DNA of 64,000 nt from Steromphala cineraria (taxonomy: Eukaryota; Mollusca; Gastropoda; Trochida; Trochidae), in the NCBI GenBank assembly GCA_916613615.1, contig OU744730.1, forward strand, positions 34,271,315-34,335,314. The letters run 5' to 3'. Below the pieces are notes generated by a model, which ran no database searches, was not told where the DNA came from, and saw only the letters and a list, made by a program, of their open reading frames with translations. The position numbers were made by a program, and so were the translations under genes. How positions within the stretch are numbered: position 1 is the first letter of the stretch; every line of letters begins with the position of its first letter. Below are positions 1-64,000 of the stretch, in pieces.

Positions 1-218
1 CACGTCGATGGGGTTCTTGAAGAGGTGCACAGTGACGAGGTGCTGTGGGTCCTTGCAGAAGCGCCTCAGCCCAAGCACCTCGGTGGTCTGCACCACGTAG
101 GGTCGTGCGTCCTGGCCCTGCAGAAGATCCGCGAAGGGTGTGGCGAAGTCTCGCTTGTACTTCTCGAACTCGTCGGGGTTCCGGAGTCGGACCTCGGAGA
201 TCATGAAGGTGTTCAGGG
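1..218 (-). CDS. Gene B exon 4 (partial): start of second module
   Basis: The acceptor cttgcag at 219-225 is followed by 2 nt that complete a codon from exon 3 (phase 1), then 72 open codons to the window edge. The start reads LNTFMISEVRLRNPDEFEKY. It matches gene C exon 4 in layout: a first strand ending SEV/SEM, a long amphipathic helix, then a strand pair ending VTVHLFK. GC-rich codon third positions stand out from the AT-rich intron next to it. Confidence 0.82.
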
Positions 219-3200
219 CTGCAAGATGGTATGAAGAAGGATTTATTAGGGAACCATCGCATTGGCTTTTGGATCTTATTTCCAATCCAAATTTGAAATT
301 AATCTTTCAATACCGTGACACTTAGTCTGAATTAATCCGTTGCCTAAGCACATGATGTCACGAGCGTGCCATTGCGTCAGAGCAATGTTAGATGACGTCA
401 GATTATTGTTGCCAGTAAATGGTGCCTGGTTGATAGATATCGGTATTTCACCGCCAATCATATCATAAAAAGAGAATCTCACTGTTTACTGATATCATGT
501 ATCCGAGTTGAAATAATTCACAAGTAACCAAGGCTACAGAGGATTTTTTACTTTCAACTTACGACTGACGAGTGTGTCTGCATTTGATATTATAAAACAC
601 GAGGATAAGAATATTTTATCATCCAAATAATCCTTCATAACGTTTTCGATGAAATATGTTTATATCTGAACCACAACACTATCCTTAATCTTTTAAAAAA
701 ACAACGTTGTTTGCATACAACCTTTAAGTTATCATGTTTATGACATCGTCCGAAACTCGGTCAGTTTGCCCCAGCTACTAGTCGATTGCAAGGCATTGTT
801 TAAAATCCTTTGACAAAGCGATATCTTCTTGATATCGTCTGTTAAACACAGTTTTGTGGTAATATGTAATGTTTCTTGACCTTGAAAATAATTGGAACAA
901 GAATTCAGGACAGTTTGATTTACATGTCAGTATAAATAAATGTCAATAGATGACTAACTATAATTTCAAATTATATGCATCTTTAACCTCCAGACATTGA
1001 ACTGAAAAGTAATGCTTTACGTAAAACATTAATTACTCAAATTATCGCTCATTTATGATCCTCACTAATCGTTATACATATACTGTGTTCCATTAACAGC
1101 AAATTGCTGACCTTGTTCATTGTTGGGCGTGTAGTACCTGTCCACCACCCAGGCCTGACAGTGTCCCGCACACTGGGGGAAGTCGGGCTGTTTGAAATGC
1201 GGCTCGGTGCGGAAGAAAGTAACAGCACTCTCCTTGTCCCCGAAGTAGAGCACAATACACGCCTGGTCCGTCCCGGGGTCGAATCCGTAGCTGAACACCT
1301 GGTGCAAATAGCTTTAATTGTCATAATGGATAGTTTCATCCGCACGTACTGAGGTTTCCTGCGCCTAACCGAACGAAGATAGATTAAACCTGTTGTTGGA
1401 CTACAGTTGGATACAATCAAAGTAAGATTGATAAACATCGATGAAATTGTTGGATTATTGTCCATCGATAGCCATCGCTACCCGAGCTATTTCACACCTT
1501 ACGATCTAGACGGAGAACTCACATAATAACTGATCAAATTTTGATTTCACCAAATTCGGTGTGGAAACCTTTGAAAGAAAAACTTGAAAGTTTACGACAT
1601 ATACATATGTGAGCGTCTGGGTGTGTACTTTGGGCCTGAAAAACTCAGTAAATATATCTTGATACGGTTTGCACAACTGTGGCATAAATACGTTTCTAAC
1701 ACTCTTCCATACTTCCCAATGGCTCAATTTGTAGATAGCAATGTATGTACTATATGCAGTAGTATATACCATCATGACATGAACATGGGAAACTCATACC
1801 AACCTTCTTTGCTATACCGACGAATCTGCCGTTGGCCATGTAGCTCTTGGCCTGTACACAGTCCTTACCCACCACGTAGGCATTGGCTCCTCCATGTGAG
1901 GGGAACAGCACGAACAGATACACGCCATCCGGCTGGAACATATTACAGATACACGTGAGAATAAATACACGCCGTCCGGCTGGAACATAATACAGATACA
2001 CGTGAGAACAGATACACGCCGTCCGGTTGGAACATAATACAGATACACGTTAGAACAGATACACGCCGTCCGGCTGGAACATATACAGATTTATGTGAGA
2101 ATAGATACACGCCGTTTGGCTGGAACATAATACAGATATTTGAGAGAACAGATACACGCCGTTCGGCTGGAACATAATACAGATACCCGCCGTTCGGCTG
2201 GAACATACTATAGATACACGCCGTCCGGCTGGAAAATAATACAGATACATATCAAAATAAAAATATTTTGCTCAAGTAATCATAAAGATATGTTTTAGAT
2301 CACACGGGACAAAGCGTCCCAAAAGGGTCATTTTGCTCACTCGCGTATATATGTACATCATATGAAATTAATAAAGCAAGTATATGTTATTAGAATTTCT
2401 ATTATTCAATGGATACATACATGTACATGATACCAATTTATACTATTGGTGTACGAGACTTTAAAGGGGCAGTAGCACGTTTTTAGGGGGAATATAAGGT
2501 GATGTCAGGAAAATGAAAATAAATGGTTCCAATCTTAAGACAATGTATCTAAACTCAATAAAGCAGTAATAAATCAAAATTATTATGAAAAGTAAAGTCA
2601 TGCGATTCCTTTTATTACCCAAAATGAATTAAAGGTGTTCACACAAAAATGGCTGCCAATGCATTTTATGTGAATCTTCATACTTTGTCCTCTCACTATG
2701 GATGATAGGCTTGTGTAATGAGATTTTTGACACTATCAAAGTAATACATTTAGCATTAAGGTCCAAATATCAGTGAAAATTTGAAGATATAAAATTGTCA
2801 AAAAACGTGCTACTGCCCCTTTAACGTTCCTTTTTTGTGTTTTAATGAAACATTTGAATTTAGATATTTGATATTCATAATAGCAAAATTCTGTTTTTCG
2901 AATTTTTTGTAATTTACAGGTTCGTCCCCAACTCAGGCAAAAGTTTCAAGCGTGTGCCACAACGCTTCTTAACGGTTCCCAGCATCACTGTGTAGAACCG
3001 TACACCGGAACTAGCGAGGTGTACGGCGAATACATGTTTCTAGCGAGGAGCTGGATGGCTAACGGGATCACATGAAGTCATTTCTTATTCAGGACCTTGT
3101 ACAAAACCCTAAGGTGACCATACGTGCTTAGGTAACATCAGTGCAGTGTGAGGAGTGGGAGTTCAGGTCAACCTCAGTAAAGTTTACTTCTGGAGCCGAG

Positions 3201-6200
3201 GTCCAGGATTGTACTTATCCAGTCTTTACTTTACGAGCTGTGGCTCTATCAGATTGTATGTATGAAAAACTGATTAGGTGAGGAGCATACAACATATGCA
3301 AAATAGTCCGAGCTTATGCCTGTAATCTATTTGTACCAAAAAAGCAATTATCTTTCGTCAATTACGCTATTAGCGTGTACAGCTCCAATCATATATCCTG
3401 ATAATCGACACACAGATCACATCGGTCTCGAAACGTACGTTCCCCACTCGGTAACAACAATACATGTGTTCAGCTAGTCAATAGAAGTGCGCAGGCCATT
3501 GTGAACATTCCATTTCTACAAGTTTTACTTGCTTACGGGCTATGTTGAATATTTCTATGGACTCACTGCACCTGTGCCTATATCTAAGCAGGTTATAACG
3601 GTTGCATATAACTGTGATGACTGTAGGTAGTAGGAGATATGAGACACAGTAGAAAATATGAGTGTTGACGTGGGATATTGTGACGATGAAAACATGAAAA
3701 CATAACATTAAACCAGGTACATATAAAGTAAATACGAGTCAAGATAGATGGTCAACTCCAATGTTTTGACCTCATTTAATCCGTACATCGTCTAATCTGA
3801 TAAACGTGGTTTTAAAGATAAACAACTTTCCTTATTTGTCTTTATTTCAAATATCTAACAATGCATGGAATGATCACATACTCTGTTTAGGAAGTCTATC
3901 AATGCTCTCCTGTACGTTAACTGTAAGTACTTGACAGTCCTCATCGTATCGTAAGCTCCTCAACACCAATGTAATGATAACACGTCACCAAGTATTTCAC
4001 CTAGCTATGTCTTTTAGAAGAAGTACACAATCGTTCGAAATAAAACTATTAAAGTCATATCTTGTTATCACTATCACTTAAAAGCGATTAATGGTTAAAC
4101 GATTTTACTGTTTAGTAGGAAGTTTGAAAATATGAAAAATAAATTTCGTATCAAAAAGTTTATTACTGAGTGAAATATTCCCTTTCACATGTAGCAAAAT
4201 TGTCACAAAAACCAAAACTCTTCTAACTTAAAATAGGGACAATTCAGACAAATTACTATTAAGAAAAACGTACTATTGATTAAACTACAAAATTGTTGCT
4301 AATTTGGTAATTGAGAATATGAATTTATTAGGGACAGGAATGTCCGATTAATTCTAATGCATGTACAACTTGCAGTGTTAGTATCTACACCGAAACGTCG
4401 CATTTTATATAATAAAGAAGTTGATTACCAATTTTAACCTTTTCTTATTCATCTAACCAGCTTCTGGAATGCCATTCAGAGAAACTACATGTATAAGCTA
4501 TGTTGAGAAACATCAGAAAAAAAGACACTGGTCACAAGTTACTATTCAATGACATCATACCGTGTCCGGTATATCAAACAAATCGAGCGTTTTCTTTGTA
4601 TTATGTAGGGTTTATATACTTATACCTACATATAGATACATATTTATCTTCGAAGGATTAACCCGAGATAAGATCAAACTGGGTCAAGAAGCCCCTAATC
4701 CCTCAATGTTGACTATTTCCCAGTTATTCTAGAGAGGCGGGACCTTCGAGTGTTGTAAAGCCCAGTAGATCTCTTGTCTGATACTTGACAACGTTGTATT
4801 ACAGAACACATCACGTATCTGTTGAAAACAACAAACCTGACAGGGAAAAACCTTGCTAATCTACATTTATCGAACTTTAACGATGTCTTTAAAAGTAAAC
4901 AAATATTGTAACTTTTTGCAATTTAAAAAGTTAATTTTTACCCATTAAGTTGATGTGAAAGGATTAATTTTGAGCCTGAATAGACGTAGGATTCAAGGAG
5001 AGAGAGAGAGGGGGGTATTGAATGGCTGAGATAGAGGGGAGGAGGGAGGGGTGGGGTGTATGTCAGACCTCGAGTTTAGGTTGAGGAGGGTTGACAGGTT
5101 GCTTGGTACCGGCCTCCTATCATACTCTTGTCAAACAGCCTTGTATAACAAAATACCTTCTTAATGTGAAAGGTTGTAGATTTTGGGACCTATTATGAGA
5201 GGAAGTGATGTCTTCAATTTTGAATTCAGTTGTTTTCCCAAGAACATCCCCTTTCTTGGTAGATAACCAACAGGCTGAAGATTAGAAATACTGTGCTCAG
5301 TAAAGACGGTTTATTCTACATGTTAGCATGATCAAATCAAGATGTTGTATTGTGCATTATCAGAAGAGACCTCCTAGAGAGACAACCTAGTCTAACATGC
5401 CACTTGAATATCATCGAGATACATCAACTATGATAGGTGAGCAAATGTTGTAGGTTACAGGTAAGTGCTTGGGAAATTCGACTTCAATAAATGATCCCTC
5501 TTTTGATTATCTAGCACATTACAGATTATTTGATAAGGTAATTATTCCGAAGAAATATTACGTCTCCTACGAGTAAAACGGGTGTAAAGGGTACGGTAGA
5601 TGTGAATAGCCTGGAGTTCATGGAACGATCGTAAAAATTGAATGTTTACGTCTTTGGAAAAAATGCTTACATAAAGGAAGATTATGAATGATTCCAATAT
5701 GTGAAACATGCCTTGTCAAGGCCCCTTCAAATTCAATAACAACGATAGTTTGTCGTCTTTGAAGTATGGCATGACTCAAAAGGTTTCCTATACTTCTGAT
5801 GTTTTTAAAATGTTATCTTGGTCTTTGAAACAATAACAACGAATTATGAAGTTGGTTAGACAATAGGCGGCCGTGTTTCCTGTATCCAGAGAGTCGATCT
5901 AAAACAAGATTAATTCAAACACGCAGAGAACAAGAAACATGTCCCGGTAGTGTGAGCACCTATTCATACCCATGTTGCATATAGTTTGCATTAGATCCCA
6001 CTTTATGACATGCGTAAACATTTACATGTAGGGTCATTCATATCAATATATAAAAAACTTCAGGAAATTGAACTCGTTGAACCACATACAAAAATAAGAC
6101 TTTGGATTACACCATTCGTAAAGATAAAATGTATTTATGAGCGTATCGTCGTTTAAGTCCATACATATTGTATAATTACAAAGACAAGTACCCCCTTGAA

Positions 6201-6484
6201 AATCTACCAAGGTCCCAAGATAATCAATACAATGCTCAAGTTCAATTTTATTTTATTAAAGTAAATCCGCATTAAAAGCATTCATGATAAAACATACGCT
6301 CTTGACCTCTCACTTGATAAACAGACATATCAATGACAGAAGTTCCCCTTTCACTCCCTTGTCATGTCAGTGAGTGAATGAAGAGTAAACTTACAGCTGT
6401 CTTCTCCTGCAGTCGCCTCTGTTTATCCTCCTCTTCCTTCACCTTCAGCCAGTCCGACTGACAGTCTGCATGATGGTAAGCCAT
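1..6484 (-). CDS. Gene B: two-module ferredoxin-like (DUF1330-like) protein, 3' part beyond window
   Basis: Four coding exons read from right to left: 6395-6484, 1804-1932, 1112-1298 and 1-218, the last continuing beyond the left edge. About 208 residues are visible. Seen: phases agree at every junction (0, 0, 1), all splice sites are GT-AG, and an in-frame TGA lies shortly before the ATG. There is no signal peptide, so a cytosolic protein is likely. The predicted order in module 1 is strand-helix-strand-strand-helix-strand, with a conserved EPHFKQPDFP stretch, and a second such module begins in the last exon. This order is that of dimeric alpha/beta-barrel families (DUF1330, NIPSNAP, EthD and similar). 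The family assignment is inference by fold pattern, not by a recognised catalytic motif. It is clearly a paralogue of gene C at 44-54 kb. Substrate and function are unknown. Confidence 0.75.
219..1111 (-). other. Gene B intron 3
   Basis: AT-rich unique sequence between exons 4 and 3. I see no repeat, further exon or mobile element in it. Confidence 0.6.
1112..1298 (-). CDS. Gene B exon 3: second half of module 1
   Basis: The acceptor is gcaccag before GTGTTCAGC and the donor is AACAAG|gtcagc. The 187 nt run phase 0 to phase 1, exactly as in gene C exon 3. It encodes 62 residues including the strand CIVLYFG, a helix, and the motif TEPHFKQPDFP. The aligned motif in gene C is SEPHVKQHDFP, which marks the two as paralogous exons. 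Confidence 0.85.
1299..1803 (-). other. Gene B intron 2
   Basis: About 500 bp of AT-rich sequence. No repeat or other feature recognised. Confidence 0.55.
1804..1932 (-). CDS. Gene B exon 2: first half of module 1
   Basis: The acceptor is tgttccag before CCGGATGGC, and the donor is GCAAAGAAG|gttggt. It holds 43 codons, phase 0 to 0. It begins PDGVYLFVLF (first strand), then a helix, and ends GRFVGIAKK. The matching part of gene C exon 2 ends GEILGVAKH. The exon's first about 20 nt and its acceptor are copied several times in the adjoining intron (1933-2250). Confidence 0.85.
1933..2250. repeat. About 47-bp minisatellite copying the acceptor and start of gene B exon 2
   Basis: Some seven to eight degenerate copies of a unit of about 47 bp (period 40-48) begin directly at the exon 2 boundary. 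On the sense (minus) strand each copy has a pyrimidine-poor lead, an AG acceptor (tgttccag) and about 20 nt matching exon 2's first codons (P-D-G-V-Y-L-F). Copies near 2160 and 2190 are shortened. Each is a possible decoy 3' splice site. Confidence 0.88.
2461..2824. mobile_element. MITE with TTAA target site, 364 bp
   Basis: Terminal inverted repeats of about 20 bp (AGGGGCAGTAGCACGTTTTT and its complement) are each bounded by TTAA. That is the target duplication typical of piggyBac-type transposons. There is no coding capacity. A related copy lies at 63233-63570 in the opposite orientation. Confidence 0.82.
2986..3075. mobile_element. Solo copy of fold-back element arm
   Basis: The first 65 bp match the arms of the inverted-repeat element at 16041-16464, and the shared end AACGGGATCAC follows. 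It contains a hairpin CCGTACACC/GGTGTACGG with an 11-nt loop. Only one arm is present here. Confidence 0.65.
6395..6484 (-). CDS. Gene B exon 1 (start codon)
   Basis: ATG at 6484-6482 opens 30 codons, MAYHHADCQSDWLKVKEEED and on, ending at the strong donor GCT|gtaagt. An in-frame TGA 27 nt upstream supports this Met as the start. Phase 0 out agrees with exon 2. A charged, probably helical N-terminal stretch precedes module 1, as in gene C (MPVTNCTHQL...). An alternative reading would begin after the internal AG (catgcag) at 6466-6472, but its phase fits no visible upstream exon. Confidence 0.72.
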
Positions 6485-6925
6485 GTTTAAAGAAACCAAT
6501 ATCAATCTTCAAGGCTTAACGGAGCAGGCCGAGAGTTCTTATTCAAGTGAATGGTCTCCGTGTGTAAATGGTCGTCATAGCGACATAGCGTACAGCGAAC
6601 TCGGGTACTCCTTGCCTAAGAGCGTACTTAAATTGTCAACAGAGTGACAAAGATTCCTTTCCCCCTACACAACAAGTATATATCATGCTATAGCGGTACC
6701 TGATTTAGTGTTTGGAGAGTTACCGTTCTTTGACTACGTGTGTTAATTGACTGGCTTCTTCATAGGACGAGCCCCTATTCATACATGTTATCGATTGTTG
6801 TTTATTCTAAAGAACCCCGAAAGTAATAAACTCGACTACAACAGTGTAAATTATATAGAGGCGTTAGATGATTTCCCTTGATAGGCAATCTATAAGCATT
6901 TAAAGATGTGATATCAAGACGGATT
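6485..6925. other. Upstream of gene B exon 1
   Basis: Unique AT-rich sequence between the start codon exon and the 40-bp array. It may hold the 5' UTR or promoter if exon 1 is the true first exon. No TATA box or initiator could be assigned. Confidence 0.4.
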
Positions 6926-9895
6926 GGGCATTCCAGACGCAATGGTTAGTAAACCAAGAATCTCTGGACATTCCAGACGCAATGATTGATATAGCAAGAA
7001 GCACTGGATATTCCAGACGCAATGGTTCGTAAACCAAGAAGCACTGGATATTCCAGACGCAATGGTTCGTAAACCAAAAAGCAATGGACATTCCAGACGC
7101 AATGGTTCGTAAACCAAGAAGCACTGGACATTCCAGACGCAATGGTTCGTAAACCAAGAAGCACTGGATATTCCAGACGCAATGGTTCGTAAACCAAGAA
7201 GCACTGGATATTCCAGACGCAATGGTTCGTAAACCAAGAAGCACTGGATATTCCAGACGCAATGGTTAGTAAACCAAAAAGCAATGGACATTCCAGACGC
7301 AATGGTTCGTAAACCAAGAAGCACTGGATATTCCAGACGCAATGGTTAGTAAACCAAAAAGCAATGGACATTCCAGACGCAATCATTTATATAGCAAGAA
7401 GCACTGGATATTCCAGACGCAATGGTTCGTAAACCAAGAAGCAATGGACATTCCAGACGCAATGGTTAGTAAACCAAAAAGCACTGGATATTCCAGACGC
7501 AATCATTTATATAGCAAGAAGCACTGGATATTCCAGACGCAATGGTTCGTAAACCAAGAAGCACTGGATATTCCAGACGCAATGGTTAGTAAACCAAAAA
7601 GCAATGGACATTCCAGACGCAATGGTTAGTAAACCAAGAAGCACTGGATATTCCAGACGCAATGGTTCGTAAACCAAGAAGCACTGGATATTCCAGACGC
7701 AATGGTTCGTAAACCAAGAAGCACTGGATATTCCAGACGCAATGGTTAGTAAACCAAAAAGCAATGGACATTCCAGACGCAATCATTTATATAGCAAGAA
7801 GCACTGGATATTCCAGACGCAATGGTTCGTAAACCAAGAAGCACTGGATATTCCAGACGCAATGGTTAGTAAACCAAAAAGCAATGGACATTCCAGACGC
7901 AATGGTTAGTAAACCAAAAAGCAATGGACATTCCAGACGCAATCATTTATATAGCAAGAAGCACTGGATATTCCAGACGCAATGGTTAGTAAACCAAGAA
8001 GCACTGGATATTCCAGACGCAATGATTGATATAGCAAGAAGCACTGGATATTCCAGACGCAATGGTTCGTAAACCAAGAAGCACTGGATATTCCAGACGC
8101 AATGGTTCGTAAACCAAAAAGCAATGGACATTCCAGACGCAATGGTTCGTAAACCAAGAAGCACTGGACATTCCAGACGCAATGGTTCGTAAACCAAGAA
8201 GCACTGGATATTCCAGACGCAATGGTTCGTAAACCAAGAAGCACTGGATATTCCAGACGCAATGGTTCGTAAACCAAGAAGCACTGGATATTCCAGACGC
8301 AATGGTTAGTAAACCAAAAAGCAATGGACATTCCAGACGCAATGGTTCGTAAACCAAGAAGCACTGGATATTCCAGACGCAATGGTTAGTAAACCAAAAA
8401 GCAATGGACATTCCAGACGCAATGGTTCGTAAACCAAGAAGCACTGGATATTCCAGACGCAATGGTTAGTAAACCAAAAAGCAATGGACATTCCAGACGC
8501 AATCATTTATATAGCAAGAAGCACTGGATATTCCAGACGCAATGGTTCGTAAACCAAGAAGCACTGGATATTCCAGACGCAATGGTTAGTAAACCAAAAA
8601 GCACTGGATATTCCAGACGCAATGGTTAGTAAACCAAAAAGCAATGGACATTCCAGACGCAATGGTTCGTAAACCAAGAAGCACTGGATATTCCAGACGC
8701 AATGGTTAGTAAACCAAAAAGCAATGGACATTCCAGACGCAATCATTTATATAGCAAGAAGCACTGGATATTCCAGACGCAATGGTTCGTAAACCAAGAA
8801 GCACTGGATATTCCAGACGCAATGGTTAGTAAACCAAAAAGCAATGGACATTCCAGACGCAATGGTTAGTAAACCAAGAAGCACTGGATATTCCAGACGC
8901 AATGGTTCGTAAACCAAGAAGCACTGGATATTCCAGACGCAATGGTTCGTAAACCAAGAAGCACTGGATATTCCAGACGCAATGGTTAGTAAACCAAAAA
9001 GCAATGGACATTCCAGACGCAATCATTTATATAGCAAGAAGCACTGGATATTCCAGACGCAATGGTTCGTAAACCAAGAAGCACTGGATATTCCAGACGC
9101 AATGGTTAGTAAACCAAAAAGCAATGGACATTCCAGACGCAATGGTTAGTAAACCAAAAAGCAATGGACATTCCAGACGCAATCATTTATATAGCAAGAA
9201 GCACTGGATATTCCAGACGCAATGGTTAGTAAACCAAGAAGCACTGGATATTCCAGACGCAATGGTTCGTAAACCAAGAAGCACTGGATATTCCAGACGC
9301 AATGGTTAGTAAACCAAAAAGCAATGGACATTCCAGACGCAATGGTTAGTAAACCAAGAAGCACTGGATATTCCAGACGCAATGGTTCGTAAACCAAGAA
9401 GCACTGGATATTCCAGACGCAATGGTTAGTAAACCAAAAAGCAATGGACATTCCAGACGCAATGGTTAGTAAACCAAGAAGCACTGGACATTCCAGACGC
9501 AATGGTTCGTAAACCAAGAAGCACTGGATATTCCAGACGCAATGGTTCGTAAACCAAGAAGCACTGGATATTCCAGACGCAATGGTTAGTAAACCAAAAA
9601 GCAATGGACATTCCAGACGCAATGGTTAGTAAACCAAAAAGCAATGGATATTCCAGACGCAATGGTTCGTAAACCAAGAAGCACTGGACATTCCAGACGC
9701 AATCATTTATATAGCAAGAAGCACTGGATATTCCAGACGCAATGGTTAGTAAACCAAGAAGCACTGGATATTCCAGACGCAATGGTTCGTAAACCAAGAA
9801 GCACTGGATATTCCAGACGCAATGGTTGGTACACCAAGAAGCACTGGACATTCCAGACGCAATGGTTGGTACACCAAGAAGCACTGGACAAGAAC
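6926..9895. repeat. 40-bp minisatellite, about 74 copies
   Basis: The unit core is AAACCAAGAAGCACTGGATA followed by TTCCAGACGCAATGGTTCGT, with nearly no length change. Variants recur: AGT for CGT, AAAAAGCAATGGACA for AAGAAGCACTGGATA, and a TCATTTATATAGC block. Stretches at 7507-7782 and 8747-9022 encode identical frames 1240 bp (31 units) apart, which shows higher-order duplication. Long open frames on both strands here are repeat artefacts. Confidence 0.95.
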
Positions 9896-10098
9896 TGGAA
9901 AGTCACAAATGGTCACCTAAAATGTGTGTGTACATCTAACCTTCTTAAAGACTCAGCGTTCAACCCTTTCCCTAATGAGGCCCGTTCTGTTTGCTAAGCT
10001 TCTCCCTACCCTGGAGGCAGGCATCATGGACAACACGGTGGAGGCCAGTTCACAAAGTACTTACACTAACTAAAGATTACCGGTGAAGACTGACTCAC
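9896..10098. other. Spacer between 40-bp array and candidate exon
   Basis: About 200 bp of unique sequence. No supported exon. Confidence 0.4.
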
Positions 10099-10185
10099 CC
10101 GCTTGTTGGTCCTGGGCTGGTGTCGGGTGGTGTAGGGGATGGGTGGGTGGATGGCGTCCTGGTAGTGGGTGTAGGCGTGCGCCAT
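10099..10185 (-). CDS. Candidate alternative first coding exon of gene B
   Basis: Minus-strand segment with a strong acceptor (ctccccag) directly before ATGGCGCAC and a strong donor (CGG|gtgagt). It encodes 29 codons starting MAHAYTHYQDAIHPPIPYTT, phase 0 to 0. That phase cannot join exon 6395-6484, which is read from its own ATG, but fits exon 1804-1932. An alternative N-terminus is therefore possible. All three frames are open because the exon is short and GC-rich, so it could instead be a 5' UTR exon or belong to another transcript. Confidence 0.45.
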
Positions 10186-11058
10186 CTGGGGAGCAGAGGC
10201 AACATACATCAGCTTTACAGGCATTAGCTTCTAAGAGAACGAGAACAAAATGATTTATCAAGTTTTAGAATTCCTTTTTACATGTTGAGTTCTCCGTTTG
10301 AACCTTAATGCCATATACCTCCTTCCGATATATATGCAATTCATGTTTATTACTTACTATCTACCCTAAGATAAAAACAGAGAAAATATACCAATATCTA
10401 TGACATTTTAGGCTACATGAAAGACACATCGAAGGTTTGGATTTCATATCATTACGTGTTTTGCACGTACCTAACGTAAATATATTCAAGGAAATACAAT
10501 TGGTGACTTTGTAATGGAAGTTTTAATGCGCTAGGTGCCTTTATTTTGGCAAGAGCTGCAGTATGACTTAAAATAATTTTAATTTATCTTGCTTAGTCGA
10601 CGTTTATGTATCAGGTACGAGGTCACATATCAACTTGTTGCCCGATAGTACACGTATCCCATACAGTAGATGATGTAATCCTAGCTATTATTATCTTGTA
10701 CCTAATTCATAAAGTGAACATCGGTATTTCCATTCATGGCATATTCTTAATTAGTTGGGAAATGCCGAATTATTAATAAAACATTATCATTGCAACGGAT
10801 GTTTAGACTTGAAATAAAACACAACTTAGACAACACATTTTAATAATGATATATTCTTACCTTACTAAATGCAATTCAGAAACAATGAAAAACATAGCGA
10901 CAAAAATATCGCGATTTGAAAACATGGGATAGTTTAATTTCTTATGTATTTCTTTATATGTTTTATTTCTCAATGTTCCAAATGAAACTCACAATGAAGT
11001 TGTACACCATATGCTATACCAATGCTATCCTATTATGACACACTACATCAAACACCAG
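10186..11058. other. Unassigned sequence
   Basis: AT-rich, no repeat structure and no exon I can support. Confidence 0.4.
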
Positions 11059-12047
11059 CCTACGAGTCAATGTGATTCTAGGTGTTTGCTACGAGTCAAT
11101 GTGATTCTAGGTGTTTGCTACGAGTCAATGTGATTCTAGGTGTTTGCTACGAGTCAATGTGATCCTAGGTGTTTGCTACGAGTCAATGTGAGTCGAGGTG
11201 ATTGCTACGAGTCAATGTGATTCTAGGTGTTTGCTACGAGTCAATGTGATCCTAGGTGTTTGCTACGAGTCAATGTGAGTCTAGGTGTTTGCTACGAGTC
11301 AATGTGAGTCTAGGTGTTTGCTACGAGTCAATGTGATTCTAGGTGTTTGCTACGAGTCAATGTGAGTCTAGGTGTTTGCTACTAGTCAATGTGATTCTAG
11401 GTGTTTGCTACGAGTCAATGTGATTCTAGGTGTTTGCTACGAGTCAATGTGAGTCTAGGTGTTTGCTACGAGTCAATGTGATTCTAGGTGTTTGCTACGA
11501 GTCAATGTGAGTCTAGGTGTTTGCTACTAGTCAATGTGATCCTAGGTGTTTGCTACGAGTCAATGTGATTCTAGGTGTTTGCTACGAGTCAATGTGAGTC
11601 TAGGTGTTTGCTACGAGTCAATGTGATTCTAGGTGTTTGCTACGAGTCAATGTGATTCTAGGTGTTTGCTACGAGTCAATGTGATCCTAGGTGTTTGCTA
11701 CGAGTCAATGTGAGTCGAGGTGATTGCTACGAGTCAATGTGATTCTAGGTGTTTGCTACGAGTCAATGTGATCCTAGGTGTTTGCTACGAGTCAATGTGA
11801 GTCTAGGTGTTTGCTACGAGTCAATGTGAGTCTAGGTGTTTGCTACGAGTCAATGTGATTCTAGGTGTTTGCTACGAGTCAATGTGAGTCTAGGTGTTTG
11901 CTACTAGTCAATGTGATTCTAGGTGTTTGCTACGAGTCAATGTGATCCTAGGTGTTTGCTACGAGTCAATGTGATTCTAGGTGTTTGCTACGAGTCAATG
12001 TGATCCTAGGTGTTTGCTACGAGTCAATGTGATCCTAGGTGTTTGCC
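11059..12047. repeat. 29-bp minisatellite, about 34 copies
   Basis: The unit starts CTACGAGTCAATGTGATTCT and ends AGGTGTTTG. Variable sites are GATT/GATC/GAGT and ACGAG/ACTAG. The rare variant GAGTCGAGGTGATTG occurs near 11190 and again near 11712, 522 bp (18 units) apart, with the same neighbours. This points to duplication of an 18-unit block. Confidence 0.95.
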
Positions 12048-15000
12048 CTAAGATCAAGTGCTGATCCTATCGAAACATGTTGCCAAAGATAAGCCGGGTA
12101 GCACTTGAAGACAAACCTAGAGGCAGTGGAGAGGCTCGGGTATTTGTGTCTAAATCAATACCACAAAGGCCTACCATAATCCCTAAAATATAGATGCAAC
12201 ATTTATCAAATAATTTGACCCCGCACTGTTGCACATCAACTAAGAAATAGTCATTGTTCAATGGAACAGTGGGTTACTTAATAAGTAAAATTTTCAATCA
12301 TCTATTAGATTTTCTTACAGTTTTGAAACACTGTTTCAAAGTAAATATGAGGATGAAAAATATCCAAACATTCATCATTTTACCTATAGAATATATTCTG
12401 ACAACGAAATTGTTTTATCAATAATTGTCTACCTTACATGTCACTGTTATGTAATGTTATTTATGTCATTATTTTTGAGGAGTGAGGTTTTGAGGATTAT
12501 TTTATTAAATTAATAATGCTTTGAAATGTACATTTAACATTTATCACCGGTGGCGCATTGTACATTGTACTGGACCTAGTGAAAGGGCTCTATAGAAAGC
12601 TATCAAATCTAATTCTGTAAAGAAAAACAATTTACGGTATACAAATTAAACACATTTGATGAAAAAAAACCACTAGGCTAAATTCAACCTACTGAAGACG
12701 GTTACAAATTGGCATTCATTAAAAACTTCAGAAGTACAAAATTCACTGTCAAAAAGCGTTCCCTTTTAACGAAGGAGTCATTTTAAGGTTTTGCATACAT
12801 CCAATGGAGTCGAACATAATATGGATTGTGACAAAGAACTTTTCAAGAGAAGTAGTTTCAAAACAAATTTCTTCAAATTAGTGAGACCCCTCTTTTAACC
12901 TAAAACCTACCATTGTCCCTTTTAAGGATAGGTAGCTGACGTTCATAATTGCATTTTTAATCTTTTCCTTTTTCAGTGTAGTAAATGAGCTCATATCAAT
13001 GGAACAATAATGAATCCTCTTAATGATTAAAAGTCATGATTAAAACTAAATATTATGTGTTTGCCCTAGGAAGTTTGCCTTGCTCACTAACAATTTTCAA
13101 CTATTCGACTTGTTCCAAGATATATTAATAGTCAAGGTCCATGTGTAGCCCTGTAAACATAAACAAAGCAGCGTTTAACAGGGTAGCTCTCTACCCCCTT
13201 TACTATTTATCGTAATGGTGGAGATTATCAGAATCGATTGGATTGAATTCCTTTGGTCACCTATATAATATGTTTAAGCAAGACATAAAACACGTTAATG
13301 ACAAGTTATAGATCGGAAATCGATTTTCATTTGCTCAGTAGTTAAACCAAGACATGCTCAAACTTGATAAGGAAATTATATATCGTATAAATCTTGTATA
13401 TATCTTCACTTGTTGAAATTACTTAATGATTCCCGCAATATCGGCAACGGCAAGTCGAGAGCATTGCTAACATAGGCCATAAAAATCAGAAGTATCTCTA
13501 TTGCCCATTCAAAATCATAAATCATTTATTGCTCTGGCGAAGATTTTGAAAAGATACTTACAATGAAATACAAATCGCTTTGAAACTCTGTCTTTCCTTC
13601 TTTCTTGGACGAACAGTATACTCCTGTTATTCAATTCTAACGCTTTCCTTCAGAGTAACGGTGGTTGTCGGGTGCAACCGATCAACTATGGTACCTCGTC
13701 CAGATTTGGCGTCTCGCCAACATGAGAGGGACACTTATAAATTGATATCAACAGTGCGGCCATATCAAAAGGCCCATTCAAACGAAAACAGCCAAGGAAA
13801 GCCTGTAAGTGAATGCATGGAGCGACTTGATAAGACGCTATGTTAGAGTTGTGTACACATAAGAATGCGGACATGTGTGTAAGGGCTGGTAACTGCCTCA
13901 GATAAAGGAAACCTATCATAGGGCTCGTCATTTCAATAAGAGTTTATATCCATAATAAAGTCATCAGCTGGTTGCTTAAGTCTCTTATTATCGACGTGTT
14001 TATATTGACCTATCACTATAATCGTGCATTGAATACGTTTATTTCACTTCACAATTCATAATACTTCTCGGAGGAGTTAACGTAATGAATGTTGATTATT
14101 CATCAGTAATTGTGATATTTTCCACTTCAATCTTTCAGAAGAGAAGGGGTAGAGACAGGTCTACATGTTATGAACCTAATGTACATATATATTCATAACT
14201 ATTATTATTCTTATGGTATCATTACTACAGCACAGTCTATTTGTAATACGTTTCATAAGCATTCAAAGCATAAGTGCAACAACAACATGACAACGCTTTA
14301 TGCTTTAAATGCGACATCATGGAATCACAGTGAATCGTATCGAATCGTTTTGGATTGTAAATGTTGCGAAATAGAAATATATAGTTTGTAGAGCGAGGTA
14401 AAGGGGGTATTTAAAATATATGATTGTTGTGGAAATAGTCTGAGATCAGTGTTAAACCTACGTGTTTAATTTGTCCATGATGTAGAGAAAAGAGTAAGTA
14501 CTGAAAGTACGTGTCACCATTTACACACGAGATATTTCAATTTTCCTGCAAGTAGCGGCGAGTGTAGTTAGCGAGATTCAAATGCTTGGTGAACAGTTGT
14601 TTATTGGAATGACTCCCTTCAACATCTAGGCATGTTTTGGAAAAAAGGGTTTTGGGAAATGGGAAATAACTTCAATTCATTACGTAAATTCAGAACGGAT
14701 AAATGTTTATTTTCTCTCCAATAAAACATAAGCCTCAATGTGGATAGATAACAGCAAAGAAATGGATGACGTTACATTTCAAGGTCCAGTATTAATCCGC
14801 TGACCAATGACAGTCCGTGATATAAGTAATCAGGCAGGTTGGTGTGTTATATCTTACTGTTTCATTCTACTTGGATTGCGCTCTTAGATTGTAAACTTAA
14901 CTATGTTTTCAAGGAAATTATTAACTAGGTTTTAAAGGTTTTAACAAGATTTACAAGTGGGGTTAACAAGTTTTTCAAGGTGATAGAGGTTAGCAGGCTA

Positions 15001-16040
15001 CTATTTCTACTTTTACAGACCAATGGGAATTCATTCAAATGTGTCCAGCTATAATACTGATCTTCGAATGTGGATCATATATAAGGATATTTGCAATCTA
15101 TGAGTTTTTCAAACTGCACAACACCTCGAGGTACAGATCGTGTGAGAAAATCGATAAATTCGATACAGCCAAGGTTGTATACAACACCGATAATTTCATT
15201 AAGTAAAATGCCTTTCGTGCAGGGAATAATACGATAAACAAAAGTGAGCTTAATCGGAATTTCTCATGTACTGAAATATCGGTTGTCCTGAAAATCGAAT
15301 GAAATAAAATGCTTGTAGGTGTACGAGTAACAGAATAAGAGTAGGAGATATAAGGGTATAACATGTATTGCACTGGTCGACCGGGTGAATCTCGATAGGT
15401 GTTTATACAGGTGTGATCAGGTGGGAAATCAATCAGATATATCGATCTGCTCACCGACGTGAAAACTACATGACAATTTGATTGAATTAGATGCGAAACG
15501 TGCACATAAAACTGAAACATACAAGACACGTGTGGGGTTAATCTGGGTATACACTGCCTTTATAAGTCCTTACATGGGACTGGTATACACAAGCACCGTC
15601 AACAGGAGAAGGTGGAATTATGGTATGTAAATAAAGAAAGGTCTTGCGTGATCATAAGAAAATATAATAAGATGTCACAACCTTATGAAAAATAAATAAC
15701 AAAACTGACGAAAGTGATAACAATCGACATTTTGCTGACAGCAAGTTGCTCGAACGTGATTGAATTTAGAATCAGAATATTTACGAGTAATTCAACAGTG
15801 AATAAATAATAACGTTCACTTCCAGTCTGTCAGCCTATGTTTGATTATATACTACTCAAAATGAGTTAAGTATCACACCTGTTTTCTGACATGTTTAAGT
15901 GCACAGAACAGAAATGAATTCAAAATTCTAAGTATAAATCTTTTTGAAATGGGTCAGCATATCCTGACGGCAAAAACTGTAAAAGCGAAAGACACATTTT
16001 TAAAACAACGAGGGTGACGGTCTCCTGAACAATCACCAAT
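12048..16040. other. Intergenic sequence, no gene recognised
   Basis: About 4 kb of AT-rich DNA. Open frames (for example 13580-13846 on plus, 15098-15529 on minus) lack codon bias, splice context or any recognised family. I see no RNA gene or repeat array. Confidence 0.4.
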
Positions 16041-16464
16041 CACTGTTTATAACCGTACACCGGAACTAGCGAGGTGTACGGCGGAGAAATGTTGCTAGCG
16101 AGGAGTCGAAATCGAAAGTTCGGTAATATTTTACTTCATAACTTTCAAATAATCAACATCATGTGGTAATTTTAGCACACATACGTAGTAAAATGTATGT
16201 GTTTGTCATTCTGTATCCAAGGGACAGTAACAATGACAGTTGCGAGTAATGCTGTTGTAACATATTTGCTATCTCTGACTATGAACAGGATATGACATTA
16301 AATAGTTATGTTTCGGAAAGCCATTGACATGATAATAACATAGAAAAAGTTGATGAAACGGCGATGATTGCTTTTTAAGTGATCCCGTTTGCGATCACGC
16401 TCCTCGCTAGCAACATTTCTCCGCCGTACACCTCGCTAGTTCCGGTGTACGGTTATACACAGTG
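16041..16464. mobile_element. Fold-back element with 65-bp inverted arms
   Basis: Arms 16041-16105 and 16400-16464 are near-perfect inverted copies around about 294 bp of AT-rich spacer without coding capacity. Each arm contains the hairpin CCGTACACC...GGTGTACGG and the shared segment GCTAGCGAGGAG. A solo arm is at 2986-3050. No clear target duplication is seen. Confidence 0.78.
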
Positions 16465-18163
16465 CCAATACATGCTCTAAAGAACTGTCAATGAAACAGT
16501 CTGCACCTCAGAAACGCGATGTGAGGTGGCTCTGTCCCTAATCAAGTCATACATTCTCAATGAACAATTGGGCACAAACACAGGAACATGGTGATGCTGC
16601 TTTTCATTGAAACTTAGTCATGGTGAGACGTTAACAATTCTGATAGAGGAAGATATCCTTGTGACTACAGGGGGTTCAACGGAGAAGTTTTAATCCTGTG
16701 AATGCAAGCGAGTTTCAGTGCATACAGACATGAAGATGTCATGATGAAATATAGGATTGACCCGTAACGTCTTTTGTTATAAGGATTTTGTAAGAAATTT
16801 GCAAAACACACCTCAGATGATCAGTTATTTTGATGATAAAGATTTCCAAGCAACTGTTGGAGATTCAGTTTACATGGATCACTTACGTATACAAATCCAA
16901 AACCGTTTAAAATGCTATTCTTAAAAGGGTCACCTCGATGACTGCTTAAACAAGAACCACCAGGAGAGATGGCTTATCCCCCCGGCCCGATTGAAGTTGA
17001 ATGATCAGTCATAGAATATATTTTGATATACTGATTGTGTGAATAATGTTGTATTCATACATGCAGCTAATTTGTTTGACTTTTAATAACCATCATAAGA
17101 CTATGATTGACCACATCTAGGTCTTTAATTAGTAAATAGTAATGTTATGCCATCGTCAAGTTTCTCATGTTCATGTGAAGAGAGAGCAAAACAACCATCC
17201 TGTTTGATTGAATATGCTGTTTGATTAAAACATCTTCATTCCTTGGTGAGAGACAGTTTAGAAATTAATGGTTATGCTGGAATGAAGAATGTCATTGAGT
17301 TGAAACTTCCTGCAATTTGAAATAACCCAAAGGCACATTTTTAAACAGTTTCATTGAGCTAGCTCTAAAGGTTTTCAAATTCTGCTCCGGAAACGCATTT
17401 CTAAATTGTGTTTCCATGCAAACCATGCACAAATCCCAAAAAGCACAACTACTTGTCATGATTAGTCAAGTTCCATTGAGCTAGCCTTAATGGTTTTCAA
17501 ACTCTGCTCCTCGTGGAAACACAATGTAGCTAATCGGTTGGTGTTTCTCTATCAAGATAAAGAAGAAAGAAACACACAGAAGTGATATACGCTTGATCCT
17601 TAACTTCTTTTGAGAAGAATATCTTCGGACATTGTTAACCCATTTGTTATTTGAATATATTCCTTATTATTCCCTTTATAAGTTACTGAAAAACAAATCT
17701 CAAATAACTTTTAATATGTTCATTTTCCCATATTTGTTCAAGTTTCATCAGACCTATAAGCATAATGGACGTATCTTCATAACGTGGTTTCTGTCCACCG
17801 ATGTCTGTCGCTTCAGAACTTCAACCTCAAGATCCCTGTGCTCTAGTGACAGATCGAGGTCCTGTGGCGCCAGAATTATCACATATTACCCATGCTGGTG
17901 AGCTTCAAATCAAACCCAATGGCTATTTCAAAATAGATAAAGGATTGACTTGATAAAACTTGATAAACTTGAAAAAAACTACAAGAGGACAAAGTTATTT
18001 AAAGTTTATTCAAGTTGTCTTTTTCCATATTTTGATTTTATTCCCCTTCCTGGACCAAGGCATATGTCTGAGGCTCTCCCAGTGCTAAGATGTTTGCTAG
18101 CCACTGCAGATAATCTCACTGATACCTTAGCGCTAAGAGAGCCTTAGTATATGGACCCTGTCT
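16465..18163. other. Intergenic; 3' flank of gene A
   Basis: A pair of degenerate direct repeats (about 45 bp, from 17346 and 17469, sharing CATTGAGCTAGC) lies here. No gene is recognised except a weak plus-strand exon-like stretch at 17825-17898 that I rejected. The part next to 18163 should be the gene A 3' UTR. Confidence 0.4.
18005..18042 (-). terminator. Candidate polyadenylation signals of gene A
   Basis: Two minus-strand AATAAA hexamers (plus-strand TTTATT at 18005-18010 and 18037-18042) lie about 120-160 nt after the stop codon. That would give a short 3' UTR. No cleavage site can be proved from sequence. Confidence 0.45.
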
Positions 18164-18306
18164 CTAGAGAACATACACGGCCGAGTCGGAGCGACGTCTG
18201 TATATGTAGACAACCACCCCGGCAGCAAGCGACAACATCGCCGTGACGACAACAAGCAGGGTTAAGGGAAGTTGCCAGCTCGGGACTTCAGAACTCTCGC
18301 CTTCTC
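18164..18306 (-). CDS. Gene A exon 9: transmembrane helix and C-terminus
   Basis: The acceptor is catatttcag and the exon enters in phase 1. It encodes EGESSEVPSWQLPLTLLVVV, the rest of a hydrophobic helix, then YIYRRRSDSAVYVL and stop TAG at 18166-18164. The basic residues after the helix give an outside-in (type I) orientation. Confidence 0.92.
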
Positions 18307-21300
18307 CTGAAATATGATAAACCTTTTCTTGAACCATTACATTTGAGAAGAGATCTGCTTTTCGTTGGAATTTACGCTTTTGAAATCCAAGTTCGAACAC
18401 ATTTGACATATAAACAACCATTTGAAAGCGAAAACATTTTAATTCAGGGTAATCAAATAGAAAATAAATGTGTGAAACGGCCCTATGAGGTAAAGAGAAC
18501 CGAGAAACTTCCATCACAGAAGTCGTATCCGGAGGACTGGACGTAGCGAACCATCACTGCCGTGTGTGGTATATAGTATAGGAATTCAGACCATGTAAAG
18601 ACAACTCATATATCAACTTCCTATCTCGTCTCAGACACTTGATTCATACATATCAAATACTGATGACCAATCGTACAGTGTTGCATTATACAGTTATCAT
18701 TTGTATAATTTGCTATTTGGGATATATTTGAACTATGATTAAATACGAAACTCCAAAAATTACATGAAGACAAATTTGTAAACCAGGCGATTTTTTTTCT
18801 CTTGCTTCGCTTCGAGAGAGTCCCCTGTAGTTTTAGGGCTTAAAGGGGGACTGGAATGGTCTATGGCCACTTTCGGGATTCATAAAAAGGGGTCTGCAAT
18901 TTGAATTAGAGTCAACTTACACACTTACGCGGGAGATTATTTCCTTTGTCTTTACAGGTTGCTATTTGACATAACGACCTAGGTGCGTTATGTGGATTAC
19001 TTCAGCCTGAAAAATACTGTTTTTTCCTAGTTATTTTAAAATCTTTTTTAACAAAATAGAAAATAAGTTCTAAAATGATGTCCCATGTTGTGTAAGACGG
19101 TTATATACTCCTTTTCGGTTGATATGGGATATAAAGCCCTCGGCTTCGCCTCGGGCTGTATATCCCATATCAATCTCAAAGGAGTATATAACCTATACTT
19201 AGAAGAAGAAGAAGAAGGAAAAGAAGAAGAAGAAGAAGAAGGAGGAAGAAGAAGGAAGAAAAGAAGAAGAAGAAGGAATATAAGAAGAAGGAAAAGAAGA
19301 AGAAGAAGGAATATAAGAAGAAGAAGGTTGGGAGAGTTAAGGTGATAAATACACTACCAATTAGCCCCGGCGAACAGAATCTGTGGTCACTGAAGCGTGT
19401 CCTGCGCGTGTCAACCTTCTATGACGTAGCAGTAGGGAGTACTTGAACCTAATGATAATTTTTTAACGGGTAATGACACATTTTGATCGTTCATACAAAA
19501 TATTCACAAAAAACACTTATTGTTTGTATATTCCGATAGCTTAGATATCCGACGGCTCACTAACGATTTATTCAAGTCAATTTTTATTGTATAAACATAT
19601 TGGCGCCGTTATGGCTAGACATGTCCGTTTAAATTGATAATCTGATGGTCTGTTGTTTGCTGAATCTTGCATAACATACACTGACTATTATTTCCGACGG
19701 TGACAAATAACAAATCGTTTATATTTTCAGTGAACAAACCGAATATTTTCTACAATCGAATACTTAAAATGTTACTTTTTGGTGAGTTTATTGCAATATA
19801 AAGATATGTTTGACGGTGGATAATTTTACCATAGTGGTTTGAAAGGAATGGAAAAGTGAACGGTTATATGTTATTTATTATATTTTTTCTCTTATGAAAA
19901 GATAGGCGCCACATAATCTTTAGTACGTTATGATCAATCTCCGTAGTTGTTACAACACATATCAATAATAAAATAATTAAACATTATTTACCAATGGTTG
20001 ATCTATTCAATATATATAAGGTTTCGTTTCGTATTGAAAATGAAACAATGTGGGCGGGGCGTCACGCTCTAATGAGTTTTCAAAGTGTTCGCCTGTTAAT
20101 TTCGGCCGCGGTGTAAAAACATGGTATAAAATGCTGATTAAAAGTCTAATTTATGTGTGTATTGTCTCAGTTACATGCTCATTGCATTCCCATAGATAAT
20201 GGTACTGGAGATAATGATTTATCATTCTTAGAAACAATACATTGCATAACTTGTTTAAAATCGCCGATTCAAAAAATGGAAATTCCCTTTTTATTATTAG
20301 AACGCCAATCAGGAAACACGTCTCATTTAGATGCAAGGCACTACTAACTGGAGGAGTATGTTCGTTCGTAAGGAGGGGGCACCTAACTACATTGTATAGA
20401 ACAAGCCATATAGACTTTACTGGTAGCCGTGTTGTCGGCAATTTCAAGCCCTAAAACTACAGGGGACTATTTCGAAGCGAAGCGAGAGAAATAAAGTCGC
20501 CTGGTTTACAGGATGGTGAAAACATTCTCTTGTGATTTATCTATACTGATGTCCTACTGTACTCTCATGTCACGTAAGATATCAACATTAGGTGTAACAC
20601 ACAGAAAGCATATACATGTTTAGCGATGTGTTTGGGGCTGATAAAGTATTTTGAATATCTCTATATATTGTTGACGTCCAATTTTAAACATACAGGATCA
20701 CGTAACAATTTACAAAAAAAGTGGAGTGCTCCTAATGTGCTCAATGGTTTTGCTGCAAAATAACGTTACGACTTTCATTTCAGCATGAATTGAATACAAA
20801 ACACTCATTTTGCAAGCCATTTTTTATACATATATACAAGCTAGTTCTTAAAAAAATAAAGAAAGGATATTATGGCCCTTATACGCGTTGTGTTTTCCTG
20901 CCAATTCTACCAGATAATTATATACACTGAAAACACGACAATCTAAGCACTTTTTATAAAGAATGACTTTCACTCATGACAATTTGTATTACAAAGCTTT
21001 ATGGAAGCAAGGCACGACAACCTGCCCACATGACCCCTTCTCGTCTGGATGTTACGGATCTTACCCAGTTACGGTAGGTGTGTTCTCCAACTAGACTGGT
21101 CATTAGTATTAGAGGCATGGTATGAGTTGTTCATAGATATGATTATGCTGATTGTTTGTGTGTGGGTAAGTGTTCTTCGTCCCAGTGAAACTTCAGAGTT
21201 CTTACCTTTAGGAATCTCTAACTCTAGAACTGCGCTGAAGTTGCCGTTTCCTGAAACAATGATTAATTTGCCTTATTGGACACTTAATCAGCTGTGTCAT

Positions 21301-24300
21301 GACTAATAATATATAGGAGCCCTGGATACGTTCAAGGTCGTCTTTCAACAAATCCGATTAAATGAAAAGAAAAACAAAAAATCAAATAACAAAAGTAGAT
21401 GACAGTATTAACTTCAAATAGTTCATGGACTATTTCTGACGGGAGGTTGTCAAAGTTTGCACCAGAATAGTTTGAGAATTGACCTGAACTATTATCATAA
21501 TTATGCATTTTTACGATTTTGCATTTTGATACCAATTTGCGATGTGAGGAAGGGACATTATCGCCTGCCTGCATTTTCTCCCTATAAATACCCGAACACT
21601 TATATATATGGGTTTGATATAAATATAAGCCACGTGTCGCGAGGACCTTTGTCCCTTTCCCTCGCTTATCATAATATTCATTGAAAGCATGATGTCCTAT
21701 GAAACGTAATCGTGAATTATATCACGAAATAAATCAGGTTGTTGAAAACTGTATTTCTTATTAGGACTATCGGACACTCACCCTCGGCTCCGCCAGTTGA
21801 TCGTCTCTCTACATTGATGTTCCGACAAGAACTCTACGGGAAGAAATACATTTTGAATTTGAGCCTATTTCATTTTTTTCAAACACAAGTCACTAAAATC
21901 AGTAGATCTCATGTACCCCTCTGGTAATCAACAGTGGTACAATTTGCAGACAATTATGATAATAGTATTGTTACAATAATGCTGAAACATGTCTTTACCG
22001 TAATCTGCTTTTAAAGAAAGCAAACAAACTATCTACTTCCAACAGCGAATTGATAAATACGAAACTCAAATTTCTTTGCAAATTCATAACATAATAAGTC
22101 TTTAGGTATCAAGAAGTTGATAGAATTATATAATCAGGACTATAACTGAATAAATGATTCAGGTGCACAGTAAGCGGGGTTCAATGCCCATATATAGTAG
22201 CTGAATATAAATTTCTATAAATGCTGAAGTAGACAACACTTTGAAATGAAGACAATCTCATAAAACACAAGTATTTGTCACAAAGGTGACAAGATCCCCC
22301 GCCGCAAATTGATGTTAACAACAAGAAGCGGGACGGACGTACGGACGGACGTACGGAGCGGAATACTATGTCCCCCGTGAAGACTCAAGGTTAATGTGTT
22401 CATGAGATATGGCGCTAACAACATTTTCAAAACTGGTCAAAGTCTCGCCGTGACCTTGAAAATGAGGTCAAGGTCACCGAAAACTTTTCAGGTCTGCGTA
22501 TTCCCCAGATGAAGACTGGTACCAAGTTTGAAGATTCTAGGTTGAGCGGTTCATTAGATATGGCGCTAACAACATTTTCAAAACTGGTCAAGGTCTCGCT
22601 GTGACCTTGAAAATGAGGTCAAGGTCACCGAAAACTTTTCAGGTCTGCGTATTCCCCAGATGAAGACTGGTACCAAGTTTGAAGATTCTAGGTTGAGCAG
22701 TTCATTAGATATCGCGCTAACAACATTTTCAAAACTGGTCAAAGTCTCGCTGTGACCTTGAAAATGAAGTCAAGGTCACCGAAAACTTTTCAGGTCTGCG
22801 TATACCCCAGATGAAGACTGGTACCAAGTTTGAAGATTCTAGGTTGAGCGGTTCATTCGATATCGCGCTAACAACATTTTCAAAACTGGTCAAAGTCTCG
22901 CTGTGACCTTGAAAATGAAGTCAAGGTCACCGAAAACTTTTCAGGTCTGCGTATTCCCCAGATGAAGACTGGTACCAAGTTTAAAGATTCTAGGTTGAGC
23001 GGTTCATTAGATATCGCGCTAACAAGAAGCGGGACGGACGTACGTACGTACGTACGGACGTACGGAGCTGAATACTATATCCCCCGCTTCGCGCTAAACG
23101 CGCGGCGGGGGATAAAAAGGAAGCTTAGAACTGTTGTAAAGAATGCACTACTCTTTAAAGGCAAAATAATCCAATTTCCCTCAAAACCCAAAACAAATCC
23201 GGCTGTCAGATAATTTCATTATGAATGTCATCAATAATCACGAATAAACCTATGTCTATTTGGAATAGACAAGCATTATTATTCATTAGACATTGACTAG
23301 ATTTTTGCACACAAAAAATTAATATGTTTTCACATAATTATTTTGATTTAAGTGAACGATTAATAATATATGAATATTTTGTAAATAAAATATATTGTTG
23401 AAAAAATGCGCCTTGTTTAACTTCATCGACGCATCAAAGAGGTAGACCGTCTTAAAACACACCACACAAGTCTTATTTCACTCTATCTTTCAGAAAGATC
23501 GTTTTTTAAAGCAATCGTTTGAGAGCGTTTTTTTAGAAACGGTGCCGAAATTGTTTCACAATGCATAATACCTGGCTCCTGAAGGTATGATGTAACTATG
23601 TTGTTGACAGATCAAATCATTAATTAACAGTCGAGTGTGATCACTTAGTCATTGCCGGTGATCATATTGATTTTCTATTGATTCATATGTGTTTAGTGGT
23701 TACCCCGTCGCAGTTGTCCATACAGACAGTGAAGTTACAGTGGAACTTCATCAGAGTGCTGTCCTTGACGTTGAAGACGGAGAAGTAGGGGCTGGACACG
23801 TCTAGTCCTTGGGTGAGGAACCCTTCAGTCTTCCCGAACACCAACCCGTCCCCGCATCTGTAGGAGTGATACACAGCTCTTATTAGTCATACAACTAAAG
23901 CGACAGTTCTTTCAGGGTGTTTTTGTGACACAGTGATAAATAATGTCACATTGTTCAATCTAGAACAACTTAGATGTCACCCTCACTATAACAAATACGA
24001 AAATAATCGTTAAATATGCATGCATAATATATAAATGTAAACAGGAAAGTACTCTTTAATTTTGATTCCACAAAAATACCCCGATAGGACTGTCCTTTTA
24101 ACGATATAAGCGACATAAAAGCTATATAGAGGGTAAAACCGATTTGTCACAGATTTCCAAAACACACACACTCCGTGTTTGGAAGTTTGCGGCAGTAGAG
24201 GCGACCAGCAACTGTGACGGTCCTCTACACAACCTTAACATTAAACGGTTCAAACATTACAATTCACTGAAAAACAAATGTTTCAGTACAATTCACCTGT

Positions 24301-27300
24301 AAAATGTTAAGTATATCAGAAGATAAGTACTGTTTTAAAACTATGTATTGTAATAAAGCGTAGATTTGTTTCCATGACTGGTTTGACCTAAATATATTGA
24401 TTTGTTTTTTAGACAAAACCAATGGAAGAACGAGATTTTCGGTAAACATCACGGAAGATTAAAGATAAAACCTATTTTAGACACGTACCTTGTTTAAATA
24501 GTGCAGCAAAATATGCTGCGGTTCAAAAATCAAGTAAATGATTAATTTTTTTGTCAAAATATAATGTATGTTTAAGGGTTGCGAGTTGTCATATAGGGGT
24601 GTAGGACTTGCCCTGCGCGGAGTATAGCGTATCTCAGCCCGTTGTCTCCCACCGCATCACAGGACACAGCCGCCAGACCCTGCTCGCCTCCCGCCCCTGC
24701 AAGTAGACACACACCGTCAACATCCTTAATAACATGAAGAAAGATAGGCAGTTAAAGGTTGCAAGCTGACAGAGTCGGCTACATTCCCAAATATAAAGTG
24801 TCCGATGAGCTTGTATAACCGTTATACAATGAAGTTGGCTCTTTGCAAACATAAATACATGCTGTTTTCATAATGCATTCCTTCATAAGAAAGTGATGTA
24901 ACAATTAGTCGTCGATAACCTTTTACTTAACTTGGTTAGGTCAGCTGCCAATCTTTAGAATAACCCTTTGATAACTAAAATCATCATGGATCTGTGGTCA
25001 CATAGCTCACCATCAGAATGTCCCTGGAGTTTGACGAGACGACCCCGGGGGATTTTACCCGTTATATCCTCCCCCAAAATGCTGACCATGCGCAGTGTGA
25101 TGGCGGAAGTAGATTTATTTCCCTTGTGGGACTGAATTTCAATAGGTGCAACAAGGCTGGAAGAAAAGATATATGCAGTCACTCAAGAAGTATCGCAACT
25201 ATTGATTCTTTGCATACTTAGATTTGAGTTCAAACGAAATATCGTTTGAAAGATTTATTTAGGTTATTCAATTATTGGACGGTTAAATATAATTTATTTA
25301 TCTTATTGATATACTGAAATACTAGCAGCCTTATTATAAGTGAAATATTGTTGAAAGCGGCGTATAATAACTTTGGACTTATCCTCAGGAAACGAAATGA
25401 TTCAGACAGACAGACGGACAAGACGATGACAATATTCCACGGTATTACAAACCGGTGGGCTAATACGTGAGGCTTGCAACAAAGAACTTTATAAATTAAT
25501 GAAGCAAATAATGTGTAAAACCAGCTGATAAACTTAAACTATAGGAAGTGTCATCAAAGTGAGAGAGGAAACTAACTATTCGTATAGGTACTGTTGGTTG
25601 AACTCAACACGCACCTGTCTCCAATGAGCTCCACATCTGATATATTTTCCCCGTAGTTAGAGTAGCCACACGTGACGAGGTACTGCTCCACCACCGGTCT
25701 GATCTTGGTCTCGGGCTCTCCCCACTGGACCTGCAGCAGCAGCGTGTAGTGACTCACACCCTCCATCCTCTGTAACATACATACACCACGTGTTGGTTCG
25801 GGCACAACATACATCATGTGTTAGCTAGGGCACAACATACACCCATGCAGTATTAATTCGGGCGCAAGATACACCCAGTTTTGGTTCGGGCATAACATTC
25901 ACCAATTGCTGGTTCGGGCTAAAAATAAAAAAATCAGGCTTTACATTTGATTTCGCTATAGGTTTGGCCAATGTAGGGCTAAAAATAAAAACAATCAGGC
26001 TTTACATTTGATTTTGCTATAGGTTTGGCCAATGTAGTGCCCCCTTAGTAGGGGCCATGGGGCAACCAAAGCTACAATTTATAATCCTCACTAGATAAGG
26101 AGTTTGTACACAAAGTTTCAGCTTTCTAGGCCTTCTGCGTCTGGAGAAAAAGATAAAAAATTCAGCTCTCTTGGGCTTCTGCTTCTGGAGAAGATGAAAA
26201 TAGGTCACAGTTTTTAAGGCATGGTCCCTTAGGCCCTTATTAGGGGCCACGGGGCCACGGGGCCACCAAAGCTACAATTTATAATCCTCACTAGTCAAGG
26301 AGATTGTACACAAAGTTTCAGCTTTCTAGGACTTATGCTTCTGGAGAAAAAGATAACAATTTCAGCTCTCCTGGGTTTCTGCTTCTGGAGAAGAAGATGA
26401 AAATAAATTTTAAGGGTGTGGCACCTGTGGCCCTAAATTGGGGTCACAGGGTCACAAAAGTTACAAATTAGAATCCCCACATGCCAAGGCACCTGCACAC
26501 TAAATATCAGCTCTTTAGAGTCATTGGTTCTGGAGAAGAAGACGAACATAGGTTTTAAGGGCGTGGGCCCTGTGGCCCTTAATTGGGGTCACAGGGTCAC
26601 AAAAGATACAAATCAGAATCCCCACATGCCAAGGTACTTGTACACACAATTTCAGCTCTCTAGTGTATATGGTTTATGAGGAGAAGTCGAAAGTGTCAAA
26701 AGTTTACGGACGACGGACGACGGATGACGGACGGACGCCGGACCATGCCATAAGCCCATCTGGCCTTTCAGGCCTGATGAGCTAAAATGGGGTACATTTA
26801 GCCGAATCGCCATCATGTGAACACGCCTTGGGGCCACTAGGCAGTATTACCACTAACGTTAAAGACGCACGCCGTGCTGGAGTCTGCGTCAAAAGAGGGG
26901 TAGAACCAGAAGTGCACTTTGTCGTATGATTCCACGTCCTCGGTGTAGTTGTCCTTACACAGAGCCGTCACCGCCACGTTCAGGTCAGTGATGAGACCAA
27001 CCTCCATCATTCCGGTCGGCGTCGGGTTGCAGTGAGCCATAACTGGACACAAACAAAGGTTATAGTTAACATAGAACAGTAAGCTTCTGAATGAATGAGT
27101 GGGGTTTAACGTGCTGTCAGCAACATTTCAGCTATTTAACATGTGGATGTTATATTCAAAAGAGTATGCACATCAGAGACAGGGTGCACGGGAACAGATG
27201 AAAAGGGCATAAATCGAGAGATAGAGCATTTTTTTGAACGACACAAACTTGGTTCTGATTCTATCCACAGGGAAAAAGCACAATAATCCACTTAAATAAT

Positions 27301-30300
27301 ATGTATTGCTGCAGACTACTCTATAACGGCAACACCTTGCTTTTACTTGCTTCAATACGGCTATACTGATTATCAGTTATGTTGAATGAACATTTAGTAT
27401 CACTCACCGTCCAGCACGTAGTTTCCTTGAATGTGTTTGTGGTACTGGTAGGCCTGCAATGTACAATATGGAGAGAAATATTTGTGGTACTGGTAGGCCT
27501 GCAATTTACAATATGAAGAGACATATTTGTGGTACTGGTAGGCCTGCAATGTACAATATGGAGAGAAATATTTGTGGTACTGGTAGGCCTGCAATGTACA
27601 ATATGGAGAGACATATTTGTGGTACTGGTAGGCCTGCAATGTACAATATGGAGAGAAATATTTGTGGTACTGGTAGGCTTGCAATGTACAATATGGAGAG
27701 AAATATTTGTGGTACTGGTAGGCCTGCAATTTACAATATGAAGAGACATATTTGTGGTACTGGTAGGCCTGCAATGTACAATATGGAGAGAAATATTTGT
27801 GGTACTGGTAGGCCTGCAATGTACAATATGGAGAGACATATTTGTGGTACTGGTAGGCCTGCAATGTACAATATGAAGAGACATATTTGTGGTACTGGTA
27901 GGCCTGCAATGTACAATATGGAGAGAAATATTTGTGGTACTGGTAGGCTTGCAATGTACAATATGGAGAGAAATATTTGTGGTACTGGTAGGCCTGCAAT
28001 GTACAATATGGAGAGAAATATTTGTGGTACTGGTAGGCCTGCAATGTACAATATGGAGAGACATGTTTGTGGTACTGGTAGGCCTGCAATTTACAATATG
28101 GAGAGAAATATTTGTGGTACTGGTAGGCCTGCAATGTACAATATGGAGAGAAATATTTGTGGTACTGGTAGGCCTGCAATGTACAATATGGAGAGACATG
28201 TTTGTGGTACTGGTAGGTCTGCAATGTACAATATGGAGAGAAATATTTGTGGTACTGGTAGGCCTGCAATGTACAATATGGAGAGAAATATTTGTGGTAC
28301 TGGTGGGCCTAAAACGTACAATATGGAGAGAAATATTTGTGGTACTGGTAGGCCTGCAATGTACAATATGGAGAGAAATATTTGTGGTACTGGTAGGCCT
28401 GCAATGTACACTATGGAGAGAAATATTTGTGGTACTGGTAGGCCTGCAATGTACAATATGGAGAGAAATATTTGTGGTACTGGTAGGCCTGCAATGTACA
28501 CTATGGAGAGAAAGATTTGTGGTACTGGTAGGCCTGCAATGTACAATATGGAGAGAAATATTTGTGGTACTGGTAGGCTTGCAATGTACTATATGGTGAG
28601 AAATATTTGTGGTACTGGTAGGCCTGCAATGTACAATATGAAGAGACATATTTGTGGTACTGGTAGGCCTGCAATGTACAATATGGAGAGAAATATTTGT
28701 GGTACTGGTAGGCCTGCAATGTACAATATGGAGAGAAATATTAGTGGTACTGGTAGGCCTGCAATGTACAATATGGAGAGACATGTTTGTGGTACTGGTA
28801 GGCCTGTAATGTACAATATGGAGAGAAATATTTGTGGTACTGGTAGGCCTGCAATGTTCAATATGGAGAGAAATATTAGTGGTACTGGTAGGCCTGCAAT
28901 GTACAATATGGAGAGAAATATTTATGGTACTGGAAGGCCTGTAATGTACAATATGGAGAGACATGTTTGTGGTACTGGTAGGCCTGCAATGTATAATATG
29001 GAGAGAAATATTTGTGGTACTGGTAGGCCTGCAATGTACAATATGGAGAGACATATTTGTGGTACTGGTAGGCCTGTAATGTACAATATGGAGAGAAATA
29101 TTTGTGGTACTGGTAGGCCTGTAATGTACAATATGGAGAGACATATTTGTGGTACTGGTAGGCCTGCAATGTACAATATGGAGAGACATGTTTGTGGTAG
29201 TGGTAGGCCTGCAATGTACAATATGGAGAGAAATATTAGTGGTACTGGTAGGCCTGCAATGTACAATATGGAGAGACATATTTGTGGTACTGGTAGGCCT
29301 GCAATGTACAATATGGAGAGAAATATTAGTGGTACTGGTAGGCCTGCAATGTACAATATGGAGAGACAGATTTGTGGTACTGGTAGGCCTGCAATGTACA
29401 ATATGGAGAGAAATATTAGTGGTACTGGTAGGCCTGCAATGTACAATATGGAGAGACATATTTGTGGTACTGGTAGGCCTGCAATGTACAATATGGAGAG
29501 ACATATTTGTGGTACTGGTAGGCCTGCAATGTACAATATGGAGAGAAATATTAGTGGTACTGGTAGGCCTGCAATGTACAATATGGAGAGACATATTTGT
29601 GGTACTGGTAGGCCTGCAATGTACAATATGGAGAGACATATTTGTGGTACTGGTAGGCCTGCAATGTACAATATGGAGAGAAATATTTGTGGTACTGGTG
29701 GGCCTAAAATGTACAATATGGAGAGAAATATTTGTGGTACTGGTAGGCCTGCAATGTACAATATGGAGAGAAATATTTGTGGTACTGGTAGGCCTGCAAT
29801 GTACAATATGGAGAGAAATATTTGTGGTACTGGTAGGCCTGCAATGTACACTATGGAGAGAAAGATTTGTGGTACTGGTAGGCCTGCAATGAACAATATG
29901 GAGATAAATATTTGTGGTACTGGTAGGCCTGCAATGTACAATATGGAGAGAAATATTTGTGGTACTGGTAGGCCTGCAATGTACAATATGGTGAGAAATA
30001 TTTGTGGTACTGGTAGGCCTGCAATGTACAATATGGAGAGAAATATAAGTGGTACTGGTAGGCCTGCAATGTACAATATGGAGATAAATATTTGTGGTAC
30101 TGATAGGCCTGCAATGTACAATATGGAGAGAAATATTTGTGGTACTGATAGGCCTGCAATGTACAATATGGAGAGAAATATTTGTGGTACTGGAAGGCCT
30201 GCAATGTACAATATGGAGAGAAATATTAGTGGTACTGGTAGGCCTGCAATGTACAATATGGAGAGAAATATTTGGGATACTGGTAGGCCTGCAATGTACA

Positions 30301-33300
30301 ATATGGAGAGAAATATTTGTGGTACTGGTAGGCCTGCAATGTACAATATGGAGAGAAATATTTGTGGTACTGGTAGGCCTGCAATGTACTATATGGAGAG
30401 AAATATATGTGGTACTGGTAGGCCTGCAATGTACAATATGGAGATAAATATTTGTGGTACTGGTAGGCCTGCAATGTACAATATGGAGAGACATATTTGT
30501 GGTACTGGTAGGCCTGCAATGTACAATATGGAGAGAAATATATGTGGTACTGGTAGGCCTGCAATGTACAATATGGAGAGACATATTTGTGGTACTGGTA
30601 GACCTGCAATGTACAATATGGAGAGAAATATTTGTGGTACTGGTAGGCCTGCAATGTACAATATGGAGAGAAATATATGTGGTACTGGTAGGCCTGCAAT
30701 GTACAATATGGAGAGACATATTTGTGGTACTGGTAGACCTGCAATGTACAATATGGAGAGACATATTTGTGGTACTGGTAGGCCTGCAATGTACAATATG
30801 GAGAGACATATTTGTGGTACTGGTAGGCCTGCAATGTACAATGTGAAGAGACATATTTGTGGTACTGGTAGGCCTGCAATGTACAATATGGAGAGAAATA
30901 TTAGTGGTACTGGTAGGCCTGCAATGTACAATATGGAGAGAAATATTTGTGGTACTGGTAGGCCTGCAATGTACAATATGAAGAGACATATTTGTGGTAC
31001 TGGTAGGCCTGCAATGTACAATATGGAGAGAAATATTTATGGTACTGGTAGGCCTGCAATGTACAATATGGAGAGAAATATTTGTGGTACTGGTAGGCCT
31101 GCAATGTACAATATGGAGAGACATGTTTGTGGTACTGGTAGGCCTGCAATGTACAATATGGAGAGAAATATTTGTGGTACTGGTAGGCCTGCAATGTACA
31201 ATATGGAGAGACATATTTGTGGTACTGGTAGGCCTGCAATGTACAATATGGAGAGACATATTTGTGGTACTGGTAGGCCTGCAATGTATAATATGGAGAG
31301 ACATATTTGTGGTACTGGTAGGCCTGCAATGTACAATATGGAGATAAATATTAGTGCTACTGGTAGGCCTGCAATGTACAATATGGAGATAAATATTTGT
31401 GGTACTTGAAGGCCTGTAATGTACAATATGGAGAGAAATATTTGTGGTACTGGAAGGCATGTAATGTACAATATGAAGAGAAATATTTGTGGTACTGGAA
31501 GGCATGTAATGTACAATATGAAGAGAAATATTTGTGGTACTGGTAGGCCTGCAATGTACAATATGGAGAGAAATATATGTGGTACTGGTAGGCCTGCAAT
31601 GTACAATATGGAGAGAAATATTTGTGGTACTGGTAGGCCTGCAATGTACTATATGGAGATAAATATTAGTGCTACTGGTAGGCCTGCAATGTACAATATG
31701 GAGATAAATATTTGTGGTACTTGAAGGCCTGTAATGTACAATATGGAGAGAAATATTTGTGGTACTGGAAGGCATGTAATGTACAATATGAAGAGAAATA
31801 TTTGTGGTACTGGTAGGCCTGCAATGTACAATATGGAGAGAAATATTTGTGGTACTGGAAGGCATGTAATGTACAATATGAAGAGAAATATTTGTGGTAC
31901 TGGTAGGCCTGCAATGTACAATATGGAGAGACATATTTGTGGTACTGGTAGGCCTGCAATGTACAATATGGAGAGAAATATTTGTGGTACTGGTAGGCCT
32001 GCAAAGTACAATATGGAGACACATGTTTGTGGTACTGGAAGGCATGCAATGTACAATATGGAGAGAAATTTTTGTGGTACTGGTAGGCTTGCAATGTACA
32101 ATATGGAGAGAAATATTTGTGGTACTGGAAGGCCTGTAATGTACAATATGGAGAGAAATATTTGTGGTACTGGTAGGCCTGCAATGTACAATATGGAGAG
32201 AAATATTTGTGGTACTGGTAGGCCTGCAATGTACAATATGGAGAGAAATATTTGTGGTACTGGAAGGCCTGTAATGTACAATATGGAGATAAATATTTGT
32301 GGTACTGGTAGGCCTGCAATGTACAATATGGAGATAAATATTTGTGGTACTGGTAGGCCTGCAATGTACAATATGGAGAGAAATATTTGTGGTACTGGTA
32401 GGCCTGCAATGTACAATATGGAGAGAAATATTTGTGGTACTGGTAGGCCTGCAATGTACAATATGGAGAGAAATATTTGTGGTACTGGTAGGCCTGCAAT
32501 GTACAATATGGAGAGAAATATTTGTGGTACTGGTAGGCCTGCAATGTACAATATGGAGAGAAATATTTGTGGTACTGGTAGGCCTGCAATGTACAATATG
32601 GAGAGAAATATTTGTGGTACTGGTAGGCCTGCAATGTACAATATGGAGAGAAATATTTGTGGTACTGGAAGGCCTGTAATGTACAATATGGAGACAAATA
32701 TTTGTGGTACTGGTAGGCCTGCAATGTACAATATGGAGAGAAATATTTGTGGTACTGGTAGGCCTGCAATGTACAATATGGAGAGAAATATTTGTGGTAC
32801 TGGTAGGCCTGCAATGTACAATATGGAGAGACATGTTTATGATACTGGTAGGCCTGCAATGTACAATATGGTGAGCAAATTTGTGGTACTGGTAGGCCTG
32901 CAATGTACAATATGGAGAGAAATATTTGTGGTACTGGTAGGCCTGCAATGTACAATATGGAGAGAAATATTTGTGGTACTGGTAGGCCTGCAATGTACAA
33001 CATGGAGAGACATATTTGTGGTACTGGTAGGCCTGCAATGTACAATATGGAGAGAAATATTTGTGGTACTGGTAGGCCTGCAATGTACAATATGGAGAGA
33101 AATATTTGTGGTACTGGTAGGCCTGCAATGTACAATATGGAGAGAAATATTTGTGGTAGTGGTAGGCATGTAATGTACAATATGGAGAAATATTTGTGGT
33201 ACTGGTAGGCCTGCAATGTACAATATGGAGAGAAATATTTGTGGTACTGGAAGGCCTGTAATGTACAATATGGAGAGAAATATTTGTGGTACTGGTAGGC

Positions 33301-36300
33301 CTGCAATGTACAATATGGAGAGAAATATTTGTGGTACTGGTAGGCCTGCAATGTACAATATGGAGAGAAATATTTGTGGTAGTGGTAGGCCTGTAATGTA
33401 CAACATGGAGAGAAATATTTGTGGTACTGGTAGGCCTGCAATGTACAATATGGAGAGACATATTTGTGGTACTGGTAGGCCTGCAATGTACAATATGGAG
33501 AGAAATATTTGTGGTACTGGTAGGCCTGCAATGTACAATATGGAGAGAAATATTTGTGGTACTGGTAGGCCTGCAATGTACAATATGGAGAGAAATATTT
33601 GTGGTACTGGTAGGCCTGCAATTTACAATACGGAGAGAAATATTTGTGGTTGTGGTAGGTCTGCAATGTACAATATGGAGAGAAATATTTCTGGTACTGG
33701 TAGGCCTGCAATGTACTATATGGTGAGAAATATTTGTGGTACTGGTAGGCCTGCAATGTACAATATGGAGAGAAATATTTGTGGTACTGGTAGGCCTGCA
33801 ATGTACAATATGGAGAGTAATGTTTGTGGTAGTGGTAGGCCTGTAATGTACAATATGAAGAGAAATATTTTTGGTACTGGTAGGCCTGCAATGTACAATA
33901 TGGAGAGAAATATTTGTGGTAGTGGTAGGCCTGCAATATGGAGAGTAATATTTGTGGTACTGGTAGGCCTGCAATGTACAATATGGTGAGAAATATTTGT
34001 GGTACTGGTAGGCCTGCAATGTACAATATGGAGAGAAATATTTGTGGGACTGGTAGGCCTGCAATGTACAATATGGTGAGAATATTTGTGGTACTGGTAG
34101 GCCTGCAATGTACAATATGGAGAGAAATATTTGTGGTACTGGTAGGCCTGCAATGTACAATATGAAGAGACATATTTGTGGTACTGGAAGGCCTGCAATG
34201 TACAATATGAAGAGAATATTTGTGGTACTGGTAGGCTTGCAATGTACTATATGGTGAGAAATATTTGTGGTACTGGTAGGCCTGCAATGTACAATATGAA
34301 GAGAAATATTTGTGGTACTGGTAGGCCTGCAATGTACAATATGGAGAGAAATATTTGTGGTACTGGTAGGCCTGCAATGTACAATATGGAGAGAAATATT
34401 TGTGGTACTGGTAGGCCTGCAATGTACAATATGGAGAGAAATATTTGTGGTAGTGGTAGGCCTGCAATGTACAATATGGAGAGAAATATTTGTGGTACTG
34501 GTAGGCCTGCAATGTACAATATGGAGAGAAATATTTGTGGTACTGGTAGGCCTGCAATGTACAATATGGAGAGAAATATTTGTGGTAGTGGTAGGCCTGC
34601 AATGTACAATATGGAGAGAAATATTTGTGGTACTGGTAGGCCTGTAATGTACAATATGGAGAGAAATATTTGTGGTACTGGTAGGCCTGCAATGTACAAT
34701 ATGGTGAGAAATATTTGTGGTACTGGTAGGCCTGCAATGTACAATATGGAGAGAAATATTTGTGGTAGTGGTAGGCCTGCAATGTACAATATGGAGAGAA
34801 ATATTTGTGGTACTGGTAGGCCTGTAATGTACAATATGGAGAGAAATATTTGTGGTACTGGTAGGCCTGCAATGTACAATATGGTGAGAAATATTTGTGG
34901 GACTGGTAGGCCTGCAATGTACTATATGGTGAGAAATATTTGTGGTACTGGTAGGCCTGCAATGTACAATATGGAGAGATATTTGTGGTACTGGTAGGCC
35001 TGCAATGTACAATATGGAGAGAAATATTTGTGGTAGTGGTAGGCCTGCAATGTACAATATGGAGAGAAATATTTGTGGTACTGGTAGGCCTGCAATGTAC
35101 AATATGAAGAGACATGTTTGTGGTACTGGTAGGCCTGCAATGTACAATATGGAGAGAAATATTTGTGGTTCTGGTAGGCCTGCAATGTACAATATGGAGA
35201 GAAATATTTGTGGTACTGGTAGGCCTGCAATGTACAATATGGAGAGAAATATTTGTGGTACTGGTAGGCCTGCAATGTACAATATGGAGAGAAATATTAG
35301 TGGTACTGGTAGGCCTGCAATGTACAATATGAAGAGACATGTTTGTGGTACTGGTAGGCCTGCAATGTACAATGTGGAGAGAAATGTTTGTGGTACTGGT
35401 AGGCCTGCAATGTACAATATGGAGAGAAATATTTGTGGTTCTGGTAGGCCTGCATTGTACAATATGGAGAGAAATTTTTGTGGTACTGGAAGGCCTGTAA
35501 TGTACAATATGGAGAGAAATATTTGTGGTAGTGGTAGGCCTGCAATGTACAATATGGAGAGAAATATGTGTGGTACTGGTAGGCCTGCAATGTACAATAT
35601 GAAGATAAATATTTGTGGTACTGGTAGGCCTGTAATGTACAATATGGAGAGAAATATTTGTGGTACTGGTAGGCCTGTAATGTACAATATGGAGAGTAAT
35701 GTTTGTGGTACTGGTAGGCCTGCAATGTACTATATGGTGAGAAATATTTGTGGTACTGGTAGGCCTGCAATGTACAATATGAAGAGACATGTTTGTGGTA
35801 CTGGTAGGCCTGCAATGTACAATATGGAGAGAAATATTTGTGGTACTGGTAGGCCTGCAATGTACAATATGAAGAGACATGTTTGTGGTACTGGTAGGCC
35901 TGCAATGTACAATATGGAGAGAAATATTAGTGGTACTGGTAGGCCTGCAATGTACAATATGAAGAGACATGTTTGTGGTACTGGTAGGCCTGCAATGTAC
36001 AATATGGAGAGAAATATTAGTGGTACTGGTAGGCCTGCAATGTACAATATGGAGAGAAATATGTGTGGTACTGGTAGGCCTGCAATGTACAATATGAAGA
36101 GACATGTTTGTGGTACTGGTAGGCCTGCAATGTACAATATGAAGAGACATGTTTGTGGTACTGGTAGGCCTGCAATGTACAATATGGAGAGAAATATTTG
36201 TGGTTCTGGTAGGCCTGCAATGTACAATATGGAGAGTAATGTTTGTGGTACTGGTAGGCCTGCAATGTACAATATGGAGAGAAATATTTGTGGTAGTGGT

Positions 36301-36813
36301 AGGCCTGCAATGTACAATATGGAGAGAAATATGTGTGGTACTGGTAGGCCTGCAATGTACAATATGGAGAGAAATATTTGTGGTACTGGAAGGCCTGTAA
36401 TGTACAATATGGAGAGAAATATTTGTGGTAGTGGTAGGCCTGCAATGTACAATATGGAGAGAAATATGTGTGGTACTGGTAGGCCTGCAATGTACAATAT
36501 GGAGAGAAATATTAGTGGTACTGGTAGGCCTGTAATGTACAATATGGAGAGAAATATTTGTGGTACTGGTAGGCCTGCATTGTACAATATGGAGAGAAAT
36601 ATTTGTGGTACTGGAAGGCCTGCAATATTGAGAGAAATAATACCTTCTTGAATTTATGCCCATGCCCTCACAGTAACACCCTATTATACATGAGGCGACA
36701 ATGCTATGTTTAAGTTCCTAACTTCCTATGAAAGTGGATCGTTTATCCAAGACTAATATTCAATGAGTGGCACTGACCTGACAACCCGCGAGTACCAGGA
36801 ACAACAGCCACAT
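18164..36813 (-). CDS. Gene A: zona pellucida (ZP) domain transmembrane protein, complete
   Basis: Nine coding exons (36778-36813, 27408-27453, 26858-27042, 25615-25769, 25011-25156, 24612-24696, 23704-23857, 21782-21833, 18164-18306) sum to 1002 nt, giving 333 aa and TAG. All phases agree. Seen: signal peptide MWLLFLVLAG; ZP-N with Cys 32, 56, 86, 123; ZP-C with Cys 202, 219, 258, 263, 267, 272; a dibasic ERR at 278-280, where ZP proteins are often cut; a transmembrane helix at about 299-322; and a short tail beginning RRR. N-glycosylation sequons occur at Asn 59, 131, 154 and 259. The cysteine order is that of ZP modules, which polymerise into extracellular coats or matrices. In molluscs many ZP proteins belong to the egg envelope, but that role here is inference. 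Intron 1 is nearly all minisatellite and intron 6 is GC-AG. Confidence 0.9.
18307..18777 (-). other. Gene A intron 8, distal part
   Basis: AT-rich unique sequence between exon 9 and the inserted TIR element. Nothing else recognised. Confidence 0.5.
19099..19193. repeat. 95-bp palindrome (long hairpin)
   Basis: Two arms of about 44 nt, starting GGTTATATACTCC and ending with its complement, meet at a CTTCG-type centre. Few mismatches. Transcribed either way it would fold into a long hairpin. Confidence 0.85.
19201..19326. repeat. GAA/AAG-rich microsatellite
   Basis: An imperfect trinucleotide purine tract directly after the palindrome. The E/R/K-rich open frame over it (19085-19345) is an artefact. 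Confidence 0.9.
20510..21781 (-). other. Gene A intron 8, proximal part
   Basis: AT-rich unique sequence. No exon or repeat recognised. Confidence 0.45.
21782..21833 (-). CDS. Gene A exon 8: end of ZP-C and linker
   Basis: The acceptor tttcttcccgtag and donor GAGG|gtgagt bound 52 nt, phase 0 to 1. It encodes SSCRNINVERRSTGGAE plus a split Gly. It supplies the last ZP-C cysteine and a dibasic stretch. Too short to find by open-frame scanning; found because only these boundaries satisfy the phases of exons 7 and 9. Confidence 0.8.
21834..22293 (-). other. Gene A intron 7, part
   Basis: AT-rich unique sequence up to the tandem-core element. Nothing recognised. Confidence 0.45.
22294..23113. 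mobile_element. 820-bp tandem-core element with ACGG/ACGT tracts
   Basis: Ends are inverted (ATCCCCCGCCGC and its complement). Inside are about four copies of a core of roughly 151 bp, containing the GTGACCTTGAAAATGAGGTC type of motif. GACGGACGTACGG tracts sit next to both ends. The structure (inverted ends, tandem cores, ACGG microsatellite) resembles bivalve pearl-type non-autonomous elements. No coding capacity. Confidence 0.75.
23114..23703 (-). other. Gene A intron 7, part
   Basis: AT-rich unique sequence. No repeat or exon recognised. Confidence 0.45.
23704..23857 (-). CDS. Gene A exon 7: ZP-C core
   Basis: The acceptor is cactcctacag and the donor GACGGG|gtaacc, with 154 nt in phase 2 to 0. 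It encodes CGDGLVFGKTEGF and later KFHCNFTVCMDNCDG. The FHC..(V)C...C spacing is the signature of the ZP-C half. Confidence 0.92.
23858..24611 (-). other. Gene A intron 6 (GC-AG type)
   Basis: The minus-strand 5' boundary is GCGCAGG|gcaagtcc and the 3' boundary cctacag. The only frame-consistent junction uses GC, not GT. Its extended match to the donor consensus (gcaagt) is what known GC-AG introns show. The joined codon is GGA (Gly 218), giving the RAGC motif expected in ZP-C. The rest is AT-rich without other features. Confidence 0.82.
24612..24696 (-). CDS. Gene A exon 6: ZP-C, fifth cysteine
   Basis: The acceptor is ctacttgcag and the exon runs 85 nt in phase 1 to 2. It encodes AGGEQGLAAVSCDAVGDNGL and RYAILRA. 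The pattern C..A....YAILRAGC is typical for ZP-C. It ends at a GC donor. Confidence 0.88.
24697..25010 (-). other. Gene A intron 5
   Basis: About 314 bp of AT-rich GT-AG intron. No other feature. Confidence 0.6.
25011..25156 (-). CDS. Gene A exon 5: start of ZP-C
   Basis: The acceptor tatcttttcttccag has a strong pyrimidine tract, and the donor is GATG|gtgagc. The 146 nt run phase 2 to 1. It encodes LVAPIEIQSHKGNK and ends LVKLQGHSD. A later AG (attcag) inside is excluded by phase. Confidence 0.86.
25157..25614 (-). other. Gene A intron 4
   Basis: AT-rich intron with a short CAGACAGACAGACGG tract near 25405. Nothing else recognised. Confidence 0.5.
25615..25769 (-). CDS. Gene A exon 4: end of ZP-N and inter-domain linker
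   Basis: The acceptor is tatgttacag and the donor GACAG|gtgcgt, with 155 nt in phase 0 to 2. It encodes RMEGVSHYTLLLQVQW and later EQYLVTCGY, the fourth ZP-N cysteine in its usual VxC(S/G)Y setting. Confidence 0.9.
25772..25920. repeat. 28-32-bp degenerate minisatellite at gene A exon 4 acceptor
   Basis: About five diverged copies of a unit AACATACAYCA...GGTTCGGGCAC start within a few bases of the exon 4 splice acceptor and run into intron 3. The copy touching the exon supplies the acceptor's upstream bases. Confidence 0.75.
25921..26788. mobile_element. Pearl-like tandem-core element (third copy, diverged)
   Basis: It has diverged core units with GGGGTCACAGGGTCAC and CTTCTGGAGAA motifs, then a GACGGACGACGG tract. 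The terminal segment CATAAGCCCATCTGGCC...CTGATGAGCTAAAA is shared with the elements ending at 48859 and 51083. The left border is unclear and includes a duplicated 60-bp stretch (about 25917 and 25977). It lies in intron 3 of gene A. Confidence 0.7.
26858..27042 (-). CDS. Gene A exon 3: ZP-N
   Basis: The acceptor is gtttgtgtccag and the donor TTTAAC|gttagt, with 185 nt in phase 1 to 0. It encodes MAHCNPTPTGMMEVGLITDL and, further on, ALCKDNYTED and FWFYPSFDADSSTACVFN. It carries ZP-N cysteines 1 to 3 and a glycosylation sequon NYT. Confidence 0.92.
27043..27407 (-). other. Gene A intron 2
   Basis: 365 bp, AT-rich, GT-AG (donor gtgagtg). No other feature. Confidence 0.6.
27408..27453 (-). CDS. 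Gene A exon 2: mature N-terminus
   Basis: The acceptor acattgcag and donor CTGGACG|gtgagt bound 46 nt, phase 0 to 1: AYQYHKHIQGNYVLD plus a split Val. The first 18 nt and the acceptor are the same sequence that is repeated about 200 times in intron 1, so the true boundary could lie at another copy. The exon-proximal copy is chosen as the simplest. Confidence 0.8.
27436..36640. repeat. 45-bp minisatellite, about 204 copies, filling gene A intron 1
   Basis: On the sense (minus) strand the unit reads TTTCTCTCCATATTGTACAT, then TGCAG|GCCTACCAGTACCAC and AAATA. It thus has a pyrimidine stretch, a 3' splice acceptor and the first codons of exon 2. The unit is 45 nt, a multiple of three, so long frames stay open on both strands. 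Rare 1-2 nt indels (near 32876, 33186, 34080, 34210, 34975) and a shortened unit near 33935 shift phase. Variants recur in blocks, for example about 315 bp (7 units) apart at 31330 and 31645. Confidence 0.97.
36778..36813 (-). CDS. Gene A exon 1: start codon and signal peptide
   Basis: ATG at 36813-36811 encodes MWLLFLVLAGCQ, ending at the donor TGTCAG|gtcagt in phase 0. The hydrophobic core fits a signal peptide cut near the exon junction. ccttcag lies 2 nt before the ATG and could be the acceptor of a 5' UTR intron; a start further upstream is not excluded. Confidence 0.78.
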
Positions 36814-39800
36814 ATCTGAAGGAGAGACAGGGACTTTGATTCTTTGATGAGCCATTTGGATGATACATAGTATATTTTTGTCATAACAGAATAATCTTAC
36901 AATGTGCGATACGAATTTTATTATACTAGACGGAGGATATGGTGTGTTTAAACATGTGAAAACATCGGTTTATGGAATTGAAATTGTAAATTTGAATAAG
37001 GAAAACGCAAGAGTACAGTTGATGTCAGTTTTTATGAAAAAATTATTATTGATATGATGCCTTCTTTGTAGATGATTATGTATTCTATTTACAGAGCCAT
37101 AAAATCGCTCAGCTTCGATGTTGGCCGCATGCGAACAAATAAGCTAAGTATTAACATATTCCGTGATGAAACATTTAGAGTTTCAACTTGTTTCCTACTT
37201 GAACTCATACGATAATATTGAATATAAACTATTATCTTTAGCCTGACGTGAACACCCTTATCAACAACACTGTAAGCTCACACAACCCTCGCGTTATGGG
37301 ACGTTTATACAACGTTATCTCGCCAATAGAAAGAAAATGCTCTTTCGAGATTATTTGTCTTAACATCTTACAATATAGAAATCTGAATGCTAAATATTCA
37401 TTTACAGTCGACAACTTTTATTTCAGATTTTTTTTGTAAGATTCCGTATGATAGATATAAGTTTCAAGAGTGTGATAAGACTACAGTTCATTACCAAGTC
37501 ATTTTACGTGCGCTTGAACAAGTGATGAATATCGGTCATATTTCATAACTAATATTACAGCATATATCTATACATTGCCTGTACAATAACTAATCAAGAA
37601 TATATAAACGAGTGTTGTATTGTTATATACCTTGTATTTAGCGTAGTTTATTTTCAAAACTTCATCAATTTTATGATGATCAAACTCATTGAACATTGAG
37701 GTGGTGTACATTATATCTTATTTTAGTGCGAACCACTATGATTTCTTATAATCAAAATTAATAGTCTTGGTTCTACATTACCAACTATGAAGGGTACTGA
37801 AGTGCGGTATTTTGCACGGATCTGTCAAGTTTGAGTGACACATGCATGTTCATTGCAACGCCAGCAGCACATGCACGCTCTGCACGTGAAGAAAGAAAAA
37901 AATTGTTTGACATGTTTAGGCCTTTGTAATATCAACACACATTGGTATATTTTCAGCAAAGAATTCTAAACGTACCATGTATAATCGTGACTACTTTGTG
38001 GAAGTTACTAATACTATCTCGTTGACAGTACAGTTATTACTGTGTGACATTATTCATTCAATTTTGTGTCATGTATCTATCAAGATAGACATTGATTCAC
38101 ATTGCTAAATAAAAAACCCATTTCAATATCAGAAAATGGCAAGGTGAAATCAATCGAACCATTCACCTGTTTTCAGAGCTCCGTCACTCCAGCCGTCTGT
38201 CTGACCCAACCCAACCTCATGGAATGCACGTGCGCGCCGCGTATGGATCTTTTATCACGTCAATCAAATGCAGCAAAAAGTCCGCCGATTTCGTTTTCAA
38301 TAATTTGTTGACAATTTCAAAACTTGAATATTTAGATGAGTACAAACATTGGGTACTCGAGTACCCGAACCCGAGTCCATGTTTTGGGACTTGATTACTC
38401 GAATAAGGAGATATTTGGTTCTTAGTTAGATTATCTTAGACTGTCTGTCTGTGATGTGTGAAGATAGATAATCCACATGACATTGATGTCAAATTACACT
38501 ACATATGACCATATATATTCATAACATCTACACTGACCAACAATATTACATGAAATCAGTCAAGATAAGAATTGTGGGTACTCGAGTCCTTGTCAAGTCT
38601 AAACCCTTGAGTCAAAGGGTAAGTTCAGCGTTTGGGCTCTGATATTGGAAGTGACCAGATTTGCGAACGCAGTGAGCAAAGGGTGGCAACGACTTTCTCT
38701 CGCCTGGAATCAAATAATGTTTGTGTGTCAAAACTTATCTCTCAAAAAAGTCAATAAAGATACATATGTCTTCAGAATATTTTGCTCTCTTAGTTAACAC
38801 CTCAGAAATGTGTTTAATTCACGTAAAATATATTAAATTGAGCATTTTAATCGCTAAACACTGCATCTCAAATCGTTCTTTGGGTTCATTACCCCCACAA
38901 GCTTCCGGTTTACGGAATGAATAGCATAATCAACGGAATAATCAACATGAACACGCCATGTTGTTTTAGTATATACATGAACCGCCGAGTTCACTTTGCC
39001 CCAAAGTCACGTGCTACATCACAACAGGCGATCATCAGTGTGCTGTGAACTAGGAACCAGGGGTGTCTAAGCACTTCAAGAAACAACGCCATCTACCTTC
39101 AGTTACCGATCATTGCGCAACTCAAGCCATACTTGAAATGGTCTGGGAGAGGCTAGGGTAAGCTCTGTTAGTAAATTGTTGATTTCAGGGATATGATACA
39201 TTGAATAAGAAATTTATCTGAAACTTTCTTTTATGTTTTCCGGCAACGGGAGGAAAACAAAGAATATGTCTTTTGGAAAAGATTTGTCAAACCTTCTCAC
39301 ATCATGAGTACATTTCTTCCAGCCATCATTAATGCCAGTAAAGATGGTCCGAAAAGGACATGTAGAATCAAAGAGTAATTTTCAATTTTGGCAGTCAGTA
39401 TTGGGAAGGACAAAGCGATGATCGGAATATGCGTACCATCTAGGGCACCAGTATAGATAAGGAAAACCCTATGTATGAAGATTGCTTTGTTTAAAGATTC
39501 CCCCAGACTATATTGCTATGGACTTGGGTCACTTGGCACTGTTATCTATGTCACACTACATAACAACACAATAGTAATACATTTCATCCACCATTTTATA
39601 TAACTAAAGGAACTTTGACCGTAGTTTGATCATCAAACCACTTGACTTCCAAACTCACTCCGTGATTTGAAAGAGTTTAAAGATTGTTTGGCCATAAGCC
39701 CGTGCCCCGGCTTTGGACAATTTGGGAGTTGCACGAGAGTGAGGGATAGCGTTAACTACTGCGTCGGCTTATAGAATAAGGACCATATTGATAATCATAC

Positions 39801-40246
39801 CAAACCGCTAACGCTTGATAGCTTCTCAAGATTCTGAAACAGTGAATCATTTTAAGTCCCTGTAATCGAGGTAAACATGCTAAGAAGTCTGTCAGCAAAA
39901 CCCAATGCTGATCCAAAAAACCGTGATACATGTAGATTGATATGTTTAAACGTTTGCTCTTTTAGGGGCTAGGGGCGTTTGTCTCGGGATCATAGTGATG
40001 AATGCAGTTTTATCCTAAGATTGTTATAAGACTATCGAAAAAAGTTTGCCTGTCTTACTAAGCACTTTTCCAAAACGAAGTTTGACTCTTTCATGTTTCT
40101 ATTAAACAACATGTAACCCCGAGGGGGTACACAATGCAGAAATGGATACATAAAGATATCTTGAGATAGCATCGATATTTTGTTTGTTCAAAAACATGCG
40201 CAAAATAGTCATTTAATGACTTTGAAAACAAACATCATATTTTCAG

Positions 40247-40303
40247 TCTGTAAAACTTCTCTCAGCCAATCATAACCTGCCACATCACATCGCCCTTTCT
40301 CGC
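40247..40303 (+). repeat. 57-bp direct repeat, copy 1
   Basis: Starts TCTGTAAAACTTCTCTCAGC and ends CCCTTTCTCGC. It matches 41749-41805 with about one mismatch. It could be the ends of an eroded element about 1.5 kb long. Confidence 0.7.
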
Positions 40304-41748
40304 CAAACTGGTCAGGCTATTGCTATTGTTTACAGTATTGAGTCAAGCGGTCACTTACTTACTTGGCGTATAATTACTATACGAACAAAGAAAACAACTT
40401 TCCAGTATGACGGTTAGTTAGTGAGACATATAATGAAGACATTTACTAATTTTGGTTGAATCTTTTTGACTGTTGATAGCTTAATCACGGCTTCTACAGA
40501 GGGATCTAAAGTCAATTCATCAATGAGACTACATGGTATGTCATAGCCCTGTCATAGAACTATGTTTCGCATATCTATTTTTAAAAAAGAAACGGGGTAT
40601 ATGTTTATATTTATGCCGCTCCCTAACAAAATAGTGACGTAACGTAAACATGGACAGATCAGTACACATATCATATACAGTGACAGTATTGAAACAACGA
40701 TTTTCGAAAACATACAACAAAGCAATTAAATGCTAAGGTTATATCTTCATTAATGGTATAAACATAAGGATATTTCATCAAGGCAAAATCTTAATATTCA
40801 ATCATGTTTTGAAAATCTCTTAGATATTACGGTATAGTTATGTTTTGAATTTAGTAGTTCTAAGTTTACATTTTGTGATGAGTGGCCAGATAAAATTGAA
40901 GACAAATTAAACAAGTTTGTGAAATTTTTTAAGGAACTTATGAAAAATCCTGAAGTAATTTTATATAATCTGAATGAGGTTTTGCTATATACACACTACG
41001 AAATATTCGGAAAGAGAGTCATTGAGGCATCATGTCATGAAATTGTATTGTCATGTTTCATCATGTCTTGAGCGTTTCTCAATCAAATAAAGAAACAATG
41101 TTAGTTTACAAAGAGACAACTCATCAGCGTAAAATAAATACCCTTCTATATCTTTGTTTGAGATAATGTTATTTTAAATTTTAAATATTTGTAAACTTCT
41201 AACGCAAACAACTTCTTGAAATAACAAATATGTATACATATAAGTTTGTATGCACAAAGTTTAGTTTACATATCATGTGACCAAAGCTTACCTTATAGAA
41301 GTCACTGTAAACGCAAAATACTCCATCTCATGTGTACTGAATGTGTTCATCTCAAGACGGATGCAATGCATATGATAAATTCTAAATGTTTAATTTTTGA
41401 TTGGATCTAGTTTGTCTTATTGTTGACCAATGGATGACTAGTGCTTTGACAACTGGGCGTGTCATAGATGGGCAGACATGCTTGATCTCTAAAACAACAT
41501 CCCCTAATTCTTGTAACAATATTGTCAAAGAGTGTGAAATATCCCAAGCGCGACTCCCTAGGCCTGTAATTACACAATCAGTTACGATGTGCCATAACTG
41601 TTTAATTACTACTCTGTTTTATTGCCGGACAGATGAAGCTTCTAAATCGTGCTAAAACATGTTTATTCTGTTTATTTACCACCATTGTCTGTTATATTTA
41701 CATTGATTAGGCCCATTTCCGTTCTGTATATGATGTAATAATACACAA

Positions 41749-41805
41749 TCTGTAAAACTTCTCTCAGCCAATCATAACCTGCCACATCACATCACCCTTT
41801 CTCGC
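41749..41805 (+). repeat. 57-bp direct repeat, copy 2
   Basis: Second copy of the repeat at 40247, in the same orientation, followed by CATGCGCAG. Confidence 0.7.
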
Positions 41806-43064
41806 ATGCGCAGTAAAGGCAATATCGTTCACCCGGTAGAATCCCTTTTCAGACTGTCAAATTGAGAAGCCTAAAATTTGCTTACTTTGAAGGGCGATAT
41901 CTTTGTTATTAGAGGACCGATGAAAACGTTTTTTGGCGTTTTTTGAAGTTGACAATGTTTTCTGTACATATTTACCAATTAACATGGGAAAAATTATGAA
42001 GTTTCTTGTTGTTTAAGGTTTGAGCAGCATTGGAGTCAATCGTGGAGACATATCATGCATATTCATCATGGAACTATGTGTGAATGGCTGAATGTGCTCA
42101 ACCAGGAACTTGTAGTTCCATGGATTTCTTTTCTTTTTCGTTCGGGAGTCGCTTACTTCCTCTAACACCTGTCAAAGATATTGTTTCAGACGTATACGGA
42201 TACTGGATACTGTACATTAGTCATGACCCTCCTTCTTCCATACGGACCAAAAGCTTTCATAAGACATCAATATCCAATTACTTATATAAGCAAATGTATT
42301 TTGCACCTGACACTCTTTCTCTATCTGACAAATAGTATATTTACTTTTACTCATATGTGGAAATTTGTTTATGTTAGCAAACATACTCATATACGTATTT
42401 GATGGCATGTGAACCGATTGTTTTAGATGGATAAGCTCATACATGTATAACATCTAGTAAAAAGTGTTTCCGTGACCTCAGGGCGTCCTGTCATACACCG
42501 ATCGCAAACATGTGCATAAGCATAACAAATCTACCACTACAATAAAGTCGGTATTATAAAATAATTATATTGGCTTAATTTTCATATTTTGTCTGGCGTC
42601 AGTCTCCACCGATTGTTTTAAAGGGGCAGTCCGTGAATTGTTGGAATTACAGGGGAGTCATCTTATCGAGAAGTATATATCAACACACATAATCAGGTCA
42701 AGTGATAATTGGACGGTAAATAAAGACAGGTAAACAGGACAAGGACGATTTTAGATATCAAAAGGTATTTAAGGAAATTTAATTAATGCACAAAATGAGC
42801 TGATAATGTTTGATGGGTTATTATCCTTGTATTTATGTAATGGCTCGTGTGTTTCCGGGGGTGTATTCGATTTTGATTGAAAACTATTAATTGTCATGAT
42901 ATGGCCTTTTCGGCTGAAAATATCAGGATTGGTGTTAGACAAGTTCTAAGGCAAGAAAACGCCATACACATTAGAGTGTGTCTCTTTCAGCTTGTTTGAT
43001 CCTTGTTCAAAGATTGAAACATGGTCTGAAAGAAAGAACATACGAGATGCAATACTAACTATGA

Positions 43065-44104
43065 TTTATTCAATCAATATATAACAAGAGAGACGCATGT
43101 AACAATAAACATACGCAGGAAGGTTAATATCATCATAAAAGAGACAGTCGCTACAATAAAGCCTTTCCCTCTGGTAGATATAGTTTGGCAAGTCTACATA
43201 TAGGACGGATCAGTTAGAACACTGCACCTTCAGCATCTTGATTGTGACATTTACATATTGTGTACTTTGGAATGTCCTTGTAGTGATTAAGACGTAATAA
43301 AGTTGTTAACAATCTCCCACATTCAAATTCGTCGTTTTTTCAATCTCATTCAATATGAAAGTTACTTTTCAAAATTGAGAAAAAAGGTCAGTGTAGCTTA
43401 TGTTTAATTCATACCTTATATGAACCAAGATTGAAACAAAATGCACTTGATACAACTTTATACAGAATATATACATCTCTAAAAGTATCTCGGATGGTAG
43501 GCAATATTAACGAACTGCTACAACTGCTAGCTGTCTTAGATAAAATACCTTTTCATTTACAAAATAGAAAATTAAAATTAAATTCAGATTAAGACGACAA
43601 ATTCTTATATTCAAAATATCACAAAACAAGAAAATATCACGATTAACACAGAACTGTAAAACTTTTCTGCTTGTAATTCAAGTGTATCTACATATATATC
43701 AAACACCATAGTCAAAGTAGTTATAAAGCATGAGTATAATTTTGGCAACAAGTAAATGATTAAAAATGTAAATCATCTAAGTACATGTAGTACTTCTACC
43801 ATTCAGACAAGCAGTAAATACATTGGAATATTCTGATTACTGTTAGACATTGTCTTGAAAGAGATATGTCGCTATGCCTTCAAAACAAGATACAATTTTC
43901 AAAACATCACTGGTAGTCGTAAGTAATTTTTTGACCTTACAAATTTACAGCTTAGAATGAACTGTGAATGTTGTGTAAGCTTCATGTTGTGATAATGCTG
44001 ATTATCTGGTCGGATCTGTCATTTGAAAACTGAACAATTTTGGCTTATGACTTATAAGATGTAATGACCACTGGCACTTCAAATAGATTGCCCGATCTTC
44101 GACT
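43065..44104 (-). other. Probable 3' UTR of gene C
   Basis: AT-rich sequence from the gene C stop to the first clear minus-strand AATAAA (plus TTTATT at 43065-43070). The UTR extent is inference from this hexamer only. Confidence 0.35.
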
Positions 44105-44193
44105 CTACATGCACATTTTCCTCTCGATGGTGAAGACGACGTTTGTTGTCTGACTCAGACAGTCCCTAGTCTCTTGCAGCGACTGGTACGAGT
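44105..44193 (-). CDS. Gene C exon 5: last helix and strand
   Basis: The acceptor is tctgtttcag and the exon enters in phase 1. It encodes SYQSLQETRDCLSQTTNVVF and TIERKMCM, stop TAG at 44107-44105. It completes the second module with a terminal beta strand (TNVVFTIER). Confidence 0.82.
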
Positions 44194-47100
44194 CTGAAAC
44201 AGAGAATGAAATAACACAGTAAATACCTTTTCTAACAAAACTATTGTTGAAATGTTGAGGGTGTCTAGTTAAATCGTCTTAAAACACACTTACAATAACG
44301 TTAGATCAGTGGTTTGAGTAATCATGAAAAAGGTATAGATATAACAAAGCATTTTGGAGTTACATTTTCGTTTTCTTAATGGCGAGACGGTAGCGACGGC
44401 ATGGTGGACATCATATATTACTCAAACAAATTGACTTGAGGGAAGACGTGTGCTGCCCTGCACAAAAATATATATTAGGTCCGAGTGTTTGATTCACATG
44501 AACTCCAATTCTGTTGGGGTGTAGCAAAAGTGAAAGCCCGCGGAATACTTAATCCTCAACAAAAGAAAGGACATTATCAATCTTAGGTTGCAAAGAGTAA
44601 ATCCCCATCAACCATCAACTTCAGTATCTATTGATATACCAATCAACAGTTATGATCTCTAAGCCTGCCAGCCGCGCACCTGAGCCATGTATGTTCCAGA
44701 ACTCCTCCTCCGAGGAGAAGAGATCGAGTCTGAAGTGGCAGTTGAAGGGGATGAAGCAGCCCTTGAGACGGTCCACCTGGTTCGAGTCCCGATCCTTGAG
44801 GAAGACCACCCCGTGGTCCACGCCCTTGCTGTCGTACAGGTTCGACACCTTGTCCACGAAGTCCGACTGGTAGCTGCTCTTGTCCCGGATGTCCGCCATC
44901 TCGCTCCAGCAGAACGTGAACTTGTCTACAACACACCGACCACCGTTCTCATAGTCAGAAGTTAAATCACTAACTGAAGTGCTACTCCGTTACATAACAA
45001 TAAAAGTATTATTTACGAGAAAGCGCAAATTGTAGGAGAAAAATCAACAGCAAACATTTTGTTGTGACTTTTCTCAGAGACAGGGGCAGCATCATCTTCG
45101 ATGGTTGCTTTCATCAACTGATTAAGGTTGCCAAGTTTGGGGGCTTATTTATCTTTGGAAAACTTTTATTTACGAACTCTTTAATTCTTAATATTAACAA
45201 TAAAATCTCAATAATAAAATCCTTAATTTTACGAAAGAATATACATTTACAAAATCATTTACATTTAGATTTTAAAGGAAATATTTTGGAAAGATTTCTT
45301 AAAACTGATGAGGACTTATATTCTGTGTTAAGGCTCCATACAATGCTTGTTCATTTCACGACCGATCAACTATAGCTAAAATTACGCTAGGTAAGAACTA
45401 TTATCCAAACCGGAAATACCTCAACGTTAAAGTTCAGCGACGGAAGAAGCATGCTTTAAATTCAGGATAGTATTTAGAGAAAGCAAACCGTTGATTTTGT
45501 TGTTAAAATATGCATGCCGATAGGGTCGGGTTAATTAACAACCATTAACGCAAAAAAACTAGGGTACGGAACTCACTGCAGGCTGACAGGAGTGTATCGA
45601 CAACAGACGTTCGTTATATTGAGACCGCACATGCGGAAATTCCTTCTTAAAGAGACATTTTGGGTTAAATACTATAATAGCTCGATCGACATATCGGTGG
45701 ATAGTTCGAACTAAAAACTATTGCTAGATCCAACTATAATAGTTCTTTCGGTGGATATCCTTGGCCTGATAGAAAATTGAACATATTCCAGGTTAAATTC
45801 TTGAAGTTTCATGCTTATGGCAATATTTGATGATTACGACAGTCTAAAGTTTAGATTAGGAAGAATAGTAGGTATCTTATTGCATTTATAGAAGGGTAAT
45901 GTGCAAATTTCAACATATGCTTAGATAACCATCGTGAGTGCAAATTGGTTGCTACAGAGGTACCATGGAAAGAAGCAGAAAACAAGAACTTATCATATGT
46001 ACAAGAAAGATTCAAACTGTACACACCTGGTCGCGGGATGTACCTGACGGGCACTGAGAACACCATGAACACGTCTGATGGTGGCGGGAAGTCGTGCTGC
46101 TTTACGTGCGGTTCAGAGATAAACCAGAGTTTGGCGACTTCTTGGGAGGGGAAGATGAAAGCAGCTACGCACCAGTCATCGTGTTGCTTCCACTCACTGT
46201 CCTCGGGACCCATCACTGTCACCTGCACAGGGAGGGGAGATACAGTGCTGGTCAAAACTAAGAGCCGGTACACGCGTGGACAGCTAGGTCAAGCGCCCTC
46301 GAGAATGAGGATGAACCAGCGAAGAGATCAATGCATATCCGCTTATCTCAAAGCCGATGTTTATAATACATGTATGTGCTCAATTAAAATCTGGCTCTCA
46401 TTTGGATATGTTGAAACTAAACTTTTAATTTCTTTTAAGAAGCATTGCATTTTAAACCTGAGGTGAGCGACAATCTACTTACAGCGATTAATAATAACAC
46501 TAAGATAACGTCTTTTTGACTCCAAAATAAAAAATAGAGCCATGGGCTCTGTAGCTCATCAGACTTTTGATGGAAAAAGGTTTTGACCCCTGTGACCCCA
46601 TTTAGGGTCGTTGGGTCACAAAATCTACAAGTTTGAATCCCCATTGACCAAGGAGTCTACACACAACTTTTTAGCTCTCTAGACCATTTGGAACTGGAGG
46701 AGAAGATGAAAATATGTTTTTAAGGCTTTGACCCCTTTGACCCCATTTGGGGTCATGAGGTCATGAAATCTACAATTTAGAATCCTCATTGGCCAAGGAG
46801 TCTGCAGACAACTTTTCAGCTCTCTCGACCTTTTGGATCTGGAGAAGAAGATGAAAATAGTTTTTTAAGGTTTTGACCCCTGTGACCCCAATTGGGGTCA
46901 TGAGGTCATGAAATCTACAATTTAGAATCCCCATTGGCCAAGGAGTCTACACACAACGTTTTAGCTCTCTAGACCTTTTGGAACTGGAGAAGAAGATGAA
47001 AATAGGTTTTTAAGGTTTTGACCCCTGTGACCCCAATTGGGGTCATGAGGTCATGAAATCTACAATTTAGAATCCCCATTGGCCAAGGAGTCTACACACA

Positions 47101-50100
47101 ACGTTTTAGCTCTCTAGACCTTTTGGAACTGGAGAAGAAGATGAAAATAGGTTTTTAAGGTTTTGACCCCTGTGACCCCAATTGGGGTCATGAGGTCATG
47201 AAATCTACAATTTAAATTCCTCATTGGCCAAGGAGTCTACACGAAACTTTTCAGCTCTCTAGACCTTTTGGAACTGGAGAAGAAGATGAAAATAGGTTTT
47301 TAAGGTTTTGACCCGTGACCCCAATTGGGGTCATGAGGTCATGAAATCTACAATTTAGAATCCCCATTGGCCAAGGAGTCTACACACAACGTTTTAGCTC
47401 TCTAGACCTTTTGGAACTGGAGAAGAAGATGAAAATAGGTTTTTAAGGTTTTGACCCCTGTGACCCCAATTGGGGTCATGAGGTCATGAAATCTACAATT
47501 TAGAATCCCCATTGGCCAAGGAGTCTACACACAACGTTTTAGCTCTCTAAACCTTTTGGAACTGGAGAAGAAGATGAAAATAGGTTTTTAAGGTTTTGAC
47601 CCCTGTGACCCCAATTGGGGTCATGAGGTCATGAAATCTACAATTTAGAATCCCCATTGGCCAAGGAGTCTACACACAACGTTTTAGCTCTCTAAACCTT
47701 TTGGAACTGGAGAAGAAGATGAAAATAGGTTTTTAAGGTTTTGACCCCTGTGACCCCAATTGGAGTCATGAGGTCATGAAATCTACAATTTAGAATCCCC
47801 ATTGGCCAAGGAGTCTACACACAACGTTTTAGCTCTCTAAACCTTTTGGAACTGGAGAAGAAGATGAAAATAGGTTTTTAAGGTTTTGACCCCTGTGACC
47901 CCAATTGGGGTCATGAGGTCATGAAATCTACAATTTAGAATCCTCATTGGCCAAGGAGTCTACACACAACTTTTCAGCTCTCTAGACCTTTTGGAACTGG
48001 AGAAGAAGATGAAAATAGGTTTTTAAGGTTTTGACCCCTGTGACCCCAATTGGAGTCATGAGGTCATGAAATCTACAATTTAGAATCCCCATTGGCCAAG
48101 GAGTCTACACACAACGTTTTAGCTCTCTAGACCTTTTGGAACTGGAGAAGAAGATGAAAATAGGTTTTTAAGGTTTTGACCCCTGTGATCCCAATTGGGG
48201 TCATGAGGTCATGAAATCTACAATTTAGAATCCTCATTGGCCAAGGAGTCTACACACAACTTTTCAGCTCTCTAGACCTTTTGGAACTGGAGAAGAAGAT
48301 GAAAATAGGTTTTTAAGGTTTTGACCCCTGTGACCCCAATTGGGGTCATGAGGTCATGAAATCTACAATTTAGAATCCCCATTGGCCAAGGAGTCTACAC
48401 ACAACGTTTTAGCTCTCTAGACCTTTTGGAACTGGAGAAGAAGATGAAAATAGGTTTTTAAGGTTTTGACCCCTGTGACCCCAATTGGGGTCATGAGGTC
48501 ATGAAATCTACAATTTAGAATCCTCATTGGCCAAGGAGTCTACACACAACTTTTCAGCTCTCTAGACCTTTTGGAACTGGAGAAGAAGATGAAAATAGGT
48601 TTTTAAGGTTTTGACCCCTGTGACCCCAATTGGGGTCATGAGGTCATGAAATCTACAATTTAGAATCCCTAAGTGCCAAGGAGTCTCCACATCAAATTTG
48701 AGCTCTCTAGAGTCATTGGTTCTGGAGAAGAAGTCGAAAATGTGAAAAGTTTACGGATGGACGGACGGACGGATGGACGGACGGACGGACGGACGCCGGA
48801 CGCCGGACGCCATGCCATGCCATAAGCCCATCGGGTCTTTCAGACCTGATGAGCTAAAAATTGAGTTCAAGACTGTTTGAAAACTTTGTAATCTAAAGAA
48901 ATGACATTCCATTGCACACACATATTTTGGATAATTGATGGACATTAGAAATAGTGTAGAGTTTTTGCGACAACAGCATCATAACAATCTTCATCTCATG
49001 TCGCTAATTTACTTTTATCTGATAATGAAAATTACACACAAAAAAACAAAAAATAGAGCCATGGGCTCTGTAGCTCATCAGACTTTTGATGGAAAAAGGT
49101 TTTGACCCCTGTGACCCCATTTAGGGTCATTGGGTCACAAAATCTACAAGTTTGAATCCCCATTGGCCAAGAAATATACACACAACTTTTTAGCTCTCTA
49201 GACCATTTGGAACTGGAGGAGAAAATGAAAATATGTTTTTAAGGCTTTGACCCCTGTGACCCCAATTGGGGTCAAGGGGTAACCAAACCTAAAATTTAGA
49301 ATCCTCATTGGCCAAGGAGTCTACACACAACTTTTTAGCTCTCTAGACCTTTTGGAACTGGAGAAGATGGAGTAAAATAGGTTTTTAAGGTTTTGACCCC
49401 TGTGACCCCATTTGGGGTCATGAGGTCATTAAATCTACAACTTAGAATCCCCATTGGCCCAGGAGTCTACATACAACGTTTTAGCTCTCTCGACCTTTTG
49501 GATCTGGAGAAGAAGATGAAAATAGGTTTTTAAGGTTTTGACCCCTGTGACCCCAATTGGGGTCATGAGGTCATGAAATCTACAATTTAGAATCCTCATT
49601 GGCCAAGGAGTCTACACACAACTTTTCAGCTCTCTAGACCTTTAGGAACTGGAGAAGAAGATGAAAATAGGTTTTCAAGGTTTTGACCCCTGTGACCCCA
49701 TTTGGGGTCATGAGGTCATTAAATCTACAATTTGGAATCCCCATTGGCCAAGGAGTCTACAGACAACTTTTTAGCTCTCTAGACCTTTTGGAACTGGAGA
49801 AGAAGATGAAAATAGGTTTTTAAGGTTTTGACCCCTGTGACCCCATTTGGGGTCATGGGGTCACCAAACCTAAAATTTAGAATTCCCATTGGCCCAGAAG
49901 TCTACATGCAACGTTTTAGCTCTCTCGACCTTTTGGATCTGGAGAAGAAGATGAAAATAGGTTTTTAAGGTTTTGACCCCTGTGACCCCAATTGGGGTCA
50001 TGAGGTCATTAAATCTACAATTTAGAATCCTCATTGGCCAAGGAGTCTACACACAACTTTTCAGCTCTCTAGACCTTTAGGAACTGGAGAAGAAGATGAA

Positions 50101-53100
50101 AATAGGTTTTTAAGGTTTTGACCCCTGTGACCCCATTTGGGGTCATGAGGTCATTAAATCTACAATTTAGAATCCCCATTGGCCAAGGAGTCTACAGACA
50201 ACATTTTCGCTCTCTAGACCTTTTGGAACTGGAGAAGAAGATGAAAATAGGTTTTTAAGGTTTTGACCCCTGTGACCCCAATTGGGGTCATGAGGTCATG
50301 AAATCTACAATTTAGAATCCCCATTGGCCAAGGAGTCTACAGACAACTTTTTAGCTCTCTAGACCTTTTGGAACTGGAGGAGAAAATGAAAATATGTTTT
50401 TAAGGTTTTGACCCCTGTGACCCCAATTGGGGTCATGAGGTCATGAAATCTACAATTTAGAATCCCCATTGGCCAAGGAGTCTACAGACAACTTTTTAGC
50501 TCTCTAGACCTTTTGGAACTGGAGGAGAAAATGAAAATATGTTTTTAAGGCTTTGACCCCTGTGACCCCAATTGGGGTCATGAGGTCATGAAATCTACAA
50601 TTTAGAATCCTCATTGGCCAAGGAGTCTACACACAACTTTTCAGCTCTCTAGACCTTTTGGAACTGGAGAAGAAGATGAAAATAGGTTTTTAAGGTTTTG
50701 ACCCCTGTGACCCCAATTGGGGTCATGAGGTCATGAAATCTACAATTTAGAATCCTCATTGGCCAAGGAGTCTACAGACAACATTTTAGCTCTCTAGACC
50801 TTTTGGAACTGGAGAAGAAGATGAAAATAGGTTTTTAAGGTTTTGACCCCTGTGACCCCATTTGGGGTCATGAGGTCATGAAATCTACAATTAAGAATCC
50901 CTAATTGCCAAGGAGTCTCCACATCAAATTTGAGCTCTCTAGAGTCATTGGTTCTGGAGAAGAAGTCGAAAATGTGAAAAGTTTACGGATGGACGGACGG
51001 ACGGACGGATGGACGGACGGACGGACGCCGGACGCCATGCCATGCCATAAGCCCATCGGGTCTTTCAGACCTGATGAGCTAAAAAGGAAAATAGTTTAAA
51101 GTTTCACTTTTTAAGAAAACAATTCAGATTTCCATAACATATTTTAAGGGCTTAATTTAATTTGTTCAATATCCGTTGGATCTCATCATTTCTTAATATG
51201 ATAACAGAACCCCATGACTGAATATTGATGCTTGCAACTAACAAAACATGATTGGCTTGAAAATGAAAACCTGAACTAATTTATGAATGACAATCTCCAT
51301 GTCAAATGACCCGTTACTAGTAGGGATCGTTATACCGCAACACTCCACTTAAATGACCTAGTATGTCGGATATTTACTGGAAAGGGTTCATTTATATGCA
51401 ATAAAAAAATTCCTCGGTGTGAAACCTACTACTTCAAACATAATAGTCTACGGCGAATGGGGTAGATTTCCATTATATGTGGAAACAAAGGGAAAGCAAT
51501 AAAATATTGGATAAAAACTATTAGATATGCCATCTCATAGATTACCGATTTTTTTTTATAAAATGATGATGTTGTATGATGAAAATGGAAAATATAATTG
51601 GGTAACAGATGTTAAAAATGTGTTATGTTCAGTAGGATTTGGCAACAATGTTAGAACAATGTATAGATTCGCAATCAAACTTTCTTATGTCATTTAAACA
51701 AAGCTTGCAAGATATATATCTACAAGACTGGCTCCATAAATTAACCGTTTCAAATAAATGTTTCTATTTCAGAATGTTTAAAGAATCTATTTGCAGTGAA
51801 AATACTTATCATCGTTGAATGTTAGGGAATTTAGAATTTCGCTTTCAAGATTTCGCTGCTCATCTCATGACTTATCAATTGAAACCGGTAGATATATTGG
51901 TTTGGAAAAAAGAACATAGATTATGTAAAATGTGTAACGTAAATGAAACTGAAGATGAGTATCATTTTCTTTGTGTTTGTCCAGCATACCTCGATTTGAG
52001 ACATACATTGTATGTATATTAAAAATTATTACTACACGAATCATAATCGCCCGTACTGTTTATACTGTATACGAATGACTGCACTAGTGTCAACGAGAAC
52101 TGTTCTTTATTTAAATATGCGGATGATTCAGCACTGACCTCCTGTCTATTCAACGATGAAACAGCTTACATGAGCGAGATATCAAGACTCGTGAAGTGGT
52201 GTGAAGATAATTATCTCCAGTTAAATACAAAGAAAACAAAAAAACTTGTAATTGACTTCCGAAGAAATAAATCGACCACTACACCTGTTGTTATCAACGG
52301 GGAAACGGTAGAGGTTGTCTCCAACTACAAATATTTGGGTACACTAATTGATGATAAATTAACCTTCTCATCACATGTTGATTATGTATATAAGAAGTGC
52401 CAAATGCGACTCCACTTTCTACGGAAGCTTAGGTCATTTAACATTGACTCTCGCTTGTTGTCTTTATTTTATTCAAGTAGTATTGAATCCGTTCTCGCTT
52501 TTAACATACAGTCGTGGTGTGGAAATTTGTCTTTGCAGGTAAAAGGAAGACTGAGAAAAGTGATCAACATTGCAGGAAAAATTTCAGGGAGACAATTTGA
52601 TACGTTAGAATCAATCTATTCACATAGTCTCATGCGTGCGGGAAAAAAGATAATTTCAGATAACGATCACTACCTGCATAGTTGCTACGAACTTCTTCCA
52701 TCCGGACGACGCTACCGAGTTCCGAATGTAAAATTAAGGCGCACCAAGATGTCATTCATTCCAGCAAGCATTACTCATTTAAATATCTAAATTATACTGT
52801 TCCAGTCTGCCATACCCATGTACCATGTGATTATTGTTAATTGTCATTATTGTATATTTTAGCCTTTTTATATCCTGTTATATATTCTGTATTACTACTG
52901 TGCTCAATTTATGACAATCCAAATTCCCTTCCAAGGGCAATAAAGATTTATCTTATCTTATCTTATAATATTATAAATTTGTATCATTATTAAGCGGTTC
53001 TAGGAAAATTCATGTCGAAAATCTTTCAAATGCCTTTAAACGTAGAAAGTATGTACTCTCTACTGCCTAAAGTGTGTTGTTTATAACATGTACTATAGGC

Positions 53101-53840
53101 CTGTGGCCTCTTTCAGTGCAAATAAAGATTGATTGAATCAGCCCATGTCGGGCTTTACACGACAACTTTATCTATTACCATACCTTTATTCAGTGATAAC
53201 TTGGTGAACAACTTACATGTTTGGCGACCCCGAGTATTTCCCCGCTGTAGGCCTGTATCCGGCGACTGAACCTGACGATGTGGTTCCTCACCTTGTTGTC
53301 CACATTCTCTCGGTACACGAAGAAGAGCACACACTCCCCCTTCGCCTCGCCGATCTGTAGGTACACAGGGGGGCTCATTCAAGTCATATTCACACTTTGC
53401 ATACCCTGCTTTGAGACATATTCAATTTGAATTATCTTCGATACTAGCCGCCATTTGATTTAATAGTCAAATTATACATGTCTACATTAATGTTGATAAA
53501 TATTACGCTTGACCATTCTATTTAAAGACATTGCTATAAGATACTAAAGTACCTAATTGCAATAACATAAAGCAATTGTCTGATTTATTCGTGTGCACTA
53601 TAGTTGTACCTCCTTTTCTTCGTCTGAATTGACTTTGAGGTATAATCATTTCAATTATTTTACCATTCAGTTAAACATTGTAAAACATAAAGCATTCCAA
53701 TCTTACTAAACACTGTTATATATATAGGTTACCTATTAAGTTGTATACCAACGTGTATTGTAGTTAGAGTTTGAACTTACCTTGTCTTCCCTTTTAGGGT
53801 TCTCTGACCGAAGCTGGTGGGTACAGTTGGTCACCGGCAT
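44105..53840 (-). CDS. Gene C: two-module ferredoxin-like (DUF1330-like) protein, complete
   Basis: Five coding exons (53781-53840, 53217-53354, 46027-46222, 44680-44925, 44105-44193) total 729 nt, 242 aa plus TAG, with consistent phases (0, 0, 1, 1). Seen: no signal peptide or membrane helix. There is a short polar N-terminus (MPVTNCTHQL), then two modules of about 100 residues, each with strand-helix-strand-strand-helix-strand character. The motif SEPHVKQHDFP matches TEPHFKQPDFP of gene B. Known for the fold: dimeric alpha/beta barrels (DUF1330, NIPSNAP, EthD, antibiotic monooxygenase) are usually small soluble homodimers; two fused modules could form an intramolecular barrel. The enzyme activity, if any, cannot be read here. 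The acceptor directly before G-ATG means a 5' UTR exon lies further right, or coding begins upstream. Confidence 0.8.
44194..44679 (-). other. Gene C intron 4
   Basis: AT-rich GT-AG intron, no other feature seen. Confidence 0.55.
44680..44925 (-). CDS. Gene C exon 4: most of second module
   Basis: The acceptor is gtgtgttgtag and the donor GGCTCAG|gtgcgc, with 246 nt in phase 1 to 1. It encodes KFTFCWSEMADIRDKSSYQS and further, with FVDKVSNLYDSKG (helix) and GCFIPFNCHFRLDLF (strand). Layout parallels gene B exon 4. A nearer AG (gacaag) is excluded by phase. Confidence 0.88.
44926..46026 (-). other. Gene C intron 3
   Basis: About 1.1 kb, AT-rich. The plus-strand frame at 45064-45375 is low-complexity (I, L, N, K-rich) and not recognised as a gene. 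Confidence 0.5.
46027..46222 (-). CDS. Gene C exon 3: second half of module 1
   Basis: The acceptor is ccctgtgcag and the donor ACCAG|gtgtgt, with 196 nt in phase 0 to 1. It encodes VTVMGPEDSEWKQHDDWCVA and further, with FIFPSQEVAKLWFISEPHVK and QHDFP. The paralogous exon in gene B is 1112-1298. Confidence 0.88.
46529..48860. mobile_element. Pearl/HINE-like element 1 with about 15 tandem core units
   Basis: It begins AAAATAGAGCCATGGGCTCT then GTAGCTCATCAG, and ends CTGATGAGCTAAAAA, so 11-bp inverted ends TAGCTCATCAG/CTGATGAGCTA bound it. Inside are about 15 copies of a core of roughly 141 bp with GACCCCTGTGACCCC, GGTCATGAGGTCATGAAATC and CTGGAGAAGAAGATGAAAAT. A GGACGGACGGACGG tract and CCATGCCATAAGCCCATCGG follow. 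No coding capacity. Tandem cores plus an ACGG tract match descriptions of pearl elements (non-autonomous Helitron-related) of bivalves. Confidence 0.82.
49050..51085. mobile_element. Pearl/HINE-like element 2
   Basis: Same left end, core units (about 13), ACGG tract and right end as element 1, in the same orientation and about 190 bp away. Cores here are more mixed (CATTTGGGGTC and CAATTGGGGTC variants). Element 1 is more homogeneous, so the two arrays have homogenised separately. Confidence 0.82.
51421..52022 (+). pseudogene. Degenerate LINE 3'-coding remnant
   Basis: Broken frames on the plus strand give GEWGRFPLYV, KAIKYWIKTIRYAIS, then NWVTDVKNVLCSVGFGN, and after a frameshift LCKMCNVNETEDEYHFLCVC followed by PAYLDLR. 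This order, ending with a Cys-rich ED-HFL-CP motif, is that of the region after reverse transcriptase in many invertebrate LINEs. Stops and frame breaks show it is dead. Confidence 0.65.
52047..52967 (+). mobile_element. 5'-truncated non-LTR retrotransposon (RT C-terminal part)
   Basis: An open frame 52047-52790 begins inside the reverse transcriptase: LYTNDC, then the catalytic FKYADDSA, then YLQLNTKKTKKLVIDF, NYKYLGTLIDDKLTF, RKLRSF, and ends ELLPSGRRYR...SFIPASITHLNI, stop. After about 120 bp the element closes with GGGCAATAAAGATT and a (TTATC)n tail. 5' truncation and a short-repeat tail are typical of LINE insertion. It sits in intron 2 of gene C, opposite to the gene. The intact frame suggests a fairly recent insertion. 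Confidence 0.85.
53217..53354 (-). CDS. Gene C exon 2: first half of module 1
   Basis: The acceptor is gtacctacag and the donor AAACAT|gtaagt, with 138 nt in phase 0 to 0. It encodes IGEAKGECVLFFVYRENVDN and ends GEILGVAKH. The strand CVLFFVY aligns with VYLFVLF of gene B exon 2. Confidence 0.87.
53355..53780 (-). other. Gene C intron 1
   Basis: 426 bp, AT-rich GT-AG intron without other features. Confidence 0.6.
53781..53840 (-). CDS. Gene C exon 1: start codon
   Basis: ATG at 53840-53838, one base after the acceptor ccttgttgcag, opens MPVTNCTHQLRSENPKREDK and ends at the strong donor AAG|gtaagt in phase 0. The length and position match gene B exon 1. Because the exon itself starts at a splice acceptor (53841), a non-coding exon further right is likely. 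Confidence 0.74.
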
Positions 53841-53841
53841 C

Positions 53842-56800
53842 CTGCAACAAGGAACCGTTTATTACTATACACTGAACGAGGGAAGTTCCACTGCTTTACA
53901 AGGAAACGTTTATTACTGTACACTGAACGAGGGAAGTTCCACTGCTTCACAAGGAAACGTTTATTACTACACACCGAACGAGGGAAGTTCCACTGCTTTA
54001 CAAGGAAACGTTTATTACTGTACACTGAACGAGGGAAGTTCCACTGCTTCACAAGGAAACGTTTATTACTACACACCGAACGAGGGAAGTTCCACTGCTT
54101 TACAAGGAAACGTTTATTACTGTACACTGAACGAGGGAAGTTCCACTGCTTCACAAGGAAACGTTTATTACTACACACTGAACGAGGGAAGTTCCACTGC
54201 TTCACAAGGAAACGTTTATAACTACACACTGAACGAGGGAAGTTCCACTGCTTCACAAGGAAACGTTTATTACTACACACTGAACGAGGGAAGTTCCACT
54301 GCTTCACAAGGAAACGTTTATTACTACACACTGAACGAGGGAAGTTCCACTGCTTCACAAGGAAACGTTTATTACTGTACACTGAACGAGGGAAGTTCCA
54401 CTGCTTCACAAGGAAACGTTTATTACTATAAACTGAACGAGGGAAGTTCCACTGCTTCACAAGGAAACGTTTATTACTTTACACTGAACGAGGGAAGTTC
54501 CACTGCTTCACAAGGAAACGTTTATTACTTTACACTGAACGAGGGAGTTCCACTGCTTCACAAGGAAACGTTTATTACTGTACACTGAACGAGGGAAGTT
54601 CCACTGCTTCACAAGGAAACGTTTAATACTACACACCGAACAAGGGAAGTTCCACTGCTTCACAAGGAAACGTTTATTACTGTACACTGAACGAGGGAAG
54701 TTCCACTGCTTCACAAGGAAACGTTTATTACTATAAACTGAACGAGGGAAGTTCCACTGCTTCACAAGGAAACGTTTATTACTGTACACTGAACGAGGGA
54801 AGTTCCACTGCTTCACAAGGAAACGTTTATTACTATAAACTGAACGAGGAAGTTCCACTGCTTCACAAGGAAACGTTTATTACTGTACACTGAACGAGGG
54901 AAGTTCCACTGCTTCACAAGGAAACGTTTATTACTATAAACTGAACGAGGGAAGTTCCACTGCTTCACAAGGAAACGTTTAATACTACACACCGAACAAG
55001 GGAAGTTCCACTGCTTCACAAGGAAACGTTTATTACTGTACACTGAACGAGGGAAGTTCCACTGCTTCACAAGGAACCGTTTATTACTATACACTGAACG
55101 AGGGAAGTTCCACTGCTTCACAAGGAAACGTTTAATACTACACACCGAACAAGGGAAGTTCCACTGCTTCACAAGGAAACGTTTATTACCATACACTGAA
55201 CGAGGGAAGTTCCACTGCTTCACAAGGAAACGTTTATTACTATACACTGAACGAGGGAAGTTCCACTGCTTCACAAGGAAACGTTTATTACTACACACTG
55301 AACGAGGGAAGTTCCACTGCTTCACAAGGAAACGTTTATTACTATACACTGAACGAGGGAAGTTCCACTGCTTCACAAGGAAACGTTTATTACTACACAC
55401 TGAACGAGGGAATTTCCACTGCTTCACAAGGAAACGTTTATTACTATAAACCGAACGAGGGAAGTTCCACTGCTTCACAAGGAAACGTTTATTACTATAC
55501 ACTGAACGAGGGAAGTTCCACTGCTTCACAAGGAAACGTTTATTACTATAAACTGAACGAGGGAAGTTCCACTGCTTCACAAGGAAACGTTTATTACTAC
55601 AAACTGAACGAGGTAAGTTCCACTGCTTCACAAGGAAACGTTTATTACTATACACTGAACGAGGGAGTTCCACTTCTTCACAAGGAAACGTTTATTACTA
55701 TACACTGAACGAGGGAGTTCCACTGCTTCACAAGGAAGCGTTTATTACTACACACTGAACGAGGGAAGTTCGATTGCTTCACAAGGAAACGTTTATTACT
55801 ATACACTGAACGAGGGAGTTCCACTGCTTCACATGGAAATGTTTATTACTACACGCTGAACGAGGGAAGTTCCACTGCTTCACAAGGAAACGTTTATTAC
55901 TATACACTGAACGAGGGAGTTCCACTTCTTCACAAGGAAACGTTTATTACTACACACTGAACGAGGGAAGTTCCACTTCTTCACAAGGAAACGTTTATTA
56001 CTACACACTGAACGAGGGAAGTTCCACTTCTTCACAAGTAAACGTTTACTACTATAAACTGAACGAGGGAGTTCCACTGCTTCACAAGGAAACGTTTATT
56101 ACTACACACTGAACGAGGGAAGTTCCACTTCTTCACAAGGAAACGTTTATTACTATACACTGAACGAGGGAGTTCCACTTCTTAACAAAGGAAACATTTA
56201 TTACTATACACTGAACGAGGGAAGTTCCACTGCTTCACAAGGAAACGTTTATTACTATACACTGAACGAGGGAGTTCCACTTCTTCACAAGGAAACGTTT
56301 ATTACTATACACTGAACGAGGGAAGTTCCACTGCTTCACAAGGAAACGTTTACTACTATAAACTGAACGAGGGAGTTCCACTTCTTCACAAGGAAACGTT
56401 TATTACTATACACTGAACGAGGGAAGTTCCACTGCTTCACAAGGAAACGTTTATTACTATACACTGAACGAGGGAGTTCCACTTCTTCACAAGGAAACGT
56501 TTATTACTATAAACTGAACGAGGGAAGTTCCACTGCTTCACAAGGAAACGTTTATTACTATAAACTGAACGAGGGAGTTCCACTGCTTCACGAGGAAACG
56601 TTTATTACTATAAACTGAACGAGGGAGTTCCACTTCTTCACAAGGAAACGTTTATTACTATACACTGAACGAGGGAAGTTCCACTGCTTCACAAGGAAAC
56701 GTTTATTACTATAAACTGAACGAGGGAAGTTCCACTGCTTCACAAGGAAACGTTTATTACTATAAACTGAACGAGGGAGTTCCACTTCTTCACAAGGAAA

Positions 56801-56946
56801 CGTTTATTACTATACACTGAACGAGGGAGTTCCACTGATTCACAAGGAAACGTTTATTACTATATACTGAACGAGGGAAGTTCCACTTCTTCACAAGGAA
56901 ACGTTTATTACTATACACTGAACGAGGGAGTTCCACTTCTTCACAC
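53842..56946. repeat. 51/50-bp minisatellite, about 61 copies, at gene C start-exon acceptor
   Basis: On plus the unit is CTGAACGAGGGAAGTTCCAC, TGCTTCACAAGGAAACGTTT, ATTACTACACA (51 bp). A common variant lacks one A (GAGGGAGTTCC, 50 bp) and becomes frequent after 55650. The unit nearest gene C merges into the acceptor of the start exon (sense CGGTTCCTTGTTGCAG). The sense strand of each unit carries TTTCCTTGTGAAGCAG, an acceptor-like string. Long frames here (YYTLNEGSSTASQGNV; KQWNFPRSVYSNKRFLV) are repeat translations. Confidence 0.95.
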
Positions 56947-57305
56947 GGCGATTTCACACTAGTTTATTTGGTCAACATTGCTTTGTTTGGTCGACAATAC
57001 GAAGGTAAACACATTCTGTTGATGCACAAAATTGTCATTTAGGTTATTTGATTTATTGAAACATATTTCTGGGATTGTGGTGGAGTTATCTAACTTAAAA
57101 GAGCTCTTTTGAGATATTGGAGCGTTTATCTTACAAGAATGTACAAGTAAGGGACCGAGAGCTAAATGCTGTTTACAAGAAGTCAGTGATTGCGTTAAGT
57201 TTGAGAGATATACCGAGATGTGTATATATCAAACAACTTGGTTTTCACAAATAGGGAGACCTACACTGCCATCTTGAAAATAAGATTTAAGTGATACGAC
57301 GTTTC
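56947..57305. other. Spacer between arrays
   Basis: Unique sequence between the 51-bp array and the hexamer array. No feature seen. Confidence 0.5.
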
Positions 57306-58122
57306 GCATTCACATTCACATTCACATTCACATTCACATTCTCATTCACATTCACATTCACATTCACATTCACATTCTCATTCACATTCTCATTCGCATT
57401 CACATTCACATTCACATTCACATTCTCATTCACATTCACATTCACATTCACATTCACATTCACATTCACATTCTCATTCACATTCACATTCACATTCACA
57501 TTCTCATTCACATTCACATTCACATTCACATTCACATTCTCATTCACATTCACATTCACATTCACATTCACATTCTCATTCACATTCACATTCACATTCA
57601 CATTCACATTCACATTCTCATTCACATTCACATTCACATTCACATTCACATTCACATTCACATTCTCATTCACATTCACATTCACATTCACATTCACATT
57701 CACATTCACATTCACATTCTCATTCACATTCACATTCACATTCACATTCACATTCTCATTCACATTCACATTCACATTCACATTCTCATTCACATTCACA
57801 TTCACATTCACATTCACATTCTCATTCACATTCACATTCACATTCACATTCACATTCTCATTCACATTCACATTCACATTCACATTCTCATTCACATTCA
57901 CATTCACATTCTCATTCACATTCACATTCACATTCACATTCACATTCACATTCTCATTCACATTCACATTCACGTTCTCATTCACATTCACATTCACATT
58001 CTCATTCGCATTCACATTCTCATTCACATTCACATTCACATTTACATTCACATTCACATTCACATTCACATTCACATTCACATTCACATTCACATACTCA
58101 TTAACATTCACATTCACATTCA
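57306..58122. repeat. CATTCA hexamer array, about 136 units
   Basis: Runs of TTCACA/CATTCA with a single recurrent variant, CATTCT. The variants are spaced every 18-54 bp and almost always appear singly. The strand is pure pyrimidine plus A, with no G on plus apart from rare point changes near 57391, 57973 and 58006. FTFTFS and NVNVNE frames are artefacts. Confidence 0.97.
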
Positions 58123-58649
58123 CTGCTCCAATACATAATTCAAAGTAAGGAAGTGAGGATCCAATAGGAAGAGATGAGAAACGTTAAAAAAATTGTTCGG
58201 TTATTTATTCTTCTGTGTAAACTTGACGGACATCACTTTTACCTAATTTATCATATGCTGAAGAAGTTAAGTGCAGTCGCATGTGTCCTGCTATGACTAC
58301 TCACTGTAGTCCGCAAGATTCATGACGATTGCTGTCTATTGAACAGAAGGGAGACCATAGTAATGTTTATGCGCCTACTTGTCGTGAGTATGGAAGCGAG
58401 CACTATATTGGATAAAGTTTATACAGATATCTGATACCGAGATCAACTATAAACAAGATGTGGATATAAAGCGGCTGAGTTTGCAATTAATACTTAATTT
58501 ATATCTATATATATACCAACAATTTCCGACATTGTTTACACTTCTTATAATGCACGTGCGAACTGTCATCTGCTTGAATCGAAATATGTAATTACTATTA
58601 TGAAACTGTTTATCAAATTTGACAATATCTAATTGAATGTTTTATGTAG
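58123..58649. other. Unassigned sequence
   Basis: AT-rich, nothing recognised. Confidence 0.4.
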
Positions 58650-58752
58650 TAAATAATGACCCGGTACCGAGGGGTTATGGAAAATAACCTCGCGAGGGCG
58701 TAGCCCGAGCAGAGGTTATTTCCATAACCCGAGGCAAACGGGTTATTATTTG
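58650..58752. repeat. Near-palindromic hairpin element, about 100 bp
   Basis: The outer arms AAATAATGACCCG / CGGGTTATTATTT and inner arms GGTTATGGAAAATAACCTC / GAGGTTATTTCCATAACC enclose a GC-rich loop with GGGCGTAGCCC. Similar in style to the palindrome at 19099-19193 but unrelated in sequence. Confidence 0.8.
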
Positions 58753-59182
58753 ACTTACACTCCCGCGGAAGACTCCTGCAATGGTTTCAACTTAATTTGT
58801 TAATAACAAATTAATTTAAAAACGTTTTACTGATATCATTCGCCGGTTTATCATTTCTTGATAAGAAAATATATTTAAAATACCTCCATATTAAGGTTTT
58901 AGAAATATTTCTTACAATAAAAACTATTTTATTACGGTGTTTCAACTAAATTGGTTTACATACATATAATTGAAAAACGTTTTAGTGATCCATTTTGCGA
59001 TTTTGATATGTCTTGATAAGAATACTATTTTAAACTACTTACAATACCCCCTGCTCACGGGTTTAGAGCCAAAAACTTGATTCCTTACATTAAAACTTTT
59101 TTATTGCAATATTAATATATATTTAAATATATAAATAAAAAACAAAACATGGCACACAAAAAATTACATCAAATGGCATGGA
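58753..59182. other. Unassigned sequence
   Basis: Very AT-rich, no feature seen. Confidence 0.4.
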
Positions 59183-59254
59183 TCCTCGGTAGCTCAACAG
59201 GTAAGAGCGCTGCGTGGCAACATAGAGGTCCCTGGTTCGAATCCCACTTTCGTT
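59183..59254 (+). pseudogene. tRNA-like sequence (degenerate tRNA or SINE head)
   Basis: An A-box-like TAGCTCAACAGGTAAGAGC with a paired D arm (GCTC/GAGC) is followed 40 nt later by a B box GGTTCGAATCC. The acceptor ends do not pair (TCCTCGG against TTTCGTT) and the T stem has mismatches. It is therefore not a working tRNA; a tRNA-derived SINE promoter is the alternative. Confidence 0.5.
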
Positions 59255-60185
59255 CTACATAAATCTTAACTTTCTTATTTGATTAAAAATCCAAATTTTA
59301 CAAGTCCAATTGTTTGCGATTGTTTACAATCTTATAACCGACCAAGGTGGTTATGAGATAACCAACCTATGCGGATGGAACTCAAGGCACATAACGTTCA
59401 ACTTAAATAAAGGCAATAACTTCCCAAGGGGTGTAAAGAGAAGTAATGTCTCTTCAAAAGATATAGGCTTTAAATGGCAGTAAAACCTTCCGAACTCACG
59501 CAGGGATTGTATTTATTATCATGCCCCTCATCGGTATTAATATAACCAGTAGAACGAGATTCTTCGATAGTATCGACAACAACAAAGCGATCGACAAATG
59601 ACGATAAGTTATGGAGACCTTTACAATCACAACCGTACCTCCGCCGCTATTAGTGTATGTCTATGTATGATATATGCAAACAAACCTCTATTGGAAACCA
59701 ACCACCGCCTTTATATTGACGCTAATACGTTTTGCAGGGTTATGAATAGTTATTTATGTGCCAAATGCACTTTGTATGGTAACTGGATATCTCAAATTGA
59801 TAAGCGGGTATATGCTACCGGGTGATATGTATATCTGTTTACGGTTGGCAGTTGTTTAGGGCACTTAAGAGAGAGAGAGTACGAGCTTTGTTCAAAGAGA
59901 AATGGGTAATTGGAAGACTCCCTTGCATAGGCGGAGGATAGGGGGGTCGGAGGTTGCAGGAGTACAGGAGAATAGCGAATAAGAAGTCATACATTTAACA
60001 GTAGTTTCAATAGCCTTTTAAGATATGATTTAACGGGAGTTGAAACATATTGAAAAATAATACATGACAGGACATGGCGAGTTATGGAGTAGAGACAGTT
60101 ATTGGTGAGAGAAAATTAATGTTCATCGAGAAGAGAACATTGTTGGAAAGAGGGAAAATGTGGTACATGGGGGGACGGGGGTTAA
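59255..60185. other. Unassigned sequence
   Basis: No supported gene. The 75-codon plus frame at 59598-59825 is not recognised. Confidence 0.4.
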
Positions 60186-60490
60186 GGGGAAAACCAGGGT
60201 TTATGAGGTAGAAGTGTAGTAAAAGGGTCAAGGCAAACCAGGGTGTATAAGGCAGAAGTGTAGTAAAAGGGTCAAGGCAAACCAGGGTGCATAAGGCAGA
60301 AGTGAAGTAAAAGGTTTAAGGAAAACCAGGGTTTACAAGATAGAAGTGTAGTAAAAGGGTCAAGGAAAACCAGGGTTTACAAGGTAGAAGTGTAGTAAAA
60401 GGGTCTAGGAAAACCAGGGTTTACAAGGTAGAAGTGTAGTAAAAGGGTCAAGGAAAACCAAGGTTTATAATGTAGAAGTGTATTTAAGGT
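60186..60490. repeat. 44-bp minisatellite, about 7 copies
   Basis: The unit is AAGGAAAACCAGGGTTTACA, AGGTAGAAGTGTAGTAAAAG, GGTC, with GCAAACCAGGGTG variants in the first copies. Confidence 0.9.
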
Positions 60491-63232
60491 TTTTGTCGTA
60501 ATGTACCGACCAGTTTTACATACAGGCAGCGGAAGGAAAATGGTTCGGCCGATTATCAAAACACTTACTACACCCTGAACTGTTACTTAAACATTTATCA
60601 TGCAACAGTAATTGACAGGGAAAGCTTGTCAATTACGAGGTAAGACGTCTAGTGGATTTTTCGATCACTGATACCGGTTATTTGTCATATCATATAAATT
60701 TAATATTTATAATTGTTATCAAATATTTTATGGTACGTACATGTATACGTTGAATGATATCTATTATTTTTTTATTTGACATGTGATTAACATTCATATT
60801 TTCATACGGGAACACATAATATCGTGAGTGAACATCGTGTCTGGTCTAGACATAAAAAAACACAGATATATATTTATCTCTTCGCCTACTTATACTACAC
60901 GTGTGAGGTGACAATTTCCTTGGAACTATTGAGAACTGAAGTCACACGTCATGCAATAAAGGTTATATCAGAATACTTATCATGACATATGATAACATGG
61001 CATTCGTGTGAAGCACATATCGTGAAGACAATGTACATGATAACCGTTATGGATCATGTTGCAACATTTGTCATGCCATGAATAGCTTTCCTTTCTCCTC
61101 AACAAAAACAACATCATGGTAACTAAATGAGCAAAATATAGAATTGTTCATTTAACCCCCCGACAGTGCATTCTGAGCAACTGGACTGATACATATTGTA
61201 TTATTATTGAGTGTAAGGCTGAGTACAGGCAGGTCCGTATTCAGTTCAAACAATTGAAAATTCAAATAAAACTTTGTCTAATCAAAAGTTCTTCTTTCCT
61301 AATAAACAATTAACATTATATTTCTTCTTGTATAGAAGGCATGTGTAACATAACTGAGATTCAGATGGCGAGTTTTTTTTCTTAAATTTGTCAAAAGATA
61401 TTTCATCATAGAGAAAGGTTTTCGACAAAGGTTCGGACAAAATGTCTTTACTCTATACTGCAACTGTATACCCCGACTAGTGGTTAGCAATAATGACATT
61501 ATATTTCAGTCATAGACACGCTGATAAATGGTTCTTGACGCTTCATTTGGGAACAGTCAGTTTCATACGAAAAGCTCATAAATATCGACACGATCACGAG
61601 GAAGAAATGTGTCATAATGTCTAATTAATCTGGCATACTTTGATCCTGCCGACGGATCGATCAGCAATCAACTAATCTATAATTAGCCTCACGTGCAAGC
61701 CAAAAGTCTGCAATCGACATGCATCTATTCCACAGAGATAGCCTCATTCTAACGGCAATTATGTTACCATGTCAACAAGTATTAGCGTGGTTATTCACCA
61801 TAGAACAATATAAGAGTTTCTAGGTCACACATAGTTATATTCACCTGGCTATAGATCAACAGGTAACTTCTTGACGTCCTCTTCTCGGGTGTACAGGTGT
61901 CGCCTGGCGAGTTGTTTACTGTAGGTGGACGGTTACCAAAGCGGTGTCCAGGATTCTACACAGACAGTGTCACACCGTGTGGATCTCGGATAAGAGACAT
62001 CTAGCGGACAGGTAGTTACAAATAAACAAACAAAGGGAGGCAACTGCAATTGGTATCGCTCTAGTTTTTATTCGGAACTTCTATATCTAGGTGTGGCGAG
62101 GTGAGGTGTTTCGGGGTTTATCGCCGCTTTCAATAGTATTTCACTTATATCACGACTGCCAGTATTATTGCAGGGAGAAAGCAACACCATTGTGTCTATG
62201 CATTGTGGTGAAACCTGCGAGCATCGGCTGTTCCAATATTTAAGTCCTAGCTAGCATTAAAACCGACAACCACCGTTCAAATGGTAAACACTTTAACAGC
62301 ATTTAAGCTCAGGGCTTTTATTCGAAAGTTGCAATTATTTTTGGAGAAAACATCATGTTTTTTGGCTCAGTCCGTGGTTCCGTGGTTCCGTGGTTCCGTG
62401 GCTTCCTGGTTCAGAAATCCGTCGTTTCCGGCCATATCTCATAAACCGTTCAATGTCTGTTACAAAACTTGGTATGTTGTATTGGTTATATCTAGTGGCG
62501 GAATTGTGCATTTTGCTACCTCGGTTATTCTGATTCATCCTGGTTTCAACGGAAACAATTTGTATTAAGTGCGGTCCTTTTCCGGTCTCCATTTAAAAAT
62601 CTATTAAATAATGTTTTAATCAAGATTTGGTATGTCGTTAGATCAAGACCTTTTTCAAGTCTTGTACTTCTGCAAAGATGATATATACCAAATTAGAGCT
62701 TCATAGCACAAAACTACAAAACTACAAAAAAGTATCGTGTTTGCAAGATTTTTTAGTGTTTTAATAACCCGTGACCTTGACCTTTGACCTTGAATGTGAA
62801 GATGTCAAAATAATTCTCCAGCGGTTTAAACAGTAACACATGTACATGAGTTCTGAAAAACTTAGTGGGATAAAGTTATAGCCAAATTTGGTGTAAATTG
62901 CAACGACACATATCTTGTGACCTTGACGTTACGTCACGATTATTGTGAAATGACGGGCTGAGGCAAGCGACCAGAACTTGATAGAGATCCTGTTGTTCGG
63001 ATATTGAAGGCTCGAAAGCACCGAGAATATATAAAAAAATTATTTGTTGGAATTGCGACGTAATATTGATAAAATAGATGTATATCAAATGTGAAATAAA
63101 TTGGAAGCAAGGCAGTTGACAACAATCCAAAAGCCCTGAGAACACTTATTGCTGCACACAGAGTTCTACCTCCGAACTGTTGCATCCAGAAATATTTCAC
63201 AATTGTAGTTTCCGTTATGTTACACACCTCCT
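60491..63232. other. Unassigned sequence, upstream side of gene C
   Basis: AT-rich. It contains a GTGGTTCCGTGGTTCC tract at 62371-62400 and a GTGACCTTGACCTTTGACCTTG motif at 62771, both typical of interspersed molluscan repeats. Gene C's 5' UTR exon may lie here but cannot be placed. Confidence 0.4.
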
Positions 63233-63570
63233 TTAAAGGGGCAGTAGCAGTTTTTTTGTTGAAAATTTTATATTAAAAATGTTTTCACTGATAATTGTTC
63301 GTTAAAGCTAGCTTTTTTGAGAGTGTAAATAATCTCATTACACAAACTAATCATCCGTAGTCAACACATTATAAAGATTTCCATTAAGTCCATTGATGGC
63401 CATTTTTCGTGAGCACCTTTCATTTATTTTTTGTAAGAAAAAGGAATCACGTGACTGAAGTTAATATATATATTTGAATTATTACTGCTTCATTTATTTT
63501 TAAATACTCTGACTTTTCATTTTCCTGACATCACTTTATATTCATCTAAAACGTGCTACTGCCCCTTTAA
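63233..63570. mobile_element. MITE with TTAA target site, 338 bp (second copy)
   Basis: TTAA-AGGGGCAGTAGCA at the left and ACGTGCTACTGCCCCT-TTAA at the right. The interior matches the 2461-2824 copy in reverse orientation. Confidence 0.82.
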
Positions 63571-64000
63571 CCTGTTGATTTTATTGTCTCTCTGGTTATG
63601 ATTAACAAAAACATTAATCTCAGCATGTTGGTAGATCAGTTTGATGAATGAAGCCTTGTAAATAAACTCAACATCTATCATAGAAGCATTCTTATTACTT
63701 TTATTGATACGTAATATTGAAATGACTAGCTGTTGAGATGGTTGTGATTTTAATTAAATTTTGGCAGTTATTTAGGAAGGGAATAAGTCATTAACTGCAT
63801 GTTTAATTAGTTACTGCATTTAATGTCGTTCTGGAAATTCAATAACATCTGACATGAGAAATCCTTGTTGTGATACAGTTCTATTCTGATAGGATCTTTC
63901 TATTTACATCTTATCACAACGCTTATGACCAGTGTAATGTTTCATTGCAAACTGTTAGTCATTTATTAACCATTCCCAAGTAAGAAGTCTAATCACTCTG
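63571..64000. other. Unassigned sequence to right edge
   Basis: AT-rich, no feature recognised. Confidence 0.4.

Follow-up and report, generated by a model that had tools for sequence, protein, structure and literature searches.

The window, a stretch of 64,000 nucleotides from the genome of the gastropod Steromphala cineraria (contig OU744730.1), carries on its minus strand a complete-looking VERL-family gene of 10 exons, whose phases are consistent and whose predicted protein has 348 residues and no internal stop. The first intron of this gene is filled almost entirely by a tandem array of its own 3' splice site. The features of the gene are listed below in the order of transcription, with a slash marking the exon boundary.

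36778-36855, minus strand: coding part of exon 1, MAHQRIKVPVSPSDMWLLFLVLAGCQ from the ATG at 36855 (or MWLLFLVLAGCQ from the ATG at 36813), phase 0, donor CAG/GTCAGT
27454-36777, minus strand: intron 1, 9,324 nt
27436-36626, minus strand: acceptor array, 205 units of 45 bp, TATTTCTCTCCATATTGTACATTGCAG/GCCTACCAGTACCACAAA, with AG kept in 194
27408-28308, minus strand: exon-proximal block, units 185-204, with 18 intact in-frame stop-free acceptors
27408-27453, minus strand: exon 2, 46 nt, AYQYHKHIQGNYVLD, donor /GTGAGT; conservation in relatives is confined to its last part
26858-27042, minus strand: exon 3, where the VERL_C region begins
25615-25769, minus strand: exon 4 of the gene model
25011-25156, minus strand: exon 5 of the gene model
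24612-24696, minus strand: exon 6, followed by an apparent GC-AG intron with the GC donor CAGG/GCAAGT at 24612
23704-23857, minus strand: exon 7 of the gene model
21782-21833, minus strand: exon 8 of the gene model
21206-21250, minus strand: exon 9 of the gene model
18164-18306, minus strand: exon 10, with a transmembrane segment (judged by eye), a short basic tail and the stop codon

The sequence-only reading of this DNA had proposed a ZP-type gene with a signal-peptide exon, and the protein analysis agrees. Residues 44-272 match the Pfam family VERL_C (PF25272) with an E-value of 2.1e-66 and 224.5 bits (cut-off 27.2), and the score of the general ZP Pfam model is under its own cut-off. All 14 homologues contain PF25272; the 11 that have an organism name come from Haliotis (9) and Lottia (2). 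The best homologue is VEZP16 of H. tuberculata, with 38% identity, and the highest identity among the homologues is 47%; the protein collection yielded no product of the snail gene itself. Judging from these matches, the protein belongs to the abalone VERL/VEZP egg-coat family. Large coding repeats of the VERL-proper type (~153 aa) are absent from the 348-residue model.

The peptide encoded by exon 1 is signal-peptide-like when judged by eye, and it can start farther upstream than had been proposed. The ATG at 36855, located 14 codons upstream of the ATG at 36813 in the same frame, can replace the latter, giving a longer signal peptide of 26 residues, which is a more usual length; an in-frame stop is found 114 nt before the upstream ATG. 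Exon 2 is well supported, since its end HIQGNYVLD (joined to V) aligns with a conserved stretch of VEZP proteins, (A)IPxGYxLxV, located behind their signal peptides. The earlier identification of exon 2 as the source of the array was right. The aligned relatives have nothing that corresponds to AYQYHK, the six residues encoded inside the unit. Intron 3 contains, at 26383-26692, 145-bp copies similar in appearance to a 145-bp tandem family that occupies two blocks at 46577-50973.

Analysis of the array by TRF gave a period of 45, with 204.6 copies, 94% matches and 0% indels. Wrap-around alignment on the minus strand resolved 205 units, of which 71 are exactly identical to the consensus, and 78 distinct variants. 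Every unit combines 27 nt of the intron end (pyrimidine-rich, terminating in CAG) with the first 18 nt of exon 2. Of intron 1 (9,324 nt), the array takes up 9,173 nt and leaves 151 nt outside; thus, both the copy number of about 200 and the near-complete filling of a 9.3-kb intron that had been claimed are borne out. Not every unit keeps the acceptor. The A of the acceptor is present in 205/205 units and the G in 194/205, so that AG is intact in 194/205 and CAGG in 190/205; AG is gone from 11 units, and gaps relative to the consensus, some of them frame-changing, were found in 7 units including the cut-off first one.

A search for the unit core (25 bases, at most 2 mismatches) gave 193 matches in the window, compared with a maximum of 0 in 100 shuffles. 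The whole 1.27-Gb genome also contains 193 matches, all on the reverse strand and, among the matches listed, all inside the window. The presence of the unit core at a single genomic place suggests that the array is home-grown from the boundary of the gene itself, and it rules out a dispersed satellite. The mean difference between units is 2.4 to 2.7 and stays nearly flat over distances up to 40 units, and divergence does not increase toward either end of the array. The final exon-proximal unit is identical to the consensus, so this end of the array has not decayed. A higher-order structure was considered and rejected, since similarity is flat with distance and the longest repeated block that contains variant units comprises 4 units.

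To compare the predicted strength of the splice sites, we used a simple acceptor score built from general splice-site frequencies. The median score of the units is 8.0, and the eight other acceptors of the gene score 7.0-9.6; of 2,794 background AGs that share this strand in the window, 2.6% score at or above the unit median. By this score, the array acceptors look usable. Donor-like sites were not observed in the array, where no GT matches more than 5 of the 9 positions of CAGGTAAGT; hence no unit is expected to act as an exon in its own right, and the interpretation of the units as cassette exons was rejected. The branch-point motif YTNAY occurs 15-40 nt upstream of 34/205 unit acceptors and of none among the last 20, a distribution that would go against, not for, the exon-proximal units.

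Several frames of the array stay open for thousands of bases. This openness has little meaning, because 45 nt equals 3 x 15, that is, 15 codons, and the consensus alone thus decides for each frame whether it is open or closed. Local frame 1 has zero stops in the readable units and does not join the frame of exon 2; it is uninformative, since almost no single change makes a stop in it (checked by hand). In the gene frame, stops occur in 20/191 readable units. The frame of exon 2 is shared by 145 of the 194 intact acceptors, but only 18 of these, all of them in units 185-204, would yield an exon 2 that is stop-free as well. Exons starting in this exon-proximal block would have predicted lengths of 46 to 901 nt, with 15 residues (YFSPYCTLQAYQYHK type) added per unit.

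Signs of selection were sought in both the coding frame and the splice signal. Selection for stop-free last units was rejected, since an equally open gene frame is seen in 63 of 187 windows, each 19 units long. Variation per site is 3.3% in the intron part of the unit and 2.2% in its exon part. Selection on AG was also rejected: 11 units lack the G, and the A shares its invariance with several other sites. These comparisons show no clear selection on the coding frame or on the splice signal.

Other arrays located at or near exon boundaries were found in the window and among the VERL-family paralogues in the same genome:

1912-2250, minus strand: second array spanning an acceptor, unrelated to the first, 8 imperfect copies of TATGTTCCAG/CCGGAYGGCGTGTATCTGTTC, 7 with AG
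25779-25919: 28-bp array ending 9 nt before exon 4 of the VERL-family gene, unit consensus without AG
53847-56945, minus strand: array of 61 copies of 51 bp, ending 5 nt before the exon 53841-53781 of a third gene
48-561 of locus L071 (C1:51.37 Mb): array of 10.6 copies of 50 bp, about 3 nt before exon 7 (start 565), unit consensus without AG

The second array has spacings of 47, 46, and 31 nt and lies at the exon start 1932 of another gene. A Haliotis asinina protein (62% identity over 105 residues) supports this exon, and DGCYLF in that protein corresponds to the repeated exon bases; 4 of the 6 upstream AG copies would break the frame. The 51-bp array abuts the acceptor of the third gene, whose exon is not repeated in it. 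The VERL-family gene is flanked by two apparently paralogous genes at 1065-10185 and 44621-53841, both on the minus strand. Neither has a Pfam match above the cut-off, one Haliotis homologue was found for one of them, and in each gene one acceptor carries or touches an array. An array of 74 copies of 40 bp (6930-9888) lies inside an 8-kb intron of the gene at 1065-10185, off the boundaries as mapped. The open frame at 52047-52790 contains a YADDSA motif and resembles the end of a non-LTR reverse transcriptase.

A VERL paralogue at C1:51.35 Mb, minus strand, has an array of 17 copies of 19 bp on the acceptor of its exon 7 (locus L026, 1655-1980). In this array, CTGTTACAG is retained in 7/17 copies, the exon-proximal ones, and lost from the distal ones; 5 of the 6 upstream CTGTTACAG copies would break the frame. 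Other paralogues have long open frames. On C35, at about 64,580,900-64,622,400 (L029-L033), a 15-bp threonine/proline-type repeat (for example ACAACCACTACCCCA) builds up 14,182 codons of open frame ahead of a VERL_C-type paralogue; the product is possibly a giant mucin-like egg-coat protein. Other VERL-family open frames, of 6,840, 2,178, and 1,995 codons, are found on C36.

For a count of such cases, extra copies of the boundary were sought within 1.5 kb or less of every mapped boundary in this window and in 42 of 58 VERL-family places. Of the 52 acceptors tested, those at L009, L010, and L029, all positive, were dropped, since there the array lies in an open frame shared with the ZP region. 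Among the remaining 49 acceptors, some of which belong to single-exon paralogues and are probably not real, 6 have an array: three are spanned by it (exon 2 of the window gene and, with arrays unrelated to that one, exon b of gene C and exon 7 at L026) and three are only abutted (exon 4 of the window gene, exon a of gene B, and exon 7 at L071). Arrays were found at 0/53 donors, a set in which one is a stop codon (exon 10 of the window gene), 5 from the two other genes are off by 1-2 bases, and some automatic ones are probably unreal. The excess at acceptors gives a Fisher p of 0.010 (0.022 when the reported exon 2 is left out); as the count is post hoc, covers limited loci with rough automatic boundary placement, and has short flanks for L053-L072 (~400-570 nt upstream), this excess is a lead and not a rate.

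The name mirage has been given to minisatellite-like tandem duplications of an intron-exon boundary, described in amphioxus for Adh3, the globin genes BflGb6 and BflGb9, TnC, and PGBD5 (available text of PMC3087553 and PMC3902484). These genes overturn the earlier statement that no gene with such an acceptor array had been described. Comparison of the snail array with this class revealed the same defining features: (i) the boundary lies inside the repeat unit, (ii) the unit derives from the boundary of the gene itself, and (iii) an intact authentic copy adjoins the exon. We therefore regard the array as probably a giant mirage that is spliced out with intron 1 via the exon-proximal acceptor and is tolerated, not selected.

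On this explanation, one boundary of a once short intron would have expanded by slippage or unequal crossing-over. Exon definition would then choose an acceptor at the very end of the array, either the final one or one of the few before it, since only these sit within a normal exon length of the good donor GTGAGT at 27407. Distal acceptors would mostly lead to frames with stops and degraded mRNA, and removal of the array with intron 1 is the likely outcome. Occasional in-frame addition of 15 residues per unit at the mature N-terminus would be a possible by-product: the final few copies have the predicted capacity to contribute in-frame segments of protein. The variable 5' ends of exon 2 that the sequence-only reading had proposed, and with them a short isoform ladder, are possible but limited, because only 18 of the 194 acceptors are in frame and stop-free. 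In favor of the mirage explanation, amphioxus mirages appear to leave regular splicing undisturbed (available parts of PMC3087553 and PMC3902484). The frame-breaking upstream copies in the sister arrays, in the second gene and in exon 7 of the VERL paralogue, point in the same direction.

Several observations count against a mirage that is merely tolerated. An exon of 46 nt has a length that exon definition handles poorly, so longer versions of exon 2 starting from upstream units might be preferred. The in-frame 45-bp period and the 18 nearest intact acceptors, all stop-free, fit a used series of acceptors equally well. The A of the acceptor is never lost and the exon part of the unit is slightly less variable, as some constraint would also produce. 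The undecayed array end, with its last unit equal to the consensus, and the lack of YTNAY motifs in the last 20 units likewise weigh, by their sequence, against this explanation.

The first alternative is that several of the last 18 in-frame acceptors are actually used as a ladder, yielding 0 to 19 extra one-cysteine modules of 15 residues at the N-terminus, with a menu that differs between individuals by unequal crossing-over. The frame-preserving unit of 45 nt, the 18 stop-free intact acceptors of the exon-proximal block, and the very short exon 2 itself agree with such use, as do several paralogues with long open-frame arrays directly before the ZP region. Abalone VERL, in the sources available, has its repeats in the same position before the ZP region, and units of the human IFI6 minisatellite act as alternative donors (PMC4526556, in its accessible part). 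However, equally long stop-free stretches are common throughout the array, the gene frame lacks a purifying pattern, and none of 13 candidate proteins contained the modules at E<=0.1. The last result is a weak negative, from a search that missed known relatives too and alongside a homologue search with a best identity of 47%. We consider use of the ladder unlikely: the sequence allows it but does not favor it. Slightly less probable still is the combined proposal that up to 18 in-frame acceptors provide a variable number of 15-residue cysteine modules, that unequal crossing-over resets the menu, and that such snail arrays arise repeatedly at acceptors and not at donors.

Far less probable is a regulatory role, an unsupported proposal of the sequence-only reading, in which the many acceptors would occupy U2AF or early spliceosomes and thereby delay or tune the output of the gene. 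The presence of 194 acceptor-like sites within one intron is what such a role would exploit, but the 11 losses of AG show no sign of constraint, unrelated genes also carry arrays on or at their acceptors, and regular splicing was reported as unaffected in amphioxus (PMC3087553 and PMC3902484, in the text available). We give slightly less credit to the array being mainly a coding, VERL-like repeat region in the gene frame. Its location between the signal peptide and the ZP region, where paralogues have open-frame arrays, would suit this idea, which was rejected on the gene-frame stops (20/191 readable units) and the frame-changing gaps; moreover, the array is open into exon 2 from units 185-204 only, and nearly every unit has a plausible acceptor. 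The least probable explanation is an assembly artefact, in which the array or its number of copies would be wrong, since, although assembly can collapse or expand tandem arrays, the source assembly xgSteCine2.1 (1,270 Mb, 283 scaffolds) was made with hifiasm from 42x PacBio HiFi long reads according to its description (PMC11074690), and the 78 unit variants with no long duplicated blocks indicate that the units were placed individually. That description also gives a public assembly of the second haplotype (GCA_916613985.1), the HiFi runs ERR6939216/7 and one RNA-Seq run, ERR6688409.

The locus represents a natural titration of the choice made by the spliceosome among identical 3' splice sites, with 194 near-equal acceptors, one exon, and one transcript, and sister cases with other unit lengths are available in the same genome. 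It extends mirages from lancelets to molluscs and ties them to a fast-evolving family of fertilization proteins. New introns have been suggested to arise by way of mirages (PMC3087553).

Among the known systems, the amphioxus mirages are the closest. The units of the Adh3 mirage are 10-72 bp long, and the two haplotypes of BflGb6 have 3 and 6 units, 150-160 bp long and each comprising the acceptor plus the beginning of exon 2; the authentic copy adjoins the exon, and both length differences and concerted evolution have been described (PMC3087553 and PMC3902484, available sections). RT-PCR in amphioxus suggests undisturbed regular splicing, and the upstream AGs could serve as cryptic sites (same sections). 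The snail array shares with these mirages the boundary unit, in which the acceptor is followed by the first bases of exon 2, and the authentic exon-proximal copy; it differs in having 205 frame-keeping 45-bp units, a mollusc host, and a gene of an egg-coat family.

The abalone VERL/VEZP proteins share with the snail protein the VERL_C domain and the signal peptide followed by an IPxGY-like stretch. The array of abalone VERL consists of 22 coding repeats of ~153 aa, as given in the material available, whereas the snail array is built of 45-bp units that span a splice site and are mostly non-coding. The minisatellite of human IFI6 reportedly has far fewer units than the snail array. In this gene, also named 6-16, two minisatellite units are used as further donors and give rise to isoforms (available part of PMC4526556, citing Turri et al. 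1995); here too a minisatellite supplies copies of one splice signal, but the signal is a donor and not an acceptor. In potato RdRp, a tandem duplication across the intron 1/exon 2 boundary created a new intron, and the duplicate carries a putative branch site, a pyrimidine tract, and a 3' site (PMC4974935, available part). This was a single duplication with the donor coming from the exonic part, in contrast to the snail array, which has no donor-like site. A full-text literature search, with most subscription papers lying outside its coverage, returned no acceptor arrays with hundreds of copies or in a mollusc. Thus, the array is of a kind that is already known, the mirage, and what is new is its copy number, its mollusc host, its in-frame 45-bp unit, and its recurrence.
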